Assembly: GCF_032854445.1 (NCBI RefSeq)
Contig: NC_088303.1
Span: 34,789,501-34,853,500 of the forward strand
Length of the DNA stretch: 64,000 nt
From: Liolophura sinensis
Lineage: Eukaryota; Mollusca; Polyplacophora; Chitonida; Chitonidae
Reading direction: 5' to 3'
Under the pieces are notes generated by a model. That model was not told the DNA's origin, did not search any database, and saw only the letters and a list, made by a program, of their open reading frames with translations. Position numbers and translations under genes: made by a program. Below are positions 1 to 64,000 of this stretch, in pieces; the first letter of the stretch is position 1, and each line of letters begins with the position of its first letter.

Positions 1-277
1 ATAGCGCGTCAGTGCGGGGTTTAAAGCCTGCTCAAAACACAGACCCAATTTCGGAATCCCACGGAAACGGACAAGTGGGAATTAGAGCAGAAAGGGTTTG
101 TCTCAAAATATTACTCGTTGCAAATACGATCCGAGTCTCGTCGAATTACTTCATCTGCAAGAAACCGGATATTTTTTTTACGTCGCCTTCGTGTTTTATA
201 CGTGGAGAGGAGGGCACTATTTGCCAAGCCACACACACACACCCGGACTGTGACATCTAACTGCGTCTCTCTTCACT
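1..277 (+). promoter_or_regulatory. 5' flank and probable 5' UTR of the aquaporin gene
   Basis: Sequence upstream of the aquaporin start codon. No clear TATA box or other core element was recognised; there is a T-rich run near 170-180 and a short CA run near 232-243. The transcription start cannot be placed from sequence. The open frame crossing this stretch (12-260) has no recognisable protein character. Confidence 0.35.
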
Positions 278-3200
278 ATGGCGATTATAAACGATAACAT
301 TAACGATATTTCCACTTTGAATTTTTGGCGAGCCTTGTCGGCGGAAATGCTTGGAACCTTGTTATTGGTGTTCCTGGCATGTGGTTCAGCGGTCAACTGG
401 TCCGAGTCCAGCGAAATGCCGCCGCAAAGAATCGTCCAAATCTCTCTTACATTTGGGCTATCCGTGGCCACGATCGTTTGGGCCATTGCCCACGTCAGTG
501 GCGGACACATCAATCCAGCGGTCACCATCGGTTTTTTGGTCACCCGCAAGATCACCATCGTACGAGGGGTTCTCTATATGATTGCCCAATCTATCGGGGC
601 AATCGTGGGTGCAGCTATCCTGTACGGAGTAAGCCCGGAAGACCGGAGGTCAGCTCTGGGTGCAAACGGTCTGAATGAGATCACCCCTGCCCAGGGATTC
701 GGTGTGGAGCTCATCATTACGTTCGTCTTGGTCTTCACCGTCTTCGCCACTGTGGATGGACAGCGCCATGATCTCAGAGGTTCTGGACCGCTAGCTATTG
801 GATTATCCGTTGCAATCTGCCATCTTTTTGCCGTGAGTTACCACTTCTTTCATTCTATCGATCGATTCTGTCCAAATCTGGACCTGTTTCACAAAGCATT
901 AGCTATTGTTATGCACGCATGTCTTGGTTATACTCTACCAGGCGCAAATCGCGAAATCGTTGTATAACGGACCTTGATTTGTTATGATCGTTGTCTAAAT
1001 TTTCCACGTACAATCACCTTATGTTTCTCCTATTGCCATTGTGCTTCGTCTGTGACAATCTAACTGCATGTATAGATGGATAAGTGGACATTTTCGTTGG
1101 AAATAGGGCCTAATATACGCAGGTGCGCGTGTGGACTCGGTAGTTTATATTATGCGTGGGTATACAAAATCGCTCTAGATGAAGATGTGTTGTGCATGGC
1201 CGAGTGGTCGATAGTGTCCGAATGGTACACAGAAGGCTAGGCTTTAGTCATGCGGATCAAGCATAAGACTTCCAAACTAAAGCCTGGATACTTCCACCTT
1301 TTGAATGTCAGTATTAGGGTGTAGGCAAAATACTGGTCGGTCGGGTATCGGTCTACTGTGACTGGTGTCTTTGGCATGGTAGCCAAGTGAGACAGCACTA
1401 TGAATATATGCTGGGACCAGTCTTGTACACGGAGACATAAGCATAGTATTATGATATAGTTGATGTCAAAAGTAGTACAGTACTGTGGGACCACGTGCTA
1501 ACAGCTGTATGTGATAATTAAGAAATGATGCTAAGATGTAAATTAATACTCTCTGCATGTATTTCTAAAAAAAATATACATGTGCATCTATATGTTAATA
1601 CATTATACCTCTGATACAACCCTGGGATGATATAACAGTCAAATGAGTTGAAATGAATTGCGTTGATAAATGTTTATTCACGCATATGGTTTTGTTTACG
1701 TTTAGCTGTCATGTGTCGTTAGGAAATTTATCACCATACAGAAATACGGGACATCTAGTATATATGTGACAACTGCGATACCATATCAAGAAAAGTACCT
1801 CCGTCTACTTGACATTTTTTCTTTGAAAAGCAATTATATTCCAAACATGGTTCTCACTCTTAGGCCTACTGTTTTAATACAACAGTGTTTTATTGAATCG
1901 CACAGAAGTACAAAACGGTGGTTTCTTTACTGGGCTATAAGCACTGCGGTAAAATTGTCATTGTATACGGGTAGAACCTTTTCATTTTATCATTTGTTGT
2001 ATTCTAATTTATTCATCTTTAACAAACTGAAAAGTCCTCTTTGCATTTTACATGGATTTCGTAATGTATGCATTTGGCGAGTGTACATTAATGCCTTGAC
2101 GTCACTGTCGCATTCGTGTATCATGTTATGTTTACACCCCGTGTTGCAGTACAGACATATTCACACCTGCCGAAGACGTGTTTACACTACCGTGGGAGTT
2201 ACGTAAATATGCTAATCGTCTGTGTAAACTTTACAATTATCAGTAACCCTTGGAGTAATAGTAGTGTGGACAATTAGTAACAGAAAGTGACGAAGGCTCC
2301 ACCCTTAAGCACACATGGAAATGTTAGCAACTCTAATGCTATAACATAAACTTCCGCGCACAGTATCTCCGTCTTAATGAGATCTGGGTATCGTTGTATA
2401 GATATGACACTCTTTGAAGCGATTGCTGCACAGGGTGCCCATGGACAGTCACATGCTGGCTCCAGCAAATGCCAGAAAAATTCGACTCAATATATGGCCA
2501 ATCTGTTTCACACGCATGTTTAACTTGATTGTGCCGAAGAAAAATTTAGCAAAAAAGTCACTCACTCTTTCATGTAAATGTATAATCATGGTTTTAGTTT
2601 TTGGTTTAAAATGGCCGTGAATTTTTAATGTGGTCAAGCCACTAGGGAATTATGTTGAAAGCAGTGTTTAATTAACGGAAGGGAAATAATGCAGTAAATT
2701 TACCGTCGTTCACTTAAAGTTTCTCTGGGTGTTTACCGAAGATTAACGGAATTCCGCGACCTTCTCCGATATGACAAAGATGCAGGCATTGAAACTTACT
2801 CGAGCACTGTCTCCTGTAGCTGAGATATTCCAAGCATTCGCATTCCCATTCCTAAGTTCGGCATATTGTAGTTTTCCGAATGACACTTCAGGGATGGCAT
2901 TTTCTGTCTGCAAACTTTGAGGAAATTGTTTTGCTCTTACATTCCTCTCACTGATAAAATACGTGCTCAACTTTCTGTAAATGATGTACACGTGCCCAAC
3001 TTTCGTGGCCAAGGGTTCAGAAAAGTTTTATATATCTTAATAAAAACATGTCTGACTTTAATACACGTGCAATTTTAAATCCCCATACCCTTTTCAATGG
3101 GTAAAATAATCTGTGTGAAGCAAATCGGTCCAATTAAGTCGTGTACTCTTTTAATTTTTTTCTGTAGTACGCCAGTGTTTCTGTATAATTGTTCCCGTAA

Positions 3201-6200
3201 AGAACAACCATTGTTCACAATCAGTGTATACTCACAACACATGAATGATGGAACTCTAGTGCCCAGTACTATAGTCCTGTATAGCTTTCCTAAGCGTCAA
3301 GAGTGAGTTTGTTTTGACAAAGAATCCCAGATCAACCAGGCTGAATACTTTTTTCCATTTCAGTTAGCATGAGGTGTAGGAAAAGTTTCAGAGCAACATG
3401 TAGTCTGTATATTCAGAACAGCCTCATATAGCCGGTCTTGCATTCAGCGCGCAATCTCAAGCTAAGTATTACAAAACACATCAAAACACTTCTCAGCTGC
3501 AAAAGAGACAGAGCAATATGGCATTATTTCATCCCTTTTTGTAAATCATTTTGCATCTGATTAATTGTAAAACCTTCTTTCAAAGCAACTTCTTTATTTC
3601 CAAACACACTTTTCCTCCTATCAAACATCCTGGCTATATCTACATACATGGATACTTACTCAAAGGCGGTGAGAGATTATTCAATTCTCTTTGAGAGAGA
3701 CTTAATGCCAGCAAACAACCAACGCCCCTTAACATCACGATGACTCGTGAACGATTACGTCCTGTGTAGGCCATTACGACGCCCAATCTGGAAGCTTTTT
3801 ACACCCACTACTTCCAAGTGCCATCGTAATCATACACTCTTCAAACTCACGATCACCCATGCGTGGGTTTACATGCGAGCTGAACGCTATGAACTCACTG
3901 GATGCAGATGGAGGTAGACTACAGCTCAATTCCAGTTACCATGGAAACAGATTTACCGCATTAAATGTAAAAAAAAAATCACCCTCAAAACTCAATTATA
4001 TTCTAGTTGGTAGAGGTACTATGGACGTTTATATTAATTTCTTTCCGTAGATAAGCAATCCTATTTTGGTGCACAGTATATCACCATGCTAAATTTTCAG
4101 GAGTATTTTTCTGGAGAAATTTTGGTATAGGAGTTACACATGGGCCTATATCACCTAAAATGTGGTCTCTTAAAACTGAGATGTTATAACCTCAGTAGTG
4201 CTAAATCTAACATTTTGGAGGTGATGGAAGAGATACGGCATTTATAATGATAGGTTAGCGTTTTGGATTGTGTTAGATATTTAACACTGTGCAGAATCGT
4301 TAGAAAATGTTGTAACTGAACACTATGCTATGTGAAATTAATAGTTTTAGGTATTGTGTAATTCTTATTGTGTAAATGATACAAAACCTTGTAATCTGTA
4401 AAATTATGTTACAAGCTACAAACAATCATTATAATAGGTGTTAAAATGTTGACACAAACATTTTTTGAAGCATTTAATGTGTTACATCATTTTAACACTT
4501 AAAGTGTTGACACTTAACACTTAAATGTCTTTAAAGAGTCATGGCATCATGTAAACTCAGAAGCTTGTCTCATCTTTATTGGAATCAGTAATGACAGCTA
4601 CAAAACCAGATTGTGTCCAGAGAGCGATTATTCCTAGCTATCCGATCTATTATATTAGCGGGGTATCTTGATCAGGGAATTCTCATGAATGGTTATGAGG
4701 GATAACTCTCTGCTGTGGTCATAATGGGGAACACTTCTGGTCTAAATATGTCGTTTCCAAGATGTGCAAAAACTCATCATTCTGTGCTCTTGGGCTGCAG
4801 TGTCTGTGAGCTACCCCTTTCTTTACAAGCACAGCTCTGTAGAAACAGTGACGTATTACAGAAAGCAACAAAAGAACGCAGGACTTGGACCGACTTGTTT
4901 AAGGAGGGTTTTGTTCATCATTGGGTTTAAATAGTTTAAATCTGGGAGAGGCCGAGTCGATATACTTGGCACATAATTCACATCGTGTATGTTTTATTTA
5001 TTTATTTGATTTGGGTGTTTAGAGCCGTACCGGAGACCATTTAACCTAACTCACCCAAACAGCCATACGGTGTAAAGCCTGCCACTGACAAAGAAATGAC
5101 ACATGCGCTATTCAGTTCCTTCCAGTTGCTGAGGCACTGATTGAATAATGCAGCCAGAAAGTCATTATAGGATGGCGGTATTTTAAATTTCCGAACTGTT
5201 GTTTTTCACCTTGTTAAAACATATCATAATTCGCCTGTTTTGGAGAGAACTGAAAAATTCTTTCCAAAGGCCGATAGCCATCCTCTGAATGATAAAATAC
5301 CAGCTGAAAAGCTGCAAAAATGAAGGTCATGTTATGCTAAATTCTTCACATGTTATACAGAGAAGTGCAAACTGCATGGTGGTGATGCGGGTTGGTATGG
5401 CACTGTACAATGCAAAAGTGTTGGTTAATACACTTACACAGCTTTCCTGTGTAAGAAGTAAGGAAAATCAACGTCTTACAACCATCAGGTTGGGCAGAGG
5501 AATTTGTCGGAGGTGGGTCTGGACACGTGACCTTGTTCTCAGTGGACATGTGTGGTCAGAACTAAGACGAACCAGCCAACCAGTCAATGTCGTCGGTGTA
5601 TCATGTATAACCGTCAGGAAGTACATACGCACCTAGTGTAGAGCTCAGCATCGTTACGATGAAAGGACAGAACACATCTGCAGATGGAGTGAAGGCTATG
5701 CTCACATTTGCTTTACCAATGTCTCACTAATTGACTTATATATAGAGTGAAGTCGCTTGGAGCATTTGGCCTATGCTTTACTTAATTGGTAATCAGTAAG
5801 TTGTGATGTAAATGGAAATTACCACTCAATTTTTCATCGTCGACATTACGACATCATGGTGAAGCCCTACTGTGACTTAACGTCATCGCTTTACGGCACG
5901 GGAGACAAATCAGTGCATTGTAAGACGGTGGGTATATACAATAATGAGATACACATGCAAATTTCTTAGCCCATAATTAAAATTTCAAAACGTGAATTGG
6001 TGAATCGCTCTTCACGTGTAAATATAGAACGATTTACTGTTATTCAAGTTTTGTACGTTTTTCTTTGGTTTCCACCTGGGAGAAAGGGTTTTCGCCTGAG
6101 TGGAAACATTTTCTCCAGATGAAAGGGTCAAAAGCTCGTGAAAATGAGCGTTGATCAAATATGTTTTCTGATATCAGATGTATTTTCATTGGCATGCGCA

Positions 6201-9200
6201 CATGCTGTTTGGGTAACACGCCCAATTAGTATATAGTGTGGTTAAAATATTGTTCTCCGCCGTCTTAATGAGTTCGGAGGCGCGAAAAGCTTTTTGGTAT
6301 AACATGAATTCCACTTAATTCGGTGGAAAGGTTTTCACTCAGATGATAAGAGTTACAAAACTTTAAACATACAAATTTCATACATGGGCCACCGTAAAAT
6401 ATTGTACTGAGAGTTGTATAACGGCGATAATAGATACTTTTCATCACTTCCGAACATGCGACATTGCTGGGGGAGACATCTACCAAGATTCGTGTCACAT
6501 GTTATTAGTTGCCATAAAGCAGCACCATAAATCGCTCAGTCTGTCTTTCGGTAAGTCATACTTCTGAAATCCGTGTCTTTTAACATTTAAAGGGTCATCA
6601 CTTACGTAGAGATCGGAGTACAAGACGGCCCCTGGCGGGATGTTGGAGCTATATCAAGTCTTTTTAGGACAAGATCAGTTTTGTACACTTACTGTTATAA
6701 CACAATGTTTTTTTCCATGACGCCCGATGTACTGTAAACTAGCTGTTCTGTTGTTGGCTTTTCTATGGATTCCAAAGACCGCTGCAAAAAGTGGGAACGG
6801 AAGCCGCTATGAGAGAAATGACATGCGGTACGTTTAACTGGTGGATTATTTCGTTTAATGTGTTTGGGACTGGTAATGTAAGTCTGTCACTACAGTTCTC
6901 TTATTCAAGTGGTACTAGTACATGTAAACCTCTGAGACGCTCCAGTAGTCCACGTCGTCCACGCACTGATTTCTCGTTTTGAAAATTGGTCTTGCAATTA
7001 CTGACCTCAATGTTCATTAAGGAGTGACAACTGGTATACGTTTGTCTAACACACCGCCTAGATTTGACACCTTGAAGGTTACACATTCGAAATTCAGGCA
7101 GTTGAGAGTTGGCTCCGAGCTGAAGAGTGAAGGGGCAATGATTTGGTGATACTGTCACACAGACATTGTAGGTTGTTGATGCACTATATATTTCTGCACT
7201 GTTAGATTGCACCGAGTTAAAATAGATGAGAATTTCATCTGGTTTTGCTGGTGTTACTTCCTACACACCCACCCCACCCCACCCCATCCCCAGAGTTACC
7301 AAGGTAACAAAATGCTATCACTTCACATCCAGTAACCACAGCTTAAAAAAAACGGTGGTCATGCTTGGATGATATTGTAAAAGTGCAAGCTGCATGTTGT
7401 GATATGACATCGTACCACGTGAAAATTAGGGTATATATATTTTGGAGGTTGAAGTTAACAATTTCATTACATAAATTTTAAGGAAAATCAATGCGCTCGT
7501 GTAACCTACAGTAACCCATCCACGCCAAAACTGTATAGGCTCCTATGTGAAGTGGAAAAAACTTATACCGAGCTTACATTAATTAAGTTGGTTAGTGCTC
7601 TTGACACAGAGGAATATAAATATCTGGTTACCAAAAAAAAAAAAACAAAAAAAAAAACACACACACACACACTTTTACGAAGAACATGAGCATATATGTC
7701 CTCCATCTGTTACATGCAGAGGTGTACTACAGGGATACCTTGGGTATGCGTGGGAGTCATTACACACACCATAGGGAGTCAGGAGAAATATATGGAGAGT
7801 CACATTCGTGATCTCCGCAGCAAACTTCCGGTACTGAATGATGAATCACACAGTTTTGATAAATCATTTCCTTAATATCTTCAAATTGGTGTTATTGATC
7901 GATTGATTGATTTATTTGATTGTGGCTTAAAGCCATACTCAAGAGTTTTTAATCTATACTGTGGGAATGAGTTTCATGGGTGGAGGAAATCAGAGTGTGC
8001 GGCCAAGGTGGCCGACTTTTAAAAAAAAATCCTCTCTTTCCTAAAGGAATAGCCTTTCAAAAAGAGAGCTGTGACAATGCCGACATTTAATGGAATGAAA
8101 TGTCAGAACTGTCCAGTAAAATGACAGATGAACTTATACTTTGTCACCGTATGGGCTTAAATATCTCCGTGGTTAAATTATAATAGTAAACGATTTCAGC
8201 AGAAAAGGTCGACGGTCAGAATTCAGAATTGCCTTATCAGCCCTATAGCCCATGGTTTGTAGGCAAACATGGCATTGGCGGTATTTGACATAGAAAAATG
8301 TCACCTTCGGGGTTAAACACAGCCCATTTATCAGTCATCCACTGAAGCAATAGATGGGGAATGGAGCAAATTGTTTGGGAGAGTCGATGTACCCTTGTCA
8401 ACAGCCTAATACATGTATGATACGTGAGATTCGGGAGGTCGCGACTTCTATTACACGTCAAAAAGGACGGCAAGAGCACACGTAAATTAAAGCCAAGCGG
8501 GCACGGCGTGATAACTGCAGAGTGTCACTGACTTGCATCATAATGCGCGCGAAGCGCAGCGTTCGCGTAACTAAACAATAGCCTCTACCATGACTGTATC
8601 CAGTCCCTCTGTTTTGTCAAAGATGGTCTCTAGTCGTAAACAACCAGTGATATCCGGATACTTGACATTTATACGTCAGTCAAGATTTTATTTTGTCAGT
8701 TCAAGACAATGTGTAACTTGCTGCATTTTCACACCTTCTTCCACGACAGCTCGAGCGGTAAGGGGCTTGGCGTAATCCCATAACAGTGTGATTTATACGC
8801 TTTATTCACTACGGAATCCTTTCAGTGAAATTCAATTGCAAAAATTAGACAGTTATTATCTAGTAAATTTTAACCACTATCATTATTTTATTATGTTTTG
8901 AACAAAGTATCTAAAAGAGACTTGGGTCACAAGTTTATATTTTGAAAAGAATACAAGGGTTTATGTTTGGTCTGAGTAAACAAACTACTTACTTACGCTT
9001 CTTACTCCCTACACTGTGTCAAATTATGGCCTCCTTATATTGTACCACTTTCGGGTGAAACCAAAGGCTTTAAAAAGGTATTTGCTGCTGTCTAGCTTGG
9101 CACTCAGTCTTAGAGGTTAGAGCAAGGAAATATGATTGGTTGACCCAGCGTATAAGTGCAATGTGACTTTGGTAGGGTGTCATGTTTGGTGTCTTCGGTA

Positions 9201-10823
9201 TGATACTTCATTGCCTGCTGCACATTGGCGGCATGGACTAGCCCTGCCACAAGAAGACACAATTTATGTACACATCCTTAATGACTCCTTGCCATCACAC
9301 GACTGAAGAATTAAGAGCGATGTTAAACCCCAAGAATGCATACGTTATGTCACTTCACAAACAGCAGTCACGTGATACACGCCTAAAACTGACATTGGTA
9401 TAGGCGTGAACAGTGTCTACATTTTCATTTACTGTAAAAGACCTCAAATTTAGTCCATTAAAGTTCATATTTTGGAAGAAATTATGTCACAAAATATTAC
9501 TTTTGTTCGAGTCTCAAGACAGTGTGATATTTGGCAAATAGCCGTAAGTAACTAGTGAAATACGGCCTCATGTCCATTTGCCTGAGTCACTTATGTTAAC
9601 TGTTCATGAAAATTCCTAGCCTTTCAGCAGAAATCTGGTCAATCCAGGATTGTAATATAACAGACTTCAGCGTGGAGAGTAAAACCAGAGCAGCGACGAC
9701 AGTATGGTCACACCTAAATCAGTAGCATTCAATCATTATTCATAAGAGACTAATCTAAGGTAGTAACAGAAAAACGTAAGTAAAACGTGCTGAGCATCTG
9801 GAAAGTCTCTTCTTCCATTATTTTATCCGTTTATGGTTTTAAACTGAATGCTACAGGCTATATCAGTCAATCACCGATGTGATTTCTCTTCACAGATCAG
9901 CTACACGGGGACGGGAATGAACTGTGCACGAAGCCTGGGACCTGCTGTGATCACTGGGAAGTGGGATGATCACTGGGTAAGTCATGACATAGATCAAATG
10001 GATGATTGAATGATCAGGATTGGACGTAACACTGGCAGTATTTCGGTCATGTCTCGTGGACAGCTTCTTAGACTCAGGAAACTGTTGTCTTATCACGTGC
10101 ATGGGAACGATGACAAATGAGTTAAAATTCAAAAAGCACAAAAAATATAAGTCTTTCAAAATATTCAAACAACTGAAACAAAAAGTCAAGTGTGCCGCTG
10201 AACAGATTTGGGACAAGGCACCCAGTTGGCAAAGGGTTAGGGTCCTATTCTCTTCAAACCGGAGACCCCAGGGGGAGAACAGCAGGAACGCAATTAAAAA
10301 CCTAAAAGTGACTGTCGAAAATTTTTTATCCTAACAAAAATGCACTTGAAATACTGGATTCTATGGTGGCCTTTCTTCACCACTGTGTCATTAGTGGCGC
10401 CACATCATATATATGAATGTATTCGTAGAATGAACCTTGAACAAGTTCAAGCAAGAAGTATGGATATGACACCATTGATACCCACGTGGTCCCGTCAGAC
10501 TACCATAAATAAATGCAATGTTGTATAACTATCTTATATTATAAAACCATCAATATTATAAAATTATAAAAACAAATCGAGTTTTCATCTGACATATACG
10601 TCCGTTTGGTATATGACACTATACATAAACTATAAGATTTATACTGTGTTCCATTTATTTTCCTCAGGTGTACTGGGTTGGACCTTTAGTGGGAGGAACC
10701 CTCGCTGCTCTACTGTACGAGTTCGTCTACTCGGCAAAGTCCGTGTCACGCTACGATAAGAGACGCAAAGTAACGGATACTGAGGATTCCGAAATGAAAA
10801 CAACCGAAGTTGCCCAAGCCTGA
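278..10823 (+). CDS. Aquaporin (MIP family water channel), 3 coding exons, 263 aa, NCA variant of the second NPA box
   Basis: Six-helix membrane channel that should pass water across the plasma membrane. Coding exons are 278-832, 9896-9976 and 10668-10823 (stop TGA 10821-10823), all joined in phase 0 at GT-AG sites. The 81-nt middle exon matches the size of the equivalent exon in animal aquaporins. The first half-helix has a normal NPA at residues 79-81 (SGGHINPAV). The second reads M-N-C-A-R-S, so residues 194-196 are NCA instead of NPA. Selectivity-filter positions by alignment to AQP1 are F59, H182, T191 and R197, the orthodox water-channel pattern apart from Thr where AQP1 has Cys. The third exon has the usual HWVYWVGP start and an acidic, polar cytosolic tail. 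The ATG at 278 gives an N-terminus of normal length. Family is certain from sequence; substrate is inferred. The open frame running on to 967 is read-through into intron 1. Confidence 0.95.
4985..5045 (-). repeat. Degenerate SINE tail fragment
   Basis: TTTATTTATTTATTTGATT followed by a decayed version of the conserved 3' end of the main SINE family of this window. Only the tail part is recognisable. Confidence 0.4.
7632..7673. repeat. A-run plus CA microsatellite
   Basis: About 13 A, a C, then more A and nine CA dinucleotides, inside aquaporin intron 1. Confidence 0.9.
7905..8012 (-). mobile_element. SINE fragment, second family (GTGGAGG-type)
   Basis: Begins with a GATT/TTTATTTGATT tail and carries 'GAGTTTCATGGGTGGAGGAA', which recurs near 42977-42996. 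These copies share an internal part that differs from the main SINE family. Orientation is minus, with the tail at the low coordinate. Confidence 0.5.
9189..9336 (+). mobile_element. SINE fragment, third family
   Basis: Ends with a decayed form of 'CGACGTTAAACCCCAAGCAC', the 3' end shared with 61856-62046 and, in reverse, 40316-40388. Lies in aquaporin intron 1, about 560 bp before exon 2. Confidence 0.45.
9977..10667 (+). other. Aquaporin intron 2
   Basis: GTAAGT donor; acceptor is a T-rich tract ending CCTCAG. An open frame (10020-10334) lies wholly inside the intron and shows no protein-family features. No repeat was recognised. Confidence 0.85.
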
Positions 10824-13112
10824 AATCAATTCATAAACTTCATGAAAATATTTTTGGCTGTTCTATAATCATATTTCCCACAGCGCATACGTCGATCCAA
10901 ATCAAAAGTGTCTTTCCGCGGATCTACATTTATCAATACGATTGCTTTATATTTCCATTGCAATCAACGTTATACATACTACAGATTAAAGGGAATGCAT
11001 ATAAATGAAGGACTTGTAGAAACACAGAATGCGTTTCTCCTTTCAGACGTAGCTTTCTGCTACATGCAGTATGACCTTTTCGTTGCTCAAGATTTCTGTA
11101 CAAAATTTGCTGGTTGTGGAGAAGAGGTAAAGCGACCATATAGAGCTGCGCATGCGCTATGAGGGGTATGATTAACAATGTAACTTTTTTTTTTACAGCA
11201 AATGATATTATCTAAGTGATTATATTACACATTAGCTAAGTAGACATTTGACTCGTACGTTGCATGCCATCAGCATTTCTGCATATGGAATTATTTAAAC
11301 AATACCTTTCTCGACGCTATCACGGCATTTTCTCTTTTTATAATTGTGGTCGATATTAAATCTACTTAATCAGATTGGCTGACAAAAACATTGAGCGCCA
11401 CATTGAAAGGTTCTCCAACTGGGGATTACGTTACGAACGTCTTACGTCATTGCTGATTACGTCATGCATTTATCTACGCAGTGTACAATTTCAGATTTTT
11501 TTGTTCTTGTTTTAAAATGACTCGGTACAATTGCTATTAATACATTAACATAAAGCACCCAATAACAAAGGGATCGTTTTAAACGACAATTTCAAAGTTC
11601 CTGCTTCAGTTAAAGAAGCTAATGGTGTTTTTTCTGCACCGATATATACCACGAGACCACGTGTAGCACTGGGAGCGGCCTGCTTATACCAGCAGTACAG
11701 TTAAGATAGCGGAGATTTTCCATTAGTTCAGTCGGGAGATTTTACTGTATTTTACATCAGGAGATCCGACTACAAATCCCGATCAGATGTTTCAACTATA
11801 ACGCTCGGGTTGACGCCATCATAAGGACGATTTTAGCTAATCGTACCAACAAAGATCATGGGAATATGCAAGAAAAAAGGCCATTTTCACACTCTGAATA
11901 TTTTACTCGTAGTCCACGCGTCTAAATCTGAACACAGAATATGAGTTGGCATGGATTTATTTGAGTTTGAATCTTCTAGTCTGATCCTTAGTGTGCGTCG
12001 TCACTTAGTGTGCCTCTGTGTAATTGTTTTGGTAGGTGCGTCCTTGTAAACTAAATGTTAAAACGTATAATGCTATTGGGACTTAATGTACATGTGTATT
12101 GGAAATACTGTTCTTCCTTCAACTTCTTGCAAGTTGTGAAACTCATGGATAAGGTAAAATACTCAAATGATCGATATTTTGTCTGATTATATCTCATGTT
12201 CATCGATGTTTGTACCTGTAGAAATAGAAATTGACTTGAATAAAAAATATAAATCTTTCATTTGTAGGCCTCAATGCTTAATTAACGTCATATGTATTTT
12301 TACCTGGGTTGGAACTCCACTGAGATTTGAAGTTTTGAGACTGATCCGAGACTTTTCTTCCGTTACTGTTCAATATCATAGGTAACGTTCTTCAAAGAAA
12401 GATATAAGGGATAAGTTCAAATCAATAACAATAATTTAAAACGCTGGAGATACTGGTCCTGGAACAGATTTCCTTTCATCAGGGTTTGTTCATGCAAGAA
12501 TCGTCATATTTCAACCTTATATTCTGCAGAAAAGAAACATGACAAAGTTTTGTAGAAGAGACATTGGGATAACGGGGCTAGATTATCATGAAAATCTGCC
12601 CATTTATCTTTTATTAATTTATTTTATTCATGTTTCACTTCGTACTCGAGATAATTTCACATATATATGACGACAGTCAGGTTAGGGAACATGACAGAAC
12701 TCGTAGGAAACTACCAGGAACCTGACAAACCCAATGTCACAGCTAATTTAAGTCAAGCCGTCTTCCAAGAGAATTCCGGTCGCTCAAGCAAAATGGAGGC
12801 TCAAAAACACTATTCATAGCCACTGTCATGACTTCGAACAGTTATAGAGAGATTGGAACGTTCACCCATGGCGGTGGTTGAGCTAGGACTTTATGTCAAT
12901 GGAGAAACTACCAAGACTTGACAATACGATTGTGCGAAATTACAGATTATCCTCCGCTTGCCAAAATCCGGCGTTAATTTCCGATGAGATCAAACAATTT
13001 TCTGTCCGCCATTCCCGGCTCCAAACAAAAGGATATCACTGTTTTAATAGATTATATCACCAAATCACAGTAAGATCATAGCATAAAAGGAAAGTGATTC
13101 CGATTGGTTATA

Positions 13113-13490
13113 GTGCACGCCTGCATAAATCACGAATTACTATACAGTATACGTCTGCATAAATCACGGAATTGCTATATAGTGTACGTCTGCATAAATC
13201 ACGGAACTACTATACAGCGTACGTCTGCATAAATCACGGAATTACTTACAGCGTACGTCTGCACTAACCCCGGAATTACTTACGGCGCAAGTCTGCGTAA
13301 ATCAAGGAATTACTTACGGTGTACGTCTGCGTAAATCACGGAATTACTTACAGTGCACTTCTGAATAAATCACGGAATTGCTTACAGTGCACTTTTGCAT
13401 TAATCACGGAATTACTTACGGTGTACGTCTGCATAAATCACGGAATTATTATACACTGTACGTCTGCATAAATCACGGAATCACTTGTAG
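13113..13490. repeat. Tandem array, about 34-bp unit, about 11 copies
   Basis: The words 'CTGCATAAATCACGGAATTA' and 'GTACGTCTG' recur every 33-35 bp with base changes between units; early copies start at 13121, 13155, 13190 and 13225. Intergenic. Confidence 0.9.
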
Positions 13491-13616
13491 ACGGTGAAAA
13501 ATAATGAGTCACAATTCAGCAAAACTGGACTCTGACATATGGCTTGAATAACAAGACTACAAAGTTCTGTCGCAACCCTTGACCTTTCGGACAACCAATT
13601 CAAACCCGTGAATCCA

Positions 13617-13651
13617 TTTTTTTTTTTATTTTATTTTTATTTTATTTTTTT
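13617..13651. repeat. T-rich low-complexity run
   Basis: T runs broken by single A residues (TTTTATTTTATTTTT type). Confidence 0.85.
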
Positions 13652-14415
13652 GCTTCTACTGTTAGATGATACAAACAGTTCCAAAATCCTGTGACTGAGG
13701 ACATTCTTCGCTTATACCATGATGCGGATTGTGCATAGTTCCGTGCTAGGTTAGTATCGTGTGAATGCTTACGGTGGCAGACAGTGGTCAGTACCACAAG
13801 GCCTTGCCTCCCTGGGGAGACTATATGACTTATTATGCCTCTAGAGACAAGGAGCTAACAAACACATCCCGTCATACAGCCACAATTACATGAAGTGTTG
13901 CTGTGACCAGAGGCCTGTTGTACACATACATATACATGGGCGGTATGTCCGATAAGCACAGGCCAGACGTGTGTAGCACGCTATGGGACGCCGCCATATA
14001 ACAGCCGTGTTGTGTGTATGCATGGTTGAAGTCTGTCACGATATATGTTATAGTTATATTGCCGCTGTACGCAGTCCATTTCCATAAATGGGTGACGGAA
14101 ACCATTCAGATAATGCAATAACACAATAAAGGTTATAGTATGGATAGACTAATGAATTGGCGATGAGACAGGCTATCAGCAATAAATGAATAACAAAAAG
14201 TTACGTAAAGCAGAATAAATACGTCGGGGCATCTGTGATTAACAGTTTTATTCTGATTTCGGACAAATTCGATTTTCTGAGTATAGACAAACATTGTGAT
14301 ACGAATCACTATAATATGACATAATGCGAAAGATTTGTATTTTGACACTATAGTCTATTTCTTTTAGTGGGTTGCCGAAATTCAGCCGTCTGTAAACTCA
14401 GCCATTGCTTTTGGT

Positions 14416-14995
14416 TAATGACAGAGCACAAGCTCTTCACATCGATATGTTGAAAATTCATATCCTTGCCGAGAAAATGAAGTAAGAACACTTTTTCTAA
14501 TTCATAATGTTAAACGACATAAGCACAGTTTCGACAATAAGAACTCATTGCCTCGGGTGACGTCATAATTATTAAAAAACAAGTGGCATGCTTGGGAAAG
14601 GGCGGAGTCCGGTATCTTTTGATGGAAACTGACAACAGTTACCTAAGCTCCTATCAACTTCACTCTAAACCCTGTTTCTGACACTGTCATATTTGAAATT
14701 ATTTACAGAATTTGGTGTAATATAACCTTAATAGATGAATCAGTTTTGGGGTTTCATGTCAGGAAATTTTACTGGAGACAGTGTGTCCTAACCGCATGTT
14801 GGAGCACCTGTTGTAAAACAAATTTCTCTCCACGCCCAACGACAAGCATACCAATGAGTTCTTGGTGTCGAAACAAACTTCATGGAATTTAACATTATAA
14901 ATTAGAAAAAGCGTTCTAACTTCATTTTCTTTGCAAGAATATGAACCTCCGATATTGATATGTAGAGCTTGTCTACTACCTCTGTGCTTGGCCAA
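14416..14995. mobile_element. Foldback element (long inverted repeat) 1
   Basis: The arm at about 14416-14612 is matched in reverse complement by about 14828-14995. Shared words include 'CTTTTTCTAAT', 'ATAATGTTAAA', 'AAGAACTCATTG' and 'CATGCTTG'/'TATGCTTG', at roughly 75-80 per cent identity by eye. The left arm has an insertion of about 35 bp relative to the right. The loop is about 215 bp with no coding potential, so this looks like a non-autonomous foldback or MITE-like element. Terminal duplications are not clear. Confidence 0.7.
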
Positions 14996-16654
14996 GTTTG
15001 ACTACATTCGTGGATAGAGATTGGGTTTTAAGTATGAAGATTTATTGTCCACTTGTGGTTGATCAGTGACGGCAGGTATTGGTGAAATAGTTTTTATCTC
15101 GTAGGAAATGCGAGTGTCAGTAATCGGCAGCCTGTGTCCTATAAGTTATGTGATTAATAATGAAGCGAAATCTCCGCTCGCTTCATGTCCATGTCCATGT
15201 AATATATATCATGTGACCATGGACGTGTAGCTACGAGATTTCAAACTTTCAAAGCTACTACCAGCAGTAGCAGGGGGAGATTTCCCTTGAGCTAAGTTTT
15301 TATTGCTGCATTTCGAATCAGCAAATACTAGTTCAAATTCCAATGTGATCAACAAAGTCAATACTTTCAATGAAGCAATGATGATTTCGCCAATAACACC
15401 AAACAGGGCAGCGTATACAAGTAAAGAAAGTAGAAGTGAAACACCAGGAAAGGACGAGATACGCCCCCCCTTCGTGTATATGAAGTTTGCTTCGGATTAA
15501 AGCAGTAAGCGGAAAAAAGACACTCATCATTGACCAACTGAATCGGAAGTCACTGTATAATGTGCAGGACACTTACCATAGGAATAAACTAACATTTATG
15601 AGAAAGAGTGAATTATAAATGACTTCATACGCTACCACGACAGCATTTCAGCTATATTTATCTGATTAATACTTGGTTCGTGTTAGTGTCGGGGCCCGAG
15701 ACAATAACTCACTGATAGTGTCACATACATGGGAGGTTTTCTTTTTTTTTTTTTGGCGGATCTGCTTAAAAAGAAAGAAAAACTCCGACAGCAAAAGTGG
15801 GAAAACTAAAAGACGCACACTTCAACGAAAAAAGAAAACCACTATTTCCCTTTTACGGCTCCGTAGATACTTGTACAAGCAGATCAAAAACTCTAGGAAA
15901 ACATTTCCATCAAGTCTTTGTTGCATCCAATCTGGAAAAAGTACAGCCATCCTCATGTAAGAGATCATGGTTTTGTTTTCTGTGTACATTTTTCTTTTGG
16001 AAGGGGTTGAAGGACTATATGGTTTTAATCAGATAGATCTGCTACATGATAGACCCTCAATCTGTCTGCGAAATTACCCTCAGCACGACAGATGTGATGC
16101 CGCCGGCGGCTTGATCTTCGTGCCACTTAGCGGCAGATATAGGCCCCAATCTGCTAGATGTCCACACTCAATTACTACATTGGTTATTCAGACATTGCTG
16201 CTAAATAACGGACACAGTTACACGGATAGCCTGCATATACTCTTTGGCATTTCGCTGATTTTTTTTTTACTTTTTCACTATAGAGCTGAAATAATGGCGA
16301 TATATACAGCTCTTATATTTAGCAGTTTCACATATCCCATTGTTATAACTGGGCGCACAATGACCTTCACAATATAAAGGTCAGTCGTCAAAATTATTGC
16401 ACCAGACACTAGGATCGTAACTGCAAACCAAGATATATAAATCATATTTTTTTTTGCACGTCTCTACACATTATGTCATTTCCCATATTTTAACACTCTC
16501 ATAGAGAGAGTTACTTTCATCATACGCTTCAATTTTGTACAAGAGCTATGTTTATGTCAAAAATTGCAGCCAGCACTATTAAGGAACCCCGAAAATGTAC
16601 TGATGGTTTCCCTCTTGCATAGCATAGGTGTGGAACATGCATGTTTAAAAAATG

Positions 16655-16836
16655 TTCTCACCAATGTGGTCGCTGTGAGTTCAAGTCCTCTGTGTTCGTA
16701 CCTTGGAAAATCTGTCAGCAACCTACGGTTTTCTCATGGCTCTGCACAGTTTCATCTCACTATAATGCTTGCCGCCGTCGTATAAGTGAAATACTCTGGA
16801 GTACGGCGTAAAACACTAATTAAATAGATAAATAAA
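16655..16836 (+). mobile_element. Main-family SINE, 5'-truncated
   Basis: Begins near the B-box region (GTGAGTTCAAGTCC) and ends in GCCGCCGTCGTATAAGTGAA, GTACGGCGTAAAACACTAAT and an AAATAGATAAATAAA tail. Plus orientation. Confidence 0.8.
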
Positions 16837-17551
16837 AAAGGTGTTACATTTATGAGCTGTTTTTTCGGGTGTTCAAGTTGATGACTCGCAAATCAGATAA
16901 TGGGCACTGGTTGTTGTATACAAGGTGGATTCGGAGCGATTTTGGTGAAGAATCCGGGAAACAGGAGCGAAGGCTGAATCGAACTTTTGAACTAAATTGG
17001 CAACATTGTATACCTTCCAATTCCCTACACCAAAATCAAACTATGAAATAACCTTGATCAATGAGGTCAACGATTCGAATCCAACTCTCGCTATTTTTTC
17101 ATATATACTCGCTTTTCACTACCTATAAACCTGACCGTCGTCATACATAAACTCAGATATTGGTGGTAGGCAAGTGACTGCGAACTTCATGCAATGCCAA
17201 ACAAGAGAAGATCATCGACCAGATATTGTCTCCAAGGTCCAGAAAACAATGAAAGCTGGGGAATCTTGAAAATTCTCCATACGGGAATGGGAAGGAACCC
17301 AATTAAGTCTCGGGAAATCTATCGATTTAGAGGCAACCTTTACTACTCCGCACAGCTTGTTCAAAATGTAGAGCCCAATAATTCTGATTTACGAGACATG
17401 TGCGTGTATATATGCAGTTTTATAAGCAGCTCATATTTGGTATGAGAATATATGCCATATAAATGGCTTTTTCCTTACTGTCTCACTTGACTCTCAATAT
17501 AACGGGTTGTTCCAGGAGTACCGATCCAGCAAAGACGTATTTCAAATCTGC

Positions 17552-17814
17552 TTTATTTATTTTTTATGTGATTGGTGTTACGTCGTACTCAAGAATATTT
17601 CACGTATACTACGATGGCAAGTATTATGGTGGGAGGAAACCGGGCATAGCCTGGGGGATACCCATGACAATCTGCAGGTTGCTGCGTGACCTTCCCACAT
17701 ACTGGCGGAGAGGAAGCCAGCATGAGCTGGACCTGAACTCACAGCGGGCGCATTGGTCAGAGGCTTCAGGGTATTGTGCTGTGCAGGCACGCTAACCACC
17801 TCGGCCACGGAGGC
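17552..17814 (-). mobile_element. Main-family SINE, near full length
   Basis: Reverse-oriented copy running from the TTTATT tail at 17552 to the tRNA-like head (reverse complement GGCCTCCGTGGCCGAGG) at 17814. The body contains the conserved GGTGGGAGGAAACC and GAGGAAGCCAGCATGAGC segments. Confidence 0.85.
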
Positions 17815-19813
17815 CAGCCAAATGTGATTTAAGCCATTTTTTTTGCCCATATGAGTTAAATTGAGAACACCCAGCAAGTATTATGTTTTGACGAATATAT
17901 CAGATTTAACCCCTGGGACCACAGGAAACCCAGGTTTACTTATTGCCTTAATTAAAAATCGCTTTTGAGATCGGTCCCAGGTGCTGATCGGTCCTTAGTT
18001 GTTATGCCGCTATATATGTTTCAGTGAGGCAGCGCTATAAATCGATACTAAAACCATTCTATTACAAGCAGCTGCATAAATCTCAAGCGAAACAAACTAC
18101 ATAAAAGCTTTGAAGTTGTCAAACTGGCCAGTATATAGCACGCCAAATAACGTCAATAAAGACGTTGTCTATTTTCAGGACCAGGTTTTAGGAAAAGAAA
18201 GTTTCCGAAAGTTTGGAAATCAAAATGTCCTTTGTCCTTACCAGTGCTATACCATGGTCATATCTAGATATAACTGAAGCTTTTAATCCCACACGTTAAA
18301 GGTGACATTAGGAATGTACATATAGATCTTTTATAAAATACAACTTAAAATGATGCATTTTTGGATGCTTTCAAGTCTGAATGAAAGAAATTGGAATGTT
18401 AATGTTTTTACTGGAAACATTTATTGGAAAAATTTCCTTGTTAATTATAATACAGCTTGATTATTATAAGCTCCCAACAGTTTCAGAGCCTAAACCTTTT
18501 CCGGAACTAAAATAGCTCTAGCTATATTGCCGTGTGTAACATTTAAGCCAGCGCTCGCCTATATATAATGGCCTGGTCGAGTAGTCTCCCCTGTTTCCCA
18601 CTTCAAACTCCCACCTGACAGTCTTGCGTAAAATAACAGACCTTTGAGTAAAATAACCTCCCAAATAGCGTGATTTACAGGTGAACTGATTATATAAACC
18701 TAACAAAAAACTAGACCAGTTATAAACTACGTGAGGACATTTGGGTACAATCCAGCATGAAATCCGTTGAAACCGGTACCATGATCCTTCTCCACAAAAT
18801 ACGGTTAAACGTGTGTTTGTTCTAAATAATACATGAGGTATATATAATATGTGTCTCCCTCTTTTATCTTCTAGCATTGCCTTCCTTTTGTTTGAACATT
18901 GGTTTATTCGTTTATTCATGTTCAGGGCCAACAGACTGAAAGCCCAGTTAGAGGTAAGATAACAAAGATAACAGTGTTAGATTAGAAAATAGGTACACAC
19001 CTGGAGAAGTAAACAGGTCGTATTAAAACATTTCAGTTAGATTGATATCGTATCTTAATTAAATGTATACTTTAAGATCAGCGGAATCTATTAATATGCT
19101 GAAGGCATGCCTTTGAACTAATCAAAAGACAAGAGCATGATACAAATAAATACATCACTAAAATCTTTACACAAAATCTTAACTGGTTTTTAAAAGAAAA
19201 TATTCATTGGGTGAGTAGAATAAAAGTTTTTAAATAAAGACACACAGTTCGAGTAGAGAACGGGGAGATTAGAAAAGCCTTACGTACATTTTTTCTTGAT
19301 TTTGGAAGGCGCATTGTGTCGGTGTGTCGGAGAACACCCGATAGGACATTAAGGGTAAACTGATTGACAAGATATGGAACATCAATAATTGAGTGAACAT
19401 ATTTGCATAATAAGATGTGATATATAGACAATTTGTCTTCAACAAACCACATGTGAGTCAACGGCCTTATTAGGCGTTCATAAAGTATAGTACAAGATAT
19501 TGCTAACATAAGTTTTGAATCACATATATTTCACGATTTTAGCTCTGTATACATTCTCTTGGTGGGAAATTTATTCCGTTGACAAAATGCACGGTGTGTG
19601 ATTCTCACAGTTGGCGTAGTATTCCTAAGATACGTGCAACTTGAGCCCTAGCAGATATAATCGACCATGGAGAATGGTTAATGTTAACAGGCCTGGGGCT
19701 AAACAGGAACAAAAGGAAAAGAACGATAAAGGGGAGATAACTATAAGCATGGACTTGTATTTTTACAGACGGCAGAGGACGAAAGTATATATGTTGTTTC
19801 CAACATGAAAAAA

Positions 19814-20165
19814 ATGATAAAAGCGGTACCTTGATTCAAGCTTGCGACTTCAAAAGTTACTGATAACTATGGATTACAAATGTCTGAATTTTCAATAAGA
19901 TTTTTTTCATAAAATTAAAAACTTCAGTCATTGCGATGACCCTAGATGAAAGCCAAACAGCATAAACGGGCTTTCTGTGATAGTATTCATTTGTGATAAA
20001 AACGATACTTTGATTTGAACTCGCAACTTCATAAGTCAGTGATAAGAGCACGGGTGCAAATTTCTAAATTTTTAATAAGACTTTTTTTCTCCTTTTCAGT
20101 TATCATAAAATAAAACACTTAAGTCAATGTAAGGCTCAAAGTGGCAAAAACGGCTTTCTGTAATC
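19814..20165. repeat. Direct duplication, about 180-bp spacing
   Basis: Segments starting near 19816 and 19995 share 'GATAAAA.CG.TAC.TTGAT', 'TTTTTAATAAGA/TTTTCAATAAGA' and 'CGGGCTTTCTGT/CGGCTTTCTGT'. Two imperfect copies side by side; no coding potential. Confidence 0.7.
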
Positions 20166-20629
20166 GTATTTATTGATTTGACTACATTGTTTAGTCTTGT
20201 TGTTTCAGCACTGAAATATAAACACAGGCATAAATAAAAAAAGTATTTAGCGCCTCACATAGGACTAAACTTAAGTGATCTGTCCGTTCTAGCGGCCAGG
20301 CTAATGGGAGTGCGAAACCACCTGGTCGTGACGAACCTCTGGAACGAAAAGAGCATGAACCACATTGGCCATGGCCTAGGAAACTTTGGAAAAAAGACAA
20401 TAGTGAACAGAATACAAGAACAAAATATAACTGAAATCACAGATTGAAAGTCTATCAAGTATTCAACTGTAGGTCCAATAAAACACTATATGCACTGAAC
20501 ATGCATCACCTCGTGTTATGTAGATTTAGACATACGTGTACATGAAACATAGCCCCGAGGGATTCGAACTAACTTACTTTCTTCTATGTAAGTATTAAGC
20601 CTAGATGAAAGCCAATGTTCATTCATTTA

Positions 20630-20868
20630 TAACCTCAGAGTTATAAAGGGGTGGGGTGGGTGACGAGCTTAGTGATGATATAACTCGTCGACGGCGCCCG
20701 AGGATCACCTGTCTTGAACCAGTACGAAGTGCAAATCTGTACCTCACATGTCAAGAAAGTGTCAAAGGCCCATAGTTTACGCCGGCATCTCTGGTTCCTC
20801 CACGAATAAAACTAACCGCCATCATATAAGTGAAAAAGTTCTTGAGTGTGGTATTAAACAACAATGAT
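20630..20868 (+). mobile_element. SINE-like fragment, second family
   Basis: The 3' part reads 'CCGCCATCATATAAGTGAAA' followed by 'GTGTGGTATTAAACAACAAT', the conserved end shared by SINEs of this genome, while the body differs from the main family. A GGGGTGGGGTGGG run lies at its start. Confidence 0.5.
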
Positions 20869-22110
20869 GTATAAATGCAATAGTACATTCTCTACGTTTA
20901 CCCTCGGGTTATCAACTACACCGACAACGAAAGACAGGCTTTTGTCGTACTGAATGGTGACGCCCTCCATTACACATGGATGATTACGAAACCCGCTTAT
21001 CACAAGGGCCGTTAGACAGCCGTTAATCAGCCGCCCCAGATTTTGTTTGCACAAATCATACTACATGTAGATTAAGGCGCTGCTAATGTTAAAAGTCTGA
21101 TAATCCGGCACACAATAGCTCAGCACACTTGAGATTCTGTGGAGGCGAGGACTGGTGCTGTCACTGGGGCACGCACAGTAAATGTACCTGGTATACGATG
21201 GCCTGATTTATCAGTGTGAGACACAAGTTTGTTGGTCAAAACTCGGCATAACATGAGTAAGTCATAGTGTTTTCATGAGTCCTTTCAGTAAGAGACTCAA
21301 CTTTTTTTTTTGTTTTATTATTTTTTTGTGTGCTAATTATCAATGTTCTGGCAATTCTATATTTTAAAAAACAGTGTTTTGGTCGTGTTGTAATTCTGTT
21401 TCATAATCTAAATATTTTTGCTTTGAAATACAACCTTGTAGAAAGTAATTCAAGAAAGTATTCTTTATAGTAGATTGTGTAGTACATGTATTCTGACGTT
21501 GGACAAGTGGGCTGTTTCTCTGCAGATTTGTCATTTGTCAATTGCTGGCCCACAAAACTGACCTGCTGACAATTAGTGTTTGACAGTAGGGCTCTGTACG
21601 GCATAATACAACCTACTAGTCTTTTCTGCTATCAGCGCTTCTCCTAGCTTCTCCACCTCGGGCACATCTCTATTCACAGCAGGATACCCACCGATTGTGA
21701 AAAGACTGATTTTTGAAAGGCCGCAGACCAACAAGTGCTATTGGACCGGATCTGCACAGTCAAGCATGTCGCGCAAAGCCCCTACTCATCGCCATACAAA
21801 AACAACCTGAATCTGGATCCAAGCTCACATTCAGGTTTTCAGGTCATTGGGATAGTTTGAGAATATCGCGCTACCTGCGTTTCCAGAAAGTGGCTACTTT
21901 TGCATTCTCATTCCGCTTGTTGTGTGTGTCCACAGTTGTAAGACTTTTCCTAGGCTTGGACGTAAGGCAGGTAAATAGTAGGCCTACTACTTGAATATCG
22001 ACTTACTAATAGGGCAGAAAAACTTCAGTCGAGAACAAGCTCGAGAATCGAGCAAATCGGTGGAGAAAGACACTGTTCCGCGTGATTGGGAAAGGTATTT
22101 CAGAACCAAA

Positions 22111-25100
22111 ATGGCCAAACTATTATTTGATATCATCTTATTTCTGGCTACCCTTCGGTTCTCGTCTCAGGAAGAAGCTGTGATTCCAGTACCGATAGCA
22201 GATGACGCCATAAGACCGACTTCCGAACCCAATCTGGCGCCGATGCAAGTCACAAATAAGTCCGACGTCGCGCCTATGGTGATGACGAAATTTGTGAACG
22301 GAATGACGTTAACAATGGCGTCTAATTTTATTCTTGTTTATATGGATTTGCCAACAACAGTAATTTTTAATTATTCTCTGGATTGTTCCAAAGCCAACAA
22401 CGATTATGGCATTCTCTTTTCACTGTCAAACTATTACGTGGCATCAATTTCCAGCTCTCAGCCTGTATTCATCCGCGACGTCAAGTCCAACTGTCGGCAG
22501 CTGGGTGAAGCGTCAGGGGAGGTAAGCGTGACATTGACAGGAATTCTGTTGGGACGCGTGGAGCTGGAGATTGACGTTTATCCTGGAATGACGCCTTCGC
22601 TCTACAACTCGAGTAGAGTGACCTACAATGAAAAGACTACTGACGACAAGAGCTACCAGTATTCGAAACATTCACCCTCCCTGACTTACATGTATGACGG
22701 TTACAACCTGTCCAGATGGGTGGTGCAAGGGTCAAATTCATCATCTCCCGCCAAATTAATGATCGTCTGCATGAAGAAGCCGACAACACTGGACAGCGTA
22801 CTGCAGAGCACCATGATGGTGTACTTGGTGTTAGTTATGACAGCCATGGGGTGTAAAACAAAACTGGAAGTGTTGAAGCAAGTATTTAGGAGACCGGTGG
22901 CGCCGTGCATCGGACTCTTCTGCCAATTCATCATGATGCCAATGGTAAGAACCAGTTTTTGGTCACGTGCAAAACAGTTGTAAATAAGGAAGGACACGTA
23001 GGAAATTGTGAAGTTTAGCTTGCTGTTATTGTTTGTAGTGGACCCACTTCAACGATGTTCCTCAGTTGTGAAAAAGGAGGTTCTTCAATGAACTCACTTC
23101 ATAACTTTTGCCACATGACCAAACCACCAACCTAAACTTTACAACCCCATGATTGGTATAGTCACTCGTATCTACATCATATCCACCAACATTGCCACAG
23201 ATTACAATATTGACACTCGCCTTTCCTCTTGCTCTACTATCAATGTTCGCATAACTGCATGTTATGGGTTTCCGCTTAATTTAATTTTCACATTTTTTGA
23301 CATTCGTTGTTCATTACAGAGGGTGGGCGAGTATAAATTTATGGTCTTCTCTGAAAGTCCGCATGCATGGCGATCGAATTTAAGGGCTTTCCTGTACCCC
23401 TTCCAGAAGGGAGTTCTCCGGCCCTCTAAAAGGGAAGCAAAACTCATGAACAGCAGAGCCCTCTTCCTGCTTGAATAGCAATATGCGTTATCATTATACG
23501 TGATTGTTGAAATCACTAGTAGTGTTATTCATATAAGTAGAGTACACTGCTGTTTCATGAGTTGCATGGTTTGTTTCCCTTTGTAGAGGACCGGACATCC
23601 GCATTGGCGAAAATCAATACACATATTTTCTATTTATTACACAAACCGTTTAAGTCATGAGGGGTTTTGTTTTCCACCAATGATTCACTTCATCCGCTGT
23701 TTTGTCCGAAAAGAAAGCTCTTCAATGAAATGACGTCACGATTTCTGCTACGTTATCAAAACAACACATGTGATGTTGTATTTCAGATCGCCTATGTTCT
23801 GACCCTTGTCATTCCATTCCCTACCCCCGGGATGGCTCTGGGGTTCTTCGCCTGTGGCTGTGCCCCTGGGGGTGGGGGCAGTAACCTGTGGTCGTACCTG
23901 CTGGGAGGGGATGTCTCTCTTTCCGCCGCGATGACGACAATCAGTAACATCGCCGCTGTGGGTAAGTCTTTGTAATATGACAGTTTTCCCGGCTGGGTGG
24001 ATACCTAGTGAACTGAATCAACCCAGGCCGTGCGTTCTTTGATTCTTTTCTGCAATAAGTAATTGTTTCTCTAAGATTACAGCAGAAAATATTTACACAG
24101 CGTGGAGCCGGAAAATGGTCCCCATGAAGCATTGTAGGCCAATTATGCCGTACTCAAAACGTTTTCACATGTATGACGATGAGATTTAATGGTATAGAAA
24201 GCCAGGACCAGCCCGAGAGATATCAGCGCAAAAATATCCCACGATTTGCCTGACAAACCTCGTGCGGGAGTTGGATTCGAACATTTACCCTCATTGATCA
24301 TGGACAGCTCGTCTTCTCGTACAATCCATTTCACGACTGGGCCGATATCAGAAACTAGAACCAATTAACTTTTAAGGGCAACTCGATGCAATATTGAAAC
24401 ACATTCTTCAGCCATTCTCTGCTGTGATTGCACATATCAGAGACTGAACTGTGGTTCGTGAATTATGGGTAAGGGTTAGCCAGGAAGGAATGTATAATGT
24501 AACTCTAAACAAATATGTTAAACTTAACACATTAACATTATGTTATGTGAGCAATGATACAACAGATTATGTTACAGCAACAATGCAATGCAATGTTGCA
24601 CCAACAAAAAAATTTTATTTGGAAAACGCTAAAATCGGTACTATAGTCGATTTTGCCTTCACTCAGAAAGCATAGCATTCGGTCAATTTAACAGATGAGT
24701 TTTTTGAATTTCGCAGCAAGAAAGTTCATCTTGTGGTGATTTTCAGGTTTATGGCTTTGGGTTGGATTAAAGGTAAACAAAAGGATCCGCAGTGTAAACG
24801 TAATAATGTGAAAAGCTCATGTTAAAACAACCCCTTTGTTAAGATATTCTTGAATTGTCCACACATCAAAAAGTTTACATGTTGTTTACTTTTAACAATC
24901 CCGCTCATTTTGTTTTCAGGAGTATTTCCGTTGTGGATATTCACACTAGGTCGCGTGGTTTTGTCCGACCAATCAGATTTGAAAATTCCATATCTGAACA
25001 TGATTGTCTCCCTTCTGATGGTGGCCATTCCGCTGGCGATCGGAGCGATCCTGAACCACAAAAAACACGCGTTTACCAAGAAAATGCTGCGATATCTCAT

Positions 25101-25578
25101 CCCGATTGTGGTGGTTTTGACCATTGTGTTCATAGCCTTGGCCATGTACGTCAATTTTTACATGTTCAGACTGATAGAGCCGATACTGATATTGGCCGGA
25201 GCGCTGTTGCCTTACATAGGGTACGTCCTAGCCGGGCTCTTGGCTTTGGTCTTCAGACAAAGTCGAAAGTTCTGTATTACCATAGCCATAGAGACAGGCA
25301 TCCAAAACGCGACCATCGCCTTCATCCTCGTCATGTTCTCCTTCCCTCCTCCCGACAATGTGATAGCCGCCACTCCCGCCATCGCCTCCTCCAGTATGAC
25401 AGGGATTCCCCTGATAATCATAGCAGCCATATATCATTCGTACTTACGCTGCTGCAAGAAAAAAAGGGATGAAAATTCGGACGACGAGAAAGAGAAAAAA
25501 CACCAAGAGGTAAAGAAAGAAATGGGTAAGTCCAGTGAGAAAGAGGCCATGTTAGAAGAGAAAGTTTCCTCAGTGTAA
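22111..25578 (+). CDS. SLC10-family sodium-coupled solute (bile-acid type) transporter, 3 coding exons, 555 aa
   Basis: Coding exons are 22111-22944, 23787-23961 and 24920-25578 (TAA stop), with phases 0 and 1 closing at GT-AG sites. The start at 22111 has a good context (AAAATGG) and is followed by a signal-peptide-like stretch (residues 1-18); an upstream in-frame Met at 21991 lacks this. Residues 20-225 form a long extracellular region with NXS/T sites at N49, N87, N166, N199 and N209. Membrane segments begin near residue 229. Family hallmarks are Q272 (CQF..MP), GGGGSN with S310/N311, and ETGIQN with E461/Q465, matching the Na1 and Na2 ligands known from NTCP and ASBT. The 40-residue tail is rich in Lys/Glu and probably cytosolic. 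The long N-terminus resembles SLC10A3/A5 rather than the classical bile acid carriers. The family call is firm; the substrate is unknown. Confidence 0.93.
22945..23786 (+). other. SLC10 gene intron 1
   Basis: GTAAGA donor and TTTCAG acceptor. A repeat-free stretch; no additional exon is supported. Confidence 0.8.
23962..24919 (+). other. SLC10 gene intron 2
   Basis: GTAAGT donor and TTTTCAG acceptor. The segment at 24460-24680 is AT-rich with repeated TTAAC/AATG words and a spurious 74-codon open frame. Confidence 0.8.
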
Positions 25579-26410
25579 AATACCTAGATATCTGGAACAA
25601 AAGAAACAAGAACAACGTTCATTCGTCACGTGACCGAATGCTTTGACGATGTGACGAGGCACTCCATGTTGATAAAAAATCCCTGCAGTCAGCCAATATT
25701 TAAGAACGTTGAGGAGGTCATGTAGGTGTAAAACTTTGAACTCGTTGTGCTATAAGTCCATTTGATTTGCATAATATACAATATGAGAATAGCGCGCCTA
25801 TAAGCGCACTTAAAAGTCGGTCTAAGCGGTGTAATCTTTTGTTCTTTTGTGTAGTACGTCACGTACTGCTTCTGTATAGTTGTATTTCATGCACAAGCTC
25901 TGCAGCGTCACAGCACAAAACGATGACGTGTTTCTACGCAGCCTGAAGCGCAATTATTTAGGCAGGAAATGTCCACCATTGGTTTGACAATGAAAGGTGT
26001 TACGCACTTGGTAATACTTGGCATACTTTGCCCTGTATTCACGTATTGTACGAACTATTTGTGTCAATCTTGACTGATGTTCAATATACCCATAACCCAT
26101 AAATATGCGTTTATTCTACAGACACCGCCTGATCACGTTACAGGCGCATTCACTGTGCTCTTTGACCATTCAACAAAATGCAAAAATGAGACCATTCTGT
26201 CGATTTTATTTTTGAATGGTACAAAATATATGACACAGACCTTGTTCTTCTTTCATTCAACTTGTTGGTATAGGACAAATTAGCATTATGTGAACACATT
26301 TGAGCCTTACCTTGAATAGAAACCTGCAAAATATTCGTGAAAGTTATCTGAAATCCTTTGGCTGGCTTGTGTTTATGTATCTTTCGTCTTAGAAACATAA
26401 TTTTAATTGT

Positions 26411-26416
26411 AATAAA
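26411..26416 (+). terminator. Possible polyadenylation signal AATAAA for the SLC10 gene
   Basis: First clear AATAAA after the SLC10 stop codon, about 830 bp downstream. The assignment is inferred from position only. Confidence 0.35.
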
Positions 26417-26884
26417 ATCTGTACTGCGAAACGACGTGCTCAACAGTTGACGAGGCGTGTAAAACTGTTAAGTGTTATGATCATGACTGGTGTCATTTTT
26501 AAAAATAGAAATTATTTTCTTATGACATTGATGGAAGTGTATAATCCATCATCAGTATTATATAGTATTCTTTGAGATCCTGATTTCATTTCGTTGTTTA
26601 TACTCTTCATGTGAATTGTCAAAGCATCATTGTACACAGTATTTCCATCGAGTATCCGCGTAGAACGGTAACCCCATACAGTATTAAAATAATCAGTGAT
26701 TTGTTTTTTTCTGAAAGTCTGTGCAGAATATCCATGCACTTTTGTTATTTGTTATATGTTTATATAAGCACAAGTATTAACTTACCTAAATACTGAGCAT
26801 ATATTCTCTATATGCCTACCCGAATCCGAGAAACTAAATGGATTCCCTTATAGATGTGTATGAATTGTGTATCAAATGTGTATT

Positions 26885-28003
26885 TGATACAATGTCCATG
26901 CTATTGTGTACCTGTGACATGTATTATCGATAGCCTTTTATACATCTGATACAATGTCCATGCTATTGTGTACCTGTGACATGTATTATCGATAGCCTTT
27001 TATACATCTGATACAATGTCCATGCTATTGTGTACCTGTGACATGTATTATCGATAGCCTTTTATACATCTGATACAATGTCCATGTTATTGTGTACCTG
27101 TGACATGTAGTATCGATAACCGTATATACATCTGATACAATATCCATGCTATTGTGTACCTGTGACATGTATTATCGACAACCGTATATACATCCGATAC
27201 AATGTCCATGCTATTGTGTACCTGTGACATGTATTATCGATAACCTTATATACATCTGATACAATGTCCATGTTATTGTGTACCTGTGACATGTAGTATC
27301 GATAACCGTATATACATCTGATACAATATCCATGCTATTGTGTACCTGTGACATGTATTATCGACAACCGCATATACATCCGATACAATGTCCATGCTAT
27401 TGTGTACCAGTGACATGTATTATCGATAACCTTATATACATCTGATACAATATCCATGCTATTGTGTACCTGTGACATGTATTATCGACAACCGTATATA
27501 CATCCGATACAACGTCCATGCTATTGTGTACCTGTGACATGTAGTATCGATAACCGTATATACATCTGGTACAATGTCCATGCTACTGTGTACCTGTGAC
27601 ATGTATCATCGATAACCTTATATACATCTGATACAATGTCCATGTTATTGTGTACCTGTGACATGTAGTATCGATAACCGTATATACATCTGATACAATA
27701 TCCATGCTATTGTGTACCTGTGACATGTATTATCGACAACCGCATATACATCCGATACAATGTCCATGCTATTGTGTACCAGTGACATGTATTATCGATA
27801 ACCGTATATACATCTGATACAATGTCCACGCTATTGTGTACCTGTGACATGTATTATCGATAATCTTATATGCAGCTGTGATACAATGTCCATGCTATTG
27901 TGTACTTGTGACATGTATTATCGATAACCCTATATACAGCTGTGATACAATGTCCATGCTATTGTGTACCTGTGACATGTATTATCGATAACCTTATATA
28001 AAT
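26885..28003. repeat. 62-bp satellite array, 18 copies, with a 186-bp higher-order pattern
   Basis: The unit runs GATACAATGTCCATGCTATT ... TATCGATAACC ... TATACATC, and successive copies start 62 bp apart (26885, 26947, 27009). Copies 1-3 appear identical. Copies 4-6, 7-9 and 13-15 repeat the same order of three variants: one with GTTATTG and TAGTATCG, one with ATATCC and GACAACC, one starting CGATACA. Each unit contains the palindromic core TATCGATA or a one-base variant. Intergenic, no coding potential. Confidence 0.95.
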
Positions 28004-28085
28004 ATTATCTCGATAATCTCATGCATCTTAGAAACATCTAATAAAACATCTTTTTACCTGTTTCTTACTCCTGTGTCGATCGTAC

Positions 28086-28240
28086 ATGGGAAGCTCTGCC
28101 ATCAACCTGCGGATGGTCGTGAGTTTCGCATGGGCTCTATACCCGGTTGCCTCTCACCGTAATGCTGGCCGCCGTCGTATAAGTGAAATATTTCTCAGTA
28201 CGGTAAAAAAATGCAATCATATGAATAGATGAATAAATGT
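28086..28240 (+). mobile_element. Main-family SINE, 5'-truncated
   Basis: Starts in the body ('AACCTGCGGATGGTCGTG') and keeps 'AATGCTGGCCGCCGTCGTAT' and the AT-rich tail. Plus orientation, just after the satellite. Confidence 0.8.
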
Positions 28241-28989
28241 TTCTTCTGTGTCAGTTCAAGCTGAGCACAGGGCGTCATAGTGATGGGCTACGTCTATTAT
28301 GCGTCATTCATGGTCATGGCTATCTCATTTCTGACTCTGACGTGACCAAACGAAATGTGAAACTTCCGCATTCTTCTGTTGTGAATGGGGCGAGTTTCGA
28401 TCTCTTTTCAGAACTGTTCTCATAAAAACTGTCTGATCGTGGAGAATAACGATTTGTGAAATGAAACCACGAGCTTCGAAGAATCTTTAACACTGTCAAA
28501 GGATGTCTCACGAATGAACTTTCTTGAAAATCTAGCAATGAGCAGTGGTTGTAAGCTGGTAAAACCGCAACTTTTTGACGGCGTTCCGTCCGACATTTTA
28601 CCCTTTGCATTCCTAAGGTGAAACTTGATAGTAGGCTACCTTGGCAACCGACCTATCAAGTAGACTTTACAATCCGGCGGATCGGGCTGCTTGTCACAGT
28701 GTTGTGTGTTGTGGTGTGCGGCAGTAACTTACCTCACCAAGTACATGTCAAACTTCCTGACTTAAACAATTCATGTTATGCGAAATCAGCTTTCGACGTG
28801 AATTTAATTCAAAATGATAGGACTGACATGCACGTGAACACGAGTCTATCCGAGACCAAATCTCGCTTTGAAGGACCTTTTCGCCCTACATGACTGATAT
28901 GCTCAGTTTTACTTCTCTCACTTAGTGATTTTAATAACCTCTTGAATAACATTAACTGCATTTTTTTTTGAAAAATGATCTTCTAATCG

Positions 28990-29248
28990 AAAGTATATAC
29001 ATTTGGCCATGCCATATTTATGCCCATGGAAAAACCACCGACTTTTGACAAACTTTGCGATCACGTATGGACACCATATAGATGGAAGGCAAGTGACGTA
29101 CATGACACTGTGCAAATGGTCAAACGAGCGTCGATGACTGCTAACAGCGAGATCTACAAATTCCCTGTTCATGAATCCGCACCTCGAATGTCCTAACGGT
29201 GAAAGCGAAGCACACCATAACCACTCGGCCACGAACCGCTCCCGTCAA
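28990..29248 (-). mobile_element. SINE, second family, with Ser/Leu-type tRNA head
   Basis: On the minus strand the head reads 'CGTGGCCGAGTGGTTATGG', an A-box like that of tRNA-Ser/Leu, followed by 'GAACAGGGAATTT' as in the 43.2-kb copy. Further in it has the AAACTTTG/GTGGTTTTTCC body. The head is at the high coordinate, so orientation is minus. A clean B-box is not visible. Confidence 0.55.
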
Positions 29249-30519
29249 ATCAACCATTCATACAGTGGCCTACTTAGATGTTTACTTGTGCCATAACCTC
29301 TGTGTTTACATACTTGGCTTAAGTGAACATACAAATCTTTGCTTACTTATATCAAGAACCCCACTAGGCGAGGTGTGGTAGACGTAGTGAACCGAATACT
29401 ATGCCTCACTATTACCCTCTTACAGAATGTTACAAAACATGTAGGGCAACAAGAACTCTGGGCTAAGAATCGTGATCGTCTGAAACCCCAGGGGGAACAC
29501 ACGATCAGACGGGACAAGGTCACTGTTTGTATAATAGTACTGCTTCTTGTGCAAAACTAAAACTAAAATAAAATGCATCATATATCGTGAAAGTATACTT
29601 CCGTGGGCATCCGCCGTGGCTAATAAACGACATAAAACAGTTTCCACGCCGAATACCTATCATTTACTGTGAAATATTTTATTTGTGATGTATATTAGCA
29701 ATCTTGTTTGAGTAATAAGAAAGTTCAAACGGTGTTTAACGTTGAACTGCATGACTCGGACGTATTCCAATACTCATATATTAAACCCATACATTCTAAA
29801 AACTAATCAGTGATCTGATAAATTTAACATAACATGTTTTATGTTTTTTAAGTGATGCTAGAATCTAGACTTCTTACTACGTTGCTATTATTGACGACAT
29901 AACATCCCGTCACCACAATACAAGTATTCCGTTGGAATAACAACACACGCATATCATGCATACATAACATAACCGCTCGAAGCGAATTCTGTTACTATGT
30001 TCTGCCATCACTCAAAACGTGAGTGTATATGTATGCAAAGGAAGTCTGGTTCATGTAGACTCAGGGAAACCAGCGCATGCGCCTGACGGCATCTGCACGC
30101 GATTTACGGCTGGGACTGGATTTGAACAACTGCGCAATTTGCCAAAGGTTCCTTTCTCTCGACGAAAAACGACGCATATAACTGGGCCAGGGATGATGTA
30201 GATATTAACAGTTAAAGAAAGCATTCACATTTTCAAATTTAATTACATACCTAAAAGTTTAAAAAAACTATGAGTAAAAATCCTGGTAGATGTCTTTTCC
30301 TTTCAGTACATAAATACATTAGTAACTCTCCCCCTGATTAATAATTTCACATCTGTGTCCTTGTGTTCATTCGTCTTTATATACATTTCTTTTTCCACAA
30401 TCCACAATCCAGGATTAAGCCTGTACGTGAAAATGCAAGCGGTCTATAAACCTAGTTTTTGACCTTCGCAGTTCGTCCTTGTACATTGGAACAGTAGAGC
30501 TATATTAGTCTATGCATGG

Positions 30520-30680
30520 ATTTATTTATTTATTTGATTGGTGTTTTACGCCGTACTCAAAAATATTTCACTTATCCGACGGCGGCCAGCATTATGGTGG
30601 GAGGAAACCCACGACCATCCGCAGATTGCTGGCAGACCTTCCCACATACGGCCGGAGAGGAAGCCAGCATAAGCGGGAGT
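30520..30680 (-). mobile_element. Main-family SINE, 5'-truncated
   Basis: TTTATT tail, then 'GGTGTTTTACGCCGTACTCA', GCGGCCAGCATTATGGTGGG and GGCCGGAGAGGAAGCCAGC. A short body segment is missing after the GGAGGAAACC part. Confidence 0.85.
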
Positions 30681-31172
30681 CTTTGGATGGAGGCGCATCA
30701 GATACAATGTTTGACCCATATAAACTACTCAACCACGAAGGATTATATGATTTACTTATCTTCAACAAACTAACCCACTGGCCGCATGCACTGACCTGTA
30801 AAACACTTGTTTGTTTGTCAGTCATGAATCAAGTCACTCATAGAGAAGCCAGGCTTCACTCAAGTCTCCTTACTGTTTAGTGTCCTGAATGGACAGTCAA
30901 TCTGCGCCTGAAATGTAACTACTGTTGTTAGCTCAGGTTACAACTAACGAATAACAAAACCAATCCATCATCTAATACGCAGAAGGTTCGTATTTGAGTG
31001 AAATATATCGTGTTTACCCTTATATAAAAGTAGGCCAAATTTAGATTTTTTGTACGTATCGTTTCCATCAATGCTTCCCAACAGCGCCATTGTATGTAGA
31101 CCTTTAATGCCTCTCGAAAATTCTATCCATACCTCCCAACAGTGTCATTGAATGTAGGCCTTTAATACATCT

Positions 31173-31351
31173 CACTCAAGAATATTTCACTATATGACAG
31201 CGGCCAGCATTGTTGTGGAAGAAAACCTGACAGATCCCGGGCGAAACCCACGAACATGGACTGGACTTGAACTCATAGCGACCGCACTGGTAAGAGGCAT
31301 CACTGTCATAGCGCCACACTGGCACGTAACCACCCCTGCCATACAGGCCCC
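31173..31351 (-). mobile_element. Main-family SINE, internally deleted
   Basis: Starts inside the 3' end (CACTCAAGAATATTTCACT), loses part of the body, and retains the B-box region and a decayed tRNA-like head ('CATACAGGCCC'). Minus orientation. Confidence 0.7.
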
Positions 31352-31545
31352 TGGTGGTGTCCAATGATAATTTTTGTGTTGAATTTTGTCTGTTTTGCAC
31401 GGATATATGTGAAAACTTTGTCTACGGTTATACCACTCACCGATCTATAGGCTATATATGGCGATAAAATACTATATCATATTTTGATACAACATTATAA
31501 AAATAAAAGGTAGACTGAATCTTGATTTGTTGTACAAAAAAGTAC

Positions 31546-31550
31546 AATAT

Positions 31551-31617
<67 letters not shown>

Positions 31618-31648
31618 ATATACAGTATATATATGTATATATATATTT
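31546..31648. repeat. TA dinucleotide microsatellite
   Basis: About 100 bp of nearly pure TA with a few interruptions. Open frames of Tyr/Ile repeats across it on both strands are artefacts. Confidence 0.97.
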
Positions 31649-32215
31649 CTGAGTTGAAATTGACAAATTTCCTACATAAATACAAAGGAAAATCAATGTG
31701 TTCGTGATACGTTGAGCTTTATATTAATAATACTATAGTGTGGGCGGGTTACAGAAAGGTCACAACCGCCAGTAACAGTACAAACAGCCCCGGATATATA
31801 CCAAAATGTGACCCTATGCTCGCGATATGGCGTCATGACATGGACACCAATGAGTGTGGTATAAAACAGATAATATACAGGGGCTACAGCTCTCTATATA
31901 CTGACACATGCGCTACAAAAGTCTCATCGACGGCAGAAGTAGGCTACGCCAACCTCGAGAACAACTTTTCCACATCCCTTTACAGTCTATACACTCGGAA
32001 GACATATGGCGTTGCTGGGGGTGATGTTGTTGTTCATATCAATGAGTACTAAAATTTAATAAATAGATTAACCTACTGATGATCTCAACATACATAACCT
32101 TCTTGTGGCACGTCTGTTTGGGCTAATAAACTAGGTTAGACCTAGCCAATCCTTTCCGCTCAACTTTCTGCAGCACTCGTGTCCTGGATCGTAGTTTTGC
32201 CCAAGCCATACATTC

Positions 32216-32422
32216 ATTTTATTTATCTATTTATTTATTTGATTGGTGTTTTACGCCATACTCAAGAATATTTCACTTATACGACGGTGGCCAGCATTAA
32301 AGTGGGTGGAAACCGAGCAGAGCCCGGAGGAACACACGACCATCTGCAAGTAGCTCGCAAACCTTCCCATGTATGGCCGGACAGAAAGCCGGCATGCATG
32401 AGCTGGACCTAGGAGCCTCTCA
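32216..32422 (-). mobile_element. Main-family SINE beyond the 3' end of the KH gene
   Basis: The TTTATT tail at the low end leads into 'GGTGTTTTACGCCATACTCA' and the body with an altered GGCCGGACAGAAAGCC segment; the head is missing. It lies about 225-430 bp beyond the KH stop codon, in the same orientation as the gene, so its AATAAA repeats could act as a polyadenylation signal. Confidence 0.8.
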
Positions 32423-32646
32423 TACCATACATACAAGCTACTGATCTACCCACATACCCTGTATTATGGCAGGGTGGGACATCATAAACACAGTTTTGAT
32501 ACAAACATACAACAGATATAAGCACTAAAACGCAAGCCAGCACGAGCAGGCTGGCAGGAGATCCGAGCTCTGCGATGGCCCTGCACATCTGAGCGCGCTC
32601 TTTAAAAATCAGCACTTATCATGTATTGTTTTCACATCTTACATCC

Positions 32647-35600
32647 TTAGAGTTTGAAGTCTTGCAGAAGTTCCGTAGCATCCTGTAGAAGAGACGATTT
32701 CGACTCCTTCGGCGAGTTCAGGCTACTCTTGCCGTGACGTTTTTGTGTGGGCCGATAGTTATGGACTGAATTGGAACATCTGTAAAAGAAGATTCATTTG
32801 TTTTTCTTAACTTCCTATATCATATATTAAGATTATTTTGCTTACAGGCTCAATATATTCAACTAACTTTACAAACCAGAAGGGCAATGGCCTGCTTGGC
32901 GGGAAACCGTGTACCAAACCATCAACCAGGAGAACTGAAAGAAGCCAGTTTACGGTAGCAGGAATTTTACACGAAGTGGTGTCCGAAAATACGCTGCTGC
33001 CTGTACTGTGACTGTGAGTGTAAGGACGTGGTGAGAACCTGTCACGGCACCATAAAAATGAAGACTGGAGAGGCCTGCTGCAAGGGTATGGGGCAGCTAC
33101 AAGATGGTCAGGCTGCTACAAAGAGCTCTCTGTCACGATATCAAACTGCTCCAAGGGGAGCTACGAGAGGATCAGGCTGCTGCGAGGGGATCGCTCTACT
33201 ACGAGAATATGGCCCCGTTACATATATCCCAGGATCGTGCGGCCTCAAGTAAATAGGTCTGCTACGAAAAGATCTGGCTGTTGCAGCCTACAGAGGAACG
33301 TGCTGTTACATGGGGAACGCACTGTTACAAGGAACCAAAAAAACGACTCCATTGATAAGGGACAAAACTGCACAGGTTGTTAAGATGAAACAATTTTATA
33401 CATCAATCAACATGCTACCTGTCTTGACCAAAATCTTTAAGATCAATACATCCACGCAATAGATATATACTATATGAGTAGAAATGAAACTTGTCGTTTT
33501 ATCTGCACAAATTTATGTCTGAAATAATTTAGTGAATGGTCACATTACACACAGGTCGATTCCTTGTTGATTTGTTTGTCGTTGGCTCAGCTCTATATAC
33601 ATTTATGAGCACACAAAGGCAAACAGACGGTTACTAACCCAGTCATCTTGTGATCATTATGGGATGGATGGTGGTCAGTAGAGCTCTTCCCACAACAACT
33701 CCACTCTTCATCAACTGTACAAGGATGTAAAAACACAAAGAGAGAATTTGACAGCTGATCGATTCCGCTATCAATATCAACAATATCACTAAAGAAGATT
33801 GATATTTTGCAGACAGAATACAGAATATATACAAAAATACAATTCTTTTTATCTATTAAAGCATGTTAAAGATAGCTCGGTAGAGCTGTGATTACGTATA
33901 CTATCACAGCTCTGTGTTGTTTCATAAGGTTACCTTGAACACCTCTGTACTTCCCTTGCTGGCTTCACAATACTACTGCAGGGCACCAAAAAAATTGTCT
34001 GTCCATAGTCACCCTCGACTCAGCTATCAATTCCAGGCAGGTGTTCCCATATGTCATCAACAGTAAACCAGCACAAGCAGGAAACTATTGTGGAAACTGG
34101 ATAAATTCCTACTCTACCTTCCATGTTTGAGTGCGTACTCCTCACAGCCCATACAAGGGAGATAACTACTGACACTTCTACCATATTGTGTAGATTAAAC
34201 TTTTCTACAATTTTGTTGATTTGAGAAATGTTTTTAGTCATCAGTGTTGATTATGGTTCCCTCTAGGTCACTACTGGTGAGACTGATCCTAAACCATTAG
34301 CAAGAATGCATGTCAAAAGGTCTAACTTGCCCTAATAGTGGCAGTGGTAATTGTATACATGATTCCCCTCACTGTGAGGAGTATGCAGTTGTATACTGAA
34401 GCCAGCATAGGACGTGTAGAGGTGTTCAAGGTAAGCTTATGAAACAAGACAGAGCAGTGATAGTACAGGTAATCACAGCCCTATAGAGTTAGATAAACAC
34501 CAAGAGTCATTTCGCAAACAATAGGATTCAATTTTCAGTTCAAGTCAGTATTTCACTGTCGTTATATTGCCAGAACTGTAGAATGTTCCATGTGCTGTTG
34601 TCTGGCATTTAAACGATAATGTTTTGCCTCATAAGAGGACGTCAGTGTTGCTGTTGTTGGATGGTGGCATGGGAGCATTTAACCGCGCATGCGTCACAGC
34701 TTGCGACAGAATGTCGGTCTATATTTCTTGTTTACTGAATGTCTACCCACTGAGGTATATATGTACCTCCATTGTCTACCATGGTTATGTCTCACAATGG
34801 GAGTTTTACCAATAAAGCCAGGATGAAACTTGCAGGCTCCTTCCTTCATCTCTGTGGCAGCAAATGTCCCCAGGCAGTTAAGGCACCTGCTACCTTCAGC
34901 CAACGCTCGATGTCCTTTTATCTTTGTCCCCGAGTTGTGCCTTTAGAGGAGTAACAACAACAACAAAGACATTCTCAGCAACACCTTTTTGTCAACTCGA
35001 CATGTGCATGGTTTTCTCATTACACAACTGTTAAAGAGATCCAAAGGAAATAAGCCCACACTAACGGCTTGTAGAGCCTAATGAGTGGATGATGCTCATG
35101 TGGCGGTTTGCGCGCTGCAGTGTTCATTAAAAACCACTTGACTTCCACCAATATGTTATGCATATCTGCACATCACATGGTGGAAAATTCATCAGTAACC
35201 TGTCAAGGACCGGGGGTTTTCGCTGCCAGTAGTGTAGATTCCTTCACCGTTAACACATGCAAAATTCTTGGGCATGGTGTTAAACACTAATTAAATTGAC
35301 CTCGCCATCTAGACTTGGTCTACTATCAGAAGAAATGTGGATGTTCAGCACTGAGACCCAGACTACCTCATGGTTGAAAACGAAAGTTACAAATCTGATA
35401 CTTGGACTTGACGAACTAAATCTTAGTACATGCAGTAACATATGTAAATGCATCATTTATGGTATATTACAAAGGATGATCTAATGAAGAAATTATTTTA
35501 TCCACTGCCAAGCATGACTGAAAAATCCATTTTTAGGTCTCCCGGGTTTGCGAAAATTTATATTTTGTATACTGATACTTACATTTTATGCTGCTGAGTT

Positions 35601-38426
35601 CTTTTCCTATGATATTCAGCCTTGTTCAGATTCTTGATATCCTGGAAACCTGCAGAAAACACAGCCGAATACAGTCCAGTTCTGAATACAAAATCTACAG
35701 TGAAATAAATTCAATATTGATCACCCTTAGCATATTTAAATTAATATATTGATAGTCAGGACTTGGATCTCTGCAGACAGGGAGTTTCATAACAGTCCTG
35801 AACAGTTAATGTACAGGGTGTCCCAGAAATCGTGCACCATCCAGGTTGAGGTTGAATGCTTGAGCGATGTGTTGCCCCATCTCTTCCAAACATAAAAACC
35901 AATTCAACTCTTCTTGTACTGTTAGTTTATTAGCCATAATTAACTCTGCAAGAGAGAAAAAAAAAATTAAAATCAGAATTAAATCTGAAACACAGAAAAA
36001 ACATGAAAATCAGGATGGTGCAGAACTTCTGGGACACCCAGTACATTCACAGGGCCGGCGGAATGTTAAGGAATTTGAGTGAGGGGCGTGGCAGCTTCTG
36101 TATATCGTTTTCCCTAAGCTGAGGATTGTCATTACGAAATAAAATCACGAAGTGTCACTTTGTAGGGTTTTAATGTGGAACGACTCTCTATGAACTTTCA
36201 AGATTTAAAACAGAACTGTAAGGTATAAACAACCTATGGGAGAATTCAAGCTAAAATTTACAAAAATGTGAAAAGGTAAGAGTTGCTGAGGCTGAAATGT
36301 GGAATGACTTTCTAGAATATGTTTACATTCTCTATAACTTTATAAAGTTTCAAACAGAATGTTACATGAAGGCTACAAGCATTTTATAGGAACATTATGC
36401 ATACAGAAACTCAACAATTCTTACATACTAGTACATTTTCATAGTTGCAAATATGTTCATTTTCTGTATTTCCACCTTAGGGATGATAAATATTTTGGTC
36501 AGCCATGAATTACCTCCCTTCGCCTGAGACTGCTCATGGTTCTTCCTTTTTTCACGAGCCAGTAAAGAGGACAAGCGCTTTTTATTCCTTAAATCATCGT
36601 AGTCTCTCACCTGAAATAATTCAGTTCTTCTGAATTTGGGAATCTGGGTAAAAAGTGTTCTTTAATAAAATAAGCTTAATAAAGTGTGGGCATAGTGCAC
36701 TAAAGTTAAAACTAAACTTAAGTTTCTGTTTAGGTACTTGAAATGAATCGCAAACTTACTATACTAATACATATTAAATCTAAAAAAGGGGGGCATGTTA
36801 CAGTTTTTTTATAAAATGTCAGAATAACTTTGCAAAAAACATGTACTGAAATTCATTCAGTCCGTCCATGTCATAAGACATTGGAACATGCCTCCACACA
36901 GAATGTTAACATAATAAATTAAATGGTTTTGTCATTTTGAAATAGGACAAAAATTACGATGAAAACCGTTTAAACGTACTCGTTGCTCATGTATTTTTCG
37001 TTTTTCTGTGACTTTCCTTGCTCTTTCCCTCAGTAAGGTTCTGGCCATATCTAAATTTGCCACAGAACCACTTTCAATTCGAATCATTATGTGCTGAGCA
37101 TCAGAAATCATTTCACGACCCTGTAGCTTTATGCTACACTCTGTTTTCTTCCTGATTTCCTGAAAACCCTGTCCACATTTTCCAATTAAAAAACCAATGT
37201 AGTCCCATGGAAGGTTTAGCGCCAGGACAGTTGTCAGCTTGTCATTTTTCGAATTTGTACGACATGTGGGATATGTCTGATCAAACTCTGAGTTGACTAT
37301 CTTTGCCAGCATGACAACCAGTCTTTTCAATCCATCTTGATTCACAATTTCAAGGGACTTAAAACTATCCAGTAAGACTTTCGCAGAATGACTAGAAAAA
37401 ATATTTTCTTTGTCCAGTCGGCCTTGTCCAGGATCCAACAATTTTTGGACTTGAGTGTATGACTTGGAGAATTCATGGTCAATGAAGTCACAATCTGTAA
37501 AAAAAAAAAAAAAAAATAATGATAATAATAAATAAATAAAAGTCAGAATTAAGGATATATAATACGGTAAATTCCATATGGCACTATATTAAATCTCTTA
37601 CATTTTTTGGTAATGTTTAAATACAGCTTTCTAAGTCAGAAAAGACGACTGGGAGTAAGGTGAATTAAAATTAAATAAAAATTTATTTTTTCACCATAAC
37701 AATGGTTATAGCCATTTTATTCTTATATTTAACATATCCTGACTTTAGGTGTTTAGAAATCCCTTTCATATACATGTACATTACAAACCTCATAAATTTA
37801 TTTGTGGACTCAAATTGTTTAAGGGCCTTGCCATCCAACCCATCTGACAAGTTCTCCAGTAAGGCGTAAGCTTAGCCATGAAGTCGTGTGTTCGAATCCC
37901 GCTTATGCCGTTTTGGCTAAGTCTTTGTCATTTAGGCGATTGCCTTACTGGCTTTGGATGTTTCCTCTTGTCGATCTCTTTCCAATTTCTTTTCCCTTGT
38001 CACCATCAAATAATTAGTTATTCTCGATTGTGGCGCATAATCCACTTATTCGTATGCTTAATTTAGACCTATACGATGGTGGGAGGAACTTGAAAGCCGG
38101 AAAGAGCCCGGTAGACACCCATGATACGGAGAGGAAGTCAGCATGATCTGACCGCGACCGAATTCGTGAGAGGCTCCTAAATTAATGTGCTGCGCTGGCA
38201 AAGCTTTACCACACGGACGCCTTTACCCCTAGTACTAATATTGAAAATACAAAAATATGAATAAATGCTAACCTTGCGCTGACTGGTCTTTGTTTTGACA
38301 GGTACACAGAATCCCGCCGATCCTGGCTGACTGAGAGTGTGTCAATTTCCCGGCTCTCCTCAGCTGATTGAGGACAAACTCAAGTCGACATCTAAAGCGA
38401 CTTCCATGCTTCAAACAGTTCTCCAT
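32647..38426 (-). CDS. KH-like domain protein of unknown function, 5 coding exons, 321 aa
   Basis: Coding exons on the minus strand are 38426-38273, 37494-36980, 36610-36514, 35649-35583 and 32779-32647 (TAA). Phases 1, 0, 1 and 2 all close at GT-AG sites. The ATG at 38426 is the first in-frame Met after an in-frame stop, has a good context (ATCATGG), and lies 3' of a plausible 5' UTR acceptor at 38478-38479. Residues about 138-205 look like a KH RNA-binding fold: hydrophobic strand, then G156-K-C-G159 in the loop, then FQEIRKKTECSIKL. Residues 1-137 are mostly helical with no family I recognise. The C-terminal 120 residues are very basic and polar (for example KRLSSLLAREKRK), fitting nucleic-acid binding or nuclear location. 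I do not recognise the protein. RNA binding is inferred from the KH-like pattern only. The least certain junctions are the GTTAGC donor at 38272 and exon 3. Confidence 0.7.
33873..34491. mobile_element. Foldback element (long inverted repeat) 2
   Basis: The arm at about 33873-33975 is matched in reverse complement by about 34391-34491. Shared words include 'GGCTGTGATTAC', 'TACTATCAC', 'TTGTTTCATAAG', 'TTACCTTGAACACCTCT' and 'TGCTGGCTTCA'. Loop of about 415 bp, no coding potential. Lies in the 35582-32780 intron of the KH gene. Confidence 0.8.
35170..35297 (+). mobile_element. SINE-like fragment, second family
   Basis: The 3' portion has 'GGGCATGGTGTTAAACACTA' followed by ATTAAAT, similar to other SINE ends here. 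The body is diverged. Confidence 0.4.
35814..36041. mobile_element. Tc1/mariner-type MITE with TA target duplication
   Basis: Terminal inverted repeats of about 30 bp begin CAGGGTGTCCCAGAAATCGT on the left and, on the opposite strand, CTGGGTGTCCCAGAAGTTCT on the right, each continuing to GCACCATCC. TA dinucleotides flank the element at 35812-35813 and 36042-36043. The interior is AT-rich, 228 bp overall, with no transposase. The 'GGGTGTCCCAGAA' terminus is typical of mariner-like elements. Sits in the third intron of the KH gene. Confidence 0.88.
37499..37517. repeat. Poly-A tract (poly-T on the KH gene strand)
   Basis: On the KH gene strand this T run forms an exceptionally strong polypyrimidine tract just before the exon 2 acceptor at 37495-37496. 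Confidence 0.9.
38060..38222 (-). mobile_element. Main-family SINE, degraded, tail deleted
   Basis: Contains 'GATGGTGGGAGGAAC', 'GAGAGGAAGTCAGCATGA', 'GTGAGAGGCTCCTAA' and 'ATGTGCTGCGCTGGC' in family order, with internal deletions. Ends just before KH exon 1. Confidence 0.65.
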
Positions 38427-38756
38427 GATTTCTGTCACAGCGATCGGTCCCTCCTTTTAACAACAACACCTGTATGCCTGAAAGATGGAAGCCTAGCTGT
38501 AAGCGTACAAGTGTATGTCCATGGTTTTACCACAGTACAGAGCTCTAAACTCGCTTAGAAGGCTTTTTTAGGCGTGTATATCACATCATGGTGACATAGT
38601 ACCTGATATATTTATCAATTTCCGCATGGTGACGACTTGAAGATTGCACCACATTGCAAAGCCATAAACAAACAATACCATGTGCTGCTTGTTCTCAGGG
38701 AGCAGTCATTGTTCTGATGACATCCTGACCCCGACTAGGTCACTTGCCGCTCAGCA

Positions 38757-38781
38757 CCCCACCCACCCCCACCCCCACCCC
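38757..38781 (-). promoter_or_regulatory. C-rich tract, G-quadruplex-prone on the KH gene strand
   Basis: CCCC/ACCC/ACCCCC/ACCCCC/ACCCC on the + strand. The minus strand has five G-runs of 3-5 separated by single T, which fits the standard quadruplex pattern. It is about 330 bp upstream of the KH start codon. Confidence 0.45.
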
Positions 38782-39492
38782 TCCGGTACAATGAGGTATT
38801 AACATAGCTATCTACTCTTATTTATGTGGTAGTTAAGACGATTGTGTTATGTTGATATACTTGGTTGTAGTACAAGTGTTGCCTCCATCATGGAATTAAA
38901 CACAAGGCGTATAGCCACACGTGAATATCCGGCTACGTACATGTATACAAGTCACAGCTCAGTCAGCAAAAAATCCCAGCATAGGGGCCTATAGGCTGCA
39001 TATATTTGGACCAGGAAGCAGACCTACATAGGCTTTAGTACACATGTATCAGTGTAATAGTTTTCAGGGGCTCATGTTTTTTAACCGATGTGTTTATTAC
39101 GCATATATATTTTCGTATAGTCGAATATTATATTTTAAGGCAGGTGTCCAGGTATTGCGACCAGCTGCAGGCATGCATTCTACAGAATCTATGTATACCA
39201 ACATGTGACGAAGATGACTTTGCCATTGTCTGAGACTAAGCAATCATATGTTTGTTTATTTATTGGTTTGCAATGTGTTCGTAGTCTTAATATGCAACAA
39301 TATTGGTGAAGGAATCGGTCATAGCAAAATAATGAGTGATAATTTTAAACATTAATGAGATTTATGTATAATTATTACACTTATGACTTTGGCCTGGTTT
39401 ATGTGACGAGAGGAATTATCATAGGTTACCTATTTACGACAATAGTGAGTAGAAATACATGCTGGACAGCGAATTTGGATAGATTATATTTT

Positions 39493-39493
39493 C

Positions 39494-39532
<39 letters not shown>

Positions 39533-39551
39533 TTCATTTATTTATTTATTG
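39493..39551. repeat. TTTA microsatellite
   Basis: About 14 TTTA units with one TTCA break. Confidence 0.95.
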
Positions 39552-39849
39552 GGTTCATACATTCAGTTATTTATTTCCTGGGGAGTATTTATTCGTGAAG
39601 GAAAGTGTAGGCTTTTACACTTTTTTTTTTGGTGTTAGAAATAAAAATGCATTTTTTCGTTATCCTTTATCAAATGGATAATTTTTTCCAATAATATTAA
39701 TTAACCATGAGGTTTGAGCGTCATGCTTGCGTGAACTGCATGCATGGATTCAATTCCTATCTGGCCAGGTAACCACAAATTGAAAATGGAGACCTTGTTG
39801 GTGTATCTGTTTCAGGGTAGGCTACTGTGACTTGCTTGGGTACTCATGA

Positions 39850-40010
39850 TTTATTTATTTATTTGATTGGTGTTTTACGTCGTACTCAGGAATATTTCAC
39901 TTATACTACGGCGGCCAGCATTATGGTAGGTGGAAACCGGGCAGAGTCCGGGGGAAACCCACGACCATCCGCAGGTTGCTGCAGACTTTCCCACGCACGG
40001 CTGAGAGGAG
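39850..40010 (-). mobile_element. Main-family SINE, 5'-truncated
   Basis: TTTATT tail, 'GGTGTTTTACGTCGTACTCA', ACTACGGCGGCCAGCATTAT, and CGACCATCCGCAGGTTGCTG. The head is missing. Confidence 0.85.
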
Positions 40011-40315
40011 GGTGCTCATGACACTGATGCGTTTATTTATTTCATTCGGATTTAACTCATGCGCAAAATATTTGATTGATAAATGCGACCAATTTGAGGA
40101 GAAAAGAAGATAAGAAAATGTCATCTTCATTTAAGCAAGCGAGCAGTGTCCGACATCATCTATCTTGATTCACTGAGCTTTCCTTCATAAATATGCATGG
40201 TTCACGACCCAATCAGTTTCCACGTTACAAAGGTCGACATACTCCTCACTTATTGACATTGATATTCAATACAACAACATGAGATGAGGCTGTATTGAGT
40301 GTATGCTGTGTATGG

Positions 40316-40388
40316 AGTGAGTGAGTGAGTGAGTGAGTGCTTGGGGTTTAACGTCGTACTCAACAATTTTTCAGTCATATGACGACCT
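40316..40388 (-). mobile_element. SINE tail fragment, third family
   Basis: GAGTGAGTGAGTGAGTGAGT tail, then 'GCTTGGGGTTTAACGTCGTA' and 'TCAGTCATATGACGAC': the reverse complement of the end of the 61.9-62.0 kb copy. The two show that this family ends in a CACT/CTCA-type tail. Confidence 0.7.
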
Positions 40389-41066
40389 GTGTATGGAATA
40401 AAGCTGTTTCACACAAGACGCAGGAGTCTTGGTGCAAAAGATCGGGTCATTTGGAGGTAAAATAGGCTTGATTGAAATTAGTGGCAAAAGACAACATAGG
40501 TTACATCATCGCTATCACAGGTATTGTCTGATAGCACATTGACTTTCCGCTGCCTGTTCGTTTCAGTAGGAGCACATCGATCACCGTTCATAACACTGCT
40601 TATTGCTGTTGTATAATGTGTCAATGAATAAGTCCGAACGTGTATGCATTTGCTTCGAAATATGGAAATACGGACTTATAAGGGACAAGATTCGCTGAAA
40701 ATGCAATGGCAGAATTAAGTACGCTTTGCCATAAACCATAGGTTTAGTAGATTTCTGAAGACTTCTATAGCGCGTATCAGCCTTGCTGACAAGAAGATGC
40801 GAGTAGAATGCGCCATGGAAATATTTTTTGTTAAACGATCTGAGTGGAAATGGTTTGAGCGTGATGATCGGTAGGCTACAGGGTGCTTATTGCTTGCGGC
40901 ACGGGAAGTGGCGCTTTAGGTGAACAAGCCAGCTTTCCAGCGAGGCGCAACCACAAAAACCACACAACTGATTCAGTTCTGTTAAGCGGTTAATCTTATC
41001 GAATCGAAACTTGGTACATGGCGTCAGATGTACATGATGACAAGTTACAGGTCAAGTTCGATTTTC

Positions 41067-41359
41067 GAGGTCTCCGTGGCAGAGTGATTAGGTTGCTAGC
41101 GCGACACAATCATATGTTTGGGCGAAGTCGTTGAGAGGTTAAGCCACCCAATAAAGTCGCTGTGAGTTCAAGCCAACCAATATCGTCGCTGTGAGTTCAA
41201 GCCCCGCACTTGCAAGTTCCACTGCGGTCGTTCGAGGGAAGGCTGCAGCAACCTGCAAATCTGCCCGGCTTCCTCCCACCATAATGCTGCATGACCACCG
41301 TATAAGTGAGTCATTCTTGAGTACGGTGTAAAACACCAATCCAATAAAAAAATAAATAC
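41067..41359 (+). mobile_element. Main-family SINE with duplicated B-box region
   Basis: Near full length from the tRNA-like head ('GAGGTCTCCGTGGCAGAGTG') to the AATAAAAAAATAAAT tail. 'GTCGCTGTGAGTTCAAGCC' occurs twice, about 32 bp apart (near 41156 and 41188), so the B-box segment is tandemly duplicated. Confidence 0.8.
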
Positions 41360-42424
41360 GTTCCAAATAAATACGATTTCCAGGCACTTAATTTGTGTCT
41401 TGTTTTTGCTTTTCTTTCAAAACGATTGGCTATTCTGAATTGGATCTTGCATGGTTTGTGACTTGTCCTCATGAAGCTGTGTAGGTAACAAGTTGGAGTT
41501 TCGCTGTGTTCCATGTGGAACAAATTATGGCCATTTTTGTTCTGTTTTTATGAATATAGTTTTTATATCCTGACGGCTTCGACCACTAGGGTACATGCAT
41601 TCCTCGTGCAATAATTCCAGAATGCTTGTTAACATGGCTCCAAGAAGAATCTATATCCGACTCTTGTTTGAACGAAATTTATAAACTATTAGCCGGTCTC
41701 TGTTTTGTGGCGACCTTAAAAAGGCCGGTATATTTCACCCATCGCTACAGAATCTACATGAGCAGGTTAAGAATCCTGCAAATGGCTTTCAGGCCAAATG
41801 TCTTTTGGTCAAATTGTGAAAATTTGAACTTCTAAACTGCTCGTACTATCTGTTTTTGTTATTTGAAATTATAAAACTGTTATTAGATGATAATGAGAGA
41901 TATTTTCAGTTCCCTCTGTTATTAAACAAAAGTTGTAACAAATCTTTATTGTTTTATTACGTATTACGTTAGGATTTATTACGTATTACGTGACGATTTT
42001 CTGTGGATGTGTAGTCATATAACACGTATGTAGTACACAAGGACTGCAAAGGTACGATGTCTTGTACTGCAGCTTGATATATCTATGTAGCCCGTGAAAT
42101 CTCCAGTGGTATCACAGGGTATAATTGATTTGTTTTGCCTTGTACTGGTGCAGTTAATTCCTAGGAATGGACGCGCCGACACAATCCAATGCGTGCTTGT
42201 AAGTATGAAGCTCAGTTGCTGTATAGACAATGGTGTAATAGCTGCAGGGTACAGGAGATTTCCCTGGATGTTTCACTGACTATAAGGTCAAAAATTAGTA
42301 ACAAGTGATTGTCAGCTTCATCCAAACAATGGAAGAAAAGTTCAAACTTTGCAATCGTCTTATGGAAGCATTTATACCATATAAGAGGTATGCCGATTGG
42401 TGTTGATAAATACTGGTTGTCCGT

Positions 42425-42726
42425 CGTATTAGATTCTCCCGGATTCTGTCCAATTTCCTCTCATCATAAAATGGCCGCCCTTGTATAGTTATTTATGTGA
42501 GTGGTGTTTTGCTCAATATTTCACTTAAATACGACGGCGGCCAGCATTATGCTGGGGGGAAACCGGCCAGAGCCGGGGGAAACCCACAACAATCTGCAAG
42601 TTGCTATCAGGCCGGAGTGGAAGCCAGCATGAGCTGGACCTGAACTCACAGCTACTGCATGAGCCGCAGTCGTGTAAGTAAACTCTTCTTGAGTGTGGCG
42701 TAAAACACAAATCAAATAAATAAATA
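42425..42726. mobile_element. Nested SINEs: minus copy inserted in a plus copy
   Basis: Plus-oriented SINE pieces at 42425-42485 (body) and 42662-42726 (3' end and AAATAAATAAATAAC tail) flank a minus copy at about 42488-42660 that has its own tail and body. The host breakpoints read GCCGCCCTTGTATA and GCCGCAGTCGTGTA, which look like a decayed target duplication. Confidence 0.7.
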
Positions 42727-42889
42727 ACTGAATAAAGCTCCAAACTCCTTAGAAAGGTCATATATTATACAGGAGACATTTTAAAGGTTTTAGGGAATAT
42801 TAATAGTACCTCAAATGTAGTTATGTAAAGGACGTCATGAATTGTTGCATGGCCTTCGAAAATTGTGAGACACGGTTTGACGTTCTTTG

Positions 42890-43300
42890 TAGAAGACGGT
42901 CTATCTCTAAGTGAAATATTTCCAGTGTTCCGTGTATTAGATTGTTGTTCACGATTGTTTCATTTGTTCGATAGCGGTGAGTTTTATGGGTGGAGGAAGT
43001 TGGAGAATCTGGAATACACAACCAGCCTTTGCCAAGGTACTGACGAACTGACATGTGTGTAACGTACAGACAGGTACACGATCTTGATGGTCAAGTATTG
43101 GTGGTTTGTTGAAGACAAGTGGTCTTCAACGAACATAAATCTGCGCAAACGACCACACGACCGTCTCGGACCGCTTATTGTCACAAAGCAGTGCGAGCGG
43201 GTGGGGTTATTCAGAAATTCCCTGTTCAGGGCGTTGAACTCCCACCCCAATTGCCGTGGTGATTGAAAAGTGAACATCTTAACCACACACAACCGTCACA
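42890..43300 (-). mobile_element. SINE(s), second family, composite
   Basis: 42893-43046 has the 'GAGTTTTATGGGTGGAGGAA' body. 43150-43300 has the minus-strand tRNA-like head (GTGGTTAAGATGTTCAC, then GAGTTCAACGCC and GAACAGGGAATTT) matching the 29-kb copy. Whether this is one insertion or two is unclear. Confidence 0.5.
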
Positions 43301-43650
43301 ACCGTCTCACTACTGTTTGGATGACAGAATGCAACGCCGTGCTATCAACAAAGGGAGACAAGTGTCACAAGGTTCTCGTAAAGAGCTGTTAATCACAATG
43401 GCTATATTACCTTAAAGAAAAAACAAGAGCGACACACAGTTTACATAAATCATTCGACAGCTTTCTTCAGTATATTATCAATGGCGGCGATATGTCACAA
43501 TGTTTCAGGCAAAAGAAGGCGCACTTCGAGGATCTGTTGTCACAGAGCAACGTATTCCCAAATTATCGTCTCAGCGCAAATTTATATTTGGCTTTTACTA
43601 AACGAAGATAAATGTAAACTGGTTTATAAGTCTTTGAGTCTTATAGGCTT

Positions 43651-43658
43651 CGCCTTCA
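43651..43658 (-). other. Consensus splice donor overlapping the CARD gene stop codon
   Basis: The minus strand reads GCAGGGT|GTAAGTGA, with the last codons TGT AAG TGA. Used as a donor it would leave one base, the same phase 1 as all other introns of this gene, and would remove the stop. No downstream acceptor exon with death-fold character was found as far as 38.4 kb. The nearest coding exon there (KH exon 1) cannot join in phase. Confidence 0.4.
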
Positions 43659-46600
43659 CTTACACCCTGCCTTCAGCTCTTTGCTGCTGTTCTGTAACTG
43701 CTGCGCTACGGCGTTTAGCCCCACACTGGCCAAACCTTCACAAAATATGTAAAAACCTTCATCAGGGAGCCGCGGCATTAATTTGAGAAGCTTTTCACTC
43801 CTCTGTGAGGAAGACGGTTGTTGTCGGAGCTCTGTGGCCATAGCGATGTCCATAAAACCTCTCGAGTAAAGTAGGTCAATAACTGGAAGTGTGTAAATGA
43901 GTTGCCCAAGAATCACGTCCTTGTTCCGTTTCAGCACCTCCCTGTGAATGGCAGACATCTTGACGAAGGCATCTTCAGCTGATCGTCCGCTCGAGGAATC
44001 TGATAAGAAAGAAACAGACCGTTATTTTCTTATACTGGAAATGTTTTGTGAAAATAATATCGTGCAGCTTTGCAAGGAATCAGCAGGAGATGAAAACGTG
44101 TAATATTGTAATATTATATGAAATGCAGCAACACGCAAAACTGGAGGTAGACTTAAATCATGCGTACTCTGTCGCTCCACTGTTCACGAAAAATTGGAGG
44201 AAATATTGCTTTAACACTGAAATGATCAATTCGGGAAACCTCAATGGCTCAGAAAACAAATCGACTACGTGTAGCCTAGCAACCTGGACTCATTTCACAT
44301 CGATGGAAAGTCGTAAGAAATGGAATTCATGGTAAATAAGTGGGATGTTTTAAACGTCAGGCGCTAACTTATAGTTTGGTGTCGTGTGTTGGTTTGGAAA
44401 CACAATATCTACTCACCGTTAGAGTGGACTTTACCGGGAGAGAAGTTTCCTTCAGCCCTCGAGGAATTATTTGACGATCCACCCGTTGACGGACAGGCGT
44501 CTGTGAAGAGAGAAATACTGATGGTAAACTTTCAGCCTGAATCTGAGATGTAATTAAATTGAAGGTAAACACGAAGAAAATCTAGTATGCCATGTGAAGG
44601 TATGGAATAAAGTTCCTGTATGTTAGCAGCGTATGTTATTTGCGTGAGTGAGTGTGTTTAAAACATTGCTATAATCAGATTTAATCGTTGCTTGTATAGT
44701 CATCTTCATGACACTTTTATAAATCTCAGCATAAGCATACACTCAATTATCAAAGCCCTAGTAGCCTATCCCCAGTGCATTCGTATCTTACGTTCACAAC
44801 AGTACTGTTGAAAGCTTCATATCTTTTAGCGAATTTTCTGCGTATATTCTGCTTTTGATGCGAAAAATTTTAACCTAAAATTAGTCTTTATAGTATAGAT
44901 TGGTGTAGAAACGTTTGACGGATAACTGAAGTAACTTACTTTCTGGCGATTTTCCCGTCAGTTTCAGAATACTTTCGATGGCAATGAGAATATCCCGTGA
45001 ACAGTGACGTAGCTCTTCCGTCACGACATTTCTGACGTCATCAACTGTGCGCGTCAAGTCTTCTTGGGTGAATTCTTTCTTCCTCTGTGTAACCGGCACC
45101 GTGGTGTCATCCAGGTCGATGAATCCGGAGTCGTGAAGTCTTTGTAACGATACGGTTCCTGGTCGAGGGATATAACGGGCTGAAAATGTTAAACAAATTT
45201 TTAGCTGGAGTGTTTCAAACTTGTTAACGTCATAACAATTTCTCCCGCGCTAAAGTATACCAATTAACCTCTTTAAACTAAAAACGATTTAAAACGTTTG
45301 GCTCTGTTTCCACAAAAACCGCCGTTGTTTACCTTTGTTCACCAGCAAGTATATCTAGCTGACAAAGTGAATAGATAATTTAACTGTGTATGGTGGACAG
45401 AACAGAGCATATACCTGTGCTAGTCGAGATCTACGTGCTTAGGGTATTTAGTATATTAGAGAATACACCAGAAATGTAAGAAATTACACTGGAGAGGGAA
45501 TGGTAAAATCATCACATTTTACATGCAATTTAACAATTCAAATTCCCGTCAACATCAAATTGCTCCTTTGCGGCTAAGAATTCTTTAAGGTATAGTAAAT
45601 TTCGCTTTTCTCCATAACGTTTCCTTTGTCAAAAAGCTTCGCGCTTTGCCATATCATGAACTTTGAAAAACTTCTCAAAAGTCAATAAAATACTTTTCAT
45701 CATGTCGAAATAAATTTCGGATTACTTGACTAGGTATATTTGACAGCTCAGCAATTTCATTGTTGTACCATATGATCGTGTGTCTGGGTTGAGGATATAT
45801 AGTAGGCTGCGGATCCTATTTAGCTGTCAGGCGAAAAATTCCAGAGGATGGCTATGAGCAAAAATATAAGTACGGCATGTATAAAAAAAACTTACTCGGG
45901 TTAATAAGGTCGATGGCCTGGCGAATGGCTGACGCTAGGTACTTTGGCAACTCTGTGTGATGTTCAACTATTCCCTGGGTGATCACGTGATTACAGTGAC
46001 GTAACAGCATGTGCAGAGAACGTGAGGCGGGTGTTGGGTTCTGGTAGATGACGTCATCAATCAGTTCCACTTTGAGCTCCTTTGCGCAGAAGCACCAGAG
46101 AGGAGATATTTTCTCCGAGAGACGTTTGAGAAAATTCCACTCAGAATTAACTGTAAGATGTAACAGAAAATTATTTCACACATTTCATTTCGGGGAAGAA
46201 AAGGCTCCCCAAAGAAACGCTCCGTATATATACTAAGACGTATACATATACTGGAGCCGGATAAAATAATCATATTTCTTTTGTAGCTATTAAACATCTT
46301 CCTTCTTTTCGGTGCTTAGAGCTTACGACAATGTCAACGATCTGGGATGATATCATCCACCTCATAACAAAATTGAACTTTCGTGACATACAATATAAAC
46401 GCTCATTAGCCATACGTCGTAAACCCTATCCCCCCACCTCCTAAAATTAACAAAGGCAAATTAAAACCCTGAGGCCATATTCACCTATTTCATTAACTTT
46501 CCTTATTAGATAGTCCTGGCAATAACAGGTTGAGGCATTAACGTTGGTCAGATACACTGGCCAGAAATTGTCTTCCTAAATAATAATTGCAATATTGAAC

Positions 46601-49600
46601 AAGTGTTCATTCACACGCGCAAGCACACGAACAGCTGTTTTTGTTTCACGTCGGTATGTGTTTATGCCGATACATGTGCCACATCTGTGCACCTACGATT
46701 AACTCACCTGTAAATTCTAAGTGCAAAAGCTCGCTCAGGTATCCCTTCCGGAGGCGTCCTACCAAAGCCACGTGGAGCAACCTGTCATAATCCACTCGTG
46801 TCCGCAGATATGCAATGAGCAGCCGAATCAGCTTATCTGCGCGGTTGTTACTATTTCGAATCAGCCTATCACACTCCAGCTGGTTGGGGACGACACGGAC
46901 GGCTGTGAGGTAGGTGACGAGGGCCACGGCGAGTGGGTAGTCATCAATCTCATCTACCAAGATCTGTTCATGGAGCGCCACGGCGGGGACACCTGGAAGG
47001 ATTTCATTCATAAGTTTATTTATTTATTTATCTGATTGGTGTTTTACGCCGTACTCAAGAATGTTTCACTTATACAACGGCGGCCAGCATTATGGTGGGT
47101 GGAAACCGGGCACAGCCCGGTGGAAACCCACGACCATGTGCAGTTTGCTGCCAGACCTTCCCACGTATGGCCGGAGAGGAAGCCAGCATGTGCTGGACTT
47201 GAACTAACAGCGACCGCATTGGTGAGAGGCTCCTGGGTCATTACGCTGCGCTACATTCATAAGTGAATGACTTTACAATGCAGTAATATAAACATAAACC
47301 TCGTCGGGCAACCCATTCCGTTCCGTGATTGGCCTATCATTGACTGGCATGTTAACGCCTATTGTAAATACAGTAATGTATCTCTCCTACTGATATGCTG
47401 ATGGAAGGAGATAAAGCTCCGCAGTCAACCTGCCCAGTTAAGCTTATCTGCTAATTTGGCAGGCAAATTTTTGTTAGTTCTACCCCTGCACTTCTCCGCC
47501 CATCAGCATATCAGAAGGAGAGGTTCCACACTGTCCCTTTCCCGATTTATACACCGTTAGTCTCTGAATTTGACTGTCTCATTGGAAATTAGATACAATG
47601 CTCCACATAAACAGGGTTAATAATATTATATAAAGCTTTATTGACGAGTTTAACCCGAGCTAAAAGAGATCAAAATATGCCGATTCGAAGCCGCTCGTAG
47701 TGAGATCAATTAAGTCTAAGTACCAGTGGTTTGTAGTTGTTTACAGAGACCATTGGCGTCTGATCAAGTGGCGTGGTGCTATTAGTGGGCAAGTCGGGCT
47801 TGAGGCTTAAATATCGTTCGAGAAAAGAACTTATTTGAGCTTTTGATAAGGGATAATTTGTGTACTGCAACAGCTACATACTCCTAAAAAGATGCATTGC
47901 GAGGAGTCGTTAAGTTTGCTTACATATACTGTGATTCTGGCCGGGGGTATCCACTCTGCCAAAGTGCTGCCGCTATTGAAGTATCATGCACAAAGACACC
48001 AGTTATGATACTAGTACTCCAGGCAGGTCTAATCAATACTATTTCTTTGCTCTAATCTCTCACAACTGAGTGCCAAGTACTATCTTTAAAGTCTTTGGTA
48101 TGATCTTTGGTATGAGCCTGGGTTTGATCTCAGGTCATCCGACCTCGGCTTTGAGTGTGGAATTAGGTAATACCGTTGAATCTTCGCATGTGACAAGTTA
48201 TAAGCGTATACTGGCACAACTAAGTGTCAGACAAAACTGGTGTCAGTGACTACGATCAGGAGTTTTAAAGACCGAGATTTTATCAGACCCATTAAACACT
48301 CAGGTTAGCAAATCGTAATTAAGTTGCAGTGCATGTTTTATGTATGACTAATTTTCCTAATATACCATTGTAACCAAGGTTGGACTTGGGAGACAGATGT
48401 GATAACATCTAAAGACATAAATATAAGTTACTACGTATGTATCAAGTTAGCCTACATAACAATAAGCCTTCGGCGATCTTAGTACCTCACCTATAGCTTT
48501 GCCTTTGTCTTTTGGAGGTAATGATCTAGGCTTAGACTAAAACACAACACAACAAAGTAACAATGACATGGGTCATGACGAATGAACCATGTAAGTGCAA
48601 CGACGCTGCGGTCGGCACGTCTGTTGCCATCGTCAGTTGTTGGTATGCTTCGGTTAACCTCAGGTAAAATCTGAAGGCTTCTCCAAGAGAACTGAACAAA
48701 AACACCACATCCCATGCAGTTTCGGTTTATATATTTCAAAAGTTCTCTGATAAAAACTTGCTGAGCTGCTACTCTTTTTAATACTTTGTCAAACATAATT
48801 AAGATCTAAGAATGGGCGATTGAACATGATACCAGAGACAATTTGTTCACTCCCTCCAGATGGTTTTTAAGCCTTAATAAGTATACGTCACTTCCCATTG
48901 CAAAGTTTGCCTAGATTGCTTATGGGCCTCTTACTATATTTCTGAAAGTTTTCTCTTTCACAAGCATTTTACAGTTGCTGTCACTTCTATATGAACATTA
49001 ATTACATGCGAATCTATTTCGACGTGACAATATTCAGTGGTAAGATGCGCGACGTCAGCCACGAAGCACTCGAGACCTAGTTTCATTCCCTGCCTTGGAC
49101 AAGGAATTTGTGGTTTTCTCTGTGCTGATCGAATGTATATATATGACATGAGTGACAACTGGAAATTGATGGCTCCCATAGGGCTATATTTGCAGACTTA
49201 TGTTTGTTGAAGACGACCTGTATCCGCCAATAGGGCCTTCAATTGTTTATCGTGGTACTATGCATGTACTTTGTTTGCTGGACTAATTCATATGATTGTA
49301 CATTACATGTAATGGCAATACAGTATTTTGAGCAATTCTAGACCAGTGACTTTGGACATACTGCAATTAACATTATTGCATGCATTTTCTACCGAATTCC
49401 GCTTAAGCCATGGCGCTACCGGACATGTACAGTATGAATACAATCGCAACTGAGGTAAATGGACAAGGAGCCATATTTAACTGGTTACGTTGATCATTTG
49501 CCAGCTGTCACACTGTCGTCGTTTCTCTGCTTTTCATCTGCATGCTGTAGTCTTTTATATCTGATCTCCTTGAACAACAAAACCGGTATCGATTATATTC

Positions 49601-50110
49601 GTGAAAAATTCTCGAGTATGACTTTGAACAATTACACTGTAACAAATATATAATTGCGACCTCGTTTAAATGTTAAGGAAGGAAGCAGTGGATTCAGTTG
49701 TACAGTGTGCGGCATCACGTCAGAGAAGACCAAGGGGGACATTCTTCCTAACTATAGTAAACAGAAGAAATAAACAAACATGCCAACCAGCTCTTTCGTG
49801 TCCCCTCCTTGCTGAACCAGGCCAGGAACAAAACAAATCGACCATTGCTGGATTCGAACCTTAATTCTCAATGAGGTGTGTCTATTATACTTCGGCTGTT
49901 TTCTTTCGTTCAGGTGCCATACTCTAGACCATGTGAAAGTCTATACTATACTTGTCTCTAGCGCTCAACAACATATTACACAACTTTTACGCTGTCATAA
50001 CTGATATTAAATTACGATTACAACACTTAGCTTTCACTGATCACTAGGGCTGAACGCTTATGGTGTCCTTGACGCATTTTACTTTAGCAGAACTTACCAG
50101 TGTAGGCCAT
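43656..50110 (-). CDS. CARD - death domain - CARD protein, 6 coding exons, 406 aa
   Basis: Coding exons on the minus strand are 50110-50098, 46992-46708, 46150-45896, 45179-44940, 44500-44417 and 43999-43656 (TGA). Every intron is phase 1 and every site GT-AG. Residues 5-100 (exon 2) form a CARD (RLIRNSNNRADKLIRLL, then SELLHLEF). Residues 101-185 (exon 3) form a death domain (W..LKRL, KELKVELID, SLHMLLRHC, LASAIRQAIDLI). Residues 185-265 (exon 4) are helical and unrecognised. Residues 265-293 (exon 5) are a Ser/Asn/Gly-rich linker. Residues about 305-395 (exon 6) form the clearer CARD (VLKRNKDVILGQL, IDLLYSRGFMD, SEKLLKLMPRLPDEGFYIFC). These folds pair with like folds, so a cytosolic adaptor in cell-death or innate immune signalling is inferred. 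No caspase, kinase, NTPase or membrane segment is present. Vertebrate CRADD has CARD plus death domain but not a second CARD. The start ATG has A at -3 and G at +4. A GTAAGT donor overlaps the stop, so a longer form is possible. Confidence 0.85.
44001..46707 (-). other. Introns 2-5 of the CARD/death-domain gene
   Basis: 46707-46151 (GTGAGT donor), 45895-45180 (GTAAGT), 44939-44501 (GTAAGT) and 44416-44000 (GTGAGT). All end in pyrimidine tracts and CAG. No repeat of a known family is visible. The CDS exons lie between them. Confidence 0.8.
46993..50097 (-). other. Intron 1 of the CARD/death-domain gene, with a SINE near its 3' end
   Basis: GTAAGT donor at 50097; CTTCCAG acceptor ending at 46993. 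Between the SINE (47016-47253) and the donor no exon is supported. The open frame at 48491-48796 has no family features. Confidence 0.75.
47005..47264 (-). mobile_element. Main-family SINE with target site duplication, next to a splice acceptor
   Basis: Target duplications CATTCATAAGT lie at 47005-47015 and 47254-47264, around a body at 47016-47253. The element runs minus with its tail at 47016, the same orientation as the CARD gene. It lacks the tRNA-like head beyond 'GTCATTACGCTGCGCT'. Only 23 intron bases separate it from exon 2 (starts 46992), so branch-point sequence may lie in the SINE tail or the duplicated target. Confidence 0.93.
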
Positions 50111-51300
50111 CCTGACGAGGGACACGAGGACCTAGTTGCCGCCCAGAGCTTCCTGGGGCTTAACCAAACCCAGAATGTAATCCAGGTAAATCCAGAGACA
50201 AGGCAATCACCACTTCAGGAACAGAACCAATCAATAATTAATCCCACCACAGGTGACGTGGTCAATGGTAACAATAAACATTTCTCAGATCAAGCTATTT
50301 TCCGTTGATTTCTTAATCAGAGGAATCTATATCTGGGGTCGGTATTTAAATGAGCAATACCCCGCGAGTCACGAGAAATGATTGACATGTTCACGCAGTA
50401 GGCACTAGCGCGCACTTCGTTGGCCGACACTGCAGCGCCTGGCTCCAAGAAGTAGGCTTTCGAACAATATCCTTAACCCTCTTCAATGCTGTTGTTATTG
50501 ACACCTGTTTAAAATAAACATCCAGACTTTCTTTCCTGCTCTCTAGCAATCAAAACATGTACGGTGTTGGGAACAGTCGTGTCACTTAGTTGAAACTCTC
50601 TCAGCTGGAAAGACTCGTTAAAATTAAAGGTCAACTATGCTTGGGCTCTAATATGACAGACGGGTTCCGTTAACGCTTTACGCCAACTTGCTCCTTCTAC
50701 TTCACTGACCAGGCTGTAAAGTATGCAACATCTATTTATGAAGTCAGTCCTTGAACTGTATGTATAAACGCACATTCATACTGTGCATACGCAAGGCAAA
50801 TGGTCGGTCTCGTTATAGCTAGATTCAGACCCCTTTAATCCGTGATGTCTTAAAAACAAATTGTAAGGGCTGTAGACTTAGTCCAGCCCTTGGCACGGGC
50901 CTGTTTACTCTCTTACTCTAACCAGGACGATATGTGTCCCATTGTTAGCGAGTGTTTCGATGGCTAAAGAGATCGGAGCTATCTTTTGAAATATAAATGC
51001 TCAGTGCAGTGGTTCACAAAAGAAGTCATTTAGTGGAGTTTCGATTCCTTTACTGATAGCTTTTCTTCCGTGTTAAATGCCGTTTGTTGACTCTCTTATC
51101 TCCCTGGTGCCGGCACAACACACAGAGAAGTCCGACTTTGGGCGATGTCGAAGACTGAAAACTTAAGCTGAATTCACTCAGAACAAAACATTGACGTACG
51201 AACGTATATGTCGAGATGAACTTAATCAAGAATTGGACTTTTATAGGGGAAATTGTACAGACAGAATGGCAACCCAATATGGAGACCCATAGCACTGAGG

Positions 51301-51587
51301 TATGACATAGGTGGGGCCTCCGTGGCTCAGTTGGTTAGCGCGCTAGCGCAGCGTAATGACCCAGGAGTCTCTCGCCAATGCGGTCGCTGTGAGTTCAAAT
51401 CCAGCTCATGCTGGCTTCCTCTCCGGCCGCATGTGGGAAGGTCTGCCAGCAACATGCGGATGGTCGTGGGTTTCCCGGCTGTGCCCGGTTTCCACCCACC
51501 ATAATGCTGGCCGCCGTCGTATAAGTGAAATATTCTTGAGTACGGCGTAAACAACAGTCAAATAAATAAAATAAATATGACATAGGT
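51301..51587 (+). mobile_element. Main-family SINE, full-length reference copy
   Basis: Target duplications TATGACATAGGT lie at 51301-51312 and 51576-51587; body 51313-51575 (263 bp). The tRNA-like head has an A-box TGGCTCAGTTGGTTAGCGCG and a B-box GAGTTCAAATCC. A conserved middle and a 3' end with GTATAAGTGAAATATTCTTG follow, then TACGGCGTAAACAA and an AAATAAATAAAATAAA tail. This is a tRNA-derived SINE needing LINE machinery to move; the long, near-intact duplication suggests a fairly young insertion. Confidence 0.95.
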
Positions 51588-52172
51588 ATTAAGGAGATGG
51601 CAAGACGTATAAATAACCTGTATACACAGGACACTCAAAGTAGTAAAGTCCCGCAAAATCTCGCATTATGTCATGTTATATATATGGTGTCTAGTGAACA
51701 GTACTGTAAAGAAGCTGACAAGTTCCACATATACAATGGTACAGTGTACATTATATAGGCCACTGAATTTTGATTGACTCTACGCCACTTAACCTGCGCT
51801 GACATGTCTCTCTTTTCGTATGTAAGCAACTGAACGTGGAGAAAATTGGCCGGGTAGAGGAATAGTTTTGTGCGGCCGTTATACCATGTAGGTAAAATAC
51901 TCTACACGTGTACTTTCATGATTATTCATGGTTTAAAATGATGTCATAGCTGCTCCGAACCAATCATCAGCGCATTCTTTGGTCACGTGACTCAGGTTAA
52001 AACTCATAAGATTTTACCATAAAAAAGGAAAAATATAGTTGTTAGGTAAGAAATTGTTTTTTAAAAAGTAACCGGAATGTGTCTAGCCTTGAAACACGAT
52101 AGTTTTAATACCCTGTAGTATCTTAAACTCCATCTTAGAATCGCAAAACAAAAAAACAAAAAAATCAACATT

Positions 52173-52245
52173 TCGTGCTAGCCGCCGGCGTATATGTGAA
52201 ATATTCTCATATACGCCGCAAAACGCCAATCAAATAAATAAATCA
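52173..52245 (+). mobile_element. Main-family SINE 3' fragment with a perfect hairpin
   Basis: Keeps only the last 70 bp and the AAATAAATAAAT tail. GGCGTATATG ... CATATACGCC is a perfect 10-bp inverted repeat around an 11-base loop, formed by point changes in the SINE end. Confidence 0.75.
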
Positions 52246-54609
52246 AGTAAATTTAGATCAAGGTTAACCTTAATATGGCCACTGACCATGGTCATTCAGT
52301 TGGCTTAGGCTTGGAGTACATGTGGCTCTCATTTTATACCCCGTGCTTATATCCATGTTTTGAGGGTCAAAGTGAATAGGATTTGTCTTGGCTCAATAGA
52401 TCCGATTTTCGTAACGCTGTAACACCTATGTGTTATAATACAGTATTAAGAAGAATCTAATATCGTAAAGGAATATTCATAAACAGGAAATTAAATATCA
52501 TAAACGAAGCAAACGCAATATTACGGCTGTAGAAACAAGGTGTCGATATTGTGTGCAATGAGGGCTGTTGACTCCGGAAACTCAGTCACGATGGGTTCTG
52601 TTCGTTGGGCTGCTGTGACGATAAGCGGTCGAATGGCCTCTTTAGGTCATGAAGAGTCTGAGGTTTGTTGAAGGTCGCCACCACTAGAAAAGGGCGTGTG
52701 CGACGCACGTAGGCTTGTTTAGACTTAGCTGCACCACTTCTGTCCTCGCGCGGAGCTATCTAAGCAGCATTTGACTATAAAATTGTTCAGGTGTTGGTTA
52801 GAATCATAAGTTGTGCATACTTTACATAAACAGAATGCACGTGTATGAAGTTTTATTAGAAAAAAAGATTTAGACAGACTTTTTTGTTTTCTGAGATCAC
52901 TTCCTGCTGGATCACCGTGACACCAGTGAGCTCGGCGCGTTGTTTAAGATCTCTGTACATAATTTACTTGTGGTGGCAGTGATGTAACGCAAACGTGGAG
53001 AGCGGCGCATGCGCTGTAAGGAGTGTGAATGGCCACCTCTCTTGCACCAGTGTGGCGTGCAAGTCTATATATCATATGTGGTCGAGTTTGTCAGCAATAT
53101 CAGAGGTCGGTGGTGTATATATACAGGAGTACAAGTGAAGTGAAATGAAGAAAGTTATGCCATTTTACTGACATTTTCCGTCACTGTTCGGGAGATTTCC
53201 AAAATGACGTCATCGATGAACTAAATGAGAAAGCGAGACCTGCTGAGTGCCCGCTCACTGGCTCGTGTACCCCACAGATTTGCTCGGACACCTGTCACCG
53301 TAAACGTCATGACTGCAGGCTATTTAATTCCGGACTGACCTCTGGGGTCTTCGGCAAACTGTAGCTTAAATGCGTTTTTCAGCCCAGGAAGAAAGCGGGG
53401 AAGCATTTGTCCTTTTATACGTTTTATGGGACACATCCTAAACTGCATGTTATGAAGAAGGAAAAAATAAAAACAACAAGCATTTCATGTATTCTTTAAA
53501 TATGAATGAATGATTTAATTAATCATTCAATCAATCAACCGTCTTATCTTATAGCGTACAATATCCGATAAAAAAAGATATACCAAGGAGAAACCCAGTA
53601 ACGATTAGTTGACAATGAAGCCACGGTAATCTCCCTTGTAATGCAGTTATATAAGCACATTATTCAGCGTCATATAAGTGAAAAATGGGAAACTTTTAGT
53701 TAATTGGTGGCCTACAGCGCACGCGGTCAATGTACGTCACATCTTAAATTTGTACGTGTACGTGTGGCCATAAAACGCTTCAACTGCACACAAGCACTGT
53801 TGAGTCACGTGCAACGTAAAGCGCGTTGTGTTTTTAGAGCACTGTGGACTTCAGCCATATCAACATGTCAATCAATCAGTCAATCAAGTTTCACTTCAAT
53901 ATACAGCCAGATTTGGTGTGTAAATACTGACCTCAGTGATTTGCTGCGCAGGTGTGAAAGAAATCAAAACATTCCCGCTGATTGTGTGGAAAAGGTGTAA
54001 GTATATAACAATGCCTTTAGCAAACAATAATGATTAATATGTAACTCATCAAATGTAAATAAAGTGTACATCAAATATTGTTACAGTCGGCAAGAGGGAA
54101 TATCTATCGATAAATAACAACTCTGCAAGGCACATCAAAATATAGCTGAACCAGTCATGAGCTAACTACAAGTGATATAGGCCTACAGCCATGTTGCGTG
54201 ACAAGTGGGATTTACTGTCCTTTTAAAATCTCCCAAGAGTGGGACCATAGTAAAAATACGGATTAAATGAATAGTTGAAAATGTTATATGTAACAGTCAC
54301 ACCAGCCTATTTTCCTAATACACATGTTGATGAATTCACGCCAGTTTTTCACACCTCTCTTTCATCACTGATACCGCAGAAACCTATCAAACTTTATGAT
54401 GCAACCAGTCATACACGCATTCATATCTGTCGACCATTTAAACAAATGTTACAAATGATTAAAACACGTTGAGGTAACATTGAAATTTAGGGGCAAGTCA
54501 AAATTTTCCACACGGGGCCGGATAATATCGATAGTCACGGTATACTGCATATTGTCTCGATATCACAGTAACCTAGCTTTCTTCGCGGAATGTTCAGCAC
54601 TGGGCGGTA

Positions 54610-57600
54610 TCACAAACCGAGCTCCGCCACTTCATCATGATCGGCCTCTGATAGCATGCGGAAGGATTCCTGTGGTATTTCTTTCTGTCGCACTCGTCGG
54701 GACTCGTCTATTCCGAACTTTCCTGAGCTTAATGTGAGCAGCCAATCGCGAACTCGTGGTGAGCTCATTTCTTTCCGAAGGTTCTCTACAAATGTAAAAA
54801 TTGAATAAGTAGACACGTACAACTAAAAAATTAAATGGCACAGCTATATGGCTACTTTTCTCAGACAAACAAACTTTGTCTAAAGCTATAACACGTGTAT
54901 TCCACCTCTGCTTCACACTATAATGCTATTATCCAGAATTTCCAGCTCATGCTGGCTTCCCCTCCAGCCGTAAGCGGAAAGGTCTGACAGCAACCTGCGG
55001 ATGGTCGTGGGTTTCCGCCGGGCCCTGCCCGGTTTCCTCCCACCATAATGCTGGCCAAGGTCGTATAAGTGAAATATTCTTGAGTAGGGCGTAAAACACC
55101 AATCAAATAAATAAATAAATTATCCAGAATTTAGTGAGATCATCACTTCTCCTGTCAACTTTTTGGCAACTTTTTACATAAATCTCGTCGCAATAAGACG
55201 TTTTAAACTGAACAATTTAATTTTTCCAAAAAATTAGAATAAACTGGTTTTACGATGTTTAATGAAAAAGGCCCAATGTACAGTTCACAGTCTCTACGAA
55301 ACAGGTTTTCACATGTCATTTAAAAGCTTATTTTTTAACTGTAGGAACTAGACGACCAGGTGGCATATGTAACAACTGCTATTTTAAGATGCCTACATTA
55401 AAATTTAAACTTCTTGAGCCATAAACTATCAGTAGAAATTTAAATTTTCATAAATTTGTGTTAATACCACATTATTAGAAATGTGCATTTGAATCCTTAC
55501 AATCCAAACTAAACCGTCAAAGTACGTTCCACTGACTGAAGTCAAAGTTGGCTTTGTGGGTTAAACAGGTCTTGGTGTGTCAAGCACAATATTTAGGGCT
55601 AAAATTTAAGCTAAAATTTACCGCAACACATAAAAATGGACATATTTCATTCAATAAATTCTCCAATGATTCTAGACAACTGTCTCACTCACCAACGATG
55701 GCATCTATTGGCCCTGCGTTTGGACCTGTGTAATCGTCCGGCAGGTACTCTTCAGGTAGATGTGACATGTCGATTTCTTTGTACACGGACACCAGTGAGG
55801 AGTGGGTGAAAATCTAAAACATGGTGGACTGATTGGGTAAGCACACTTAACGAAAGCGAAATATTGGGGTATGCACAAGTAATGAAACTGAGACACTGTT
55901 TGAGCACAATGAATGAAAGTGAAACATTAGGGTAAGCACAAGTAATAAAAGTCAAACACTATGTAAGTACAATTAATGAAAGTGAAACACTGTGTAAGCA
56001 CAAGTAATAGAAGTGAAACACTATGCAAGTACAATTAATGAAAGCAAAATATTGGGTAAGCACAAGTAATAATAATATTGGGATATGCACATGTCATGAA
56101 ACCGAGACACTGTGAGAGCACAATGATTGAAAGTGAAACATTGAGGTAAGCACAAGTAATAAAGGTCAAACACTATGTAAGTACAACTAATGAAAGCGAA
56201 ACACAGTCTAAGCACAATTAATCAAAGCAAAAACACTGGGTCAGCAGAGGTAATAAAAGTGAAACACTGTGTCAGCACAATTAATCAACGTAAAACACAA
56301 GGTAAGCAGAAGTAATAAAAGTGAAACACTGTGTCAGCACAATTAATCAAAGTAAAACACTGGGTAAGCAGAAGTAATAAAAGTGAAACACTGTGTCAGC
56401 ACAATTAATCAAAGTAAAACACTGGGTAAGCAGAAGTAATAAAAGTGAAACACTGTGTAAGCACAAGTAATAGAAGTGAAACACTGTAAGTACAATTAAT
56501 GAAAGCAAAATATTGGGTAAGCACAATTAATCAAAGTAAAACACTGGGTAAGCAGAAGTAATAAAAGTGAAACACTGTGTCAGCACAATTAATCAAAGTA
56601 AAACACTGGATAAGCAGAAGTAATAAAAGTGAAACACTGTGTAAGCACAATTAATAAAAGTGAAACACTGTGTAAGCACAATTAATCAAAGTGAAACACT
56701 GGCTAAGCAGAAATAATAATAGTGAAACATCCCCATCGGTGCTCAGTGTTCAGGCAAAAGATCCACACGAATTACGGTTAAAGCAATGCCGGATATTAAA
56801 GCTTATATGTGACTGTTGAAACTTGAAAATGAGGAAGTGATAAATTACTGATGGTGAAAGTGTAACAATTAACTAGCAACGTGAAAAGATTAATCTATAG
56901 AGCAATCGAGTGATAAAGGTACAGTCTTTAGTTCTTTATGTACACAACCAAGAACGAAATGGACTTACTCGCTTCTGGACTTTTTCTGGCAAAAGCGGCC
57001 TAGTTATTTTGAAAAGTGTTTCACCAACTGATCCCATGTTGTAATTGTGAACCTCCTTGGTTCGAATCGGATAAATTCTCTGAAAATTGAAACATAGAGA
57101 GCTTTTACCTCATGCACCTTTTTTGGAACATACAATAATCAATGTATTTGACTAAACTAAATAAATAAATGGCCAAAAACTAAACACTGCGATATAATGT
57201 ACAACTTAATGTAAAAAGACATCGTTTACTATACACGTCATTTAATTGAGAAGTAGAAAACTGATTATATTATATTATACTCACTGACAATATGGCAGCG
57301 TTTTTCTTCATTTTGTTCATGCCATGAAATCCCATGTGTTTCATGGTCATGCCTGTGAAGTCCATGAGAACCACAAACCCATGAATCTGTGTGAGTTCGT
57401 CCATGAGAAAGTAATCCGACAACGCCAGGCCCGTCTTGATGACGTCATCTGAGGTGTAATGTTTGTTGGACGTGTCTACGACACCTGCAAGCGGAAGATA
57501 ACAATGCGCATGTCATTTTCACCTGTCTAAAAAAGGGGTGCCAAAAAAAGTTGTACATCTGGCGAGAGCATAACCTTATGGGTGAAAGAAATCCGTGTTA

Positions 57601-60078
57601 TTACGCAAATTATGTAGATAGGCGATGACAAGTTCATTAAATATGAAATCGAATTCAACATGTAGTTCAGTGCCTATAAAAGTCTCGCACGGATATGTCA
57701 AGGGAAATACAAGTTATTTAAGTCGATCTATCCATGTTACGTGTTTCGTATGTCTTCAAGAATTGAGGGATTATTTTTTATCATTGTTCAAACATTTGAT
57801 TCTGCGACGTATTTTATGAAATGTGAAATGAATAAAATTTTGGCAGGGTTGCGACTAATTGTCATCATTCCCGAAGTGTTTTAAACTATGCATTAATCTG
57901 GAGTTTTATAAACAAGAATCAAATAAAGTAAATAAATTAATTAACCACTGCTTAAACCCGATTGTTTATATTATTCACGATGGCTTGCAATATTTCATTT
58001 ATATCCCTTTTTCTTGCGAACTGATAATATATCATGTGCTTGGACGTCGGGCAATTACCTACACTTACACTATCAGTATAGCGCAAGCTAAAGGTTTCGG
58101 ACAGCTGCCAAGTAGCGTATTTGTTGAAGAAATAACTATATGCTCCTCCCATTATGTGGACTACATCTAGTCTTAATTATTGATGTTCACCTACCAGGTC
58201 GTCCCAGCAAGATTAGTCTCCCCTTCTTATCTCTTTTGGGGAGTGTAAGATAGGACCTGAAAGAACATCGGTAAGCACACTTAACGAAATGCACACTTAA
58301 CGAATTCAGGTGAATGTAGAGCGCATTATCTTCGATCGAAATATCACTTAAACAAAAAGACATTTTAACTTTTATGAAAGTTATTAAACCCACATATAAA
58401 ATCTCAGAAATACATGATATATATGAGAAATCAGCAACTTCCTAATTCTTTGAGCTCATTACTCCTTTTGAAGCACTTCCAAAACTTACATTTTCCAAAA
58501 ATATATTAAATATCATAGTCAATAATCAAGTTTTACGAATTTTACAAAGATTTAATGGGCTTAATTTCCCCTGAGATTATTACATAACTAGAAGCGGTTT
58601 GAGATGAAACAGTTTACGTAATGTAGAATGTGTTGGTGTATGCACCCTTTACCCATTTTCCAGGACTTTCTGAATAGCTGGGTCGTGGGTATCTATATTC
58701 GCCAACCAATCCGGGTACTTCGTCCGCGTCGTCCAGTAATGGTCGATAGCTTGACGTGCAAACACTTGACTGAACTTACGCATGCGCAGAAAGGACAGGA
58801 GGAATACGGCATCTGAAAAATTTACCAAAAAAGGATTTATTTACAGATAAACATATGAAAAGCTGAAGTTTATTCTATTGCTGGAACATGCGCTTTGGCA
58901 AGTTTTAAACCAGATTTCATTCTTGCTTTTCAAAATTACTCTGTTGCTATTTTTTAAATAGCTGTCACAAAAATACAGTATACATAATAAAAATAAAGGG
59001 AAAACTTATATTGCAGTTCTTAAATATATGACCAAATCATAATGGTCTCACGTGGACGGCCAAATCTACCCACACCAAACCTACCCACTGGCGTCTCACA
59101 CCAAACCTACCCACAGGCCTCTCACATCAAACCTACCCACAGGCGTCTCACATCAAACCTACCCACAGGCGCCTCACAACAAATCTACCCACTTGCCTCT
59201 CACACCAAACCTACCCACAGGCCTCTCACACCAAATCGACCCATATGGGTCTCTCACAAAATCTATTGGCGTACAACACTGAACCTACCCACGGCGTACA
59301 TCACCAAATCTGCACAAAGGCGTCTTACACAAAACCTAACTTCTGATACCATCTCATACCAAACCTACCCACGTACGCACACGAAATCTAACCATGGGCG
59401 TACAACACCAAACCTACCTACGGGCGTACAACACCAAATCTATCCACATGCGTACAACACCAAATCTATCCACATGCGTACAACACCAAATCTATGCACT
59501 GGCATAGAACACCAAACCTACCCACGTGCGTACAGCACCAAATTTATCCACAGGCGTACAACATCAAATCTATCCAGAGGCACACAACACCAAACCTACC
59601 CACGGGCGTACAACACGAACCTACCCAAGGGCATATAACACCAAACCTACCCACGGGCGTACAACACCAAACCTACCCACGGGCGTACAACACCAAACCT
59701 GCCCAGGGGCGTACAACACCAAACCTGCCCACGGGCGTACAACACCAAACCTACCCACGGGCGCACAACACCAAACCTACCCACAGGCACACAACACCAA
59801 ACCTACCCACAGGCGTACAAAAACTAACCTATCCACACGCGTACAATATCAAACATACCCAGGTGCACAAGACATACCCGTTGGCTTAAAGCATCAAACC
59901 CACCCATTGGTGTTCTTAGCCAGCTCTTGTGACTCCGTATCCATCTCCGGAACTCTTCCAGCTGACTCTCTCTTTCCGAAGGAATCTCATTTAGGTCTCT
60001 CTGAGCAGTTTTTATTGATTCTTCATCGAGGGTGCAGACGTACTTATTTTCTTTGACCTTGTCAATCTGAAATGCCAT
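54610..60078 (-). CDS. CRAL-TRIO lipid-binding protein, alpha-tocopherol transfer protein/clavesin-like, 7 coding exons, 334 aa
   Basis: Coding exons on the minus strand are 60078-59904, 58812-58653, 58256-58195, 57484-57285, 57079-56969, 55813-55693 and 54785-54610 (TGA). Phases 1, 2, 1, 0, 0 and 1 close at GT-AG sites. Residues about 20-80 are the CRAL-TRIO N-terminal helical domain (LDEESIKTAQRDLNE, RRWIRSH, then DAVFLLSFLRMRKF). Residues about 110-275 are the lipid-binding fold (GRLILLGRPG, QIHGFVVLMDFTGM, YPIRTKEVHNYN, RPLLPEKVQKRI, LPEEYLPDDYTGPNAG). Residues 276-334 are a polar C-terminus. The family carries hydrophobic ligands such as tocopherol, retinal or phosphoinositides in a cytosolic pocket; the ligand here is unknown. 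ATG 60078 gives the normal N-terminus. Length fits the family (about 280-350 aa). Confidence 0.93.
54929..55132 (+). mobile_element. Main-family SINE, 5'-truncated, with target site duplication
   Basis: Duplications ATTATCCAGAATTT lie at 54929-54942 and 55119-55132, around a body at 54943-55118 that begins inside the family ('CCAGCTCATGCTGGCTTCC'). Plus orientation, antisense to the CRAL-TRIO gene, in its last intron. Truncation with intact duplications implies incomplete reverse transcription at insertion. Confidence 0.93.
55840..56730. repeat. Tandem array, 62-bp dimeric unit (two about 31-bp halves), in a CRAL-TRIO intron
   Basis: AAGTGAAACACTGTGT.AGCA and AAGTAAAACACTGGGTAAGC halves alternate. 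Equivalent points at 56261, 56323 and 56385 show a 62-bp period. The outer part of the array is more degenerate and monomeric. Confidence 0.9.
59049..59900. repeat. 26-bp tandem array next to the first CRAL-TRIO splice donor
   Basis: The unit is CCAAACCTACCCACGGGCGT plus ACAACA, about 32 copies; equivalent points at 59641 and 59667 give a 26-bp period. Because 26 is not a multiple of three and the unit lacks stops on the + strand, all three + frames stay open, giving false proteins of up to 198 codons. On the gene strand each unit contains GGGTAGGTTTGG. Confidence 0.95.
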
Positions 60079-60277
60079 GCACAGCTTTGTTTTACCACAG
60101 AAAGAGATATATAAAATGACATTCTTGTAATTGAATTATATCATCATTATAATTTACGCCTACGAGATACTCACCAGTATATTAGGTTCTTAATTAATAT
60201 TTGCTTAATAAGTAATAATAAATCATGACAATAATTAAGCATTTATCTCATGCAATTCTAAAGTTTACTGACAAAAG

Positions 60278-60318
60278 CCAAACAACCCCAAAAAACAAAA
60301 AAAACAAAAAAAAAAAAC

Positions 60319-60349
<31 letters not shown>

Positions 60350-60374
60350 ACAAAAAAAAAAACCCCCAAAAAAC
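60278..60374. repeat. A-rich low-complexity run
   Basis: CAAAA/CAAAAA units, about 95 bp. Confidence 0.95.
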
Positions 60375-60473
60375 GTGTAAATAAAGTAGAAAATACACAT
60401 GGAGCACTATGACTTAGATAGGCATATCTGTTCTGTGTTGTAATTCTACAGAGACATACACGTACAGTATACG

Positions 60474-60744
60474 TTTAATTTATTTTATTTATGCGATTGG
60501 TGTTTTACGGTGTGCTCAAGAACATTTCACTTATACGACGGCGGCCAGCATTATGGTGGGAGAAAACCGGGCACAGCCCGGGGGAAACCCATGACTATCT
60601 GCAGGTTGCTGCGAGACCTTCCCACTTACGGCCGGAGAGGAAGCCAGCATGAGCTGGACTTGAACTCACAGCGACCGCATTGGTGAGAGGCTCCTGTGTC
60701 ATTACGCTGCGCTAGCGGGATAACCGACTGAGCCACGCAGCCCC
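60474..60744 (-). mobile_element. Main-family SINE, near full length
   Basis: The TTTATT tail at the low end leads through 'GGTGTTTTACGGTGTGCTCA', GACGGCGGCCAGCATTATGG and GGCCGGAGAGGAAGCCAGCA to the tRNA-like head (reverse complement CGTGGCTCAGTCGGTTATCC). Same orientation as the CRAL-TRIO gene, about 400 bp upstream of its start codon. Confidence 0.92.
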
Positions 60745-61855
60745 CACCCCACCATGGCGGATTAATTCAAGCATAACGAAAACGTATTCTTATATCGTTG
60801 CCTTCCTCAGATGTCTCAGTTTTATATGGATAGACTGTATATTTAATTAGGAAAAAAAAACTGAACTGTGGTTTATTAATATAGCATATTCCCGAGTTTT
60901 ATCAAATATATAATAATTAATATATTATAAATGTCCGTGATTTATGCAGTGCAAATTATGTCAGTTATAGGCGAAATTTCATATCTTTGTTCAATGATGG
61001 ATTATCCCCGCGATGTGGTAATCTTTTAAATTAAAATCACAAAAATACAATAAATTACGAGGTCAGAAAGTACAGCACAGTTTGTGTAAACGTCAGTCCA
61101 ACGCAAACTGGCTAATCTTGTTACGACGACACCTATAGCTCAAGTAAGGCTGACAGCCATACGGGTGCTGACATCTGTATAGACCTACCATGGAATCGCG
61201 GGATATCCCACCTGCCGCGCCGTTCTCCGACATCGTCGCCTTTACACCAATCGCGGGATATTTGGTCCAAGAGTTCACTGGATTTTTAATCTGTGTAGGC
61301 AAAACAATAAGGGGTGTCAATTACTTCAGCGATATTTTAGAAAAGCAATTAACGAAACGCGAAAAATATTTTAGGAAAAGTTCACGAGAACGGTGTTATG
61401 AAAAAAATTCACGGACAACCTTCTGAAATTAGAATATAGGAGAAAAATCGATAAGGGTCGGGTTCGATCCATCAACCATCGGGAGATCAGCATCAACCCA
61501 AACCTATACACAATTGACAGTTAAAGCTATAAGGCAGTCAGGCTGCTTCATTTCTGAACAAAATTGCAACAATAACCCTTGAACACGCCTTGTAAACAAA
61601 TCCTTCATAGCTTTGTAACATAATAGCAAGTCTCTAAACAACCTCTAGGCCAACACACTTAACCTCAGTATCAACATCTGTCTTGTAAAAAAAGAACACT
61701 GGGTTTCTATAAATTTATATAAAGTAAAGCTCTAAATTAACTATTAAAGAATTGCCAGATGCATTATTGTACAAAACATAAATACTTTTGGTACTTTATC
61801 AATGGAGCTATCAACAAATGCCCACTGCCTTTGGTGGGTCTCGTATCAGTATAAT

Positions 61856-62046
61856 GGCTCGGGCGGAGCAGCTTACTTGCCTTCGGTAAGTCGTCTCAGT
61901 GAAGCAGCACTAAATAAAAGAGCGGTGGAAATCCGTCCTGCAACAAGGAGGCACATTACACGTACATGCACCCTAATTGTTCCTTCGTCGTTATATGACT
62001 GAAAAATTGTTGAGTACGACGTTAAACCCCAAGCACTCACTCACTC
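61856..62046 (+). mobile_element. SINE-like element, third family
   Basis: Ends 'TCGTTATATGACTGAAAAAT', TGTTGAGTACGACGTTAAAC and CCCAAGCACTCACTCACTC. The same end is seen in reverse at 40316-40388. The body (GGCTCGGGCGGAGCAGC ... CATGCACCC) is not shared with the main family. Confidence 0.7.
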
Positions 62047-63177
62047 TTTGGTGGGTCGGGTTCATATATATCACATACATATGTTGTTTACATCGGAAGA
62101 ATTAGCAGCTGGTTTTAAGGGGTTAAAAACTCGATCACAGATGCTGTTCTGGAACTCACAAGTCTGTGTAAACTTCGTAAATCAGTAGAAGATATGAGCT
62201 GTGTATACCTATTTACTTAACTAACTACTTACCAATATGCGTTTTACTTTTGTGTTTTACGACCATCTCACCTCTATATCTATATAAGGTGTGTTATGAG
62301 CTAGTCGATTCCTGTCTTATACTACTCACGTGCAGTGAGATGTGTTCACGTGCAGTCATGTGTAAACTGGGTCAAGGTAGAGGAATGTAAACATTTAATA
62401 CATTATTTAGTCCGCGTGGCCCGAGAAGCCGCATAACCTTCCCTCAACCCCTCTCATCTTCACCGATACGGTAGTTATACTGCATAGGATTACATATCAA
62501 GGCGCTTCCCATACCCTAGGGTAAGGCACACCTTCAACTGACCGAATTCCTCACATTGTGTTGGCACCAAATTGAAGGATTCGATCCTCACTCGTTTAAT
62601 GTTGTTTATGTCGGTGTCAAATAGCCCTGGGGTCGGGGACCGTCCTGGGTCACATTCACGAGATTAACGAGGTGAAGAGGGTTTGTTTTGAGCGTGATGA
62701 TAAAGGTTGTTTTGTGGTCAATACAACCGTATAGAAGTGCATGAGACAGTTGTGAGGTAATGGTGAGGTGTTTGCATGAATTTGTCATGAATGGAGTGAC
62801 AAGGGAGTGGTTGTCGGGGACTAGTGTGGTCAGCAATAAAATTGCGAAGCCAGGACAAAAACCCCGGCGGACAAAAGCTCCGTCGTTTTGATTAACCGAC
62901 AAAACATATGCGACAATCTAACAAACATATTTATTGACGGGAATTCATGTAGCGTGACTTTGCCTTTCATGTAAAAAACTGTCCAATCAAAGCGTAACCC
63001 AGCCTTTCACTCGGGTTGCTTTCCTCTCATAAGTGTTATACACGTATGTTTTCAAAACAATATTGCCAAAAACAGCTGTCTTGAATGTCTCTGATATAAT
63101 TATCGAATACTTTTCGTCCAGCAGATATAAGTTTATTCTACCACTATTCCTAATTTGTTTGGACGAAATATTTCAGC

Positions 63178-63743
63178 ATGGCATACAGGTTACAGCTGAC
63201 TACAATTCATAGTATCATCTCGCAGCTACCGAAAGGTATGCATTTTGAGTCGGTTAACCGGCATCTTATGTACAATTTTTAAAAATTTTATTATTCAGAA
63301 ATTTAAACCAAATCAGACTATAGTTCACAAAAAAAAATTTTTGAATACTTTTGAGCAAGAATAAAAAACAATTTACTTTTACAAGTTACTGCGTATTTTT
63401 TCTATTTTATATGACCTACATGAATGTATGTGATCAGTGATTAGTGATCTTAACGTTAAATCGGAAGCAATCTATATTAATTGCGTAAATTAAAATTTAT
63501 ATATTATTCCCCGAAATCGGGAAAAACGAATGTTGGTTGCATGTTTTTTAATTTCTACACTCTGAAAGATTGAAACAGGCACGTTTTGTGTCTTTTGTTT
63601 TCTGAGGGTAAGACCATCACCGCTACAAGTATTTGATATCAACCATTTTCTTTAGAGGTGTTTTTAGAACAGGAAAACAAATTCTAACACAAGGTGCGAT
63701 ACAGCAATTGTTTACCATACTTGTAGACTTCTTTAGTTTTCAG
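63178..63743 (+). CDS. Possible first two coding exons of an unrecognised gene (partial)
   Basis: ATG at 63178 opens a 58-nt exon (63178-63235, MAYRLQLTTIHSIISQLPK) ending at an AAAG|GTATGC donor. An 86-nt exon at 63658-63743, preceded by TTCTTTAGAG and followed by GTAAGC, joins in phase and stays open. The combined 48 residues match no family I know. The next exon was not found before the window ends. The double AG at the acceptor and the short length make this a weak call; it could be chance. Confidence 0.25.
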
Positions 63744-64000
63744 GTAAGCCTGAAATGTAGGTCGGGCATCCTGTATACCGCTGAGAGATATATACCTGTT
63801 TTCGATGTCGTCAAAAACGGTTAGAATACATGGTGATTGAACGAGAAAGAAGGGCTCTATAGATTGCAAACATGTATTAAAATCTGAAACGTCATTTCAT
63901 GAAGAATGGTTTAAAACAGAAGAAAACTTTAAAAAATGACACTACAGGCTGAAAAGAGCACATTTTTCCCCATCTGGTGGTGCCTGCTGCATAATTTTGC

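Follow-up and report, generated by a model that had tools for sequence, protein, structure and literature searches.

The 64,000-nucleotide stretch of the Liolophura sinensis genome analysed here, hereafter the window, carries on its reverse strand a gene of six exons and five introns, whose spliced product of 406 amino acids ends in a CARD. On balance, and with confidence only slightly better than even, we favour reading this product as a small cytoplasmic death-fold adaptor, in which diverged N-terminal death folds precede the C-terminal CARD, the modules are shuffled phase-1 cassettes and the full-length protein is the main product.

All five introns are of the GT-AG type and lie in phase 1 (Table 1). 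The coordinates, strand, exon lengths, junctions and intron phases proposed in an initial annotation of this DNA were reproduced from the sequence, as was its point that exon skipping is frame-neutral on paper, the lengths of exons 2 to 5 all being divisible by three and both ends of each lying in phase 1. No exon skip can make a stop codon, because exons 1 to 5 all end in G or A and stop codons begin with T. When the window was scanned on both strands for exons of 60-450 nt that are open, neutral to the frame and flanked by phase-1 junctions, and whose two splice sites each reach at least 3 bits, four candidates emerged, all of them at the locus of the CARD gene. They correspond exactly to exons 3, 4 and 5 and to a shortened exon 2 beginning at 46902, the full exon 2 being absent because of the score of its acceptor.

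Table 1. Exons of the CARD gene and the repeat copy in its first intron; positions refer to the window.
Feature	Position	Strand	Length and phase	Remarks
Exon 1, coding part	50098-50110	-	13 nt (M-A-Y-T plus one base)	Start codon preceded by A at -3 and followed by G at +4; donor 6.7 bits
Exon 2	46708-46992	-	285 nt, phase 1-1	Weakly CARD-like; lowest-scoring acceptor in the gene, at -0.2 bits
Exon 3	45896-46150	-	255 nt, phase 1-1	Weakly death-domain-like; lowest-scoring donor in the gene, at 3.4 bits
Exon 4	44940-45179	-	240 nt, phase 1-1	Has a coding signal; nothing credible among CARDs, DDs, Pfam or PDB entries
Exon 5	44417-44500	-	84 nt, phase 1-1	Linker rich in Ser, Asn and Gly; acceptor of 7.4 bits and donor of 5.9 bits, both good
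Exon 6	43656-43999	-	344 nt including stop	C-terminal CARD; best PDB match Apaf-1
SINE-like repeat copy, intron 1	47016-47253	.		Lies between the two copies of an 11-bp duplication, CATTCATAAGT (47005-47015 and 47254-47264)

Within the whole genome (609,464,459 bases in 632 contigs), a search at E up to 1 found the protein's own five larger exons and no further match, although a missed match in this search does not equal absence; with the same reservation, membership in a family of recent copies was set aside. Recent internal duplication of exons 2, 3, 4 and 6 was likewise rejected, as blastp among the four gave self-matches only at E up to 10.

Splice sites were scored with weights taken from generic metazoan frequencies that were not trained on the chiton genome. 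On this scale the acceptors of exons 3, 4, 5 and 6 reach 5.1, 4.5, 7.4 and 7.9 bits, and the donors of exons 1, 2, 4 and 5 reach 6.7, 8.1, 5.6 and 5.9 bits; leaving aside the acceptor of exon 2 (-0.2 bits) and the donor of exon 3 (3.4 bits), the range of 4.5 to 8.1 bits was taken as ordinary. Coding potential was assessed with codon statistics derived from loci elsewhere in the same genome, with 1000 random open frames drawn from the whole window, genes included, as background. The scores were 31.3 bits for exon 2 (9/1000 random frames as high), 15.2 bits for exon 3 (112/1000), 17.2 bits for exon 4 (62/1000) and 21.9 bits for exon 6 (162/1000). These four exons score positively in their coding frame only, save for one antisense frame of exon 2, which is also positive at 20.2 versus 31.3 bits. 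Exon 5 is without coding signal in its own frame (-4.1 bits, 720/1000), one antisense frame reaching 8.0 bits, and the signal of exon 1 is almost nil (0.7 bits, 219/1000).

The firmest domain assignment is that of exon 6, which sequence comparison confirms as encoding a CARD. It scores 39.3 bits against a CARD profile built from the same genome, a value attained by 0 of 5000 shuffles, and when it was aligned pairwise with 46 own-genome domains, the six best matches listed were all CARDs (best E 4.7e-6). Among solved structures in the PDB, the CARD of Apaf-1 is its best match (E 0.0025). This CARD is also the sole Pfam domain found in the 406 amino acids, scoring 21.6 bits for the exon alone and 19.2 bits within the whole protein, both below the cut-off of 23.9; exon 6 is not among the 20 matches of a genome-wide Pfam CARD search. 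The C-terminal CARD of the initial annotation stands.

For exons 2 and 3, where that annotation had placed a second CARD and a death domain (DD), the evidence is suggestive, not decisive. The own-genome profiles comprise all 20 CARDs and 21 DDs; 29 DD matches were found in the genome and 26 taken as loci; of these, two containing stops were excluded, together with two short fragments and a near-duplicate. Exon 2 scores 7.2 bits on the CARD profile (10/5000 shuffles as high) versus -1.1 bits on the DD profile (592/5000), and exon 3 scores 5.2 bits on the DD profile (8/5000) versus -0.3 bits on the CARD profile (577/5000), figures to be read as part of eight comparisons made on exons 2, 3, 4 and 6. 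In an earlier build of the profiles, 1/2000 shuffles were as high for exon 2 and 20/2000 for exon 3. True family members withheld from their own profile reach no less than 31.1 bits (CARD) and 22.3 bits (DD), and the ceiling of cross-matches lies at 11.0 bits for true DDs on the CARD profile and at 8.0 bits for true CARDs on the DD profile. Pairwise comparison with the 46 own-genome domains leans weakly in the same direction: for exon 2, CARDs occupy all six of the best places listed (E 0.12 to 0.69), and for exon 3, DDs occupy the top three of the six listed (E 0.03 to 0.34). Pfam found no domain in either exon, and a PDB search gave no match for exon 2 at E up to 10 and no credible match for exon 3. 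Single-sequence AlphaFold models show six helices for exon 2 (mean pLDDT 50.9) and five for exon 3 (mean pLDDT 51.8), both too poor to weigh either way, and a Foldseek search of these low-pLDDT models against the PDB returned nothing at E 0.001 or better. When exons 2 and 6 were placed in a tree together with 17 CARDs of this genome, the branch of exon 2 had a length of 3.74, and neither exon received a supported place. Of the proposed domains, the CARD of exon 6 holds, and those of exons 2 and 3 come down to weak preferences far below the left-out family members; the death-fold match sought by profile for these two exons was absent in Pfam and weakly indicated by the own-genome profiles.

Exon 4 fits neither own-genome profile (1714/5000 and 448/5000 shuffles as high), and the six best pairwise matches listed among the 46 domains are a mixture (best E 0.27). 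It has no Pfam match and no credible PDB match. A likeness of residues 149-237 to RNA polymerase alpha, which appeared in the PDB search with the whole protein, was taken as chance at E 0.21.

We compared the layout of the gene with junctions beside the other CARDs and DDs of this genome. At each locus the best-scoring splice site at most 90 nt from the domain edge, as called with the generic weights, was taken as the junction; two near-duplicates (L015 and L050) and two DD loci with stops were omitted. A set of 24 kinase and PDZ loci served as control; two of its 14 kinase loci, which contain stops, were omitted. At a score of at least 3, phase 1 is found in 33 of 42 CARD/DD junctions versus 7 of 17 in this small control (Fisher 0.007), with a similar split for DDs (16/20) and CARDs (17/22). 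At a threshold of 2 the counts are 34/46 versus 8/19 (Fisher 0.016), and an earlier, wider count gave 41/54 versus 12/25. When the splice threshold is made stricter, the excess over the controls is no longer significant, with 26/32 versus 7/13 at a threshold of 4 (Fisher 0.068) and 19/23 versus 5/9 at a threshold of 5 (Fisher 0.13). The usual share of phase-1 introns is about 0.3; measured against this value, the excess at threshold 3 is large, with a binomial probability of 1e-10, and it is less certain relative to the small control. Related copies occur among the loci, and the counts are to that extent not fully independent. Taken together, phase-1 flanks look like a habit of CARD and DD exons in this genome, as would be expected for shuffled cassettes. 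Because such same-phase flanks are common around its death-fold exons, the layout of the window gene needs no splicing reason, and it suggests shuffled modules more than regulated isoforms.

The same observations allow other readings of the gene, two of which concern its N-terminal part. Exons 2 to 4 may encode lineage-specific helical modules, leaving exon 6 as the only death fold of a CARD protein with a novel N-terminus. We regard this as doubtful. The silence of Pfam and the lack of a credible PDB match for all three exons, the empty Foldseek result for the models of exons 2 and 3 and the position of their profile scores inside cross-family noise all speak for it; on the other hand, exons 2 and 3 each lean to the family named in the initial annotation, and the low-confidence model of exon 2 has six helices, as in a CARD. 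Slightly less probable still, in our view, is an error at the 5' end of the gene model, with the protein starting at an in-frame ATG at 47011 and exon 1 being non-coding or unrelated. The frame of exon 2 is open back to this ATG, from which it reads straight into the exon so that MNEILPG would replace MAYTG, and both the weak acceptor of exon 2 and the scant coding signal of exon 1 fit such a start. Exon 1, however, is the sole candidate in 46993-56000 combining an ATG with a phase-1 donor of at least 5 bits, and its ATG stands in a favourable context with an in-frame stop upstream. The ATG at 47011 is a rival to the start in exon 1.

A further alternative builds on the initial annotation and takes the gene for a CARD-DD-CARD adaptor with frame-neutral exons, the routine skipping of which would yield both agonist and antagonist forms. 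We consider this improbable. It draws on the symmetric phase-1 frame of every internal exon, on the low scores of the exon 2 acceptor and the exon 3 donor and on the repeat in intron 1. This repeat shares about 90% identity with another copy at 60469-60714 and ends, with an AT-rich run, 23 nt upstream of the exon 2 acceptor; from dispersed copies, duplications and AT-rich tail we infer that it is SINE-like. Moreover, a usable inner acceptor of 3.2 bits lies at 46902 within exon 2. Against routine skipping stand the ordinary scores of the remaining junctions, the weakness of the domain calls for exons 2 and 3 and the frequency of same-phase flanks around death-fold exons of this genome. The layout permits skipping and gives no argument that skipping is in use. 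Should skipping occur, exon 2 is predicted to be the exon most likely affected because of its weak acceptor and the adjoining SINE-like repeat, which would yield a form without the first module. Slightly more improbable still we find the elaborated version of this idea, an adaptor of three death folds (CARD-DD-unknown-CARD) whose phase-1 cassettes are combined into different isoforms so as to adjust caspase recruitment, the SINE-like insertion favouring forms without the first CARD.

Under the favoured reading of a shuffled adaptor with a full-length main product, exon 2 (CARD-like) and exon 3 (DD-like) would encode highly diverged death folds that bind an upstream partner, and a caspase or kinase with a CARD of its own would be recruited through homotypic stacking on the C-terminal CARD, a caspase being the simplest assumption. 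The one-module-per-exon layout in phase 1 may be a relic of the assembly of the gene by exon shuffling, similar to other death-fold exons here, and the full-length form would be the main product, with skipping possible. CARDs and DDs generally bind their own kind, and the C-terminal CARD would therefore be expected to recruit a CARD protein. Homotypic interactions and CARD filaments are described in the relevant passages of PMC8195603. In bivalves, nine CARD caspases nearest to caspase-2 are reported in the part of PMC7836458 considered here. According to an oyster study from 2017 (PMC5550854), an Apaf-1 homologue with a CARD had yet to be identified in molluscs, which leaves the recruitment of their CARD caspases to be explained. 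A small adaptor with an Apaf-1-like CARD would thus be a candidate caspase recruiter in molluscs. The phase-1 excess in turn suggests that CARDs and DDs of this genome move about as cassettes that can replace one another; this would facilitate their shuffling and explain layouts of this kind without regulated splicing.

Among known systems, CRADD/RAIDD resembles the window gene in the order of its first two modules, provided that exons 2 and 3 encode a CARD and a DD, respectively. The window gene adds a third module, a linker and the C-terminal CARD, and whereas CRADD/RAIDD consists of two modules with the DD last, our gene model ends in a CARD. Elsewhere in the genome, CARDs and DDs lie as neighbours about 0.3 and 0.6 kb apart (C1:33317965 with 33318522; C7:41544923 with 41544095), spanning C1:33317965-33318725 and C7:41544095-41545159, and from this closeness we infer that each pair forms one gene. 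In the PDB, the CARD of the C1 pair matches that of RAIDD (E 2.2e-11) and the DD of the C7 pair that of CRADD (E 2.5e-6). For the other two domains the likeness is weaker: the CARD of the C7 pair matches RAIDD at E 0.0034, with an MDA5 record better at 4.3e-4, and the DD of the C1 pair matches CRADD at E 0.013, with RIPK1 best at 3.3e-6. In these CRADD/RAIDD-like neighbours each of the two domains has an open frame to itself, an arrangement that the window gene shares under the same proviso. For exons 2 and 3 the PDB gave no RAIDD/CRADD match, an absence that does not decide the matter given their divergence. The window gene is probably not the chiton CRADD, in view of the RAIDD/CRADD-like CARD-DD neighbours elsewhere and the CARD at the end of the protein. 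For another mollusc, Aplysia, a putative CRADD is listed in a section of PMC9334734.

Apaf-1 (CARD-NB-ARC-WD40) shares with the window gene a CARD that is the best solved match of exon 6. Unlike in Apaf-1, the CARD of the window gene is C-terminal, and neither NB-ARC nor WD40 was found by Pfam in the 406 amino acids; the one NB-ARC match found in the genome lies on a different contig (C1:64995466). The window gene is therefore most likely neither CRADD nor Apaf-1. In the open-access papers searched, there was no record of the order CARD-DD-CARD and none of chiton CARD proteins; the string 'DD-CARD' occurs three times in the one mollusc paper among those listed (PMC7053062). Related cases of domain shuffling are the new combinations of CARD, DED and DD in amphioxus and the grafted N-terminal domains of lophotrochozoan RLRs, as given in excerpts of PMC2575513 and PMC2246300 and of PMC8998645, respectively. 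The shuffled proteins named in these excerpts carry NACHT, NB-ARC, caspase or helicase domains, whereas the window gene is composed of small modules only.

Across the chiton genome, the exons encoding CARDs and death domains are mostly flanked by phase 1 introns. At a minimum splice-site score of 3, phase 1 was observed at 33 of the 42 junctions beside such exons in loci L006-L051, cut from the assembly G000, whereas the control junctions of kinase and PDZ loci were in phase 1 in only 7 of 17 cases under the same threshold.

A SINE-like repeat, flanked by 11-bp target-site duplications (CATTCATAAGT), ends 23 nt upstream of the acceptor of exon 2, and alignment within the 64-kb window placed 19 more aligned pieces of it at other positions. 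The repetitive reading frames, with units like NTKPTHGRTTPNLPTGVQHQTYPRA, probably represent a minisatellite rather than a gene.

Features located in the window and on contigs C1 and C7 of G000
Feature	Position	Strand	Remark
Aquaporin-type (MIP) coding stretch	window 254-967	+	Pfam E 3.2e-53
Sodium/bile-acid symporter-like (SBF) exons	window 21982-25578	+	Pfam E 1.3e-6, 3.4e-7
KH-domain exon	window 36932-37588	-	Pfam E 2.4e-7
SINE-like repeat with its duplications	window 47005-47264		
Long repetitive reading frames	window 59024-60056	+	
NB-ARC match	G000:C1:64995466-64996077		sole match in genome search
RAIDD/CRADD-like CARD-DD neighbour pair	G000:C7:41544095-41545159		loci L035, L022
RAIDD/CRADD-like CARD-DD neighbour pair	G000:C1:33317965-33318725		loci L034, L010

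The NB-ARC match has two death-domain matches at a distance of about 0.23 Mb, and the closest CARD on the same contig, among the matches listed, is more than 30 Mb away from it. Neighbouring CARD and death domains resembling the adaptor RAIDD/CRADD occur as two pairs in the assembly.
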